In this document: in pieces, positions 1-37,203 of the stretch
How the letters are laid out: the number at the start of each line of letters is the position of its first letter
Position numbering within the stretch: the stretch's first letter is position 1
Virus record (IMG/VR): IMGVR_UViG_3300009168_000077
Location: 1-37,203 of that record
Strand: one strand, 5' to 3'
DNA length: 37,203 nucleotides
From: a virus
Program-made: the position numbers and the translations under genes
The notes under the pieces: model-generated
What the model was told of the DNA's origin: nothing
Database searches by the model: none
The model's input: the letters and a program-made list of their open reading frames with translations, nothing else

Positions 1-123
1 ATTGACTTTTCGACCAACCGAGTAGCATTTCACCGACCCCGGAGTACCATCCGCAACCCACCCCCTGAAATTCGTGGGGAGACCAAAAGGCTTGTTCGGA
101 AAAGCCCGCTCAATACAAAAAGG
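1..123. repeat. Left copy of the 123-bp terminal direct repeat
   Basis: These 123 bases are identical to the last 123 bases of the window. They lie inside the Eco57I-type methyltransferase gene, whose frame is continuous when the two ends are joined. The simplest reading is an assembly overlap of a circular or circularly permuted genome. A true short terminal repeat of the packaged DNA is possible but less likely, because the repeat falls within a coding sequence and carries no sign of a packaging site. Confidence 0.97.
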
Positions 124-819
124 TTCGGTGTGCTTGACAAGAACCTTTTTCATGATCAGACACGAGGTATGGTCGCGGACAATGATGTCAAACTCCCCGA
201 TGTTCCTCTGTACCCCGTTGAACTCGCAGAGACCGTTGTAGTCCCGATCCCACAAGAAGTAGGAAACACCCCCGGCGATCCCCCCAATGTCTTCAAACAC
301 ATCATAGGTTCCAGGGAAATCCTGTATCAACCGGATGTTCCTGTCCTTGAGCATCCGTGCCCGGTAGTCTCCAAGACCCATCCCGCCAACCATCCATCGG
401 GACGGCGTGATCATGCAGACGTACTGAGACTTGAGGACGTCGATTGTGTACATCACGACCTCGTGGTAGATGGGCTTGGCTTGTACTGAGCCACTACCCT
501 CACGACCCTTCTGGGCCACACTCTGAACTTGATAAGGCGGGTTCGAGAAGACAACGTCATACTGCCCGGCCTTGCCGTCCAAAGCCGCCTTATAGTCTCC
601 TATCAGTACTTCAACCCCATATGCTTCTAATACATTTTTAAACCGCGGATCAATCTCTACAGCAGTGATATTAGATGGATGCACTCCAGCCTTTATAAGA
701 CCTCTTACAAATGCGCCTTCTCCAGCACACAAATCCAGTATGTGTCCTTTTAAGGATGGTACACAAGATATCATCCTGTCTACCATCCATGATGGTGTCC
801 ATATCTGCGTAGTACTCAT
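1..819 (-). CDS. Eco57I-type adenine DNA methyltransferase, N-terminal 273 residues (continues at 37080)
   Basis: Probable N6-adenine DNA methyltransferase, possibly protecting phage DNA from host restriction. Read leftward from ATG 819, it gives 273 codons to base 1 and continues in frame at 37080 to the stop at 36658, for 413 residues in all. Visible motifs are TPSWMVDRM near the start, the SAM-binding motif DLCAGEGAF (residues 29-37), an acidic VEID after strand 2 (54-57) and the catalytic motif NPPY (93-96). This order (I then IV, target-recognition part at the C terminus) is that of gamma-class enzymes. No restriction nuclease is adjacent, so it is probably an orphan. Its ATG overlaps the previous stop as ATGA. 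Codon use changes near codon 78: the first part is AT-rich like its neighbours, and the rest is GC-richer with almost no ATA codons. Confidence 0.88.
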   Translation of the reverse strand, partial: MSTTQIWTPSWMVDRMISCVPSLKGHILDLCAGEGAFVRGLIKAGVHPSNITAVEIDPRFKNVLEAYGVEVLIGDYKAALDGKAGQYDVVFSNPPYQVQSVAQKGREGSGSVQAKPIYHEVVMYTIDVLKSQYVCMITPSRWMVGGMGLGDYRARMLKDRNIRLIQDFPGTYDVFEDIGGIAGGVSYFLWDRDYNGLCEFNGVQRNIGEFDIIVRDHTSCLIMKKVLVKHTEPFCIERAFPNKPFGLPTNFRGWVADGTPGSVKCYSVGRKVN

Positions 820-974
820 ATCGTCCGTGCTCTCCACTTATTCTCATCATCCTCTGGTGGCCTGTACTTATCACGCTCATCAATCTCACGTTGAAACTGA
901 GCCCAAGCTTCCTCGGAGGAAAGGTGAGACAGGTTACGTCCGCGCCAAAAGGCATTTTCTTCGTCACGTGTCAC
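816..974 (-). CDS. Small acidic/charged protein, 52 aa, unknown
   Basis: Starts at GTG 974, with GAGG seven bases upstream and only two bases after the previous stop, and ends in an ATGA overlap with the methyltransferase start. A longer reading from TTG 1046 exists but would overlap the upstream gene, and the Shine-Dalgarno supports GTG. The product is hydrophilic and rich in Glu, Asp, Arg and Trp (motifs AFWRGRN, EEAWAQFQREIDERDKYRP), probably helical, with no membrane segment. Function is not recognised. Its first eight residues, MTRDEENA, are also encoded by a tiny ORF at 1199-1170 with only synonymous differences. Tight coupling suggests it is co-translated with the methyltransferase. 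Confidence 0.6.
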   Translation of the reverse strand: MTRDEENAFWRGRNLSHLSSEEAWAQFQREIDERDKYRPPEDDENKWRARTI

Positions 975-976
975 TG

Positions 977-1156
977 TTATACCTCGCTTATACTTGCTAC
1001 AACATCCTCCGCAATCATTATAGAGTTGCCAGGAAAGCGGAACCAACCATCAAACAAACCAGGTTGCTCGCCTTTTGTTGTATCGTCACGTTCAACCACA
1101 TAGGCACTCTGCGTTTCACATGCACCCCGCTTATACTCCACATGCCATCTTCTCAT
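977..1156 (-). CDS. Small unknown protein, 59 aa
   Basis: The start is ATG 1156, because a strong AGGAGG lies six bases upstream; an earlier in-frame ATG at 1189 has no such site. The product (MRRWHVEYKRG..., ending EDVVASISEV) has a basic N terminus, an acidic mid-part and no membrane segment or known motif that I can see. It sits in a run of tightly packed small ORFs leading into the methyltransferase and ends two bases before the GTG of the next gene. Small ORFs in such runs often encode host-interaction or anti-defence functions, but nothing in this one shows that. Confidence 0.6.
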   Translation of the reverse strand: MRRWHVEYKRGACETQSAYVVERDDTTKGEQPGLFDGWFRFPGNSIMIAEDVVASISEV

Positions 1157-1169
1157 ACTGCACCTCCTG

Positions 1170-1199
1170 TTAAATTGCATTCTCTTCATCGCGTGTCAT
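1170..1199 (-). CDS. Nine-codon mini-ORF repeating the start of the 52-aa gene
   Basis: ATG 1199 overlaps the stop of the upstream 61-aa gene as ATGA and reads MTRDEENAI then TAA. Eight residues match the start of the gene at 974, and all four base differences are the start codon's first base or silent third positions. It may be a leader peptide, a decayed duplicate or a coupling element for the gene starting at 1156, whose AGGAGG begins just after this stop. Whether it is translated is not shown. Confidence 0.3.
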   Translation of the reverse strand: MTRDEENAI

Positions 1200-1381
1200 T
1201 TTGATTTCTTCTTAATAATGTCCAACGTAATCTTTGACATTTTGATCGCCTCGATGATTGTGTCCATCGCCTTTTCAAGTTTGTCAACCTCACCAATGAA
1301 TGCTATTGACGTTGTGCCTAATTCCGCAGTGATACCTTTTGGCAAACTGATCGATACAACCTTTTTCCCTTTTGCTTTCAT
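1196..1381 (-). CDS. Small protein, 61 aa, unknown
   Basis: Starts at ATG 1381 behind the module AAAGGACAGGATC, a translation-start sequence shared with several other genes in this genome. The product has a basic N terminus (MKAKGKKVVSISLPKG) followed by beta-then-helix-looking sequence (ITAELGTTSIAFIGEVDKLEKAMDTIIEAIK) and a Lys-rich end. The pattern suggests a small soluble alpha/beta fold, but I recognise no family. It ends in an ATGA overlap with the mini-ORF at 1199. Confidence 0.65.
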   Translation of the reverse strand: MKAKGKKVVSISLPKGITAELGTTSIAFIGEVDKLEKAMDTIIEAIKMSKITLDIIKKKSK

Positions 1382-1396
1382 GATCCTGTCCTTTCA

Positions 1397-1594
1397 TTAC
1401 TTGATAGCAGCCCACACCGCCAGTGTCGCGTGATTACTGGCGATGACTTCTCTTTCACCCTTTGACAACTTCTTCTCACTGATCCCCCATTCAGAGATGA
1501 AGTCCTTGTAAAACATCCGCCACGTGCGCTTCTGTGAGGATGAAAACTTGTCCCAGACACGTGGCGCACATGCTGCTGGTTTGCTACTGGACAT
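1397..1594 (-). CDS. Small Trp/Lys-rich protein, 65 aa, unknown
   Basis: ATG 1594 has AGGAG upstream (AAAGGAGATCAGG ATG) and lies inside the last codons of the sigma-like gene, an 11-base overlap typical of translational coupling. The product is basic and helical in character, with several Trp and aromatic residues (RVWDKFSSSQKRTWRMFYKDFISEWGI). No Cys pairs, membrane segment or enzymatic motif is visible. Its place directly after a transcription-factor-like gene allows a regulatory role, but that is only context. Confidence 0.6.
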   Translation of the reverse strand: MSSSKPAACAPRVWDKFSSSQKRTWRMFYKDFISEWGISEKKLSKGEREVIASNHATLAVWAAIK

Positions 1595-2369
1595 CCTGAT
1601 CTCCTTTGTTATACTTCTCACGTCCCCACCTCTTCACCATGGCCCTCGTCATACGCCTGCTTCTCTCAGCCCTAAACTCATCACTATACCGTAGTGTCAT
1701 AAACTGGCCTTGCAAAGCATGCTCAATCCATTTAAGCATGGCTGTCACTTCTTCGTTAGCGGTGCACGTATCATGCATCCTCTCTAATTTACCGTGCACA
1801 CGGTGCAGACAGTCATATACAGCACACTGCCTTACATGCCTGCCAAGTTTCACGGATAGTCGCTCAGCCGTGGCAGACTGACTGCAGTCCTTCGCAAACT
1901 CGTATATGATCTCATATGGCTGTACTCTCGTTTGTTTTGATGGCTGTATATACCGTTGCCACCATCCTTCAGGTGGTAGTGGTGGCATCGTGGCCCAATA
2001 CCTTAGCCTGGCTGCCGCGGTATATAGGCGCCTGCATACATTGGACTGGCTGCGTCCAACATTTTTTCCTATATCCCTTTGATATATATTTTGGCGGTAG
2101 TACTGCTCAAGGCACTCCTGCTCAAGCGGTGGCAGGTGCTTATATGCTTCCAAAAACTTTGGAGATCCCCACTCCGGACAGTCTTCGGTATGCTCGATCT
2201 CATCATGCTCATCCTCTAACCGTAGCGTGGTTGTTTCATTATTGGCGGACAGGATTGACTCGTCCAGGATACGGTGGCTGTTATTGATGCCATGAGCGGA
2301 TTTTGCCCACCTGTGGTAGGATGTGAGTGGTGATACCAGGTGCTTCATGTATTGTTTTGATTGAGCCAT
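1584..2369 (-). CDS. Sigma-70 region 4-like DNA-binding protein
   Basis: A 261-aa protein opening the long leftward (late) series. Residues about 72-125 (FLEAYKHLPPLEQECLEQYY, then QRDIGKNVGRSQSNVCRRLY) have the layout of a sigma-70 region 4 helix-turn-helix: a leading 'LPP.EQ..L' helix, a short turn and a Ser/Arg-rich recognition helix near 105-117. A second helical segment at about 152-197 could be another DNA-binding unit. No region 2 is visible in this protein; a separate gene at 3921 has a region-2-like pattern. A likely role is late-gene activation by binding host or phage-modified RNA polymerase. ATG 2369 lacks a clear Shine-Dalgarno, so the start is uncertain. Confidence 0.6.
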   Translation of the reverse strand: MAQSKQYMKHLVSPLTSYHRWAKSAHGINNSHRILDESILSANNETTTLRLEDEHDEIEHTEDCPEWGSPKFLEAYKHLPPLEQECLEQYYRQNIYQRDIGKNVGRSQSNVCRRLYTAAARLRYWATMPPLPPEGWWQRYIQPSKQTRVQPYEIIYEFAKDCSQSATAERLSVKLGRHVRQCAVYDCLHRVHGKLERMHDTCTANEEVTAMLKWIEHALQGQFMTLRYSDEFRAERSRRMTRAMVKRWGREKYNKGDQDVQ

Positions 2370-2488
2370 ATATGGCGAATCTGATGAAATTGACAGGCAA
2401 ATTTTTATTACTTATACCTATTGTTTTGTACCATGATCCTACCTAAGCCCTTGCAAACCTAAGAAACTGCAACGTTTTTACCGTGTAC

Positions 2489-2517
2489 TTGACATCTTCT
2501 ATACACAAAAGTATATT
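2489..2517 (+). promoter_or_regulatory. Sigma-70 type promoter for the Cys-cluster gene
   Basis: TTGACA (2489-2494), a 17-base spacer and TATATT (2512-2517), with a G just before the -10. Transcription would begin near 2524, leaving a short leader that carries the AAGGAGG of the gene at 2549. The same GTATATT -10 recurs at four other gene starts in this control region. Confidence 0.8.
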
Positions 2518-2548
2518 CATGACGTACCTACTAACCAAGGAGGAGTGT

Positions 2549-2809
2549 ATGATGACTGATGAGTTTCGTGCAAGACTGTTGAAGGAACTCGATAGGGCCA
2601 AAAACCAAGGTTATTCCGGAATAAAACTTCTTAGGAAGTATCTTAATGGCGTGACTCTTACTCGCGGCCAAGCCATACGCGCTAAATGCTCTGAATGTAT
2701 GTGCTACTATGAGGACGGCGGAATGGACTGCAGGAATAACCAATGTCCTCTGTATCCATACCGTCCATTTAAGGACAAGGCAGAAGAGGCCCCAAAACCA
2801 GTTTCTTAG
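2549..2809 (+). CDS. Small Cys-cluster (probable zinc-binding) phage protein, 86 aa
   Basis: The start at ATG 2549 (or the adjacent ATG 2552) is set by AAGGAGG five to eight bases upstream. A charged helical N-terminal half (DEFRARLLKELDRAK) is followed by a cysteine cluster, CSECMCYYEDGGMDC then CPLYPYRPF near the end. The 'C..C...C......CPLYPYR' layout is common in small phage proteins of unknown function and fits a single zinc site. It is monocistronic, with its own strong promoter, and divergent from the leftward series. It could be a small regulator or host-interaction protein; no function is proven. Confidence 0.8.
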   Translation: MMTDEFRARLLKELDRAKNQGYSGIKLLRKYLNGVTLTRGQAIRAKCSECMCYYEDGGMDCRNNQCPLYPYRPFKDKAEEAPKPVS

Positions 2810-2851
2810 TGCCCAGCTATGCTCAAATCGATGGTTTGACTGATTCAAACT

Positions 2852-2868
2852 GTTTGGGGCACCCAAAC
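2852..2868 (+). other. Perfect hairpin just after the Cys-cluster gene, with a competing fold
   Basis: GTTTGGG, loop GCA, CCCAAAC forms a perfect 7-bp stem. The 3' arm can instead pair with an upstream copy: ATGGTTTG (2831-2838) is complementary to CAAACCAT (2864-2871). The two folds exclude each other. No T-run follows, so this is not a standard Rho-independent terminator. It may stabilise the 3' end of the transcript or act as an attenuator. Confidence 0.45.
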
Positions 2869-2869
2869 C

Positions 2870-3046
2870 ATGTCCCAACACACAGACTATCCTGTGCAAG
2901 CGTCCTGTGCCTTTATTCGCCATGCCTTGAATTATCCTTCTTTGTGTAATGAACGTACAGGACCAGACTCCATGCCTAAAAAAATTGACACAACCAAGCG
3001 GTTGAATCCTAACTCCGGTTTCCTGGATGATAACCCCAGGACTTAA
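2870..3046 (+). CDS. Possible small ORF, 58 aa, unknown
   Basis: An open frame from ATG 2870 to TAA 3046 (MSQHTDYPVQ... ending FLDDNPRT), downstream of the Cys-cluster gene on the same strand and within reach of its promoter. The ATG overlaps the 3' arm of the alternative hairpin and has no good Shine-Dalgarno. An internal ATG at 2972 has AGGA nine bases upstream and would give a 24-aa peptide (MPKKIDTTKRLNPNSGFL...). The composition is hydrophilic and basic in the second half. It could be non-coding. I recognise no family. Confidence 0.3.
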   Translation: MSQHTDYPVQASCAFIRHALNYPSLCNERTGPDSMPKKIDTTKRLNPNSGFLDDNPRT

Positions 3047-3177
3047 ATTTCTGTAAAACCAAAAAATGTGCCTAAATTAGTATCGTTTTGGCCTATGGTT
3101 TTTTAGGAAGGCCTGCCTAATCGTAGTTGCCACACAAAGCATGTCCAGGCTATTGGACGTGTCTAATTAATACGTTT
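3047..3177. other. Non-coding interval between convergent transcripts
   Basis: No gene seen. It is AT-rich with several short imperfect inverted repeats: AAAACCA (3054-3060) with TGGTTTT (3097-3103), GGCCT with AGGCC around 3091-3114, and GTCCA with TGGAC around 3142-3157. Rightward transcripts from 2524 and leftward transcripts from 3356 meet here, so a bidirectional stop is plausible. No element has the full stem-plus-T-run form. Confidence 0.35.
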
Positions 3178-3351
3178 TTAACTACGTGGTTTTGAGGCTG
3201 GATAAGTACCATCTATGGCGGCTTTTTTCAAACAGGCGAGTTTCTTCCAGATAGGAGATCCGTCTTTGCACCTGTCCATGATCGTATCAATCAAGTCGAT
3301 GATGATATCCCGACACACCTGATCCGTACTGTTTTTGACTGGTTTGCTCAT
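3178..3351 (-). CDS. Small basic protein, 57 aa, unknown; possibly leaderless
   Basis: The frame is open from ATG 3360, but the promoter -10 at 3368-3363 places transcription start near 3356. The usable start is then ATG 3351 (MSKPVKNSTDQ...), nearly at the 5' end of the transcript and without a Shine-Dalgarno. The product is helical-looking (DIIIDLIDTIMDRCKDG, IWKKLACLKKAAID) with a basic C terminus. No family is recognised. It has its own promoter, separate from the sigma-like gene upstream. It might instead be a small RNA gene that happens to contain an open frame. Confidence 0.45.
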   Translation of the reverse strand: MSKPVKNSTDQVCRDIIIDLIDTIMDRCKDGSPIWKKLACLKKAAIDGTYPASKPRS

Positions 3352-3362
3352 GCTATGCACAC

Positions 3363-3391
3363 AATATACTACATGTTTACCTGTAATGCAA
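3363..3391 (-). promoter_or_regulatory. Promoter for the 57-aa gene
   Basis: Reading leftward: TTGCAT (3391-3386), a 17-base spacer and TATATT (3368-3363), preceded by G. The stretch GTAGTATATT is shared with the rightward promoter at 4228-4257. Predicted start near 3356, almost at the ATG. Confidence 0.65.
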
Positions 3392-3408
3392 AGGTTATTA
3401 GGAAATTG

Positions 3409-3921
3409 TTAAATTTCTTCTTCTCCGTATATGGCCAGTAGTGCATCCTTCCGGAATCTCTTAAGCACACGGTGATTGCTGGATCCAAATGGCGTACCTG
3501 ATTCCAGGCGCTCAAGGTACACCTGGTTAGGCTCATGTATAGCAGCTATGCGCTCACGCTCTAAATTGGACATTACTTCAGACTCTACTGACTGGTACAT
3601 GCTAAACACACCTGTGCAGCCATTAAGGATGCCTGGATACTTTACAAGTGCCTCACGGCGGACTTTATAGGTTTTGGTTGCATTTGATAAAACTGACTGA
3701 CAATACCGGAAGAAGACAACCTTCCAGCTAATACCTTTCGAAATGGCCTCTGTGACTGTTTTAAAGGTATTAGGTTTGCTCCACAATATTAAAACGTCTC
3801 CAACTAAGTCTGGCAGCTTTGAATCGTCCTGAGTGTTTTTAAAGTGGCTGTACAATACCTTACCAGCAAGCCTACAACAATCATGGTAGTTGTCAACTAT
3901 TAGTTGTGTTATTGTATTCAT
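3409..3921 (-). CDS. Sigma-70 region 2-like protein, 170 aa
   Basis: Starts at ATG 3921 behind AGGACAGGATC and a promoter 20 bases upstream. An open frame extends to 4113, but it would cover the promoter and an Ala-Lys simple repeat and has no Shine-Dalgarno. Residues about 10-50 (YHDCCRLAGKVLYSH, then LPDLVGDVLILWSK) resemble region 2.1-2.2 of ECF-type sigma factors, where 'DLVQE.F..LW' binds core polymerase. Residues 63-95 (ISWKVVFFRYCQSVLSNATK, basic after it) resemble region 2.3-2.4. No region 4 follows; a region-4-like protein is encoded separately at 2369. The assignment is inferred from pattern only. The C terminus (LERERIAAIHEPNQVYLERL) is helical and unassigned. Confidence 0.45.
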   Translation of the reverse strand: MNTITQLIVDNYHDCCRLAGKVLYSHFKNTQDDSKLPDLVGDVLILWSKPNTFKTVTEAISKGISWKVVFFRYCQSVLSNATKTYKVRREALVKYPGILNGCTGVFSMYQSVESEVMSNLERERIAAIHEPNQVYLERLESGTPFGSSNHRVLKRFRKDALLAIYGEEEI

Positions 3922-3941
3922 GATCCTGTCCTGTTGGTTTG

Positions 3942-3971
3942 AATATACTTCTCCGGCTAAGGAAATGTTAT
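3942..3971 (-). promoter_or_regulatory. Probable promoter for the region 2-like gene
   Basis: TATATT (3947-3942), preceded by G, with a weak -35 ATAACA (3971-3966) at 18 bases. Start near 3935 gives a short leader carrying AGGACAGG before ATG 3921. The -10 matches the other promoters here, while the -35 is poor, so activation may be needed. Confidence 0.5.
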
Positions 3972-4000
3972 AGGCTTTGAAGTCCTGGACAAATAAAGAT

Positions 4001-4048
4001 GCTTTTGCTTTGGCTTTTGCTTTGGCTTTTGCTTTGGCTTTTGCTTTT
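4001..4048. repeat. Hexanucleotide repeat GCTTTK, eight units
   Basis: Eight tandem hexamers alternate GCTTTT and GCTTTG (a 12-bp unit about 3.5 times, then one more GCTTTT). One strand is purine-rich (AAAAGC/CAAAGC). It lies between divergent promoters and could be coding only in an unlikely extension of the gene at 3921, as alternating Lys-Ala. It may be a protein-binding iteron set or slippage-prone spacer DNA. Confidence 0.75.
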
Positions 4049-4057
4049 CCTTCTTTT

Positions 4058-4130
4058 ACCCACCACACAGGTGGGTATTCAGGCACGAGCGAAGCGAGTG
4101 CCGTTAGTATCACACCAGTATATGGTGTGA
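4058..4130. other. Cluster of three hairpins between divergent promoters
   Basis: Three inverted repeats sit side by side. First, ACCCACC/GGTGGGT (4058-4064 with 4070-4076), 5-base loop. Second, GGCAC/GTGCC (4082-4086 with 4098-4102), enclosing GCGAAGC (4089-4095), a sequence known to form an exceptionally stable DNA mini-hairpin. Third, TCACACC/GGTGTGA (4110-4116 with 4124-4130), 7-base loop. None has a T-run. They lie next to the hexamer repeat and AT-rich DNA, which suits an origin of replication or a regulatory site. No initiator gene was recognised. Confidence 0.65.
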
Positions 4131-4297
4131 GTTTACGTTAGAAGCATAGCTATCAAAAGCATCTTAATAGTATATGTCGTTTTTTTATGCGTACTATTTA
4201 TGCCGACTAAAAAAAGTTATAAATTGTTTTACATTTTGGTTGCACACGTAGTATATTATGCCGGAAGCGGTGATTTATTGGTTGAGAGGAATCTTGA
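4131..4297. other. AT-rich leader and upstream region of the rightward block
   Basis: No gene seen. The interval is strongly AT-rich, with runs of T and A (4180-4215) ahead of the promoter at 4228-4257 and a short leader to the ATG at 4298. Confidence 0.5.
4228..4257 (+). promoter_or_regulatory. Promoter of the rightward early block
   Basis: TATATT (4252-4257), preceded by G, with TTTACA (4228-4233) at 18 bases (or TTACAT at 17). Predicted start near 4264, and the leader carries GAGAGG before ATG 4298. It shares GTAGTATATT with the leftward promoter at 3391-3363. Confidence 0.65.
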
Positions 4298-4831
4298 ATG
4301 AAGGATCTTTCTATGGCTCTTAAGAAGGCTTGTGGTCCAACAGCAGTACGGTTACGTGTATTCCATGATCTTGGTAGCTTCTACTATCCAACCAGTAAGT
4401 CCAGAGGCAAGAGAGAGTACGTATATCGTAAGGCTCTACTTGTCTGGTGGTATTATGACGCCTTCGGAGAAATCAAAGACGACTACGGTGTTATCACTCT
4501 TTCATTTGCACCAGGATCATCTTGCCGTAAGATACTTGAAGCCATAGGTTTTGATAACTTTCCAAAAGGTATTAAGCATGTTGGCAATGTTGTTAAGCTA
4601 TTTCAAATCATACAAGAAGATTTGGATAGTAAGCCTTGTTACATGACTCTTGAAGTTGAGCGTAAGAAAGGTTACATCGTAGTTAATAGTGCCAACCGTG
4701 TTGTTCCGTCAACGGTTGTACCTGACAAGTATTGCATGAGCTTGCGAGGACAAGCTGCCATGGAATTATATTCCGAGTACCGTAAGAAATGTATTGATGC
4801 AAACGACTCTGACTTATCAGAGACAGCATGA
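4298..4831 (+). CDS. Unknown early protein, 177 aa
   Basis: First gene of the rightward block, with GAGAGG about ten bases before ATG 4298. The product is basic and aromatic in its first third (LGSFYYPTSKSRGKREYVYRK; LLVWWYYDAFGE), followed by mixed alpha/beta sequence (KHVGNVVKLFQIIQEDL; YMTLEVERKKGYIVVNSANR). No catalytic or nucleotide-binding motif, zinc cluster or membrane segment is seen. First position in an early block is often taken by DNA-binding or host-takeover proteins, but I cannot assign one. The next gene follows 22 bases after the stop. Confidence 0.75.
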   Translation: MKDLSMALKKACGPTAVRLRVFHDLGSFYYPTSKSRGKREYVYRKALLVWWYYDAFGEIKDDYGVITLSFAPGSSCRKILEAIGFDNFPKGIKHVGNVVKLFQIIQEDLDSKPCYMTLEVERKKGYIVVNSANRVVPSTVVPDKYCMSLRGQAAMELYSEYRKKCIDANDSDLSETA

Positions 4832-4853
4832 TTACCTACAAAGGAGGACTGTT

Positions 4854-5582
4854 ATGTCCAGGCGTATGATTGACGTTGTGAGCGATGCGTTTCAGGCTAT
4901 TGGCGGGGCTCCTTCTAAGAAGATAGTAGATCGGAAGGAAAAAGAAATTGACAGTGGTACTGACACTTTTGAATATGGTGATATTATCATGAGGGCTGCC
5001 TCACCAGAAGATGAAGAGTCACTTAGTAAATTTTTAGATTCTATACAAGACGTTGATTTGTGTCAGTCTTGTCGGAAGACACCAAAAGCACACACCGTTG
5101 GTAACAGTCTTTTCTGCACCGAGTGTGATACACTAAGACATAATTTTGAAGACATAGTGCAGCACGCTCCTCATGCTGATGTTGAAAGTTTAGCTACTAT
5201 TAAGAATATTCTTTCCATACCGGAAAAGCACAAGAGGATGGAAAAACTCAGAGCTTCAAAGTATGAGACTGGTAAACGTAACATTGTTTTGAAGTTATAC
5301 GGAAAAAGATGTTTCATGTGTGGGTACACAAGAGATGAGATCCACATAGTACCTATTAAATTCATGACACGGTATAACATAGAAGTGCACCATATTATAT
5401 ATCCATATATTTACAATCTTGGGAAGGAAAGAATAGAAGACTATGCTATTCTTTGTTCAGAGTGTCACGATGATTGTACAGCTATAAGAAACAAAACAAT
5501 ATCTGACGGTGATATAGATAAAAGAGCACTACACCTTCAACAACTTTCAGAAGCAAGGGGCACAAAAAATGAAGAAGACTAA
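4854..5582 (+). CDS. HNH-like protein with two zinc modules, 242 aa
   Basis: ATG 4854 is chosen for its AAAGGAGG site; an open frame runs further upstream into the previous gene. A first Cys module lies at about 75-100 (CQSCRK ... FCTECD). The C-terminal half has CFMCG, EVHHIIYP and LCSECHDD, the arrangement of a zinc-stabilised HNH nuclease fold (paired Cys residues around His-His). The N-terminal 60 residues are charged and unassigned. Early location between regulators means it may be a nicking/cleaving enzyme for replication or host DNA, or a homing-type enzyme kept with phage DNA. It overlaps the next gene by 14 bases. Confidence 0.7.
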   Translation: MSRRMIDVVSDAFQAIGGAPSKKIVDRKEKEIDSGTDTFEYGDIIMRAASPEDEESLSKFLDSIQDVDLCQSCRKTPKAHTVGNSLFCTECDTLRHNFEDIVQHAPHADVESLATIKNILSIPEKHKRMEKLRASKYETGKRNIVLKLYGKRCFMCGYTRDEIHIVPIKFMTRYNIEVHHIIYPYIYNLGKERIEDYAILCSECHDDCTAIRNKTISDGDIDKRALHLQQLSEARGTKNEED

Positions 5583-5766
5583 ACGAATACCATACAAACG
5601 TCCGGAAGACAGGGTGTCAAAAAATCTCGTAGTACGTTTAAAGGAAAAAGAATTAGACGATTTGCGTGAGGCTGCCACACGCAGCAATCTCACGATGTCA
5701 GAATATATCCGTGAGCACATAGCATTATCAAAACTAACAAACAAACTGTCAGGACTGGAAACATAA
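5569..5766 (+). CDS. Ribbon-helix-helix DNA-binding protein, 65 aa
   Basis: Basic N terminus (MKKTKRIPYKRPEDR), then NLVVRLKEKELDDLREAATR and SNLTMSEYIREHI: a beta strand followed by two helices, the pattern of Arc/CopG-type or MobC-like ribbon-helix-helix proteins that bind DNA as dimers. The ATG lies inside the end of the HNH gene. Immediately after its stop are two tandem 21-bp repeats, a natural operator for such a protein, upstream of the promoter for the antirepressor genes. It is therefore a good candidate for the repressor or autoregulator of this block (inference from family and position). Confidence 0.75.
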   Translation: MKKTKRIPYKRPEDRVSKNLVVRLKEKELDDLREAATRSNLTMSEYIREHIALSKLTNKLSGLET

Positions 5767-5808
5767 CCACTTCCGTTTTTGACAAGTCCACTTTCGTTTT
5801 TGACACAA
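5767..5808. repeat. Two tandem 21-bp repeats, probable operator
   Basis: Copies at 5767-5787 and 5788-5808 share CCACTT(C/T)CGTTTTTGACA. The period of 21 bp is two helical turns, so a protein would bind both on the same face. They follow directly on the ribbon-helix-helix gene and lie about 20 bases before the next -35. Each contains TTGACA but has no matching -10. Confidence 0.75.
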
Positions 5809-5826
5809 AATAGTTTGCGATTTGGG

Positions 5827-5855
5827 TTGACTTTCTGGCTGCACTGAGGTATATT
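5827..5855 (+). promoter_or_regulatory. Promoter for the antirepressor segment
   Basis: TTGACT (5827-5832), a 17-base spacer and TATATT (5850-5855), preceded by G. Start is near 5862, followed by CAGGAGGAAGT and ATG 5901. It lies directly downstream of the tandem 21-bp repeats, so it is probably regulated. Confidence 0.75.
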
Positions 5856-5900
5856 GTGGTGTGGTTAGGATAATCACAATCACTAACATCAGGAGGAAGT

Positions 5901-6161
5901 ATGTCACACACGCTTGTAAATGTAAAAGACAAAGTACCTTTTAATGCTTTGTCAAAGTTTTATGGTAAAGACAAATCAAGTTTCAGGAAGTGGATGTTGA
6001 AGGAAGGATTCAAACTGCACAAAGTAAAAGGATATGATCGTCGGTTTGCTTTACAAACGGTGTTGGCTGTGAGCATGTCAGATCTACCACGAATAGGGGA
6101 GCTACGTGGTAGTACTATGACAGTGATTGATCAACATTGGTATCAGAATGATGGTAAATAG
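5901..6161 (+). CDS. Small putative DNA-binding protein, 86 aa
   Basis: Strong Shine-Dalgarno (AGGAGG) before ATG 5901. The middle section (FNALSKFYGKDKSSFRKWMLKEGFKLHK) looks like a short helix-turn-helix with a basic second helix, followed by KGYDRRFALQTVLAVSM. This layout resembles small excisionase- or Cro-like phage regulators, but the match is by pattern only. It is the first gene behind the regulated promoter at 5827 and directly precedes an antirepressor, consistent with a decision-type role. Confidence 0.55.
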   Translation: MSHTLVNVKDKVPFNALSKFYGKDKSSFRKWMLKEGFKLHKVKGYDRRFALQTVLAVSMSDLPRIGELRGSTMTVIDQHWYQNDGK

Positions 6162-6192
6162 TTTATACCTTTTTTAAAGCGAGGACAGGAAG

Positions 6193-6984
6193 ATGAGCAA
6201 CGAAATTATCACGAGGACATTTGGAGAGCATCAGGTACGCATAGCTGTTGATGGAGATCAAACGTGGTGGGTGGCAAAAGATGTGTGTGACGCGCTTGAT
6301 TTAGGTAACTCGCGTATGACAGTTGAGCGCATAGATTATGATGAAAAGGGTGTAAAAATTATTGACACCCTTGGTGGGCCTCAAGAGATGCAATGTGTTA
6401 CAGAGCCAGGGCTATATTCCTTGATTCTTACGAGCAACAAACCTGAAGCACACGCCTTCAAACGGTGGGTAACTCATGAGGTATTACCTACCATACGTAG
6501 GACTGGCACTTATACTGCACCAAAAGACTACGTTAGTGCTCTTCGTGCCTTGGCTGACACAACTGAGCGTTGCCAACAACTTGAGGAAGATGCCGAGCGT
6601 AATAATCCTCTTGCAAAGTTGTATAGAGATCTTGTTATGACTGACGGATTGTATACAATATCAGAGGCCGCAAAAGTACTTTACAATCACAGTCCTACTG
6701 GTCGTAATAGATTGAAAGCATTGTTGCGCGACAACAAATATATCATGGACTCAGACGAGCCTTATCAACGCTATGTTGAGCGAGATCTTTTCCGGATGAA
6801 GGAATTTATATTCAAGGATAAAAATGGTGTTGAAAGAAATGTTGCAAAAACTTTTCTTACTGCAAAAGGTATTGATCATATTCGCGCATTGGTGATTGAT
6901 GAGACAGCTCCTGCAGTCACCGTTGGTACAATCAAGCTGGATGATTCAATAGTAATTGATATTGACGAGCTTCTTAAGGACTAA
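6193..6984 (+). CDS. Phage antirepressor with BRO-N and KilAC-like domains, 263 aa
   Basis: ATG 6193 follows GAGGACAGGA. Residues about 8-105 form a BRO-N domain (TWWVAKDVCDALDLGN; TEPGLYSLILTSNKPEA; FKRWVTHEVLPTIRRTG). Residues about 150-240 match the KilAC type (GLYTISEAAKVLYNH; TGRNRLKALLRDNKYIM; AKTFLTAKGIDHIRAL). These proteins counteract phage repressors or bind DNA themselves, and are common in temperate phages. Here no classic repressor or integrase is found; the ribbon-helix-helix protein at 5569 is the nearest candidate partner. The length is usual for the family. Confidence 0.9.
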   Translation: MSNEIITRTFGEHQVRIAVDGDQTWWVAKDVCDALDLGNSRMTVERIDYDEKGVKIIDTLGGPQEMQCVTEPGLYSLILTSNKPEAHAFKRWVTHEVLPTIRRTGTYTAPKDYVSALRALADTTERCQQLEEDAERNNPLAKLYRDLVMTDGLYTISEAAKVLYNHSPTGRNRLKALLRDNKYIMDSDEPYQRYVERDLFRMKEFIFKDKNGVERNVAKTFLTAKGIDHIRALVIDETAPAVTVGTIKLDDSIVIDIDELLKD

Positions 6985-6987
6985 TCA

Positions 6988-7053
6988 ATGACAACATGTT
7001 TATCAATTATATTACTGTTAATCGCGGTGATTGTCATCCACACCGTGAAATGA
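6988..7053 (+). CDS. Tiny single-pass membrane peptide, 21 aa
   Basis: ATG 6988 has TAAGGA seven bases upstream, within the end of the antirepressor gene. The peptide MTTCLSIILLLIAVIVIHTVK is almost entirely one hydrophobic helix with a positive end. Its TGA lies just before the AAGGACAGG of the next gene, so it fits the operon without gaps. It may be a small toxin-like, superinfection or lysis-related membrane peptide; size and hydrophobicity are the only evidence. Confidence 0.55.
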   Translation: MTTCLSIILLLIAVIVIHTVK

Positions 7054-7065
7054 AAGGACAGGATC

Positions 7066-7326
7066 ATGATAAAGTTGACGCAGGAGATGATTGATTATCT
7101 GGGGCAAGATTTGGGTAACCGTCTGTATTATGATCCATCAACAGACAGTATAGTCAGGGGATCAACTTTTCACGGTGATTATGAAGCTATGCTGTTATCA
7201 CCGGACGATGTTGCACAGGCGGATGGCGATCTGGAAGTACTTGTAGGTGTTTTACTGTGTCGATATGATCGAATTTTTAATCCTGATGACGAGGAAGGAG
7301 AAGGTTGTACTTATGAAGAAGCCTGA
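7066..7326 (+). CDS. Small acidic protein, 86 aa, unknown
   Basis: ATG 7066 follows the shared start module AAAGGACAGGATC. The product is acidic, especially at the C terminus (FNPDDEEGEGCTYEEA), with mixed alpha/beta sequence (MIKLTQEMIDYLGQDL; LEVLVGVLLCRYDRI). No membrane segment or known motif. Acidic small phage proteins sometimes mimic DNA or bind host enzymes, but this is not shown here. Overlaps the next gene by 14 bases. Confidence 0.65.
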   Translation: MIKLTQEMIDYLGQDLGNRLYYDPSTDSIVRGSTFHGDYEAMLLSPDDVAQADGDLEVLVGVLLCRYDRIFNPDDEEGEGCTYEEA

Positions 7327-7561
7327 AAAACCTAACCTAAAACCGCAGCACATATCATGGATCAAAGGTGGAGAAAACCGAGCTATATTCTTTCGCGTTG
7401 AGCCTGGCATAGACAACATGGTAGGATTGGAGTGTGGATATCTCAATACTAACACAGGCAAATCAATAGCCTTGGTGAGCAGTATTGTGCAAGAGCTAAA
7501 TGAGGCAGAGATCAGAAGTATCTATGACGACATGTGGCGAGAGTACAGCAATGGCGACTGA
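7313..7561 (+). CDS. Unknown protein, 82 aa
   Basis: ATG 7313 lies within the end of the previous gene, with GGAGAAGG upstream; an open frame further 5' has no start site. The product starts MKKPEKPNLKPQHISWIKGG and continues with beta-like sequence (RAIFFRVEPGIDNMVGLECGYL) and a helical acidic end (ELNEAEIRSIYDDMWREYSN). No known family. It is coupled to the next gene by an 11-base overlap. Confidence 0.6.
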   Translation: MKKPEKPNLKPQHISWIKGGENRAIFFRVEPGIDNMVGLECGYLNTNTGKSIALVSSIVQELNEAEIRSIYDDMWREYSNGD

Positions 7562-7844
7562 TATGATCATCACTTCAAAAGAAGATGGCTCTCGCTGGAA
7601 GTTTGATCGTGATGATTATGACACCATCATCATACGCAGGCTTCCACCATTATCAGGTATGTGGTTTACATCGCACGAAGACATGAATGACAACTTTGAC
7701 GAATGCATAACTGTGTGCATCAGCAGATGCGACGGATCATACGAGTATATGAAAATGTTTCCTGATGATATCCTGCGTAAGATATGCGCACTTGTAAAAG
7801 CCTATAAAGAGTGGGGGCCATGGCGACTGACGTCTGCGTCTTAA
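7551..7844 (+). CDS. Unknown protein, 97 aa
   Basis: ATG 7551 overlaps the upstream stop (ATGGCGACTGA). The product (MATDMIITSKEDGSRWKFDR..., PDDILRKICALVKAYKEW) has charged, beta-then-helix character. No motif recognised. The first 11 bases of the coding sequence recur at the start of the next gene (7820), another case of repeated gene starts in this genome. Shine-Dalgarno is weak, so translation probably depends on coupling. Confidence 0.55.
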   Translation: MATDMIITSKEDGSRWKFDRDDYDTIIIRRLPPLSGMWFTSHEDMNDNFDECITVCISRCDGSYEYMKMFPDDILRKICALVKAYKEWGPWRLTSAS

Positions 7845-8038
7845 AAGCGGCACTGGATCAGCTTGATAAGATCAAGTCAAAGCGTGCTCTTAAGAAGGCA
7901 CGCAAGGCTATAGCCACATTGTACTTCTTCAAAACCTGTAAAGTTTTTACATGCACAGTACAGGAGCTTCAGGCACTGCTGGAGCTACTGGATGAGCGCA
8001 TTGCTGCAGAAACTAAACCGTGGTGGTATGTATTATAG
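7820..8038 (+). CDS. Small basic helical protein, 72 aa, unknown
   Basis: ATG 7820 lies inside the previous gene, with GTGGGGG upstream. The product (KAALDQLDKIKSKRALKKARKAIATLY..., VQELQALLELLDERIAAETK) is predicted all-helical, with Lys/Arg-rich and leucine-rich stretches that could form a coiled coil. Last gene of the rightward block. Its final 26 bases overlap the end of the leftward glycosyltransferase gene, with no terminator between them. Confidence 0.6.
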   Translation: MATDVCVLKAALDQLDKIKSKRALKKARKAIATLYFFKTCKVFTCTVQELQALLELLDERIAAETKPWWYVL

Positions 8039-8780
8039 GAACGTTGGTATACTCACCAGCAACTTTGCCTGCCAGATCTTCAATCACAAATGGCGCCTTG
8101 CCTATATGGAATTTGCTGCGTGGAGGAGTCATCTGTAGAGGTGCTACACTTGCCTCACAATTATGGTTGACATAGGCGTCACAATCTAATACTATTTTAA
8201 AACCAGCCGCGGCAGCATTCATACAGAATCCTACATCCTCGTTGCACTCAAACTGGTGGTACTCCACGTAGTCTTCAATGCTGGCAGGCTGCATATAAGG
8301 TATAGTCACGTGTCGAAACCATGGATACTCCATTTGCTCTAATGCCTCACGCTCTACCAGAAGGAAGCCTGCACCTACCCAATCCACTTCATTTAAGCCT
8401 TTAGATTGCCTTCCTACCCACTCCCCTGGATTACCAGGTACCAGTGTGTACCTGCCCGCATTAAAGCACCTATTGCTGCTACGTGAGACATAGGCGGCAC
8501 TCACGATAGGAAGGTGGTGCTTCAGTAATTTTTTTACCGCGGATACCGTCCAGGAGACATCGTAGTCAACAAACAGGTAATGACTGTATTTATTTTCTAA
8601 TACTTGTTTAATAAGTGTTGAATTACCATTATTGATCATGGTGTTACGAGCCAGAGCAGGCATACATGAGCGGCACTGCACATATTCGAAGTCTATGCTG
8701 CCGTCATCAGACATCTCCACCAGGCTCAACTTATGCTGATCCGTGGTGTCCGAGTAGATCGGAGTGCAGATTTTTATCAT
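8013..8780 (-). CDS. Glycosyltransferase, GT-A/GT2-like, 255 aa
   Basis: ATG 8780 follows AGGACAGGACAGG. The N terminus KICTPIYSDT, the metal-binding VDYDVSW (DxD-type, near residue 73), the sequence WVGAGFLLVEREAL and EDVGFCMNAAAAGFKIVLD match GT-A fold enzymes of the GT2 type, which transfer a sugar from a nucleotide-sugar to an acceptor. It is the last gene of the late series, next to the tail-fibre genes. It may glycosylate the Thr-rich collagen-like fibres, the host surface or phage DNA; the first is favoured by position only. No signal peptide or membrane segment. Confidence 0.8.
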   Translation of the reverse strand: MIKICTPIYSDTTDQHKLSLVEMSDDGSIDFEYVQCRSCMPALARNTMINNGNSTLIKQVLENKYSHYLFVDYDVSWTVSAVKKLLKHHLPIVSAAYVSRSSNRCFNAGRYTLVPGNPGEWVGRQSKGLNEVDWVGAGFLLVEREALEQMEYPWFRHVTIPYMQPASIEDYVEYHQFECNEDVGFCMNAAAAGFKIVLDCDAYVNHNCEASVAPLQMTPPRSKFHIGKAPFVIEDLAGKVAGEYTNVPIIHTTTV

Positions 8781-8857
8781 CCTGTCCTGTCCTTTGTTGA
8801 AAAATTTTCCTTACCAAAACGCTGGAATCGCCATATTTGATACTTATGCAAGAGTTA

Positions 8858-10012
8858 TTAGTTTACCTTATACGTTAGCGTCTGGCTCTCAATACCTTTG
8901 TATCCAGTTTCTGAAAATGATGAAGAAGTAGTCACTACTGATCCGTCAACCAGTGTAGGATAAAAGTTAACATAATCCGCTGTGCTGAATGATGCTCGTG
9001 CGGAACGCACCAGATGAGAAGTTGCTGCTTCGTCTCTTACAAAACACATGCAGTGTGTGTCCTCTGTAGCACGTATCTCAGCAGGCAGTCCTGCCAGTCT
9101 TAGAGTTGTCGAATTACTCCAGCCATATACAAACGGTATATGCAGGTGTACAAAATTACCGGTGAGCTCGTAGTCACATGCTGCGTATGTTTCAGTATCT
9201 AAATAGGAGGTGGTGATAGTCCCCGTGAATCCAGCCGCCTTATACCTTTGAGCAGTGTCGCTTGCAGCCTGTACAATTTCTCCATCGGAGTCTACATAGA
9301 GAGCGCGGTGCTTGCCAGTGGCAGTAGTATTGTAGAGTACTCCTTCATCATCACAACCAGTCAGCACTATACCGTCTGAGCCTGAGCCTATGGTGGATGT
9401 CTTCAATTTTAACTTACCATAGTTGGCTTCCAGGACAAGGTGAGCGGTACCACCACCTTGCTGAGCCTTGATTTTGAGCTCGGCATCATTACTACCAGCC
9501 CCCGTGAATCCCATCGTGCTGTATTCAGAGACGTTTGAATTACCTGCCACAAACGCTATGGTGTCACCTTGAGGTACAGGCGTGATAACAAACCTGCATC
9601 CAGCCATGGTGGAAATGCCAGTGTAGCCTGACTCGCCCATGAAGTACACGTGGCCATCAGTACTATATATGGCACTGCCTTGATATGATATGTAGCTTTC
9701 GATGATACCGTCACCATAGTACGGTAGTCCAGTGACACCACTTCCTACTATGTATCCACCATTACCAAGAGAGGCGTCCAGTGCATCAGCCACTGTAAGT
9801 ATGGTAGGACGTAGAGAGCTGGTGTAGCTTACGCCTGAAGCACCGAGTGTGAAGTCCTCATCGGCAGTCCAATGGCGGTATTCACCGGCACCAAACTTAT
9901 GCGTGAGCCGGTGCGTGTCGGTGGCATAACCATCAGCCTTACTTCTTATGATACCTGTTAGGCCTGCTTCAGTTGCTTCAAGACGGAGGACGTCCGAATT
10001 CACATTTGCCAT
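8858..10012 (-). CDS. Tail fibre/appendage-like structural protein, 384 aa
   Basis: ATG 10012 has AAAAGGAG upstream. The product is rich in Gly, Ser, Thr and short beta repeats (SGVTGLPYYGDGIIESYISYQ; TMGFTGAGSNDAELKIKA), with a C terminus that looks like a beta-sandwich receptor-binding or trimerisation head (ELTGNFVHLHIPFVYGW...). No enzymatic motif. Its place at the end of the tail genes supports a host-recognition part. Short GxTG motifs recall the collagen-like proteins but do not form a continuous repeat. Confidence 0.6.
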   Translation of the reverse strand: MANVNSDVLRLEATEAGLTGIIRSKADGYATDTHRLTHKFGAGEYRHWTADEDFTLGASGVSYTSSLRPTILTVADALDASLGNGGYIVGSGVTGLPYYGDGIIESYISYQGSAIYSTDGHVYFMGESGYTGISTMAGCRFVITPVPQGDTIAFVAGNSNVSEYSTMGFTGAGSNDAELKIKAQQGGGTAHLVLEANYGKLKLKTSTIGSGSDGIVLTGCDDEGVLYNTTATGKHRALYVDSDGEIVQAASDTAQRYKAAGFTGTITTSYLDTETYAACDYELTGNFVHLHIPFVYGWSNSTTLRLAGLPAEIRATEDTHCMCFVRDEAATSHLVRSARASFSTADYVNFYPTLVDGSVVTTSSSFSETGYKGIESQTLTYKVN

Positions 10013-10057
10013 AAACTAACTCCTTTTGACTTTCTATTGCTATGAATGATAATATAC

Positions 10058-13000
10058 TTAAGAAACACCTGTTTCGGTGTATGTATTTGTGTTAAGGACT
10101 GATCCGCGCTCAGTGATGGTATCTACATTGGCTACAGATCCGCGCTCTATGATGATAGTATCCTGTATGGTAGACATCTCATACGGCGTCAGTATGGCCG
10201 TGATGTCAATCTTATTATCGTTTGCGTTGACTGATATGCCTGTGATCCATCCTTCTTCCCAGGTGCCGTCGGTAAGAAGGTTATCGGCGAAGCGTATACG
10301 ATCCAGCAGCTCAAGCTGCATGTTTGAGGCGGTGATAGGCAACGAGTATTTTACTATGTCCTTTTGTATTGTAGCCCACTCTATCATCTGCTTCAAAAAC
10401 TTATAGGCGCTTGAGTTGGTACCTGTATACGGACTGGTACTATCCCATATGGACGGATCCGTATACCACGGTAGTTTGGCATAGGTATCAGGTAGTTGAG
10501 GCGTCACGCACTTCAAGGACGCATATCCGGCGTGTACCTGCTTCCACAGCACATAGGCATCTACATAGGCATTAGCAGGAAATCCTCCACAGTACTCGGA
10601 CCAGGCACCACTCTCTGCTGGAAAAGCTGTCTCCTGTGCCTTGGTGACATAGAAAGACTTCATATATTTTCTGCGCCCAGGATCCCACGCATAGTTGAGC
10701 ACGTAGTCATTATAGGCCTTAGATACTGGTGTCTTCTCTATACCTTTTACGGAGTCTCTTAGTATATTAGACTCGTTGAAATCTATAGGCGTAGTAGTAT
10801 CTTCTATCCAGGCAGTCAGCGATCTCTTGCCTGATCGTGCCGGATATATGCTCACGAAGCTGTGGTTGCATAGTTGCTTCAAGTAGTTGAAGGAGGACTG
10901 GCGATCTACTATCTGTCTTCCAACATGCCAGTCAGTACGTACTGAGCTTACATTACCGTAGTCTATATCGGCAGTGGCTATACCATCATACGTCTCCATG
11001 ATGTGCTTGAATGCTCTATACACGTTATTAGTGAGCACGCCATCAGGATCCAACTCTCCGTGTAGAGATATGTACATGTCGTCCGTAGCCAACTCCTGCT
11101 CAACGTACCCTTGGAAGCCAAGCTCTTTAAAGTTTATTTTAGCAGCACCTTCTTTGTAGTCATCAAATATGATTGACACACGCACATATATCTTGGAGCT
11201 TATGCCTGTCTTCAAGGAGTTGAGGATGCTGGAAGGTATCTCCAGTTTTCTTTTTATACGCTCTCCTGTTGCCCCTGTGATAACTGTCCAGGTATTGCTA
11301 CCTGCATATTTCAGGTTATTCCAGGTTGAGAATATGCTGATCTCATCATTGTCAGATTTACCGAGAGATGTGTAGTAGTCATTGTTAAACATGTTTATGG
11401 TATATGGTACCTCTGAGTCATCTACATAGTATCCGTCCGCAGGATAGAATAGCTCTACATCTGTATCTTCAACGGCACTGCCTAAAGGATTGACGCCATT
11501 CAGGTATAGCTTGATTGCAAAAGGCCTGTCAGAAGTCTCAACAGTCATATCCAAACCAAAGAATATGGTGGAGTACTTTGAGAAGTCGTCTTTATCATCA
11601 AATGCCAACATAGCCTTGAATACAGAAAACTCCCCCCAAGATTGTCCTTCTGGCTGCTCAGTAGTAACATAGGTAGTCCTATCAACATCCGTCAATGATA
11701 CTATCTCTGAAGCAGACAGCGGCTGCCATATATATTGATAGTAGTCATAGGTATCCGACACAAGATGCTCAGTGCGTTTTATGTCAGCTGACTCAACAAT
11801 ACATTTGATTGGAGTGATATAGTTGAAGCCACCGGACGTTGTCATATTCTTGTTGGAGCGTATGGTGATTATGCCATTGGTGTAATCATAGTCCTTGATG
11901 AGCGATCCTATTGAAGTGTATGATTTGCTGCGTGAGTCATAAGCATATATGAGAGGCATGCCATTATTATCGATATAGAATGACTGGATCTCATTCGAGG
12001 ATATCTTGTACTGGATATCGATCTTGCCTATCTTCAACCACCACACATCCTCACTCGTTGATACAGTAGGATCAGGCTCAAACAGGCGTATGTCCAAAGG
12101 ATACATGATGATATCTTGAGGACTGGTGCATGACTGGCTTATACCTATGTTATCAAGAAGTGTAAGAGAAGTTGACTCCATGAATTTTATATGGCGGTGT
12201 ATGATGATCTCATCGTCCGCGGACAGGATAGGTATGCCTACATTTGTCTCAGGAGACTCTGAGGCTTTGGTAGCCAACTCTGATCCTTGCACCAGGAAGG
12301 CATAGTAACTGGAGTTGACGGTATCAACTATATAGTTACTGGTATTGCCTTTGGTATCCATGTTAGGAGTCAGGAATGATACCTTGTTGGTGGTAACATC
12401 CCACTCATATACAGGCGCCGACTTGTAGTATACGCCAAGAGGATCTTTTGCCGTGGACAATTTCATCAAGTTGATCCACTCAGGATCTCCGGTGATATTC
12501 ACCAGGTTGGCATAGCCTATGTCTCCTAATGATATAGGCACTACCTTGGTGGCAGTCTCATCAGTACTATCAGGATATGCGGTGACGGTGACAGGCTGAG
12601 GAGGTATTTCCTTATGCACGCTGCGGAATTTATCGATGCAATCAAATTTGAAATCCTCATCATCATACGGATTGTTTTCTATGACGCCGCTCCACAGGTA
12701 GTAGAAGACATCATCGATTACCGTATAGGCTGATACAGTCCTATTGGTGAAATGTATGCTGTTGTCTTCACAAAATGTCCAGAATGCGTCCGTGGCCTTG
12801 TTTGCTGCCAGGCTGAATGAGAAACCTGACATGGTGCCATAGTCTCCTGCCACAGTGACATCTATGCTGCGAGAAGCACTGCCTATGCCGCGATCATTGA
12901 TCCAGCCTTCGTACCAGTGCGCCTGTAGTGTAGCCGTTGCTATACCTGCTTCTCCAGTAGGATAGGTAGGAGATCCGGCATAGGACGGACGGCCAGTGAT

Positions 13001-13093
13001 GAAGCGAAAAATACCGGCGGTGATACCGTATGAGGCGTTGGTGACGGTGGTAGCGTCCGTGGTGATTTCTATGGCATAGCTTATGGTTGACAT
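10058..13093 (-). CDS. Large tail-tip/baseplate-type structural protein, 1011 aa
   Basis: Largest gene in the window. ATG 13093 has AAGGA upstream, eight bases after the previous stop. The sequence is beta-rich and aromatic throughout, with few low-complexity parts. An early segment (VFYYLWSGVIENNPYDDEDFKFDCIDKF) and a late one (LELLDRIRFADNLLTDGTWEEGWITG) resemble hub or tail-associated proteins that define local coordinate-like domains. No lysozyme or peptidase motif is recognised. Size, place after the tape measure and distal-tail genes and composition support a central tail-tip or baseplate hub. The C-terminal 25 residues repeat 'ERGSV.N.(D/N)T' twice. Confidence 0.6.
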   Translation of the reverse strand: MSTISYAIEITTDATTVTNASYGITAGIFRFITGRPSYAGSPTYPTGEAGIATATLQAHWYEGWINDRGIGSASRSIDVTVAGDYGTMSGFSFSLAANKATDAFWTFCEDNSIHFTNRTVSAYTVIDDVFYYLWSGVIENNPYDDEDFKFDCIDKFRSVHKEIPPQPVTVTAYPDSTDETATKVVPISLGDIGYANLVNITGDPEWINLMKLSTAKDPLGVYYKSAPVYEWDVTTNKVSFLTPNMDTKGNTSNYIVDTVNSSYYAFLVQGSELATKASESPETNVGIPILSADDEIIIHRHIKFMESTSLTLLDNIGISQSCTSPQDIIMYPLDIRLFEPDPTVSTSEDVWWLKIGKIDIQYKISSNEIQSFYIDNNGMPLIYAYDSRSKSYTSIGSLIKDYDYTNGIITIRSNKNMTTSGGFNYITPIKCIVESADIKRTEHLVSDTYDYYQYIWQPLSASEIVSLTDVDRTTYVTTEQPEGQSWGEFSVFKAMLAFDDKDDFSKYSTIFFGLDMTVETSDRPFAIKLYLNGVNPLGSAVEDTDVELFYPADGYYVDDSEVPYTINMFNNDYYTSLGKSDNDEISIFSTWNNLKYAGSNTWTVITGATGERIKRKLEIPSSILNSLKTGISSKIYVRVSIIFDDYKEGAAKINFKELGFQGYVEQELATDDMYISLHGELDPDGVLTNNVYRAFKHIMETYDGIATADIDYGNVSSVRTDWHVGRQIVDRQSSFNYLKQLCNHSFVSIYPARSGKRSLTAWIEDTTTPIDFNESNILRDSVKGIEKTPVSKAYNDYVLNYAWDPGRRKYMKSFYVTKAQETAFPAESGAWSEYCGGFPANAYVDAYVLWKQVHAGYASLKCVTPQLPDTYAKLPWYTDPSIWDSTSPYTGTNSSAYKFLKQMIEWATIQKDIVKYSLPITASNMQLELLDRIRFADNLLTDGTWEEGWITGISVNANDNKIDITAILTPYEMSTIQDTIIIERGSVANVDTITERGSVLNTNTYTETGVS

Positions 13094-13101
13094 ATGCTTC
13101 C

Positions 13102-14043
13102 TTATTTCAGACTCGGTATGAATGATACATCAGCTTTAAGGTATGCTCCTTGTGCCCCGGATCCCCACATTGTTGTCCCATTAGTGGTTGTGTATATTCT
13201 ACCATTATAATATGTACACCCACGTGTTGAATCCTCTCCTTCCCCATATACAGACTCACCTAATTTAGTATATGGGGATGTGGAAGGATCGTACTCCTTT
13301 ACCTGCTCATCTAAAAGTCCCATTGTTATTACTGTTGAATCATCCGAATTCCAGCATACACCACGTGTGTTTCCAGTATCTCCACTAAATGATTGTAGTG
13401 CTATGGCATGAGTGGTAGTATTAATTGCAAATTTCCACACGCTTGCATAACCATTCTTGGCATTATCAGTATACACAATTGTGGCACTTCCGTCAGAGCA
13501 TACATGCTCAGGCCAATAATCTGCATATGAATATGAATTTACAACCCAATCACCTAAACCTCTACGATACAAAACATATAAGTTTCTATCTGCACTTGCT
13601 GCAACAATATGCCCTGACAAACATCTTAAGTCATACACATCTTCGAGATCTGGCATAAGGTATTCATCAACGTCTGTAAAATTTGTACCATCAAATGATT
13701 CCATAAAAATACGTCCGCCATTGCTTGCATAAACATATGTGCCATCTGTGTCTACAGAAATATCTCCGCTTGTAAACGTTGATCCTTTTGATGTAAGTGT
13801 AGATCCGTCCCATGTATATGCCAGCAGTCCTGATGATCCAAACACATATAAATAATTTGCGTCTTGACAACTATTATATGCTGTGTATCCTGTGGCGCTT
13901 CCTTTTAATGCAAGAGAAGAATCATATATATATAAACCAGAGGCTCTGTGTGCAAAAATTTCACCAGTTGTGGCATTTGCCCTTGGTTTATATGCTAATC
14001 CACTTCCGTCAGAAGCAGTGTATATTTTAGATATTACATTCAT
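13102..14043 (-). CDS. Beta-propeller-like tail protein, 313 aa
   Basis: Overlaps the collagen-like gene upstream as ATGA. Recurrent blocks of about 40-45 residues, each with small-residue strands and a closing aromatic strand ([68 protein letters not shown]), suggest a six- or seven-bladed propeller. Such folds serve as binding modules, so it may be a receptor-binding part of the tail. No signal peptide. It is AT-richer than the neighbouring tail genes, hinting at separate acquisition. Confidence 0.6.
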
Positions 14044-15281
14044 ATAGTATATCCAAGATTAAGAGTAAGCCTTTTTATCATTGTTGTTGCAGAGTCTATG
14101 TTAACACGCAACACATCTCCTGCTGCAAGCGATGGCCCCGTCCATCCTGATGTAGTGCCTGTACTTTTTATTTCACCGCTTATGTAAGGACCAGTACCCC
14201 CAATAGTCATACTGTCCGCGGAAGTAGGAGGATAATTTGTATATGTATCTTTCCAAAGTCCTATAGTGTATGCGCCGGTAGAGCTTCCTAATATTGTCCA
14301 ATTACTTATTGTCATAGCGGTTGGTATATGTACATCACATGCAATACCGGCATAAAGGTTGTCAGGAGATCCAGATAGTACTATATTCAAACATCCTGTA
14401 AATCCTCCACCTTGAAGACCTGTTATACCTGCAGATCCTGTTGATCCTTGGCTACCTGTCTGTCCTTGACTACCAGTAGGCCCAGGCAGTCCTGTTTCTC
14501 CATATGCCAAACCTGTGACTCCTATGGCACCAGTCTGTCCTTGACTTCCTGTAGGCCCAGGTAGCCCAGTCTCTCCTAATACGCCTTCCAATGGTGTATC
14601 AGTGAGATAGGATAGGACGTATACTCCTGTAGTTGAATTAGGCGTTGTCAGGACAACATCAAACTGCCACAGTCCTGTTGATCCTGGTATGACTATACTA
14701 TGATCATACTGAGGCGCCTTCCAGTCATCAAAAGCGAGCGTACCAAATGCCTGGTTACGCATATTCACGCCATTCCAGTACCAAGTCTCTGCACCAGTGT
14801 ATCCTGTAGTATACTCAGCTACATTTACTCCATACCACTGCAAAAGGTGAGGTGTCAGGACTGATCCGTTATTACCTGTGAATGAGAAACATCCTGTGAC
14901 AGCATTATTAAAATATATTGACGTATTTGAATAGTACAGACTCATAGGACTCTCGGCTACAGAGGTGGCGCCTGTATATCCTTGTGATCCTGTATACCCT
15001 TGTGCCCCGGTATATCCTTGAGCACCTGTAGGCCCAGGAAGTCCTGTTTCTCCAAAAGGTAGTCCAGTCAGTCCCTGGCCACCAGTCTGTCCTTGACTTC
15101 CAGTCTGTCCTTGACTGCCTGTAGGCCCTTGTAGTCCAGTATCCCCGCCACTTGGTACCTGCCAGGTACCATCATCTCTTAGATATAATCCTGTAGGAGA
15201 TGATGGCAGATCAGGCACAAATACTTCCGCGGTATGTATGGTGCCTACTCTACTGGTTTTATTCTTATGAGCGTATGCCAT
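14040..15281 (-). CDS. Collagen-like tail fibre protein, 413 aa
   Basis: Contains two collagen-like Gly-X-Y blocks with Thr or Gln favoured (about residues 45-105 and 237-297: [20 protein letters not shown]). The blocks separate a short N-terminal attachment part, a beta-rich middle domain with YYGVN-type strands and a C-terminal beta-sandwich-like domain. Collagen-like rods in phage tails are trimeric spacers between globular domains. The middle and end domains probably give binding specificity. It shares the Gly-X-Thr style with the proteins at 17056 and 25556, suggesting a common origin of the rods. Confidence 0.85.
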
Positions 15282-15284
15282 TGA

Positions 15285-15542
15285 TTACTGTGCCTTATCA
15301 AAAGGTATTACATTTGTGGTGCTGGTTGGAGATTTACTCTCTCCAAACCTCTGTCCAGCTTTACAAGCAAGAGCCCCCAGTATCAGCGCCACTTCCTGCA
15401 CCCCTATGCTTACAAACTGGCATCCATGACACCAGCATATGATGTTGCCAGTTACCCATGTGAGCAGCACGGTTGCCACGATGCTGGACACGAGTACGCG
15501 CATGATGGAAATTTTTCCGGACAAACCGTTGAGTGCATTCAT
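15285..15542 (-). CDS. Small membrane protein, holin-like, 85 aa
   Basis: ATG 15542 has AAAGGAG upstream. Two hydrophobic segments are visible (about 12-33, SIMRVLVSSIVATVLLTWVTG; and 44-64, FVSIGVQEVALILGALACKAG), with a short turn containing Cys and His (CWCHGCQF) and a hydrophilic tail. Size and two-helix layout fit a class II holin, which would open the membrane at lysis. No endolysin gene is recognised next to it, so the function remains inferred. Position among fibre genes is unusual for a holin. Confidence 0.5.
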   Translation of the reverse strand: MNALNGLSGKISIMRVLVSSIVATVLLTWVTGNIICWCHGCQFVSIGVQEVALILGALACKAGQRFGESKSPTSTTNVIPFDKAQ

Positions 15543-15557
15543 TTTGTTATACTCCTT

Positions 15558-17042
15558 TTAAAACAGTCCTGGATCCTGGAAGGTGGTGGCCACTGCTTTC
15601 GGATTATTGATACGATTGGTTTCTACTACAGTCACCTTATCTGAGGCGTATATGACTGAGCCTGGCCCTTTATATATCAAACCACCCTCATCTGTAGTAG
15701 GTGCTGTATTCCAGATGGATGCCGCATTAGCAAACGTCAATGTAGCACCTGTCATATTACAGGTACATCCCTCACGCACCCAGAAATTACCTGCTATAGT
15801 CCATGCGCCGTTGATGGTACCTGCACCATAGAGACTGCAGTTTCCGCCTACAGTGATGGCCTTCGCCGCCTGGTTGAGAGTGCCTGCTGTCAGTACAAGA
15901 TCACCGTCTGTCACTAAGGCGTCTGCCAATGTGATTGTCTTACCACTTGCATTTATAGTAAGATCATGGAAAGGCGTCTTGCCATTGCAGGTGATGGTGG
16001 ACGTGTTGGTGATTGTGACTGCTGAAGTGTCTACGGTGTAGGTTGCAGATCCATTTGCGGTATAGGATCCTGCACATGTTGTAGCACTTGATCCAAGATC
16101 TATTGTTGCTGCAGCGGTACACCCTCCCCCACTAATACTTGTGCACGATATGGCCGAAGATCCTAATGATATCAAAGATCTATTAGTTGAGCCTGATGTA
16201 TACCCTAAATAAAATTGTCCACATGTTATAGCAAAATTTTTAGTATCTATGGTGGTTGTCACATTTGTTGCACCGGTAACAGCACCCATATATAACGTGC
16301 ATGTACCTATATTAAATGCACCGTCAAAATTTATTGCTGATACACGATCATTTGCTGCTGCTCCTAAAGCCCAATACCCTGTACCAGTATAGGTGATTGC
16401 AGGTAATTTTGTTGTTGCAGCACTATATACTCTGCAGTGCCACGATCCGGACCCATTAAGAGTCACACCAGATCCTATGGTGAAAAAATAGTTACCATCG
16501 CTTCCTGCAAAATAGTTTGTAGCATTAGTAGTAAATGTGCTATTGTCGCCAAAAATTACATTTGATCCAGTACTATTTGCAGTAGAAAATTGTGAACTTG
16601 TTACCGTTAATGAAACGTCTTCCCCAAGGACAACTTGTTTTATTGTTGACTGTTTATCGTCATCAAATGTAACACCACCTGTACCGTTAAAAGTTAGCAC
16701 ACACGAAGATGCGCTTTTAGCTGATCCGCCTGTGCCTGTATGATACATTGCTGTTGAACCATTTAGTGTGATACCATTACCATAAGCATGATTACCTGTT
16801 ATTCCTTCGTCTGAAAAATCACCACCAGCAAGAGTAGCCGTGTACCCAGTCAGCGCCCACGTCCCACTATACCCAGATGTGATCGTGATCGAATTACAAG
16901 CGATATTAGCAGTGGCTGCAGCATTCACAACAGACGTGGCATCAAACACCAAGTCATCCGTGGCGAATGATCCACTGCCACTGTAATTGGCAGTGTTATT
17001 CATATCTGTAGAAGAAGATGATGACCAGGTACGTGTAGCCAT
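15558..17042 (-). CDS. Ser/Thr/Gly-rich beta-helix or adhesin-like tail protein, 494 aa
   Basis: Composition is dominated by Thr, Ser, Gly, Ala and Asn in repeating strands (TANIACNSITITSGYSGTWAL; SLTVTSSQFSTANSTGSNVIFG; ITVGGNCSLYGAGTINGAW), as in right-handed beta-helix adhesins. Several Cys occur in similar strand positions. No autotransporter domain or signal peptide is present, so it is a virion part and not a cell-surface protein. It sits between two collagen-like fibres and may bind surface polysaccharide. No catalytic motif seen. Confidence 0.6.
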   Translation of the reverse strand: MATRTWSSSSSTDMNNTANYSGSGSFATDDLVFDATSVVNAAATANIACNSITITSGYSGTWALTGYTATLAGGDFSDEGITGNHAYGNGITLNGSTAMYHTGTGGSAKSASSCVLTFNGTGGVTFDDDKQSTIKQVVLGEDVSLTVTSSQFSTANSTGSNVIFGDNSTFTTNATNYFAGSDGNYFFTIGSGVTLNGSGSWHCRVYSAATTKLPAITYTGTGYWALGAAANDRVSAINFDGAFNIGTCTLYMGAVTGATNVTTTIDTKNFAITCGQFYLGYTSGSTNRSLISLGSSAISCTSISGGGCTAAATIDLGSSATTCAGSYTANGSATYTVDTSAVTITNTSTITCNGKTPFHDLTINASGKTITLADALVTDGDLVLTAGTLNQAAKAITVGGNCSLYGAGTINGAWTIAGNFWVREGCTCNMTGATLTFANAASIWNTAPTTDEGGLIYKGPGSVIYASDKVTVVETNRINNPKAVATTFQDPGLF

Positions 17043-17055
17043 GTCTTATGCCCCG

Positions 17056-19977
17056 TTATGCCCTCGTGAATGTCAACATCACGCCAAGAAGGTATGCGTC
17101 AACAGCAAGAGTATCTGATGCATCGTCTGGTTTACGGTATACACGTATTTGTATAAGTTGACTTGCTGCAGGACTTCCTGCTAATGTTATTGCAGTAGAA
17201 GCTGGACTTATATAAATATCATTAGTTGTGCCACCTGTGTCCTCAGTTTCAACAGCTGCTCCGTGAGCCTGATCCAATGCATCATCGTTAGCATAAGCTC
17301 GACCTTGTATGGCCCACACTACACCAAAATTAGTATCCGTTGCAGGATGTGACCAATAGAATTGTGCCGTCACAGTACCGCCGTTATAGTCTGATGGTGC
17401 CACAAATGTGCAGTTGCAACGCTCTCGGGTTGCTGAATCAAAAGGAAGGTAGTACATGTTAACAGCATTTGTTGCATACTCTATTTTGGTGACTGCACCA
17501 CATCCGTCAGTATTTGAAGGCCACATACCAGAAGATGACAGGAAAATCTGTCCAGCCAGTGATGCACCAGTCAGTCCATTAGTGCCGGTGATACCCTGGA
17601 AACCAGTGGCGCCTTGCGCACCAGTACAACCTTGACTGCCCGTTGCTCCTTGTTGTCCTGTAGCTCCTTGAAGTCCAGTGATACCTTGGAGGCCTGTAGC
17701 TCCTTGTAAACCAGTGATACCGCCACTGCCGGTGATCCCACCTGATCCAGTGATACCATCTGATCCAGTGATACCCCCACTACCTGTGATCCCGTCAGTG
17801 CCGGTGATACCTCCACTACCAGTGATGCCATCATAACCAGTAGTACCTTGATCACCAGTAGCTCCCTGAAAACCTGTTGCACCTTGTAATCCAGTACAGC
17901 CCTGCTCACCAGTAGCTCCCTGGAAACCTGTTGCCCCTTGATCTCCTGTTATACCTTGAGCGCCTTGATCCCCAGTAGCACCTTGGAAACCAGTAGCCCC
18001 TTGAAAACCTGTTGCTCCTTGCTCCCCGGTTGCGCCTTGTAAACCAGTTATACCTTGTGCCCCTTGACTACCAGTTGCTCCTTGCTCTCCTGTACAACCT
18101 TGTAGTCCAGTAGCTCCTTGCTCACCAGTAGCCCCTTGAAGCCCAGTAATACCTTGAGCGCCTTGATCTCCAGTACATCCTTGCTCTCCTGTTGATCCCT
18201 GTTGTCCAGTAGCCCCTTGAAGCCCAGTAATACCTTGAGCGCCTTGATCTCCAGTACATCCTTGCTCACCTGTTGCCCCTTGAAAACCTGTAGCACCTTG
18301 ATCTCCAGTACATCCTTGCTCACCAGTTAAACCTTGAGCACCCTGCTCACCAGTAGCTCCTTGATCTCCAGTACAACCTTGCTCACCTGTAGCTCCTTGA
18401 AGTCCTGTGATACCACCTGTACCAGTAATACCACCACTACCAGTTATACCCCCACTACCAGTAATACCGCCTGTACCAGTAATACCTCCACTACCAGTAA
18501 TACCCCAACTACCAGTAATACCTTGATCACCTGTAGCTCCTTGCTCTCCTGTAGCTCCTTGGTCCCCAGTACAACCTTGCTCTCCTGTTGCTCCTTGATA
18601 TCCAGTAGCCCCCTGATCTCCTGTACAGCCCTGCTCTCCTGTTGCTCCTTGATCACCTGTTGCTCCTTGCTCACCTGTGGCCCCCTGTAAACCTGTCACT
18701 GCTTGAAGTCCAGTAATACCCTGTGCGCCTTGATCTCCAGTGGCCCCTTGCTCTCCAGTGGCCCCTTGCTCTCCAGTGGCCCCTTGCTCACCAGTAGCCC
18801 CCTGTAATCCTGTAACTGCTTGAAGTCCAGTTATACCTTGTGCACCCTGATCTCCTGTACAACCTTGCTCTCCAGTAGCTCCTTGTAACCCTGTTACTGC
18901 CTGGTATCCTGTTATCCCTTGAAGTCCTTCTGCACCAGTCAAACCGGCCACACCAAATATGCCTGTGGTGCCCTGTACTCCTGTATCGCCCTGTGCTCCT
19001 GTTGGCCCTTGAAGTCCTGTAGCACCAAGCCCAGTACAACCTTGTGATCCTGTATACCCTTGTGCCCCGGTATCCCCTTGTTTATTATCAGGACCTGTTA
19101 TCCCTTGAAAACCAGTGGCACCTTGCTCACCTGTTGCGCCTTGATATCCAGTATCTCCCGAATCACCTTCAGTACCTGTGCATCCTTGCTCACCAGTACA
19201 TCCTTGTTGGCCAGTAGCCCCTTGTTGTCCAGTAGCTCCTTGAAGTCCAGTAGCTCCTTGAAATCCAGTGTCTCCTGAATCACCTTCTAAACCTGTTGCT
19301 CCTTGTAATCCTGTTGCCCCTTGTTGTCCGGTACATCCTTGCTCGCCTGTAACACCTTGATACCCGGTGTCTCCTGAATCACCTTCTAAACCTGTTGGCC
19401 CTTGAAGCCCTGTTGAGCCAAGTCCAGTAGCACCTTGTGATCCAGTATAGCCTTGAGCACCTGTTGCACCATAGGTGCCAGTCATACCCTGTGGCCCCGT
19501 GATGCCTAAAAATGATCCACCTGCAGTACCTGTGTAGCCAGTGACATCCAATGCGTTGTATATCTCAACCACGATATCAGGCTCATATTGAGGTATGGTG
19601 ATTGCTGATCCGGCATTCACGAAGAAGGATATACCATAGTACTCTCCGTGTACAGGAGCTGTAGCCAATGCTCCTGGATCAAATCTCCATTTTATATTCC
19701 AGTTGTCTGATGCTAATTGACTGGCAGCATAAGACAATACAGTGGTGGTATATAGATCAGTGTTAACTTTACTCCAACGCGCTTCGGTGGTAGTAGGAGC
19801 AACCAGTTTATATATGGTAGCCGACAATGTAGGCGTAGTGGTGATGGTAGTTATCTTGATCTCGATATCACCTTCAATCGTTGATCCTTCATTCACCTTC
19901 ACCACTGGAGGTATGTCACCTTCATCCAGGCGTATACCATATACAGAGTACGATAGTGGTACGATTTGATAGGACAT
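17056..19977 (-). CDS. Giant collagen-like fibre protein, 973 aa
   Basis: Three parts: an N-terminal beta domain (1 to about 155) that resembles the 144-aa protein encoded at 20428; roughly 650 residues of Gly-X-Y repeats (about 155-805); and a globular C-terminal head ([20 protein letters not shown]...; [16 protein letters not shown]). The repeat is mostly Gly-X-Thr ([16 protein letters not shown]). It has about fourteen GCT-G triplets placing Cys in the rod and two Ile/Ser-Gly blocks ([13 protein letters not shown]). Thr in the Y position is usual for bacterial and phage collagens and can be glycosylated. Trimers would form rods near 190 nm by the 0.29 nm/residue collagen rise. ATG 19977 has AAGGAG upstream. 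Confidence 0.85.
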
Positions 19978-19993
19978 TACTGTGCTCCTTATA

Positions 19994-20428
19994 CTATTTG
20001 AAACTATCCTGCACGTGTATCACGAGATCCGCGGTATAGTGTGGACCAGTCTCCTGTGACATGCCAGGATTCATGGATATCTGCAAACCATAGTAATCAT
20101 TGTATGCTATACCAGTCACCGCCTGCATATCAACTTCCCAGAATACATCATATGATCCATTAGGCCCAGTATCACCTGTAAGCGATACTACACTGGCCAC
20201 AGGCTGTACAACGTATGCCTGGCTGTATCTATCTCCACTCCATCCTGTAGGCGACTGTACACACCATAGTACTCCTGTATATCCTTCAGGCGTGAGCGTA
20301 CTGCTATAGAAAGACAGGCGTCCTTGTACTGTATCACGTGACTTGCACCGTATGCCAGGACATGATCCAGCATTGTAAAAAGGTTTACCATACGAAGCCC
20401 ACCGTGCAGGACTTATCGGATAATTCAT
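19994..20428 (-). CDS. Small tail protein, paralogue of the giant fibre's N-terminal domain, 144 aa
   Basis: Overlaps the distal-tail gene as ATGA. Both this protein and the start of the 973-aa fibre open with a similar pattern ([14 protein letters not shown] against [14 protein letters not shown]), and near the end both have D/E-YYG(L/I)...N-(P/A)-G...Y..D(L/I)V ([11 protein letters not shown] and [11 protein letters not shown]). This suggests a duplicated attachment domain, here without a rod. A likely role is a connector or adaptor between the tail tip and fibres. It contains three Cys. Confidence 0.65.
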
Positions 20429-21201
20429 GTCTCTACCACCTGCTCAGCCAGTTTCAATTTGGCATAGTAGTATGCCTTGCCACGCATACCTTTATCCTCG
20501 AAATCTATGATCTTGCAATCAATTGGAAAGTTGCTTCCACGTGATCCAAACGGATATGCCATACCTGCTATACTGTTGATGGTGATAGTGTTACCACGCT
20601 CAGTTGCCACATATCTTCTAAGACTTCTCATATTAGCGGTGGATAGCAGTACCTCAAACTCCAACTCACCGGCATCCTTCTCCTCATCAAGGTACACGAA
20701 GGTGGCATCATATACGTCCTTCTTATCCACCGTGAATGAAGTGTCTGCTGTATATCCTTTGCTTATATATTGTAAGGTTGGCATGGAAGAGCTCCCAGTG
20801 AATGAAGGGGACAGGACCCTCATAGTCATAGAGAAACTGTATCCATGCCAACTTTTCTGCTTACGCTCATCCAATTTTGACACGGTGACACTCAGGCCAG
20901 AGCTGTAGTCCACGTCCGCACCAAATATCATATCATCAGTACCATTGAATGCAGTCAAGGACAGGATATGATTATTGGCGGCACGGTTAAGTTGTATGGC
21001 ATCCAATATCTCATCTACGTAGTACTCGTAGCCTGCTATGGTGATCTTGGACTCGTATACATCATAGGCTGATCCACGATCGGCGCATACATAGTTACCG
21101 GAAGCAGTCTTTGTCCAAGACAGTGCATACTTCGTGACAGGTTGATATTTGATAACCTTCAGTGTCCGTGGTGTAGTGATACCTGTGCCTGATAGTAGCA
21201 T
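20425..21201 (-). CDS. Distal tail-type protein, 258 aa
   Basis: ATG 21201 comes directly after the tape-measure stop, with GGTGG six bases upstream; an upstream frame to 21249 overlaps the tape measure and has no start signal. The sequence is beta-rich (FGADVDYSSGLSVTVSKLDER; SFTVDKKDVYDATFVYLDEEK; RRYVATERGNTITINSI). Its position right after the tape measure, and ahead of the fibres, is where distal tail (Dit) proteins of siphophages lie. No signature motif of its own, so the name rests on order and size. Confidence 0.6.
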   Translation of the reverse strand: MLLSGTGITTPRTLKVIKYQPVTKYALSWTKTASGNYVCADRGSAYDVYESKITIAGYEYYVDEILDAIQLNRAANNHILSLTAFNGTDDMIFGADVDYSSGLSVTVSKLDERKQKSWHGYSFSMTMRVLSPSFTGSSSMPTLQYISKGYTADTSFTVDKKDVYDATFVYLDEEKDAGELEFEVLLSTANMRSLRRYVATERGNTITINSIAGMAYPFGSRGSNFPIDCKIIDFEDKGMRGKAYYYAKLKLAEQVVET

Positions 21202-21202
21202 C

Positions 21203-23038
21203 TTATACCACCATTTGTCCTCTGTATTGTAGATCCAGCAACATCTCACGCATCTCCTGTAGTTGCTCGGTGCGTGTCTGTCGTATGGCCTCTACGGTGG
21301 TAGCGTCTGCATTACCATTGATGATGATTGTATCTCCGCCTACCTGTACCTGTGGAGAGTTAGATGACAATCTATCGGCTACAACATCCTGTTGAGCCTT
21401 GTTAAGGATAAGCTCTCCAGCATTAGCACGGACAAGTGTGTTGTCTCCGGAGGTGGATGTACCTTCAACTATACCACCTTTTGCAAAGGACTGGCTGGCT
21501 ATCAAGGCGATTTGTACTGCTCCTGTGGCTGCTGCCAGTCCTGCCATGATAGGACCCATAGGCATGAAAGGATTTGTGTCCAATGCTTTTGTGATTGCTA
21601 CAGCAGTATTGATGATGGCCATCACTATTGCCATGGCCTTCTCTTTTTCTCTTGCTTCCTTCTCCTTCTTGACCTTCTCCTTATCTATCTTCTCAAGCTC
21701 CTTCTGTAATTGCTCCTGATTTTTGATAGTGGAGCGAGCCTTTTCCTTTTGCTTATCAGCCCACTCATCTATGCCAGCAAGCTGCACCTGCGTTATGCCT
21801 GATATGATATCCTGGAATTGCTGAGCCACATTCACCATTGTGGAAAGGTTTTCTTCACGCTTGCGTTGCTCTTCCTTTAGTGCCTTTTCTTTTTCTTCAG
21901 CGGCCTTTTCAGCAGTCTCTGCATCACGCTCAGCCTGTGCTTCCTTGTCTTCTACATCTATATTGGCCATGGCTTCACGGTGTGATAATTCTATGGCCTC
22001 AAGATCCGCAGCCAATGTTGATGCTGATTCCTTATTGAATAGAGCGGCCTGCTCAAGATCCATCTTCTTATTTTCATACCATACAGACTCAGCAGCACGA
22101 GCCTTCTCAAACTCATCTTCTATTATTCCTACTGATCTACTTGACAGCTCATCATACAATGATAGTCTGTCACTGTTGGCTGTTTCTGCCTCAGCCTTTA
22201 ATTCGTCGTGGTATCTTCTGGTTGCATCAAGACTTGCCTGAAGAGCCTTTTCTTCCGCGGCAAGTGCTTCTTGTCTGGCCTTTTCTTCCGCATCAAGTCT
22301 TTCCTTAGCAGCCTTCTTGGCCTCTTCTACTTCCTTATCATGCGCCTTCTTCTGATTCTCAATGCGCTTGGCCTCAGCATCAGACATCACCTTCTCTTGC
22401 TCTCCACCCCATGTGGTAGCACTGGTGATCATCTTGCCGAAGGAGTCTGCAGTCTGTACAGCCATTGACTCAGCGGATTTACCTACAGCATCAGCGGCTG
22501 TCTTCAGTCCAGATGCCATCTTATCGCCTATACCAGGTATAAGAGAGGCGCCTTTAGCAAGAGTATTAAGGAGTATCTCCCAATAAGACAGGATGCTTGT
22601 GATAACAAACGTGATGGCAGTCTTGATGGCAAAAAATGTAGTTGATACTACCTGAGCCATGGCCTGTACTGCAGCACCTATATAAGGCGCGGCCCACGCA
22701 AACATCTTGGCAAGATCCTGTATGACAGGCATTAGTCCAGTCACTATGGCGTCCATGATCATGGTGAATGATTTCTTCATGGAGTCCATGGCCTCTTTAC
22801 CGGCCTTCGTTTCACCAAGCGCATCCGTGAATGCCTTGAAGGCCTTCTTGGCCATACCTATGGTGAGCATGGCTGCACCAAAACCAGCAGCCATATCCAT
22901 TATACCAGACTTGGCTTTCGGAGCGGCCTTCTCAACTTCTTTAGTAGCACCACTTACCTTCTTAAGCTCATCTACTGCAGCGTTGAGACTTTCAAGGCCT
23001 TCTACTTTTAGTTGTATAGTCTTGACTATATCAGCCAT
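21203..23038 (-). CDS. Tape measure protein, 611 aa
   Basis: ATG 23038 is preferred over 23044 because AGAGG then lies eight bases upstream. An N-terminal helical segment is followed by hydrophobic helices (about 125-165, VVSTTFFAIKTAITFVITSI), then a long charged coiled coil (KAAKERLDAEEKARQEALAA; EKEKALKEEQRKREENLST), a second hydrophobic part (AMAIVMAIINTAVAITKAL) and a Gly-rich C-terminal region (FAKGGIVEGTSTSGDNTLVR) typical of tape measures. At about 0.15 nm per residue it predicts a tail near 90 nm. It follows the frameshifted chaperone gene, as in most siphophages. Confidence 0.92.
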   Translation of the reverse strand: MADIVKTIQLKVEGLESLNAAVDELKKVSGATKEVEKAAPKAKSGIMDMAAGFGAAMLTIGMAKKAFKAFTDALGETKAGKEAMDSMKKSFTMIMDAIVTGLMPVIQDLAKMFAWAAPYIGAAVQAMAQVVSTTFFAIKTAITFVITSILSYWEILLNTLAKGASLIPGIGDKMASGLKTAADAVGKSAESMAVQTADSFGKMITSATTWGGEQEKVMSDAEAKRIENQKKAHDKEVEEAKKAAKERLDAEEKARQEALAAEEKALQASLDATRRYHDELKAEAETANSDRLSLYDELSSRSVGIIEDEFEKARAAESVWYENKKMDLEQAALFNKESASTLAADLEAIELSHREAMANIDVEDKEAQAERDAETAEKAAEEKEKALKEEQRKREENLSTMVNVAQQFQDIISGITQVQLAGIDEWADKQKEKARSTIKNQEQLQKELEKIDKEKVKKEKEAREKEKAMAIVMAIINTAVAITKALDTNPFMPMGPIMAGLAAATGAVQIALIASQSFAKGGIVEGTSTSGDNTLVRANAGELILNKAQQDVVADRLSSNSPQVQVGGDTIIINGNADATTVEAIRQTRTEQLQEMREMLLDLQYRGQMVV

Positions 23039-23911
23039 CGTCATTACCTCTCATCTTTGCATTACGGAAAGCAGTACGACTATTCTGCTTGGCAATCTGC
23101 TCATTATTCTTCTGAGCCACACACGCGTTGTATTCACGTTTGTACTCTGATGCGGCCCATACCCATAGGTATGACATGTCTTCATATGGAGCGGTACCAA
23201 ACTCCTTGGCATAATCGTATTCGTAGTACCAGTCAATTATTTCGTGAGGTATATATAACAAAGGACATGAGTAGTACAGATCGCCATCGTGCTCCCATAT
23301 TGGGACTTGCGTAGGCTGCGTACACCCCCATGTCTCTCGTAATGTATCATCCTGCTGGCATAGTGAGCATCTCATAGGCACCATGCCAGCGTGTGCCGCA
23401 GCCAGAATTACAAACCCCGCTTCAACTCCTCCAGGCGATCCTCACCTTCCATCTTCACCAGGCCGCCTATACGACATATGTATTTGAAGAGCTCCTGCTT
23501 GATAGGATCCGGTATGAACTCCCACTTGTCTTTTGACACACCACCTGTTGGATCCTGCTCATAGGTATACTCTACACCACTTGGCCAGTCCTTGATATTG
23601 CTCCAGCCTACTACTATCTTACGCAAGGAGTCATACATATTATCTTGCAGCTCAGCCAATGATGCCGCGGAGATGTTTGAAGCCTGAGCAAGTTTGCCGC
23701 TCTTGATCACCATGGTGCGTATGTTGGCATGCTCTTTAGTAGTGAATGGCCTCAATTGAAATACAGGCCAGTGATCTTCTGGTATGATGTACTCGTTGTT
23801 AAGTTTTTCCTTGAATAGATCTGGTATCCATTCGTGTGAAGAAGTTGAGGTACATGGCATCAGACTCATCATCCGTGCACGTACCTCATCAGACATTTTT
23901 ACGTCACTCAT
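23031..23911 (-). CDS. Tail assembly chaperone fusion (gpGT-like) made by -1 frameshift, about 293 aa
   Basis: The upstream gene ends at 23408 and a second open frame, -1 to it, runs past that stop to 23031. A slip at G GGT TTG (23417-23411) would give 167 residues, then V-ILAAAHAG and 117 more, ending MRGNDDG. The downstream part has no start with a proper Shine-Dalgarno. It is rich in Trp, Tyr, Cys and charged residues (CSLCQQDD at its start; PHEIIDWYYEYDYAKEFG). Gene order (tube, G, GT, tape measure) and the slippery site match the lambda G/GT arrangement, where the fusion helps load tube subunits around the tape measure. It overlaps the tape-measure start by eight bases. Confidence 0.85.
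23408..23911 (-). CDS. Tail assembly chaperone (gpG-like), 167 aa
   Basis: ATG 23911 has AAGGAGGACAGG upstream. The product is acidic and helical, with a flexible N terminus (MSDVKMSDEVRARMMSLMP...) and FTTKEHANIRTMVIKSGK, typical of the major, unfused form of siphophage tail chaperones. It ends ELKRGL, with the slippery heptamer covering the last codons. It sits between tail tube and tape measure, the canonical place. Expected to be made in excess of the fusion product. Confidence 0.85.
   Translation of the reverse strand: MSDVKMSDEVRARMMSLMPCTSTSSHEWIPDLFKEKLNNEYIIPEDHWPVFQLRPFTTKEHANIRTMVIKSGKLAQASNISAASLAELQDNMYDSLRKIVVGWSNIKDWPSGVEYTYEQDPTGGVSKDKWEFIPDPIKQELFKYICRIGGLVKMEGEDRLEELKRGL
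23411..23417 (-). other. Slippery heptamer G GGT TTG for -1 frameshifting
   Basis: Read leftward, 23417-23411 is GGGTTTG in phase with codons CGG GGT TTG TAA. After a -1 slip both tRNAs can re-pair (GGG TTT) and the ribosome bypasses the adjacent TAA. It has the X XXY YYZ form, like the GGGAAAG site of lambda G/GT. No obvious downstream pseudoknot was worked out by eye. Confidence 0.85.
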
Positions 23912-23935
23912 CCTGTCCTCCTTATAGCTTTTAAA

Positions 23936-24967
23936 TTATGAGCGAGCTCCTGACAATATCTCAAATGTTACTTCCGGTGTAAGGTTAGCATCGGCTACCG
24001 TACCAGTGACACCATTACCCAGCAGCTTATAATTCTGCTCATACGCTACCAGTCCTTCACGTGCAGCTATGGTAGCGGACAGCAACTGAGCCTTAGGTAT
24101 CATGATTGCAAACTGTGTATTGGCACCAGTGTCTCCCAAGTGCATGGCAAACGTATCCGGACAACCGGTTGCTCCTGTAGTCATGCGATTCCACACGTTA
24201 TCGGTAGATAGCGCCTGCATCAAAGGATTGATTGACAGGCGTGGTTTACGTGATACTATACCAAAATGATCAATACCAGTAGCATCGGCTTGATTATAGC
24301 ATGGCTGGATTTCATTACCGCAGTCCAGGCTGAATGAAGACACCTTCTGAGCTACGCTGTCCACATACACGCTATCCATCAGGAATTTATCTGCGCATGT
24401 AGTATCAAGGCCAAAAGGACTTGGTACTGAAGCGGCAGCCACATCTTCCATGCTGACAAGCTTACCAGTAAATGTGAAACTTGCCAGCCAAGGTTTGCCA
24501 ACACCTTCCGCGCCCAGCACCATGTTGCCCATGCATCCAGCAAATTTATACATGACTGCATTACCGGTACCACCACGCTGGATATCATACACCTGGATAG
24601 TCATGGTGACTTCATCATTTGCTTTCTTAGGCGTCAGGCCATATCCTGCTGAGGCCCACGCTGCTGAAGCCAGTCCGCAACCTTTTGCAAACTTCCAAAA
24701 TTTTGGCTCAGCATTGACGGCAGATGCCAGTGCTGCTCTTACCGTGAATGTAATCTGGCCAGTAGTGACGCCTGTGATTGATTCATCTTCAGAGTGATCT
24801 CCACGACTCCACTTTGAGGCCTCATCATCCAACTCCACCGTAGGCGTGAATTCTACACCACGGATACGTACATCAAAATCGGAATTGGTAAGAGTCTCAG
24901 CAGTACCAGGCACACTTTCCAGTTTGCCTACTGCTATCCTTAGATTTGCTGAATAGTTATTGGACAT
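23936..24967 (-). CDS. Major tail tube protein, 343 aa
   Basis: ATG 24967 follows AAGGAG. The product opens with NLRIAVGKLESVPGTAETL, a typical start for tail-tube proteins of the 'phage tail tube' family, followed by VEFTPTVELDDEASKWSRGDHS and ITGVTTGQITFTV, then beta-rich domains (KPWLASFTFTGKLVSMEDV; TFEILSGARS at the end). It lies between tail terminator and chaperones. Longer than the simplest tubes, with an extra domain that may be exposed on the tail surface. Codon use suggests high expression. Confidence 0.85.
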   Translation of the reverse strand: MSNNYSANLRIAVGKLESVPGTAETLTNSDFDVRIRGVEFTPTVELDDEASKWSRGDHSEDESITGVTTGQITFTVRAALASAVNAEPKFWKFAKGCGLASAAWASAGYGLTPKKANDEVTMTIQVYDIQRGGTGNAVMYKFAGCMGNMVLGAEGVGKPWLASFTFTGKLVSMEDVAAASVPSPFGLDTTCADKFLMDSVYVDSVAQKVSSFSLDCGNEIQPCYNQADATGIDHFGIVSRKPRLSINPLMQALSTDNVWNRMTTGATGCPDTFAMHLGDTGANTQFAIMIPKAQLLSATIAAREGLVAYEQNYKLLGNGVTGTVADANLTPEVTFEILSGARS

Positions 24968-24992
24968 TTAAAGCTCCTTAGTTAGACTGCAG

Positions 24993-25493
24993 TTAGGCAT
25001 CAGCCGAAGTACTCGGCGACAACCTGTCCTGTGTATATGTGATGCGCCAAGTAGTTACCATATGCTTTGGCGCGAGAAGATCACCGTTTCTGTCCTGTAC
25101 TCTGCGCATACCTCTATACATGATCATGGCGCAGGTACTGTTACCGAGACTATAGTTGTTACCAAACACCTTTTTCAAATCCTCTAAAGCCTTATTCAAC
25201 TCTGTATCAATCTCAAAATCTGGATTGTTGCTCTCTTTTGATAAACGCATGCGCACCGTGATCTCATAGGTGCATTCCTGCATATAGGCTTGGCTCCAGG
25301 CGCCATCAGGATCATCGAGATTTGTCTCATTAAGGATCCTGATTTCGGCGCTTGGAAACCGTTGCTTCACCTCATCTGGCTCATTGACAGTGCCCCAGGT
25401 ATAGTTATAGGTGCCTTGCTTCATACCAACTATGAAGCCTTTTATAGCATCTTCCACCCTGTTGAGCATGGCATCAGTTGCCAGTACAGTCAT
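24993..25493 (-). CDS. Tail terminator-like protein, 166 aa
   Basis: ATG 25493 has AAGGAT upstream, just past the foot of a 12-bp hairpin. The sequence pattern (ECTYEITVRMRLS..., FEIDTELNKALEDLKKVFG, MIMYRGMRRVQDRNGDLLAP, TTWRITYTQDR) fits the alpha/beta tail-terminator proteins (lambda gpU type) that cap the tube and join it to the head. It precedes the tail tube gene, as usual. No other motif. Confidence 0.75.
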   Translation of the reverse strand: MTVLATDAMLNRVEDAIKGFIVGMKQGTYNYTWGTVNEPDEVKQRFPSAEIRILNETNLDDPDGAWSQAYMQECTYEITVRMRLSKESNNPDFEIDTELNKALEDLKKVFGNNYSLGNSTCAMIMYRGMRRVQDRNGDLLAPKHMVTTWRITYTQDRLSPSTSADA

Positions 25494-25504
25494 ATACTAT
25501 CCTT

Positions 25505-25537
25505 GGCAGGCAGTACTCATATAGCGTACTGCCTGCC
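25505..25537 (-). other. 12-bp perfect hairpin ahead of the tail terminator gene
   Basis: GGCAGGCAGTAC (25505-25516) pairs with GTACTGCCTGCC (25526-25537) around a 9-base loop. In the transcript the Shine-Dalgarno AAGGAT starts directly after the stem. No T-run follows, so it is more likely an RNA-processing or attenuation element than a terminator. Confidence 0.7.
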
Positions 25538-25555
25538 TTATTACGTTTATACTGC

Positions 25556-26065
25556 TTATGTCAATACTTCAACGTTACCGGTTGTAACAGTGATGACGCC
25601 TGTATCACCAGCGCAGTTGGTGTAGTACACGGAAGCGGACGCACCCGTGAAGCTGGCACCTTTGGCTCCTGTGATACCTTCAGTACCAGTGATACCCTGA
25701 GCTCCCTGATCTCCAGTAGCCCCTTGACTACCAGTAGCTCCCTGGTTACCGGTTGCACCTTGTAGTCCAGTGACTGACTGCATACCGGTGATACCTTGAG
25801 CACCTTGTTCTCCAGTTGCTCCCTGCTCACCTGTGGCTCCTTGACTACCAGTTGCACCTTGACTACCAGTAGCTCCCTGTGATCCAGTAGCACCCTGTTG
25901 TCCAGTTGCACCCTGTGATCCAGTAGCTCCACCTGCGGCCTGTAATCCAGTGAGTCCTTGTGCACCAGTTTGTCCCTGTGATCCAGTGATACCAGCCGGA
26001 TCCGTACCATCAACGACAGCCTTCAATAGAGGCTCACCGAACCAACGTTTGTTAAAGAATGGCAT
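25556..26065 (-). CDS. Short collagen-like protein in the connector region, 169 aa
   Basis: ATG 26065 has AAGGAG upstream. The N-terminal 25 residues (MPFFNKRWFGEPLLKAVVDG) are aromatic and could anchor to the head or neck. Then comes a Gly-X-Thr/Gln repeat of about 110 residues ([13 protein letters not shown]) and a short beta end (YYTNCAGDTGVITVTTGNVEV). Placed among connector and tail-terminator genes, it may form whisker- or collar-like fibres on the neck or head, not the tail tip. This is a position-based inference. Confidence 0.8.
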   Translation of the reverse strand: MPFFNKRWFGEPLLKAVVDGTDPAGITGSQGQTGAQGLTGLQAAGGATGSQGATGQQGATGSQGATGSQGATGSQGATGEQGATGEQGAQGITGMQSVTGLQGATGNQGATGSQGATGDQGAQGITGTEGITGAKGASFTGASASVYYTNCAGDTGVITVTTGNVEVLT

Positions 26066-26067
26066 CT

Positions 26068-26373
26068 TTATCTCCTTACCTGTTTGTCGAAATACCGAAT
26101 AATCAACTTTTGATTATCCAGTATCTCATTTGATTGCGATCTTAGATACGCTATATCATTAAATGCAGCCTGTATCTCTTCAATTTGTTTATCCTGACGT
26201 GACTGATCGGACTTTACTTCTGCCCATGTCCAAGTCCATACACCGGCACCAAGTCCTAACAGAGTAATCAGTCCTATCAAAGCTGATCTCCAGTAAGAGG
26301 CCAGCTTCACAAATATCTTTTCACACTCTTCCAGGCCACCACAATAATCCATTTGTCTTTTTGCCTCGTCCAC
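26068..26373 (-). CDS. Membrane protein with one helix and a coiled coil, 101 aa
   Basis: GTG 26373 has GGGGGTG upstream. A short cytoplasm-like N terminus with two Cys is followed by one membrane segment (about 30-49, SALIGLITLLGLGAGVWTWT) and a charged helical stretch (EIQAAFNDIAYLRSQSNEIL). The layout resembles small phage membrane proteins of lysis or superinfection systems (spanin- or XhlA-like), though the helix order differs from XhlA. No lysin is nearby. It could help release or block host entry; not certain. Confidence 0.5.
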   Translation of the reverse strand: MDEAKRQMDYCGGLEECEKIFVKLASYWRSALIGLITLLGLGAGVWTWTWAEVKSDQSRQDKQIEEIQAAFNDIAYLRSQSNEILDNQKLIIRYFDKQVRR

Positions 26374-26376
26374 GTG

Positions 26377-26763
26377 TCACCCCCTGTATATGACTGCAGT
26401 GAGGTTATTGGCACGATCACGTGTAGCATTGACGGCACCTGTGATCATCTCCATGCTGATCCGTTTACGCTGAGATGCCAGTTGCTCCTTATACATATTA
26501 TAACCTATAAGGTATTTATTTGACGTTGGATTATCAAGATTGGCTACACCAAGAGCGTCCTGGCACATACGCATAAGTGTATACGTGATCGCATACCTGC
26601 GTACAGCATGATGTAGTGGAGCAGTCTCTATATCCGTTGTACTACGCACACCAAGCTCTTCAGCCAGATCGTTGATAGCTTCATCAGATTCAAGGATATA
26701 TGAGGAGACGTCAATGCCTTCCGCTATCCTGTCTGTGATATCTGCCACGGTTATATAGGACAT
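26377..26763 (-). CDS. Head-tail connector/adaptor protein, 128 aa
   Basis: Helical acidic start (MSYITVADITDRIAEG) and a long helix (RRYAITYTLMRMCQDALG) fit the DUF1320/Mu gp36-like or HK97 gp6-like adaptor proteins that sit under the portal. The C terminus (KRISMEMITGAVNATRDRAN) is helical and ends in a strand, VIYRG. Gene order (portal, scaffold, coat, decoration, neck, adaptor, tail terminator) supports the role. ATG 26763 has GGTATAATCA upstream, a weak Shine-Dalgarno. Confidence 0.65.
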   Translation of the reverse strand: MSYITVADITDRIAEGIDVSSYILESDEAINDLAEELGVRSTTDIETAPLHHAVRRYAITYTLMRMCQDALGVANLDNPTSNKYLIGYNMYKEQLASQRKRISMEMITGAVNATRDRANNLTAVIYRG

Positions 26764-26766
26764 TGA

Positions 26767-27105
26767 TTATACCTTTTGAAGTACTTCGTCTATTGCTCTA
26801 TTGATTGCTTCATCTATCTGAGGTTGCATACTCTCAAATGCATTTGTCAGGAATGGATCCTCAGCATGTACATATGGTGCGTATGGAGCAACTCCTGTAT
26901 CAAGATATGCTTCCACTCCTGTATTAGTGTACTTGGCTTTGATGGAAGAAGTAAGACGTCCTGTGCGTGATGTGTACTTATGTATGGAAGACGCACGTTG
27001 TACTATCTCTGTGCCTATGCTTGCAAACGTGTTATTAAGCTTCGCCTGCATATCTTCAGGCAGCGTCTGCAACTTATCAATGAATCCTGTTAATTCATCG
27101 GCCAT
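26767..27105 (-). CDS. Neck protein of the HK97 gp10-like family, 112 aa
   Basis: Starts MADELTGFIDKLQTLPEDMQ and carries ASIHKYTSRTGRLTSSIKA followed by APYAPYVHAED, a pattern typical of gp10-like neck/tail-completion proteins ('HKYTSRTG.L..S' and 'YA.YVE.G'). These proteins join the head to the tail tube. The C terminus is helical (IDEAINRAIDEVLQKV). The gene is followed within four bases by the adaptor gene, showing tight coupling. Confidence 0.75.
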   Translation of the reverse strand: MADELTGFIDKLQTLPEDMQAKLNNTFASIGTEIVQRASSIHKYTSRTGRLTSSIKAKYTNTGVEAYLDTGVAPYAPYVHAEDPFLTNAFESMQPQIDEAINRAIDEVLQKV

Positions 27106-27118
27106 GCTATACCTGATA

Positions 27119-27148
27119 TGTACAGGTGGCTGTTACACCACCTGTACA
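27119..27148 (-). other. 11-bp perfect hairpin between decoration and neck genes
   Basis: TGTACAGGTGG (27119-27129) pairs with CCACCTGTACA (27138-27148), 8-base loop. A T4 run follows only on the rightward strand, which carries no gene here. For the leftward transcript it may be an attenuator or RNA-processing/stability site separating highly expressed head genes from neck and tail genes. Confidence 0.7.
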
Positions 27149-27156
27149 GGTTTTAC

Positions 27157-27522
27157 TTAGGCTGACAGATCGATTGCTGCGAAGATACCAGTCACTCCGC
27201 CAACGTCAACATTGATCGTCCCATCGGACTGCCCAAAGCGTGCACGCTCCAGTGGGCCAACGATCAGACATGCGCTTCCACCAACTGTGACTTCAAGATC
27301 ACCGATGCCACTTGATACGTTGGCACCAGCCTTGATCCACACTGCTCCTGTTGCACCGTTGGCAGTCTCGCGGATGTACAACGCCATCTTGTCATCCACA
27401 TCAACTGTTGCAGCGATGTACAATCCATCCGTACCAGTGATTCCACCAGCACGTACCGTCTCTGTCTGCACGGCCTGTCCATTTGTGACAGCCGTGGTTG
27501 CAGCTATTAATGCTCTTGCCAT
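27157..27522 (-). CDS. Probable capsid decoration/cement-type protein, 121 aa
   Basis: ATG 27522 has AAGG upstream. The product is beta-rich and Gly/Ala/Val-rich (MARALIAATTAVTNGQAVQT; GLYIAATVDVDDKMALYIRE; GDLEVTVGGSACLIVGPLER; VTGIFAAIDLSA). It follows the major coat gene and is bracketed by hairpins, the usual place for decoration proteins. Codon choice resembles that of the coat gene, hinting at high expression. No family motif, so assignment is by place and composition. Confidence 0.6.
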   Translation of the reverse strand: MARALIAATTAVTNGQAVQTETVRAGGITGTDGLYIAATVDVDDKMALYIRETANGATGAVWIKAGANVSSGIGDLEVTVGGSACLIVGPLERARFGQSDGTINVDVGGVTGIFAAIDLSA

Positions 27523-27613
27523 TGTAGGCCTTCTTTGTTTGAAGTTGATTTCAATTCATGTGCTCATGCAGACACACATACACTTGTACTACTATCACAT
27601 CGATCCAGCGCGA

Positions 27614-27633
27614 GGACGGTATTTCTACCGTCC
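27614..27633 (-). other. 8-bp hairpin with GAAA loop after the coat gene
   Basis: In the leftward transcript GGACGGTA pairs with TACCGTCC around a GAAA tetraloop, a very stable GNRA type. It lies 22 bases after the coat stop codon. No T-run, so RNA stabilisation, processing or partial termination is more likely than full termination. Confidence 0.65.
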
Positions 27634-27654
27634 CCACCATGGCCTCAATGACTA

Positions 27655-28494
27655 TTATTCCGCACCTTCACTGCAGCTGAAGCAAGCCAGGCAATCCGGC
27701 TTCACAACCTTGGCACCGTACACATGCAGGCCACGGAGACCATCGGCGAAAGCTGTGCTGAGTCTGAGAGCTTCAGTCTTGATGAGTCCATCAGCATACG
27801 TGATGGCTTCGTTTGTACCAGCAAGCACTTTCGTGGCACTGCCAGACGTGGCGATGTTGCTGGACACCATCACATTAAATCCCATGATCTTGTCAGCAAA
27901 TCCCTCATCAAGCGCCTTGTCAGTTGTCATCTCGTTGCTGATTTTCGCCAGACGGATCTTCAAGAAGAACCAAGGCGGTACAGCAAGGAAACGACCCTGA
28001 GACGGGCAATGTGCATCATCCAGTCTACGTGCGATCTCAGCTACCTTGGAAACAAGCGTGGAGCTTGTAACACTGGTAGGAGAAGCAGTTGTGCCAAGTC
28101 CTGATGTCACACCAGCACTGGCATAGAGCCCGTAGACATATGAATCTGCGGCATCGCTCAGCCTGTAGGAGGCCTCGCTCATTGCGGCCTGCATGATATC
28201 GATGTTGCTCTGTGAGGCATCGATGTCGTCGACGCTGCAGGACCAGTACTTCGCCTTTTCCAAGACCAACCACTGCGCATCAGCATTAAGCGCCGAATAC
28301 GTTACCGTGGTTGAATTCTTGGTGTAATCGGCTACGGACATCGCGGCGATACTGTTAATCTTAACGCGATCGCCTTCCTGAGAAATCAGGCCTTCATAGT
28401 TGCGATTGACGATCTTGAGAGCAGTCTGATTCTTGCGGTTGGCCAGAAGCAACTGCGCACTCCACAACTGAGGAATAAAATTCTGTACACTCAT
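27655..28494 (-). CDS. Major capsid protein, 279 aa
   Basis: ATG 28494 has AAGGAG upstream. The sequence follows the P22-coat/HK97-fold style of gut and environmental phages: an N-terminal helix (FIPQLWSAQLLLANRKN), GDRVKINSIAAMSVADY, a spine-helix-like segment (SQSNIDIMQAAMSEASYRLSDAADSYVYG), RFLAVPPWFFLKI (a typical 'P-loop-like' turn of coat proteins) and a C-terminal beta end (RGLHVYGAKVVKP). It follows a scaffold gene, as expected. Four Cys sit at the C-terminal end and near residue 170. Codon use is GC-richer than neighbouring genes, suggesting strong expression. Confidence 0.88.
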   Translation of the reverse strand: MSVQNFIPQLWSAQLLLANRKNQTALKIVNRNYEGLISQEGDRVKINSIAAMSVADYTKNSTTVTYSALNADAQWLVLEKAKYWSCSVDDIDASQSNIDIMQAAMSEASYRLSDAADSYVYGLYASAGVTSGLGTTASPTSVTSSTLVSKVAEIARRLDDAHCPSQGRFLAVPPWFFLKIRLAKISNEMTTDKALDEGFADKIMGFNVMVSSNIATSGSATKVLAGTNEAITYADGLIKTEALRLSTAFADGLRGLHVYGAKVVKPDCLACFSCSEGAE

Positions 28495-28521
28495 CTATGA
28501 CTCCTTGGTTACGCTCGGCTA

Positions 28522-29232
28522 TCAAGTTTTACTGGACTTGACAGACTCAAGCACGTTTGCCATATCAGCCGCTATATCATTAGCGGACATATTTTTCAGC
28601 TGATCTAACGAGTACCTTGGCTGTGCTGAAGTCGGCCTGGTACCACTACGCGCTCCAGGCGCCTGCGTATTCTTAACGAGATCCGGACGGCTTTCCAGAA
28701 GCTTTTTTACTCCGGCCCCGAATTCAACTTCATCTTCACCATTTACAAACACTACCTGCTCATCTTCGGTGAGCTTCACCTTGCCATCATTTATCAGCGA
28801 ATCGGCAAGTAGATCGTGTCCGTAAACTTTATCCCTGAATGCCTCAATCAACTTAGCCTTGATACTTCTACGATCGGCTGTCGTTTTGATCTTACTGGCA
28901 TTCTGCTTCTCATCCTCCAATGCCTTTTGAGCCTTGGCGAATTCCTTGCGAAGCTTATCGATCTCAGGATTAGGCTCCCCAGGTTTAGTTGATGCTGCTG
29001 CCTTTGCCTGTAACCATTCGGCTACACCATCAGCATCACCATCATAACCTGCTTCCTCTAACACCTGTTTCCAACGACGTAGAGACTGTGCCTCTTGATT
29101 AGCTCTACGCTTGCTGCTGATACCCGTCTGCTTCTCGGCATCAATGGCATTTTCCAAATATGCCATTATGTCATTTATAGACGGGTGATCCTTGAGAGCT
29201 TCCTTGAGCTCATCAACGTTACTTATTGCCAT
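28522..29232 (-). CDS. Scaffolding protein, 236 aa
   Basis: ATG 29232 has AGGAGG upstream. Acidic and helical, with a coiled-coil core (EIDKLRKEFAKAQKALEDEK), a charged middle (DEQVVFVNGEDEVEF) and a proline/threonine-rich linker near the C terminus (APGARSGTRPTSAQPRYSLD), ending in a helix (ANVLESVKSSKT). This is the usual layout of a tailed-phage scaffold that guides coat assembly and is then lost. It lies between portal and coat. No protease domain is seen and no separate protease gene was found. Confidence 0.82.
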   Translation of the reverse strand: MAISNVDELKEALKDHPSINDIMAYLENAIDAEKQTGISSKRRANQEAQSLRRWKQVLEEAGYDGDADGVAEWLQAKAAASTKPGEPNPEIDKLRKEFAKAQKALEDEKQNASKIKTTADRRSIKAKLIEAFRDKVYGHDLLADSLINDGKVKLTEDEQVVFVNGEDEVEFGAGVKKLLESRPDLVKNTQAPGARSGTRPTSAQPRYSLDQLKNMSANDIAADMANVLESVKSSKT

Positions 29233-29251
29233 ACATCCTCCTGGGATATTT

Positions 29252-29271
29252 GGCTATCCACATGGATAGCC
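29252..29271 (-). other. 8-bp hairpin between portal and scaffold genes
   Basis: GGCTATCC pairs with GGATAGCC around a 4-base loop, just ahead of the scaffold's AGGAGG in the leftward transcript. No T-run. It belongs to a set of intergenic hairpins in the head and neck genes. Confidence 0.6.
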
Positions 29272-29285
29272 GGTATATTATAAGA

Positions 29286-30830
29286 TTATTTACTTATAGG
29301 CTTTTCATTACCTTCTTCGGCCTCTTCATCAGTAGTACCACCTTCAGGCTCTTGTGGTGCTGGCTCTTCAGCAGGAGCCTCAACAGGCACAACTTTTAAT
29401 GACTCTATCATTGCATCACGCTCATCCTCAGGCTCGTCAGCCATGATGATTTTAGCTACCTTCTGGTAGACTACCATCTTCAGCTGCTCAGGCACGCCCA
29501 TATCAACTATTTCCTTCAGAGCCGTTATTTCCTGCATCCTATCGCCCGGTTGATATGTGGTAGGATATTCGACGGCATATTCGTACTGCTCGCCTGTATA
29601 GAGCGACAGCATATCCATAGCCTGTACCTCGAACACCGTGGCTATACGTGCAGTCTCACGTAATGCGTGCTCTACGGCCCAGAACCTCCAGGCCAAGGCT
29701 ACACCTGATGCGGCTTGTGATGTATGTACAGCATGGACACCGCTTTGCTCGGCGGATCTAAACAAGTCCTCCATGTAATACTTGTTATTATCAACAAGAG
29801 CAGTGAGTTGCGCACTATCAGGACTGATATAGCCCGGGGTGATTGTAGAGCCCATAGGCACTATGATTGCGTTATGATTGGAGATAGTGACGTTGCCACC
29901 AAGATCGCTTTGGAAGTACAATATGCTAAAAGCCTGGCTTCTTTCCAGATCTCTAATTTCTGAGTCTTTGTTATAAATCAATGAGTTAAGGCGTGCCACA
30001 TCATACAATGGAGGATCTGGCAATACATCATGCAGGCTATCACGCTCGGTAGCATAGACGCTCATCACAGGCACTACGCCAAGGTTATGGTAGACTGGAG
30101 CACCTACTGGCTGCCATGTAGGCTCTACTCCACCAGCATTAGCGGAGCTTACACCTTTTTCTTTCTCCATGATGACACTATACTCGTCCGTCCATAGTCT
30201 GCACCTTTGGTATGTCTTAGTGCCATCCTTACGATCAGGCTCAGCAAACGCTATCTCCTGTAGGCGTCCAAAATCATCAGTCTTGCATATGACTACTTCC
30301 CATGCTGATTTCTTGATCATGTATGGATAGGTGCGTATCTCTACAGCCTCACCAACGGTAGCAGGCATGGCCTCTTGTGGAAAGTTGTCCATCACCACGA
30401 ATGTTACTCCATGGCGCCTTGCAGCATGTAGTACGGCCTTTGAGAAAGCCTGTATGGACGTACCGCCACCATCACAATCCTCAAGGAATGCACGTGCTAT
30501 AGGACTGCCCTCATCACCACCACCTTCATCTATGATGACTCTTGGTGCAGGCTCAGCAAATACAGGATCCACCAGGCTGTTGATGACAGGTTTTAAGAAG
30601 TTTTTATATACACTGAAACTTCTGCGCTTCATGTAAAACATTTCACGATCATGCGGTATCAGGTATGTACCGTCCCGGAATCCCCCTGTACCGTAATAGG
30701 AGTGATCCAAAAAGACATACTTATTGACGCTCAGTATATCCGTGTAGGTGTTGGTATCTGACACACGTGGATCACTGGATGTCTGAAAATGATCCTCTTG
30801 ATCTGATGATACTCTCTCTATGTTGGCCAT
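29286..30830 (-). CDS. Portal protein, 514 aa
   Basis: ATG 30830 has GAGGAGG upstream. The typical portal layout is visible: an N-terminal part with LSVNKYVFLDHSYYGTGGFRDG and YMKRRSFSVYKNFLKPVINSLVD (stem/clip region), a beta-rich middle (TFVVMDNFPQEAMPAT; ICKTDDFGRLQEIAFAEPDR), long C-terminal helices (SEIRDLERSQAFSILYF; RFWAVEHALRETARIATVFE) and an acidic Pro/Glu-rich tail (PAEEPAPQEPEGGTTDEEAE). It makes the dodecameric DNA gate of the head, next to the terminase. Length is normal for the group. Confidence 0.9.
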   Translation of the reverse strand: MANIERVSSDQEDHFQTSSDPRVSDTNTYTDILSVNKYVFLDHSYYGTGGFRDGTYLIPHDREMFYMKRRSFSVYKNFLKPVINSLVDPVFAEPAPRVIIDEGGGDEGSPIARAFLEDCDGGGTSIQAFSKAVLHAARRHGVTFVVMDNFPQEAMPATVGEAVEIRTYPYMIKKSAWEVVICKTDDFGRLQEIAFAEPDRKDGTKTYQRCRLWTDEYSVIMEKEKGVSSANAGGVEPTWQPVGAPVYHNLGVVPVMSVYATERDSLHDVLPDPPLYDVARLNSLIYNKDSEIRDLERSQAFSILYFQSDLGGNVTISNHNAIIVPMGSTITPGYISPDSAQLTALVDNNKYYMEDLFRSAEQSGVHAVHTSQAASGVALAWRFWAVEHALRETARIATVFEVQAMDMLSLYTGEQYEYAVEYPTTYQPGDRMQEITALKEIVDMGVPEQLKMVVYQKVAKIIMADEPEDERDAMIESLKVVPVEAPAEEPAPQEPEGGTTDEEAEEGNEKPISK

Positions 30831-30844
30831 TGTAGCCTCCTCGG

Positions 30845-31123
30845 CTATAAGCTGATCCTGTCGGTGTTATATATGAAATAGCATCTTAAAGGCGGTGAGC
30901 ACACAAACGCATCACTTGAGCACTCTCGGAAGTACTTTAAAATGCCTGAGCTATATGACGCTTTTACCTTTGCAGTCCATGGCAGTATGATATGCATGCC
31001 ATACTTAATAACTAAACCTATTGAATTATCATCCATATCACATACGACTATGTTGCCTATATCATGGCCTGAGTACATACACAATAATCCATTAGGTTGC
31101 TGCTGACTCATGTCTGTTTTCAT
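30845..31123 (-). CDS. Unknown protein coupled to terminase, 92 aa
   Basis: ATG 31123 overlaps the terminase stop as ATGA and has GAGG eight bases upstream; a longer frame to 31174 is less likely. The product has a polar Met/Gln N terminus (MKTDMSQQQPNG), then beta-like strands (NIVVCDMDDNSIGLVIKYGM) and Cys/aromatic-rich strands (AFVCSPPLRCYFIYNTD). No family recognised. Between terminase and portal, small proteins of this size may aid packaging or connect to host functions. Confidence 0.6.
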   Translation of the reverse strand: MKTDMSQQQPNGLLCMYSGHDIGNIVVCDMDDNSIGLVIKYGMHIILPWTAKVKASYSSGILKYFRECSSDAFVCSPPLRCYFIYNTDRISL

Positions 31124-32310
31124 ATCCTTATCCTCGCTGTCCTTGCTGTTTGAGAAGACATCAATGTATGCCATGCTCCAGATACCGCATCAATCATGTC
31201 GTCATGTGGATGTGTCATATCTGCACGGAAGGCTGCGCACTCCGCAAAAAACTCTTGTGTCCAATGTGAATTGACTACTTGTACTTCACCAAGTTTTGCT
31301 CGTGATATCCATGGCATTGCTCTTGCAAGCTTAGTACCTATTGGTCGTTGCGCAACTATTACATAATTCATTAGCCTCTTATCCCTTGCTAAATCATCTA
31401 CTACCGCTCTCTGTGCTGCTACATCCTCAAGCCCTATTTTCACACCTGTACCGTCTGCTAAAGCGTTACGTACTATAAGCTCCTTAAGATCCGGATATTT
31501 TGCTTTAACTCTTACAATGTCAGCTATTGTGAAATGTACTCCTGATATTAGACATAATGCCCCTACTGTCCAATCTGATTTTTTCTTGTCGGCAAATGCT
31601 AAATCATAATATCGTATACCTTCACTTACTGACAAAGGACTAATCATCCTGAATGTTGATGGATCAATAACTTCTCCAACAAAATCAACTACCTTACCAT
31701 ATATCTCCTGATCAGCAAAAACTCCTGAATATGTTTCTACAAGATGTTGTATATATGATTGTGGTAAAAAAGTATTTTCCATTGTCGTTTGTGTTATTAA
31801 CTTAACATTATCAGACATGGATAAATGATACACCCAATCTCTTCCATTAGGTGTTGTACATATTGACCAAGAAGAATCTTTTTCCTCTCGTATACGTCCT
31901 ATAAGAATATCAAAAAGCTTCCTATCATGAAATTCTCTGGCCTCATCTATAAACACGTCGCTTATATTCAAACCCCTTAGACTGTCAGGATTATCTCCAG
32001 ATCTCATAAGGATTTCTGTACCTCTTATTCTTATTGACATCTCTGTGCGATTAAGTATCCAGTCTTCACCTTGTTTTAAACAAAGCATATCTAATACTTT
32101 AAGCATTGTTGTAAGTATTACATCTCTAAGCACAGGATAAGAAAATGACACTATTAACTGTCGTCTTCCTCTTAGCGCATTTACAATTGACTTCACACAC
32201 AAAATTAGACTTTTTCCTCCTCCAACTCCAGAAAGAAATATTGTCCCCCAAGAAGTTGATTCTAAAAACTCGCGTTGTTTATTTGTTACTTTAAAATGAA
32301 CTGTAGACAC
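31120..32310 (-). CDS. terL: Terminase large subunit, 396 aa
   Basis: Packaging motor ATPase and headful or cos nuclease. With the start at GTG 32310, the Walker A motif is SGVGGGKS (27-34) and Walker B VFIDEARE has DE at 122-123. The nuclease domain shows YYDLAFADKKKSDWT, a C-terminal metal motif near THPHDDMIDA and basic segments between. An ATG-type start further upstream would overlap an inserted HNH gene by 89 bases. GTG 32310 overlaps it by only 20 but has only a distant AAGGA, so the start is uncertain. AT-rich composition compared with the portal gene. It is followed with ATGA overlap by the 92-aa gene. Confidence 0.93.
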   Translation of the reverse strand: MSTVHFKVTNKQREFLESTSWGTIFLSGVGGGKSLILCVKSIVNALRGRRQLIVSFSYPVLRDVILTTMLKVLDMLCLKQGEDWILNRTEMSIRIRGTEILMRSGDNPDSLRGLNISDVFIDEAREFHDRKLFDILIGRIREEKDSSWSICTTPNGRDWVYHLSMSDNVKLITQTTMENTFLPQSYIQHLVETYSGVFADQEIYGKVVDFVGEVIDPSTFRMISPLSVSEGIRYYDLAFADKKKSDWTVGALCLISGVHFTIADIVRVKAKYPDLKELIVRNALADGTGVKIGLEDVAAQRAVVDDLARDKRLMNYVIVAQRPIGTKLARAMPWISRAKLGEVQVVNSHWTQEFFAECAAFRADMTHPHDDMIDAVSGAWHTLMSSQTARTARIRI

Positions 32311-32818
32311 GTGAGTGATATTCCTTTTTTGCTTCTTTATATGCTTTACTTGCTTCTTCTTTAGTATTATATATACCAAGATAAATTATTTTATAACTAT
32401 TACATATCTGAGAAACATATCTATCACCATATTTCATAACACCTACAAATCCTGTTTTATTTCTAACATCTAATTTTCTATTCTCACAATTTTGTTTATT
32501 AGTACAAATTCTTAAATTTGATTTCCTATTATCAAGAGTGTCGTGATTTATATGATCTACTACGTATAAATCAGGAGCATTAGAAACAACTCTATGCATC
32601 TTTTTAGTAGTCCTACTTTTATTTGTATGGCTTCCGACCCTACAAGAAGCATACATAGTTTTTTTCTTTTTTTTATCAATACAAACTGACCACGCCCTAT
32701 CTATAATCTTGCCCAAATCTTCCTTATCTATCTTTGCAAAATATCCTTGAGTTAGTGGTATGTCGTAATAATCCCCACGATCTATTGGATCCCAAACTCT
32801 CTTATTATATTGTCCCAT
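32291..32818 (-). CDS. HNH homing endonuclease with AP2-like domain, 175 aa
   Basis: ATG 32818 has GGAGGTG upstream. A core of MHRVV...VVDHINHDTLDNRKSNLRICTNKQN forms the HNH active site, and the C-terminal GFVGVMKYGDRYVSQICNSY with LGIYNTKEEASKAYKEAKKEY is an AP2-type DNA-binding unit. The basic N-terminal part (DKKKKKTMYASCRVGS) contacts DNA. This combination is typical of free-standing phage homing endonucleases that cut a phage lacking the gene and so spread it. It stands directly before terminase and overlaps its start, suggesting insertion there. Strong AT-richness sets it apart from the genes upstream. Confidence 0.88.
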   Translation of the reverse strand: MGQYNKRVWDPIDRGDYYDIPLTQGYFAKIDKEDLGKIIDRAWSVCIDKKKKKTMYASCRVGSHTNKSRTTKKMHRVVSNAPDLYVVDHINHDTLDNRKSNLRICTNKQNCENRKLDVRNKTGFVGVMKYGDRYVSQICNSYKIIYLGIYNTKEEASKAYKEAKKEYHSRVYSSF

Positions 32819-32827
32819 ACATCACCT

Positions 32828-32876
32828 CCACGAAAAAGTGTCCACGAGTTAGTTAATGAGGAAGGCAACTTCGTGG
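32828..32876 (-). promoter_or_regulatory. Alternative hairpins able to hide the HNH gene's ribosome site
   Basis: In the leftward RNA a CCACGAA segment (from 32876) can pair with UUCGUGG at 32834-32828, which overlaps the Shine-Dalgarno GGAGGTG (32829-32823), or instead with a second UCGUGG at 32847-32842. The first fold would mask the ribosome site, the second free it. Homing endonucleases such as I-TevI are known to have RNA hairpins that repress translation, so this could hold down HNH expression. It rests on pairing alone. Confidence 0.4.
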
Positions 32877-32922
32877 TTGTTGCTTTATCAGGCTGCAGGC
32901 CCTATCCTCAATGTTAGATTAT

Positions 32923-33075
32923 TCACTTATCTTTATATTTGTATCCATGCTTTGCTTTACTGGCCTCTATGGCCCTACCTTGTTGTGCTGCCTTCTCTTT
33001 ACCTGCAGGACCTGCATAACACGTACCATTCAGCCCAAACTTCCATCCTGCTTTACCGTGTATGGTACATCTCAT
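32923..33075 (-). CDS. Small basic phage protein with paired Cys, 50 aa
   Basis: ATG 33075 overlaps the previous stop as ATGA. The product RCTIHGKAGWKFGLNGTCYAG followed by KEKAAQQGRAIEASKAKHGYKY matches a pattern often met in small phage proteins near terminase genes ('C....GKPG.KWG..GKCY' then 'QGRAI.ASK'). The two Cys and aromatics could form a small fold, and the basic end suggests nucleic-acid contact. No function is established. A stretch of about 100 non-coding bases then leads to the HNH gene. Confidence 0.7.
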   Translation of the reverse strand: MRCTIHGKAGWKFGLNGTCYAGPAGKEKAAQQGRAIEASKAKHGYKYKDK

Positions 33076-33395
33076 GACTGGCATGGAAACTTTCCTTTTA
33101 TGTCTTGTATTGCGTCCTGCACCTGTTTTGAAGAATACACATCAATCAATGCCTGTCTTACCGCGGATCCTGCTTCTTCCTTCACAATTTTAAAAACATT
33201 TAAAGCCTCTCGCAACCATAGGTATTGCTCACCTACATTTGACGGTAGAGCAGTACCTGGATCAGCAAGTTTATGCACTGCCACTTCCATGATATCCAAC
33301 AGGCGCATGATACCTACTATAGCCATCAACTCCGTATCATCATTGCTGCACACCACCTGGATTACTGGCATTGTCTTTAGCTGTGTCTGATCCAC
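33072..33395 (-). CDS. Unknown helical protein in the terminase region, 107 aa
   Basis: Starts at GTG 33395 with GAGG six bases upstream, lying inside the last 56 bases of the small-terminase gene in another frame. The product has a variable N-terminal part (LKTMPVIQVVCSNDDTEL) and helices (MAIVGIMRLLDIMEVAVHKL; QYLWLREALNVFKIVKEEAG; VRQALIDVYSSKQVQDAIQD). No motif recognised. It is coupled to the small Cys protein. Possibly a packaging helper or an accessory of terminase, based only on location. Confidence 0.6.
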   Translation of the reverse strand: MDQTQLKTMPVIQVVCSNDDTELMAIVGIMRLLDIMEVAVHKLADPGTALPSNVGEQYLWLREALNVFKIVKEEAGSAVRQALIDVYSSKQVQDAIQDIKGKFPCQS

Positions 33396-33786
33396 TATTC
33401 ACCTCATCCAATAGTTTTTTTACATCACGTGGAGGTACTACTTCAAAATTGATATTGATTGGAGCATATACAGGTTGGCCGCCTGAAGTGAGATCGATGG
33501 CCATTTTCTCGTTTACTGTCCATCTACCATGGCGTCTGCTTGTCAAAGCAAATTTGATAGCCTGGAAATCTTTATCAGCCACGAGCTTGTACAGGTTGGA
33601 CTCGGCCTTGTCGAGGATGGCTTCTTCGCACTCTATGACGGCATCCAGGAATTTAGGATCCTTCTTCCGCCACATGAATATTGTCTGTCTTGATACGCCT
33701 ACGGCCTTTGCTGATTCGGTGATGTTAAGCGTATCACCATAAGACTTTATGAATGCAGCCTTTAAGGCCTTTGTATTAGTCCTCAT
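33340..33786 (-). CDS. terS: Terminase small subunit, 148 aa
   Basis: ATG 33786 is chosen for AAAAGG six bases upstream; a longer frame to 33834 is not supported. An N-terminal helix-turn-helix (KALKAAFIKSYGDTLNITESAKAVGVSRQTIFMWRKKDPKFLDAV) is typical of small terminases and Terminase_5-like proteins that recognise the packaging site. A helical middle (EECEEAILDKAESNLYKLVAD-like region) would form the oligomerisation core. The C-terminal tail is polar. It lies one step upstream of the terminase large subunit, apart from three inserted small genes including an HNH endonuclease. Confidence 0.8.
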   Translation of the reverse strand: MRTNTKALKAAFIKSYGDTLNITESAKAVGVSRQTIFMWRKKDPKFLDAVIECEEAILDKAESNLYKLVADKDFQAIKFALTSRRHGRWTVNEKMAIDLTSGGQPVYAPININFEVVPPRDVKKLLDEVNSGSDTAKDNASNPGGVQQ

Positions 33787-33856
33787 CTTTAACCTTTTCG
33801 TAATTTTTGTAATGCAGGCAGGATACGATTGCACCAGGCAATAGTATGGTATACAT
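33776..33856 (-). CDS. Mini-ORF ahead of the small terminase gene, 26 aa
   Basis: ATG 33856 has GGAG seven bases upstream, a proper start site. The peptide MYTILLPGAIVSCLHYKNYE... ends KVKDED and overlaps the start of the small terminase gene by 11 bases. A leader that couples translation to terminase is possible. Conservation in relatives would be needed to call it real. Confidence 0.4.
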   Translation of the reverse strand: MYTILLPGAIVSCLHYKNYEKVKDED

Positions 33857-33955
33857 CGGTACTCTCCAGGAGTAATGTTTGAAACGTGCTCCAGGCACTA
33901 CACAAGTACCGCGTATTACAAGAGTACTAAGTTGTTAGGTATTAGATACCATGTA
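33857..33955. other. Spacer with a short duplicated segment
   Basis: No gene seen. AGTTGTTAGG occurs at 33930-33939 and again at 33958-33967, where it encodes the last codons of the methyltransferase upstream. The copy is probably a small local duplication. Confidence 0.45.
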
Positions 33956-34546
33956 TTAGTTGTTAGGATTATTTGGATCGTAGGCAGGTATGACAGGATA
34001 CTTTATATCCTTTAGACTCTCAGTACTTCCACATATAGTCACCTTCCATATGGCATCTAATAGGCCTATCAATCCTCTATTGGTAGTACATACAGACGTC
34101 CATGGCATATCATTCTCTATACGTACATAGTACCAGGTATATGGCAATTGGATGTTACTATACAGCATACTACTACGCTCAGTATCGTGCATCACTATAG
34201 CTTTAGCTATATTAGCATTTATGCACTGTTGTACTACCTGATACCGTTTATCTGCTGCACCACCATCCACGAATACCATATCACATGGTGGTAGTGATTT
34301 TGCTGATTCTACCTCATCTTCCACTATAGTACATGTCCAGCGTTTACGGCTATCTTCATCTATGGTGGCATATATGCTGTTATACCATTTTTCATTTAAT
34401 TCAAAGGTGGTAAGGTTTCTACCGTGATTTAACAGCCATGGAGTGCTATACAGGCCACAGCCAAATTCTACGTTATTGATTGAGTTTGTGTACTCTCGTA
34501 CTACTTCCATGACAGGTAGATGTGAGGCATATCCGGATCGTGACAT
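33956..34546 (-). CDS. SAM-dependent methyltransferase-like protein, 196 aa
   Basis: ATG 34546 has AAAGGA upstream. Motif I-like NNVEFGCGLYSTPWLL and FELNEKWYNSIYATID, followed by DMVFVDGGAADKRY, indicate a class I methyltransferase fold. The target is not shown: there is no DNA-methylase NPPY motif, so a small molecule, sugar, lipid or protein is more likely than DNA. It is one of three small enzymes of this kind in a row and ends in an Asn-Pro repeat (YDPNNPNN). Could be involved in modifying surface glycans or fibres. Confidence 0.72.
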   Translation of the reverse strand: MSRSGYASHLPVMEVVREYTNSINNVEFGCGLYSTPWLLNHGRNLTTFELNEKWYNSIYATIDEDSRKRWTCTIVEDEVESAKSLPPCDMVFVDGGAADKRYQVVQQCINANIAKAIVMHDTERSSMLYSNIQLPYTWYYVRIENDMPWTSVCTTNRGLIGLLDAIWKVTICGSTESLKDIKYPVIPAYDPNNPNN

Positions 34547-34550
34547 ATGG

Positions 34551-35099
34551 TTATCCTTTCAATTTGACACCAAAAAACCTGGTATCATATCCAGGACCTA
34601 AGGTGTTGGTGGATACGTTATATTGCCAGGTACTACAGGTGAGCTCAGGCAGGAAGGCTTCACGCATCATAAGAGGTGTAAGATTCTGGTAGTAATCGTT
34701 TGTGCCTATTGATGCTTCTGGATTATGTGTGGATGTACCGTGCTCAGCTCTACCTTCTCCGGCACAGGTGAGTACCAATAGGCCACCAGGTTTCAAAAGG
34801 TATAGCATAGCCTGTATGGACTTCAACCAGTTTCTATCATGCTCTAACATATCTGTAGATATGACAGAGTCATACGTATAGTACTTATCGGTAGTAGTCC
34901 ATTCATGCACGTAGCCTACGTGATCCACGTTATCGCCTGGAGTGATATCCAGTCCTTCGTATCGCACAGTGCTATCATACAGGTATCTATTTGTACCATT
35001 TACATTACGAGAGCCTACGTCCAGTACTTTTATGTTGCTGAAGTACTGAGGCATGATACGTTTTACGTAGGACATCCATTCGATGATTTCATTGTGCAT
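34551..35099 (-). CDS. SAM-dependent methyltransferase-like protein, 182 aa
   Basis: The product opens with a helix (EIIEWMSYVKRIMPQYF) and KVLDVGSRNVNGT, then GLDITPGDNVDHV, SVISTDMLEHDRNWLKSI and LYLLKPGGLLVLTCAGEG, a sequence of motifs that is clear for class I (Methyltransf_11-like) enzymes. The target is unknown. The ATG overlaps the last codons of a methyltransferase remnant and has only a weak AAGG further up. Its neighbours are other methyltransferases, so they may work in series on one product. Confidence 0.8.
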   Translation of the reverse strand: MHNEIIEWMSYVKRIMPQYFSNIKVLDVGSRNVNGTNRYLYDSTVRYEGLDITPGDNVDHVGYVHEWTTTDKYYTYDSVISTDMLEHDRNWLKSIQAMLYLLKPGGLLVLTCAGEGRAEHGTSTHNPEASIGTNDYYQNLTPLMMREAFLPELTCSTWQYNVSTNTLGPGYDTRFFGVKLKG

Positions 35100-35223
35100 G
35101 TGTATGAGCCTTCCAGGCCTTCAGTCTTAGTTTACCTATCTTCACATACTCTGCTTCCTTCTCTATACCTATTGCATCTATACCAAGTTGCTTGCACACT
35201 TCATATTTTTGCCTTCCACCCAT
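35089..35223 (-). pseudogene. C-terminal remnant of a DNA methyltransferase, 44 codons
   Basis: In a frame different from the HNH gene, the bases after it read MGGRQKYEVCKQLGIDAIGI then EKEAEYVKIGKLRL. The part 'CKQLGIDAIGIEKEAEYVKIGKLRL'-type is characteristic of the C-terminal SAM-binding segment of beta-class DNA methyltransferases ('G.TG.AC..LGR..IGIE.....Y...A..R'). The N-terminal half of such an enzyme is fused to the HNH domain just upstream. It is probably the leftover of the interrupted gene and may still be translated (AAGGA before ATG 35223). Confidence 0.6.
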
Positions 35224-35824
35224 ACTTCCTTCTTGCGTATTCTCTTGCCCTTGTCCTTACACATTCAGAGCAGTTTCTACCGCGTCCGTCTGGACGGATG
35301 TATTCTGTCTCATCAAGCAGGTGCCCTTGTGTGCAGTATTTATGTTTACTTTGTGGCCGTGGTAAAGCACCAAGTCCGCGTTGTACGTTTGTTTTAGGTA
35401 GGACTGCTTCCAAATGATCAGGATTTACACATGATGGATTTCTACATAGATGATCAATTTGGTATCCTTCAGGTATCTTGTTACCGCCTATGTTTTCGTA
35501 TGCCCATCGATGAGCATACACCTTCTTGTTTTTGATACGTATTTCCCCATAACCAACACCATTATGAGATCCTGTCCATATCCAGCATCCTTGAATAGAT
35601 CCGGTTTTGTTTACCTTATCTAAAAAGCGATCAAGAGTAGCCAACTCCGCAGGCGGATCAGTCACACATGCCGTGAATGTATCATCGTCCATAGTCTTCA
35701 TCACTTCTAAACAATCACCATGGTGCAACACATATGTTGGATCTTTCTTTACTACCTTTTCACTATCATGATCGATCCACGTAGGATCATCATCATCAAA
35801 CAGGCTCTCTGTCTTCAACGTCAC
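35201..35824 (-). CDS. DNA methyltransferase N-terminus fused to an HNH endonuclease, 207 aa
   Basis: Starts at GTG 35824, in a GTGA overlap with the previous gene. Residues about 30-58 (YVLHHGDCLEVMKTMDDDTF, ACVTDPP) match the start of a beta-class N4-cytosine/N6-adenine methyltransferase up to its catalytic DPPY, which here reads DPPA. From there the sequence becomes an HNH endonuclease: LDRFLDKVNKTG, GCWIWTGSHNGVGYGEIRI, AHRWAYENIGG, IDHLCRNPSCVNPDHLEAV and a Cys-rich end (YCTQGHL...CSECVR). The methylase is thus cut off at its active site, and its far end remains at 35223-35089. The HNH part probably inserted as a mobile unit, and the methylase activity must be lost. Confidence 0.75.
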   Translation of the reverse strand: MTLKTESLFDDDDPTWIDHDSEKVVKKDPTYVLHHGDCLEVMKTMDDDTFTACVTDPPAELATLDRFLDKVNKTGSIQGCWIWTGSHNGVGYGEIRIKNKKVYAHRWAYENIGGNKIPEGYQIDHLCRNPSCVNPDHLEAVLPKTNVQRGLGALPRPQSKHKYCTQGHLLDETEYIRPDGRGRNCSECVRTRAREYARRKYGWKAKI

Positions 35825-36414
35825 GGTTTCCTCGCATTCACGTATAGTCCAGGTGTGCCATAACCCTCAAATAGATATGAGTCATGTATCACGTATCCTA
35901 TATCCAGTAGCTCCTGTGTCAGTGTCTGCATCGTATGTCCACTGCAATGATACTGGCCAGGATCATCTGGAGCATCTATAGTGTCCGGAGAGTCCATGTG
36001 TGTCTGCCAGCCATACAATGTGTACATGTACCATTTACGTTGAGCAGTTGTGATCGGTGATAGCAGTATACGCATGATGGCATCCAGATCAGGCATAGTC
36101 AGGAATAGCATACCGCCTGGTTTCAAGACTCTATACCATTCATACAAGGCTCTATGTGCCTTACGTATTGATAGATGCTCCAGGCTGTGACTACTGTGTA
36201 CAATGTCAACCGTGTTATCAGCGTATGGTAGTTTACACATGTCAGCATTGATGACACCTGGTGCTACGGTGTATTTATCTATACCTATCCATCCTGGACG
36301 CACTGCACCACCACAGCCTACATCCAGGCATAGAGTTGATCCGTCTACGTTGTCCGCAAACATCTTATGCTGCGTTTCTATGAGGAGATTACGGTTGGTG
36401 ATTGGATCTGTCAT
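35821..36414 (-). CDS. Methyltransf_11-type SAM methyltransferase, 197 aa
   Basis: ATG 36414 has AAGG eight bases upstream. A clear class I motif set: LCLDVGCGGAVRPGWIGIDK, then VINADMCKLPYADNTVDIVH, SSHSLEHLSIRKAHRALYEW and RVLKPGGMLFLTMPDL. The C-terminal part ends YGTPGLYVNARKP. No DNA-methylase signature, so a small molecule or glycan target is likely. Its start sequence ATGACAGATCCAATCACC is identical to that of the gene upstream (36661), part of a repeated translation-start module. Confidence 0.85.
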   Translation of the reverse strand: MTDPITNRNLLIETQHKMFADNVDGSTLCLDVGCGGAVRPGWIGIDKYTVAPGVINADMCKLPYADNTVDIVHSSHSLEHLSIRKAHRALYEWYRVLKPGGMLFLTMPDLDAIMRILLSPITTAQRKWYMYTLYGWQTHMDSPDTIDAPDDPGQYHCSGHTMQTLTQELLDIGYVIHDSYLFEGYGTPGLYVNARKP

Positions 36415-36661
36415 TTTGCATACCTTCAGCCATTTGGCGTGCATGTGCTGATTCTATAGGATGCTCGCTGAATAAGTGTGTAAGCATCCATTCATCATCA
36501 TTTACAGGAAGAATTTCTGGATGTTTTTGTTGTATATACTTAAGAGCGCTTTCATATGGACTCATATTATAATCTATATCAATCTGATTATGTAGTGACA
36601 ACAACCATTCATCCAGCGCCTTATCCATTGGTGTATGTATTGGGGTGATTGGATCTGTCAT
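36389..36661 (-). CDS. Unknown protein, 90 aa
   Basis: ATG 36661 follows AAAAGGTATAAA and overlaps the end of the Eco57I-type methyltransferase as ATGA. The first 18 coding bases equal those of the next gene. The product (MTDPITPIHTPMDKALDEWL..., SPYESALKYIQQKHPEILPV, HARQMAEGMQNDRSN) is acidic and helical, with no motif I recognise. Its end overlaps the next gene's start by 26 bases. It links the methyltransferase to the row of small SAM enzymes. Confidence 0.6.
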   Translation of the reverse strand: MTDPITPIHTPMDKALDEWLLSLHNQIDIDYNMSPYESALKYIQQKHPEILPVNDDEWMLTHLFSEHPIESAHARQMAEGMQNDRSNHQP

Positions 36662-37203
36662 TTTATACCTTTTATAGTCTTTTCAATATGCTCGATCTCT
36701 TTCTTGGTCAACCCGAAGTGGGCGTACAGTTCCTCGTCCGTCCATGCCTTCGAGTAGTCCTCAAGATCAGGCACCCATGAAAACTTACTCTTGTTCACAT
36801 CCTGAGATATAAGCCGTTGCATGAGGCAGAAGCGGGGGAACTTCAACCTCAGGTAAGCCTCGAAGTTGTCCGCCTCTTTCTTCGTGTTGAACGCAGCGAG
36901 TACCACGTAAGTTTCGGTGCAGCTATCCCCCTTAGAAATCTGAAAAGTTGTACCAAGAACCGGAGATGGCTGGCGATTTCCCTCCGCATCAATGATACCC
37001 TGACTCCGAGCCTTGGATGTGCAGACCTTGTACTTCCCCAAAATACCGTGATTGTCCCTCATGTCGTCTAAGGAGACACAATTGACTTTTCGACCAACCG
37101 AGTAGCATTTCACCGACCCCGGAGTACCATCCGCAACCCACCCCCTGAAATTCGTGGGGAGACCAAAAGGCTTGTTCGGAAAAGCCCGCTCAATACAAAA
37201 AGG
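36658..37203 (-). CDS. Eco57I-type methyltransferase, C-terminal part (continues from base 1)
   Basis: This is the end of the gene that starts at 819; bases 37081-37203 repeat bases 1-123. The 140 codons between 37080 and the stop give the probable target-recognition domain, with GTTFQISKGDSCTETYVVLA, FNTKKEADNFEAYLRLKFPR and a C-terminal helix-rich end (DEELYAHFGLTKKEIEHIEK). This layout (target-recognition domain followed by 'W.D..LY..F.LT..E...I') is characteristic of Eco57I-type enzymes. The DNA is GC-richer than the following genes until about 36690, near the end of the coding sequence. Confidence 0.88.
   Translation of the reverse strand, partial: PFCIERAFPNKPFGLPTNFRGWVADGTPGSVKCYSVGRKVNCVSLDDMRDNHGILGKYKVCTSKARSQGIIDAEGNRQPSPVLGTTFQISKGDSCTETYVVLAAFNTKKEADNFEAYLRLKFPRFCLMQRLISQDVNKSKFSWVPDLEDYSKAWTDEELYAHFGLTKKEIEHIEKTIKGIK
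37081..37203. repeat. Right copy of the 123-bp terminal direct repeat
   Basis: Identical to bases 1-123. Joining the ends leaves the methyltransferase frame unbroken, which argues that the genome is circular or permuted and that this copy is redundant. Confidence 0.97.

Follow-up and report, generated by a model that had tools for sequence, protein, structure and literature searches.

Two predicted sigma-70-family proteins with different domain content at the head of a phage late gene cluster

Sigma factors are the subunits that direct RNA polymerase to its start sites, and phage sigma factors that take over the host RNA polymerase are known. To our knowledge, few phage sigma factors have region 4 lost or displaced, and detailed studies of such factors have been confined to a small number of phages, including T4 and phiEco32. 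In T4, gp55 together with gp33 has been described as a split sigma factor (PMC2988020), so the view taken in an initial annotation of the locus described here, that a split sigma factor has no standard phage example, was mistaken. T4 gp33 is structurally unrelated to sigma region 4 (PMC7892883). In Bacillus subtilis, region 4 and region 2 are found in separate proteins, SigO and RsoA, which are encoded in one operon (yvrI-yvrHa) and were shown to work together (PMC8103513). The phiEco32 protein gp36 has no homology to region 4 and is sufficient by itself for transcription from middle and late promoters, for which it uses a single -10-like element (PMC8948821). Finally, Xpf of PBSX is a phage-linked positive control factor of the sigma family, for which both sigma-2 and sigma-4 are listed (PMC10141391). 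Judged from its sequence, the phage described here has two different sigma-70-family relatives, P0001 and P0002, at the head of its late gene cluster.

The window, which is the whole stretch of viral DNA analyzed, has a length of 37,203 bases. Its first and last 123 bases are identical, and judging from this direct repeat at both ends, the window most likely represents an entire phage genome, about 37.1 kb long and either circular or terminally redundant (Table 1). The minus strand carries the late genes, which extend from approximately position 3921 down to 1, over the junction, and onward to approximately 8013, whereas the genes at 4298-8000 that include an HNH nuclease and an anti-repressor (PHROG matches) are on the plus strand. 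The two open reading frames (ORFs) from which the initial annotation had built a two-piece sigma factor were both recovered on the minus strand where it had placed them. As it had also described, P0001 opens the late series, and both sigma-70-family genes stand at the head of the late cluster. Several other features were observed in this cluster. An HNH-like endonuclease ORF (window 32291-32818) overlaps the start of the terminase large subunit gene, as is likewise seen in the related sequence L003. Methyltransferase-like genes are present between P0001 and the terminase genes (34551-35099, Methyltransf_23, E=1.8e-10; 35821-36444 and 33956-34546, by eye or weak match). Collagen-like Gly-X-X repeats are found in several late-region proteins (17056-19977, 14040-15281, and 25556-26065) and also in the relative G001.

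Table 1 Positions of the features of the window that are discussed in the text.
Feature	Position	Strand	Description
P0001, 261 aa	1584..2369	-	sigma-70 region 4 in mid-protein, no region 2, uncharacterized C-terminal part
Sigma-70 region 4 of P0001, residues 77-123	2001..2141	-	PF04545, E=1.9e-7
Cys-rich 86-aa ORF between P0001 and P0002	2549..2809	+	homologue of L070:2578-2871
60-aa ORF downstream of P0002	3178..3360	-	own TTTGCA-18-TATATT promoter-like site at 3363-3392
P0002, 170 aa	3409..3921	-	putative remote ECF-like sigma homologue with shortened region 4; ATG after AGGACAGG
Region-4-like remnant of P0002, residues 107-159	3445..3603	-	HTH about 8 residues short
Region-2-like part of P0002, residues 7-92	3646..3903	-	includes DLVGDVLI
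Host-type promoter-like site of P0002	3942..3971	-	ATAACA-18-TATATT (9/12), consensus match only
Portal protein	29286..30830	-	PHROG match; query for relatives
Terminase large subunit	31120..32379	-	PHROG match; query for relatives
Terminase small subunit	33340..33834	-	PHROG match; late-cluster gene, past the genome junction when followed from P0001
Direct repeat of window 1-123, 123 bp	37081..37203	.	sequence identity

P0001 had been described as a protein with a region-4-like helix-turn-helix (HTH) and no region 2, in agreement with what was found. Its match to Pfam PF04545 scores 30.9 bits, above the curated cut-off of 24.1, and matches are also observed to NCBIfam TIGR02937 (E=2.2e-7, residues 68-123) and to PHROG 351, "RNA polymerase sigma factor" (E=2e-5). 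Region 2 was not detected in profile searches of the whole protein against Pfam and NCBIfam. Since the pieces that flank region 4, the N-terminal 77 and the C-terminal 133 residues, matched no family and gave no region 2 when searched alone, P0001 has no detectable region 2. Weak matches are seen to PHROG 323 (D5-like, E=0.035) and PHROG 79 (Q-like). T5 D5 was also considered as a relative, and the similarity is marginal (Smith-Waterman score 40, Z 2.05, p=0.04). Among the sigma-like proteins of related phages, no significant direct similarity to P0001 was found, except for L070:1032-1700, which shares its layout and, weakly, its sequence (p=0.009). A close homology of P0001 to the L069 protein or to L070:1790-2503 was tested and is unsupported.

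For P0002, no significant match was obtained in Pfam, PHROGs, NCBIfam, PDB sequences, phage records, IMG/VR, or GTDB contigs, and a second scan of IMG/VR, in which P0002 aligned with its relative served as the query, returned nothing. The PF04542 (region 2) profile has no match in the genome, and against bacterial ECF profiles P0002 scores at background level (rank 109 of 572 with hhalign, a ranking that omits about 20 of the strongest control queries). As a consequence of the background scores and the missing PF04542 match, the sigma identity of P0002 rests on one intermediate sequence. This sequence comes from related phages that were reached via the terminase and portal proteins, the P0002 queries having found nothing, and in which sigma-like genes stand before the terminase genes.

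The intermediate, L075:1555-2058 (168 aa), matches TIGR02937 with 53.7 bits (cut-off 42.9) over both regions and, as predicted from its sequence, is a real one-piece sigma factor. P0002 aligns with this protein by BLASTP over residues 11-159 (E=2e-6). The Smith-Waterman score of the pair is 72, with a runner-up at 49 among approximately 1390 ORFs, and this score was reached by none of 5000 shuffles (top shuffle 71). When the two halves of P0002 were aligned separately, both the N-terminal (p=0.0013 relative to shuffles) and the C-terminal half (p=0.001) showed similarity, and the C-terminal alignment includes the region-4 recognition helix (FGSSNHRVLKRFRKD in P0002 and FGVTKQRIHQRVRDD in L075). 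The earlier statement that P0002 has no region 4 is therefore too strong; relative to L075:1555-2058, the protein lacks approximately eight residues before this helix. The region-2 pattern that had been noted in P0002 is borne out, in that the eight residues DLVGDVLI fit a pattern held by 9 of 12 known ECF sigma factors and present in only 7 of about 1100 unrelated ORFs and in 0.3% of shuffled P0002 sequences, the pattern having been composed after the sequence was seen. Structural support is limited to a low-confidence, alignment-guided AlphaFold model of P0002 (pLDDT 52), which has ECF sigma factors at the top of its PDB list (best E=0.37) and is not independent evidence, as the input alignment consisted of sigma factors. 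In the single-sequence model (pLDDT 40), which is too poor to be of use, no sigma factor was found and the alignment-guided fold was not reproduced. Since its homology to a one-piece sigma factor extends from end to end, P0002 is not simply a region-2 half and is best seen as a whole small sigma factor with a damaged or shortened region 4.

The start of P0002 at ATG 3921 is preceded by the ribosome-binding-like sequence AGGACAGG. The frame is open further upstream to GTG 4113, and this extended start was rejected in view of the position of AGGACAGG before ATG 3921. The extension would run through a 12-bp tandem repeat, GCTTTTGCTTTG, which is located just upstream of P0002 (window 4000-4052), is open in frame, and reads as a Lys-Ala repeat.

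Domain content varies among the sigma-like genes of the relatives, which include one-piece, region-2-type, and region-4-only forms. L005:1068-1565 (TIGR02937, E=1e-6) is homologous to L075:1555-2058 and has no direct similarity to P0002. L069:1574-2209 and L070:1790-2503 match region 4 (E=5.7e-10 and 4.4e-8, respectively), and L081:1324-1809 (PHROG 351, 6e-7) and L077:150-626 (PHROG 351) match region 2. The window, G001, L070, and L075 each have a pair of sigma-like genes close to the head of the late cluster, and L069 has one such gene in its available sequence. In G001, the pair consists of L005:1068-1565 and L063:1015-1722 (TIGR02937, E=5e-4), located across the 60-bp terminal repeat; in L070, of L070:1790-2503 and the divergent, region-4-only L070:1032-1700 (TIGR02937, E=1.3e-5); and in L075, of L075:1555-2058 and L075:3317-3835. 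The pattern of loss is not strictly complementary, as one-piece sigma factors occupy this place in some relatives, at times accompanied by another sigma-like gene.

Further features of the related phages were observed. In distantly related phages (TerL approximately 28%), L020:2450-2947 and about 20 further loci contain, a short distance past the terminase large subunit gene, a sigma gene that is clearly ECF-like (TIGR02937, 45.5 bits). At L005:573-1061, nine type I-E-like CRISPR repeats (GTGTTCCCCACACACGCGGGGATGAACCG) with irregular spacing (84 to 38 nt) adjoin a transposase-like (TnpB-like) ORF and precede the sigma-like gene of that phage. The terminase large subunit at L005:2249-4420 is split by an insert resembling an intein, in which an HNH ORF (3646-4275) is nested.

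The arrangement of the two genes was also compared with that of promoter-like sites. All of these sites are consensus matches, and the region does not contain more of them than expected by chance (22 versus 16.8). As the initial annotation had indicated, a GTATATT box stands immediately before P0002 (3942-3948), preceded at a distance of 18 nt by ATAACA, and the 190 bp preceding P0001 yielded no host-type promoter. Across the genome, GTATATT is not enriched (10 copies versus 7.3 expected), and 5 of the 10 copies precede ORFs at 2.5-5.9 kb. The upstream sequences of 14 minus-strand genes (P0002, ORF 3360, and those late genes that are preceded by a gap) were searched by k-mers for a common late-promoter motif, and the result did not exceed that of shuffles: the k-mer AAGTATA occurs with one mismatch before 10 of the 14, and shuffles reach up to 10. 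Between P0001 and P0002, the opposite-strand gene at 2549-2809 has its own strong promoter-like site (TTGACA-17-TATATT, 2489-2517), so the two sigma-like genes are predicted to lie outside a single operon. The product of this intervening gene is similar to that of L070:2578-2871 (Smith-Waterman score 125, Z 20), which follows the sigma-like gene in its phage. The adjoining position of this homologue supports a neighborhood shared with L070.

Based on these results, the reading we favor, with roughly an even chance of being correct, is that both proteins regulate late transcription, P0002 as a divergent single-chain, ECF-like sigma factor and P0001 as a separate region-4 regulator. P0002 would be made early from its host-type promoter, and its region 2 would bind the core RNA polymerase of the host and melt a -10-like element. 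Recognition of a -35 element would depend scarcely or not at all on the shortened region 4, a situation comparable to that in phiEco32 gp36. P0001 would most likely bind DNA or the flap as a second late-gene regulator and would not be the obligate other half of P0002. We infer this division of labor between P0002 and P0001, along with core binding, promoter recognition, and the timing of expression. From the two-piece proposal of the initial annotation, this reading retains two family members with different domain content and drops the idea that P0002 is simply the region-2 half, given its full-length homology to a one-piece sigma factor.

A true two-subunit sigma factor of the SigO/RsoA or gp55/gp33 kind, with region 2 from P0002, region 4 from P0001, and both needed for late transcription, is rather unlikely, even though the defects of the two proteins are roughly complementary: in P0001, region 4 is intact and region 2 missing, and the HTH of P0002 is incomplete. 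The late strand of G001 fits this arrangement as well, with small region-2-type and region-4-like genes about 2 kb apart across the circular junction. However, L075 combines a one-piece sigma factor that has both regions with a second sigma-like gene, the region-4-only gene of L070 is divergent and has a partner that also contains region 4, and an opposite-strand gene stands between P0001 and P0002. The broader possibility, that an uncultured phage family has a genuine two-protein late sigma factor made of a region-2-type protein and a protein with a true, homologous region 4 and an extra C-terminal domain, both acting jointly on the host RNA polymerase, and that its members, some with a one-piece form and others with two proteins, display stages in the splitting of a one-piece sigma factor, is likewise considered unlikely.

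The end-to-end alignment of P0002 with a bona fide phage sigma factor, far above ORFs and shuffles, makes it improbable that P0001 is the sole late activator (Xpf, Q-like, or D5-like), working with host sigma-70, and that P0002 is a non-sigma protein, an anti-sigma factor, or a decayed sigma factor. Such an assignment would be consistent with the missing family match of P0002, with its background scores against bacterial ECF profiles, and with the weak matches of P0001 to PHROG 323 and PHROG 79. A sigma cascade, in which P0002 would serve as a middle sigma factor for P0001 and a few other genes and P0001 would then activate the remaining late genes, is suggested by the gene order, by a promoter-like site found before P0002 and not before P0001, and by the several relatives with two sigma-like genes. 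This cascade is very improbable: lacking region 2, P0001 would be unable to act alone as a full sigma factor, and a motif shared upstream of P0001 and the late genes was not found.

How sigma domains separate, and whether the separated parts still cooperate, would become testable in a phage family in which one-piece, region-2-type, and region-4-only relatives of sigma factors occupy the same genomic position. Relative to the described systems, the favored reading, a single-chain P0002 beside a separate regulator P0001, brings P0002 closest in its working to phiEco32 gp36, a likeness drawn from descriptions of gp36; unlike for gp36, no late motif was found for this phage. The P0002 homologue L075:1555-2058 differs in that it keeps a complete region 4. 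PBSX Xpf provides a model for P0001 as a stand-alone late activator, from which P0001 differs in being without region 2. The likeness to T4 gp55 and gp33 would lie in phage late transcription by a small region-2 sigma factor and a separate partner at the sigma-4 site, but gp33 is unrelated to region 4 (PMC7892883), whereas the region 4 of P0001 is genuine. Finally, SigO and RsoA share one operon, whereas the P0001 and P0002 genes are separate and P0002 keeps what is predicted to be a remnant of region 4.

Follow-up and report, generated by a model that had tools for sequence, protein, structure and literature searches.

The 373-bp gap between the start codons of two diverging genes (3924 on the minus strand, 4298 on the plus strand) is the most structured non-coding site of this phage, with repeats, hairpins and AT-rich DNA more concentrated than in any other gap examined. 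The reading that we favor, and to which we give an even chance, is that the early genes of the phage are controlled from here in both directions; as such a divergent control region, the site would be ordinary. The alternative of a replication origin, put forward in an earlier note on this DNA, is not supported: nothing found here shows DNA copying starting at the site.

Structure of the gap

The window, meaning the whole stretch of DNA analyzed (37,203 nucleotides), is a whole IMG/VR virus record whose ends are a 123-base direct terminal repeat, so that the unique circle measures 37,080 bp. Portal, major head protein and large terminase genes, a tape-measure match and collagen-like tail fibers, all on the minus strand, identify a tailed phage. 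The plus-strand block is short, extending from 4298 to about 7.8-8.0 kb, and carries HNH-like, ribbon-helix-helix and Bro-N/KilAC antirepressor genes; the right flanking gene of the gap (4298-4831) opens this early operon. The record ends inside a gene, since a DNA methylase gene of the Eco57I type (419 aa; 36658-37080 joined to 1-837) spans the terminal repeat; the genome is therefore circular or permuted. Three collagen-like tail genes (17056-19977, 14040-15281 and 25556-26065) contain tandem repeats that are 18-bp based.

The gap and its flanking genes comprise the following features:

3409-3924, minus strand: left flanking gene, open reading frame of 171 aa, family unassigned; its ATG (3924-3922) lies behind the block AGGACAGGATC-ATG
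3919-3932, minus strand: ribosome-binding block AGGACAGGATC plus ATG, with three exact copies in the genome
3942-3971, minus strand: candidate promoter ATAACA-18-TATATT, 9/12 consensus, weak alone
3996-4007: left arm of the enclosing inverted repeat, AAGATGCTTTTG, perfect over 12 bp
4001-4048: eight GCTTTK units, 12-bp period, 3.9 copies
4057-4077: inverted repeat 1, TACCCACC-ACACA-GGTGGGTA, arms of 8 and loop of 5
4082-4102: inverted repeat 2, GGCAC-GA-GC-GAA-GC-GA-GTGCC, containing GCGAAGC
4110-4130: inverted repeat 3, TCACACCA-GTATA-TGGTGTGA, arms of 8 and loop of 5
4154-4165: right arm of the enclosing inverted repeat, CAAAAGCATCTT, perfect over 12 bp
4162-4241: AT-rich stretch, 76% AT
4184-4209: tandem pair of 13-mers, TTTATGCGTACTA / TTTATGCCGACTA, inside the AT-rich tract
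4228-4257, plus strand: promoter match TTTACA-18-TATATT, 10/12 consensus, 40 bp before ATG 4298
4298-4831, plus strand: right flanking gene, open reading frame of 177 aa, family unassigned, with GAGAGGAA upstream and a strong coding signal

Direct reading of the sequence bears out the earlier description of eight GCTTTK units, three inverted repeats, a GCGAAGC motif and an AT-rich stretch, and it is unlikely that the array and the hairpins came to be arranged in this way by chance. Folded as single-stranded DNA, 4001-4135 has a z score of -4.85, with none of 200 shuffles folding as well, and 4036-4170 ranks second of 2463 genome-wide for fold stability given base composition. No other such pair in the genome lies closer together than the two perfect hairpins (inverted repeats 1 and 3); any pair of perfect hairpins with 8-bp arms within 60 bp was found in 2 of 60 simulated genomes. 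In inverted repeat 2, a tandem G-A mismatch parts the outer from the inner stem; its exact sequence is unique in the window, and a search of IMG/VR did not find it. At the best shift, the three palindromes agree with one another at 9-10 of 21 bases, a level that random palindromes often reach, and thus they are not copies. The AT-rich stretch is the third most AT-rich 80-bp stretch genome-wide, and the two that exceed it (32360-32532) overlap terminase and HNH open frames. An intrinsic terminator at hairpin 3 was considered and rejected, its tail being weak and T-poor.

The GCTTTK array has a perfect 12-bp period and is the window's only tandem array with a unit of at most 12 bp and 100% alike copies. 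The complete identity of its 12-bp units is what a young slippage product would show, and we infer that the array is a microsatellite that slipped recently, and not a series of initiator sites. Arrays of at least five GCTTTK units are present in 32 other viral contigs, overlapping an open frame of at least 60 aa in 24 of these and none in the other 8, so that the hexamer recurs as a microsatellite both inside and outside open frames. The hairpin arrangement at this locus is not shared by the other viral contigs that carry the array; in L032, an unrelated contig of 230 kb, a hairpin lies a few bases after the array, without an enclosing repeat.

Start codons, promoters and control of the diverging genes

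The gap is probably non-coding because the minus-strand gene starts at ATG 3924-3922 behind the recurrent block AGGACAGGATC-ATG, which is found exactly at 1379-1392, 3919-3932 and 7055-7068, and also at 334, 6182 and 8775. The 14-mer AGGACAGGATCATG has three exact copies in the genome and six with at most two mismatches, against 0.32 expected, mostly at gene starts, and this recurrence favors ATG 3924-3922 as the left start. The AGGACAGGATC-ATG block is useful for calling gene starts in this phage.

The frame of the left gene stays open upstream, from 4113 to 3409, with GTG 4113 or GTG 4086 as alternative starts, and reads the array as (Lys-Ala)8. We give little credence to a left gene that starts at either GTG, with the array encoding an N-terminal (Lys-Ala)8. 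Such a gene would be consistent with the open frame and with the K variation of the array, which is silent in the (KA)8 frame, and arrays encode KA or PK repeats in several other viruses. However, the phage's own ribosome-binding block precedes ATG 3924-3922, whereas the upstream GTGs lack it, and the coding score between this ATG and the array is near zero, a value in the lowest 8% of coding fragments and reached by 21% of non-coding ones, which weighs against coding but does not decide the question. The earlier statement that coding does not explain the array is thus made probable by the block at the ATG, although the upstream frame is open.

The description of a flanking gene (probably the left one) as sigma-like found no support for either gene in Pfam, PHROGs or NCBIfam: the left flanking gene has no Pfam or NCBIfam match and, for its longer frame, no PHROG match, and the right flanking gene has no family match in any of the three. 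The AlphaFold models predicted for the two flanking proteins from single sequences reach a pLDDT of 41, too low for them to be informative. A genuine sigma region-4 match is located in the gene at 1584-2369 (Pfam E 1.9e-7).

Outward promoters on both sides of the site had likewise been described. The plus-strand match TTTACA-18-TATATT agrees with the consensus at 10 of 12 positions, is convincingly placed, and resembles promoter-like sites at 2489 and 5827, all with GTATATT at -10. In contrast, the minus-strand site ATAACA-18-TATATT (3971-3942) is the weaker one at 9 of 12, and the four promoter-like sites of the region compare with 3.2 expected from shuffles. The GTATATT -10 element of the minus site is common to other sites. 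A promoter block, CAYGTAGTATATTRTG, was rejected, as it matches only the two sites that defined it.

Binding, transcription and their effect are here predicted from observed positions and sequences. Two outward sigma-70-type promoters, of which the right one matches well and the left one less well, would drive the diverging genes. The palindromes are putative sites where dimeric DNA-binding proteins of the phage or its host attach, or alternatively might form cruciforms when the two diverging transcriptions supercoil the DNA, and may tune the relative activity of the promoters. The GCTTTK slippage repeat would need no role of its own. Of the earlier proposal, the part that places a compact non-coding site of control between the diverging genes is supported, and the plus operon carries two DNA-binding candidates, at 5569-5766 (ribbon-helix-helix) and 6193-6984 (Bro-N/KilAC antirepressor). 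Against a control region, the palindromes are all different, no further full copy of palindrome 3 exists, the minus-strand promoter is weak with the promoter-like count at chance, and no relatives that would show conservation were found in the collections searched. Neither flanking gene has relatives in IMG/VR, INPHARED phages or GTDB genomes; at the DNA level the locus has none in phages or plasmids, and a TerL relative (L002, 54%) does not reach the locus. The gene at 4854-5582 has no relative in IMG/VR, and the gene at 1584-2369 none in IMG/VR or phages.

Divergent early control regions of temperate phages, such as the lambda-type operator/promoter regions, consist of a short non-coding gap with outward sigma-70-type promoters and palindromic sites, adjoined by genes for DNA-binding proteins. 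The region described here is similar with respect to its short gap, its outward promoter matches with palindromes between them, and the DNA-binding genes of the adjacent operon. In contrast to the lambda-type regions, no recognized repressor gene adjoins it, its palindromes are all different rather than repeated operators, and it has an additional hexamer microsatellite. The small ribbon-helix-helix protein of the early operon matches a NikA-like mobilization family above the Pfam cut-off (E 1.9e-6). A second control region lies at 5767-5855, where two direct repeats of 18 bp, CCACTTYCGTTTTTGACA, stand 21 bp apart and are followed by a promoter-like TTGACT-17-TATATT.

Replication

An origin at this site, which we consider unlikely, would have an unrecognized initiator bind the repeats and palindromes, while divergent transcription would help the AT-rich stretch to melt. 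The succession from repeats through palindromes to the AT-rich tract, set between diverging early genes, is consistent with this, as are the tandem 13-mers within the AT-rich tract and a local GC-skew minimum near 3.88 kb, and either flanking gene, having no assigned family, could encode the initiator. However, the cumulative GC skew, which the earlier note had suggested as a check on an origin here, turns where gene direction changes: its local minimum near 3.88 kb and its maximum at 8.05 kb lie near the two ends of the plus-strand gene block. In both directions most genes have a positive coding-strand GC skew; gene orientation thus explains the skew, and no replication signal is left. The DnaA box TTWTNCACA is absent between 3300 and 5000, with no similar site nearby, and is found once in the whole window.

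Iterons are copies of one site and are generally phased (PMC5043065). Lambda-type and iteron-plasmid origins resemble the present site in the order of repeats, palindromes and AT-rich tract near early transcription (PMC5043065), and the AT-rich unwinding region expected beside such an origin is present here (4162-4241, 76% AT). In contrast, those origins have several initiator-site copies of ~17-22 bp (PMC5043065), whereas the unit here is 6/12 bp with a 12-bp period that is not a helical phase, the palindromes are not copies, and no initiator gene is recognized.

In agreement with the earlier remark that no known replication initiator was recognized, none was found by Pfam, PHROGs or NCBIfam; likewise, no polymerase, helicase or primase was recognized (Pfam or PHROGs on most open frames, NCBIfam on selected ones). 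No replication protein is recognized although the 37-kb phage looks complete, and several methyltransferases and HNH endonucleases are present. This absence raises the question of where and how the phage starts copying. With the skew following gene direction, no DnaA boxes nearby, palindromes that are not copies and no initiator gene found, the tests remove the positive evidence that had been proposed for an origin; one with an unfamiliar initiator would still be compatible with the data. If the site were an origin, its initiator might be new, and one of the two flanking proteins a candidate for it.

The enclosing inverted repeat

A perfect 12-bp inverted repeat, AAGATGCTTTTG / CAAAAGCATCTT (3996-4007/4154-4165), encloses the array and the three hairpins. 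A spaced inverted repeat of at least 12 bp arose in 2 of 400 shuffles of the gap, and AATA stands directly outside both arms (3992-3995 and 4166-4169). These observations could reflect a fold-back (MITE-like) insertion between the promoters, i.e. an element of 170 bp (3996-4165) that ends in inverted repeats of 12 bp, is flanked by a 4-bp target duplication, AATA, and as a single strand folds with z scores of -6 to -8. We regard such an insertion as quite unlikely: the terminal repeat and AATA were observed post hoc, four AT bases match easily, and a 12-bp enclosing repeat is also present in 1 of the 32 other arrays (L029). Moreover, the phage contains no second copy of the arms, and no similar element was found in phage, plasmid or E. 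coli records.

The 12-bp repeat might instead be the closing stem of a structured RNA made from the minus strand, either a small RNA or a leader of the left gene, which seems to us improbable. The minus-strand RNA fold of 3996-4165 has a z score of -5.99, matched by none of 200 shuffles, but the plus strand folds even better (z about -8), the tandem array probably inflates the z scores of both strands, and the sequence upstream of 4165 yielded no minus-strand promoter of consensus type. The locus also gives a weak match to RAGATH-9 (3995-4177, minus strand, 20.5 bits), with which it shares AAGAAGGAAAAG; this score is well below the gathering score of 75.2 and the 142-158 bits of true members, and the match was not reported in the whole-genome search. 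Membership of RAGATH-9 was rejected on this score (E 0.26 and 0.13; local Rfam search, end to end) and on the lack of most conserved strings. The RAGATH-9 RNA (RF03146) of crAss-like phages is similar to the locus with respect to the closing stem, the three hairpins and the presence of AAGAAGGAAAAG after the third hairpin. Its members, however, lie among co-directional genes, several of them beside tmRNA, a genomic setting that differs from the divergent gap here. A structured RNA other than RAGATH-9 is possible. We give very little credence to the 170-bp element being an origin or a structured-RNA control element of a new kind, served by one of the two flanking genes, in a lineage without a recognized replication protein.

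Searching with a portion of the RAGATH-9 consensus uncovered RNAs of this family, at 142-158 bits, in eight phage records, of which six are named crAss-like. In these records (L035-L042) the RNAs are located near 3000-3180 (1601-1780 in L040), with hatchet ribozymes 1-2 kb upstream, tmRNA downstream in several and a sigma factor gene downstream in three.

Follow-up and report, generated by a model that had tools for sequence, protein, structure and literature searches.

An HNH nuclease gene lodged at the catalytic motif of a viral DNA methylase gene, with the middle of the methylase missing

How does an HNH nuclease gene come to stand at the catalytic motif of a DNA methylase gene, and what has become of the methylase? 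The question arises from a linear IMG/VR virus record of 37.2 kb, a metagenomic virus contig that was analysed here over its whole length of 37,203 nucleotides (hereafter, the window). A preliminary description, made from the sequence by itself, had proposed that an HNH enzyme lodged at this motif and left the far end of the methylase behind in another frame, and our profile searches bore this out, with phrog_67 matched at both ends and phrog_826 between them (Table 1).

The chimaeric gene and the two methylase remnants

The open reading frame at 35201-35824 (minus strand) comprises a 58-residue methylase 5' end, which runs up to VTDPP and is followed, without a change of frame, by an intact HNH_3 nuclease; its translation reads VTLKTESLFDDDDPTWIDHDSEKVVKKDPTYVLHHGDCLEVMKTMDDDTFTACVTDPP as far as the joint and AELATLDRFLDKVNK...CWIWTG...IDHLCRNPSCVNPDHLE...KAKI from there to the stop. 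In a PHROGs search, stub residues 22-58 matched the phrog_67 DNA methyltransferase (E 1e-7), as did the 44-aa frame downstream of the HNH (positions 318-345, E 2e-4). This +1 frame opens before the HNH stop and reads MGGRQKYEVCKQLGIDAIGIEKEAEYVKIGKLRLKAWKAHTHAQ up to its own stop. When the contig was searched with phrog_67 itself, an N-terminal piece at 35651-35857 (positions 84-151, E 2e-10) and a C-terminal piece at 35095-35199 (positions 318-352, 35 codons, E 2e-5) were returned, both on the minus strand and in order, and positions 152-317 (about 166 model positions) found no match anywhere in the contig. The PF01555 match was limited to the C-terminal remnant.

An intact methylase (L001) was found that matches both remnants, in order and at 67% each, and neither remnant points to an unrelated family, both being phrog_67. 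Overall, L001 fits phrog_67 positions 125-344, with some 275 residues between its two remnant-matching ends. Hence the wording that the methylase was replaced and not simply interrupted is upheld: about 166 positions of the model are gone, or about 275 residues by comparison with L001. The stub protein also shares 56-61% identity with PotUPM1, PP9W2, and BUCT618, and its DNA aligned to that of L001 with a score of 78 (best of 200 shuffles, 35), including 20 consecutive identical bases. For the C-terminal remnant, 16 of 24 residues are identical to the L001 C-terminus, with methylase homology secure from CKQLG onward; at the DNA level the alignment to L001 is weak (score 37 versus a shuffle maximum of 42), and the identification rests on the protein match. 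Hydra, Sedona, Apex, and 4A were rejected as stub-containing homologues, the alignment showing free-standing HNHs that carry no methylase sequence.

The C-terminal SAM-binding pattern that was said to survive did so in part: the phrog_67 C-terminus is kept, with its IGIE region present, but no SAM motif I (FxGxG) can be recognised there. With the DPP also lacking its aromatic residue, the survivors therefore amount to a truncated motif IV and the IGIE region, with no SAM-binding domain. Here, motif IV, TRD, and SAM motif I do not stand together in one protein as in a functional N6/N4 methylase, and what we find is a remnant only.

As for the nuclease, its PF13392 score was 49.5 bits (curated cut-off, 24.8), and residues 62-200 of the reading frame matched the phrog_826 HNH with an E of 3e-43. 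On inspecting the conserved core (DH..C....C.NP.HL..), we noticed that the protein (P0001) keeps all ten invariant columns of a 36-sequence alignment, these being C80, W81, W83, G85, G93, H125, C127, C132, H137, and N146. The alignment-based structural model gave a pLDDT of about 93-97 across the HNH core and about 50 across the stub, and a single-sequence prediction gave 34. The nearest solved folds identified with Foldseek were I-HmuI and I-PpoI, which are weak matches (E 0.02).

The chimaeric gene starts with a GTG that is preceded by GAGGA (GAGGAAACC) and overlaps the upstream gene by four bases at its stop (35821). No usable start was found for the HNH on its own, the in-frame candidates after the DPP being only a TTG at 35644 (no spacing) and a GTG at 35521 (inside the domain). 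Lacking a start signal of its own, the HNH must therefore be read from the methylase start, and its expression as a fusion protein is predicted. At the opposite end, the 3' remnant includes GGAAGG, the likely ribosome-binding site from which the next gene is translated, and this scrap was probably kept because the start region of that overlapping gene lies within it. A programmed +1 frameshift from the HNH into the C-terminal remnant at GCA AAA ATA TGA was considered and rejected, as its product would still lack the methylase middle; to our knowledge, this sequence is no slippery motif.

Table 1. Features of the interrupted methylase locus (window coordinates).
Feature	Position	Strand	Basis or remark
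Upstream neighbour, class I SAM methyltransferase (Methyltransf_11)	35821..36444	-	Domain match; stop overlaps the chimaeric start codon (GTG)
5' remnant of phrog_67 N6/N4 DNA methylase, residues 1-58, ...VTDPP	35651..35824	-	phrog_67 match
HNH_3 nuclease, residues 59-207 and stop, in frame with the stub	35201..35650	-	PF13392, phrog_826
Overlap of HNH 3' end and methylase frame	35201..35223	-	ATG at 35223 behind AAGGAAGT
Methylase 3' remnant, +1 frame relative to the HNH	35089..35223	-	Homology recognisable at 35095-35199 (CKQLGIDAIGIEKEAEYVKIGKLRLK)
Downstream neighbour, SAM methyltransferase (phrog_32762)	34551..35099	-	Start codon (ATG) overlaps the stop of the 3' remnant

Around the broken methylase (33956-36444), upstream of the terminase genes, there are about three further SAM-methyltransferase-like genes (Methyltransf_11, Methyltransf_23/phrog_32762, and a weak Methyltransf_24). 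A second HNH gene, which belongs to another family (phrog_99), lies at 32291-32818 (minus strand) directly before the large terminase, whose start it overlaps; its GC is 0.30 as against 0.45 for the window, it is missing at that place in the relative L008, and it is probably a recent arrival. Farther away, 17056-19977 (minus strand) encodes a 973-aa tail fibre with numerous collagen-like repeat matches. A DNA search of 50,697 phage records revealed no relative of the studied stretch, and the use of P0001, the neighbouring methyltransferase, the terminase, and the portal as queries against viral contigs produced one distant methylase (L001) along with L008 and L027. No empty allele from a close relative was found among these, the terminase and portal relatives (L008, L027) being short contigs that end before the locus.

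The insertion point and the sister HNH genes

At its left joint, the window reads GTG ACT GAT CCG CCT/GCG GAG TTG GCT ACT CTT GAT CGC, where the uninterrupted relative L048 has GTG ACT GAT CCG CCG TAT GGG, and similarity to other HNHs starts at about E60-L61, one or two codons past the DPP (GMA6, KLSTWDRLLSNVNK; window, ELATLDRFLDKVNK). Motif IV is uninterrupted in 114 of the 122 fetched loci that contain the stub region, and among about 100 phrog_67-family members fetched, 96 matches read DPPY. Two apparently complete phrog_67-like methylases, in L069 and L107 (IMGVR_UViG_3300032177_001457), read DPPA, and a second methylase of L107 reads DPPG. The earlier statement that the active-site Tyr becomes Ala therefore needs qualifying: methylase homology does end at the DPP, but Ala59 is ambiguous and may be either native to the methylase, with DPPA as its last residues, or derived from the insert.

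The nearest relatives of the window HNH, at 57-58% identity, are those of L033 (IMGVR_UViG_3300015360_000112), L160 (3300007523_000144), and L161 (3300032462_000089), and in a tree of 95 HNH sequences these form a clade with that of the window (support 100/98). L160 and L161, with 3 differing bases over 6.4 kb, were counted once, and the clade provides the window with one independent partner. While L033 was found by a stub-profile scan in which methylase motifs were required, L160 and L161 came from a scan with the HNH only, whose top ranks were L033, L160, and L161 (100%, 94%, and 94%) with no others above 60%; the association of HNH and methylase is therefore not only a product of ascertainment. 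Of about 77 further HNH loci, none lies next to such a methylase; three have one at all, and there it is no nearer than about 1.5 kb.

In all three relatives (L033:2891-4705, L160:2882-4567, and L161), a methylase stub is followed by the HNH and then by a complete methylase with its own, second 5' end (SYLLQGDSYDWLKKIPENSMDSVVCDPPYLLNFMGK...DPFMGSGSTGKA). In L033, the stub MIYQGDCLEVMKTLPDNSVDALVTE stands directly before the HNH with the break inside the Asp codon of DPPY (VT-D/PPY), and here the resident-type sequence is GTGACTGAYCCNCCNTAY and the carried second copy TGCGACCCTCCGTACC. These loci thus share with the window a sister HNH, the same methylase family, an insertion at motif IV, and a methylase frame that is +1 relative to the HNH, the complete methylase of L033 starting inside the HNH 3' end as does the remnant frame of the window. 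Unlike the window, with its in-frame HNH fusion and its gutted methylase, they keep a complete methylase downstream and have the HNH out of frame with the stub, with that of L033 and L160 starting at its own ATG and not including the stub. Moreover, the insertion points (window, after ...GAT CCG CCT/GCG; L033, GTG ACT GA/G AAC) lie 7 nt apart, that of the relatives being upstream, and the spacers of the window and L033 are unrelated. A promoter in the L033 spacer, where a TATAAT is present, was dropped when the promoter scan gave no support.

More conspicuously, L033 and L160 have unrelated upstream sequence and stubs with just 62% protein identity, but from GAGAACACTTGC, at the Asp codon of DPPY, their DNA agrees at 39/40 per block (about 97%) and keeps an identity above 85% across the HNH and the beginning of the methylase. 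As proteins, the two HNHs share 94% of their residues; the methylases behind them share 62% over their full length, a low value that is due to variable segments. Given this identity jump at the Asp codon behind diverged stubs, one element therefore broke two diverged methylase genes at the same codon. Kin of the window HNH are accordingly found at a fixed site, motif IV of phrog_67, in unrelated phages, and an insert more alike than its surroundings is seen for L033 versus L160, that is, for the relatives and not for the window itself. The idea that the conserved DPPY codons serve as the target, already put forward in the preliminary description, gains strength from this sister clade, whose insertions lie in the same motif at a distance of 7 nt.

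How the locus may have arisen

Homing enzymes of the HNH type make a nick or a cut at a conserved site, and repair then copies them into it. We think it likely that a homing-type HNH gene that targets motif IV entered this methylase gene and became fused to the 5' stub, and that the middle of the methylase was lost. On this reading, a small HNH clade would target the motif-IV (VTDPPY) codons of phrog_67 methylase genes; the 5' stub would stay joined in frame to the HNH and supply its ribosome-binding site and its start codon, a GTG coupled to the gene before it; all that lay from the catalytic motif to SAM motif I, both included, would be lost, and the methylase would be dead. With its conserved residues kept, the HNH could nick or cut the intact methylase alleles of co-infecting phages, whose repair would copy the HNH in; cleavage of intact VTDPPY DNA by this particular HNH is presumed. 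Since the relatives keep a complete methylase downstream, a later deletion of the middle from an L033-like state would be favoured, and loss at insertion would be an equally simple route. The +1 remnant frame and the ATG at 35223, both as in L033, fit a single later deletion without proving one.

Such a history can be taken one step further, into what we regard as possible but rather doubtful, namely that the clade represents a homing element of phages that replaces gene ends, with the window as a derived copy that lost the restored methylase. The HNH would then travel with a replacement methylase 5' end overlapping its own 3' end, the DPPY codons of the resident gene would be cut, the resident 5' stub would be left, and an uncuttable methylase would be restored. 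A plainer alternative for L033 would be two tandem methylases, as in L107, of which the first was gutted.

Against targeting by the HNH, the rival that matters is untargeted recombination, by which a free-standing HNH gene was joined at motif IV in a chance illegitimate deletion event. Genes of the phrog_826 type are commonly free-standing, with helicase/exonuclease (CMP1), polymerase (GMA6), or capsid genes (Barsten) as neighbours, and the deleted middle and the out-of-frame right junction of the window would suit such an accident. Yet a sister HNH lineage sits at the same motif in unrelated backbones, which the other HNH loci do not, and the L033/L160 identity step falls exactly at the Asp codon; this recurrence at one codon pair within the clade argues against chance, which we hold to be unlikely. 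An assembly chimaera of two viral contigs, conceivable in a metagenomic virus contig, would need two false joins that happened to place an HNH between the in-order ends of one family while overlapping gene starts and stops were kept at both ends, and the left-junction layout recurs in three independent contigs, all of which makes it highly improbable.

Two further rivals would leave a function with the methylase sequence. The stub is unbroken, shares the frame of the HNH, and is favourably placed for translation, as would be expected of a domesticated fusion in which it is kept as a functional N-terminal piece (e.g., for DNA binding or regulation). However, its pLDDT is about 50 versus 93 or more for the HNH core, the stub alone has neither target recognition domain nor SAM pocket, and the HNH of L033 and L160 is read without any stub, and so we consider a domesticated fusion very unlikely. 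Least credible of all is a self-splicing element, a group I intron or an intein with an HNH that is spliced out to give a working methylase. HNH genes within introns frequently continue the reading frame of the exon before them, and the phrog_67 methylase family has a known intein (Atcoo gp55), but an Rfam scan of 34400-36600 with E up to 1 gave no intron match, the 450 nt are taken up almost entirely by HNH codons, which leaves no space for an intron core, and Pfam revealed no intein domain. The HNH stop at 35201 and the frame change before the C-terminal remnant speak against intron and intein alike, and the splicing product would still be a methylase without its middle. The Rfam scan for tRNAs found nothing relevant.

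Known insertions and the biology of the methylase family

Insertions documented in this methylase family include an intein, a lone LAGLIDADG, and the out-of-frame HNH of ShiLan (PMC11855218); ShiLan gp65 could be aligned with the phrog_67 methylases of the present analysis. Like the insert of the window, the ShiLan domain and the Pacc40 insertion of mycobacteriophage methylases are HNH genes with neither intron nor intein (PMC11855218). The ShiLan HNH is hidden out of frame in a continuous methylase frame at GTALKPS/FEPIV, whereas the window HNH stands in frame at DPP(Y) in a destroyed gene and, given the other site, the in-frame HNH, and the broken methylase, is not a ShiLan domain. Along the aligned methylase, the intein falls at WLYG/SGFPKS and the LAGLIDADG of Kersh just behind DPPYNLSFMAKPWDAL. 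Kersh gp68 (L012:1468-3444) resembles the window in that a nuclease of the homing type stands close to the DPPY of a phrog_67 methylase, just after it and no more than about 20 residues away, but this is an in-frame LAGLIDADG and not an HNH, and the methylase is otherwise complete; the gene is annotated as a methyltransferase only. In L032 (ShiLan gp65/gp67) and L010/L011 (PhesterPhotato gp66/gp69 and Renaud18 gp76/gp78), the annotation assigns the methylase C-terminus (motif I region) to a small gene of its own, so that the methylase gene is also split near its 3' end.

Among T4-type homing endonuclease genes that split other genes are mobE in Aeh1 nrdA and mobA in T4 gene 60 (PMC2988022). 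Similar to the window, these are HNH genes in a functionally critical region that use the transcription and translation of the host gene (PMC2988022), though both gene halves persist and work there, while in the window the middle is missing. The closest known parallel to L033 is provided by the fungal mitochondrial mORFs with a foreign gene end, as in Allomyces and Glomus atp6, where a homing frame lies in a gene of which one end is present twice (PMC3630166). The replaced end is the 3' one in the fungi and, as a mirror image, the 5' one in L033, and in the window no replacement end is left. In the literature searched, we found no phage case of a homing element with a replacement gene end.

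Insertion of a homing endonuclease gene in phage methylases is thus already known from ShiLan, and it is the site and the in-frame, gene-replacing form that are new here. Counting the intein, the LAGLIDADG, ShiLan, and the motif-IV HNH, at least four separate methylase positions have been used by invading elements, and judging from the sister loci, the positions of the motif-IV HNH clade look like a landing site that has been used more than once, not like a chance event. Because the codons of the catalytic motif are the hardest for a phage to change, a nuclease homing on DPPY would have an escape-proof, family-wide target. The alleles with stub, HNH, and methylase offer a direct test of homing-gene movement within the essential motif of the target, and they also bear on when a homing gene kills and when it spares its target gene.
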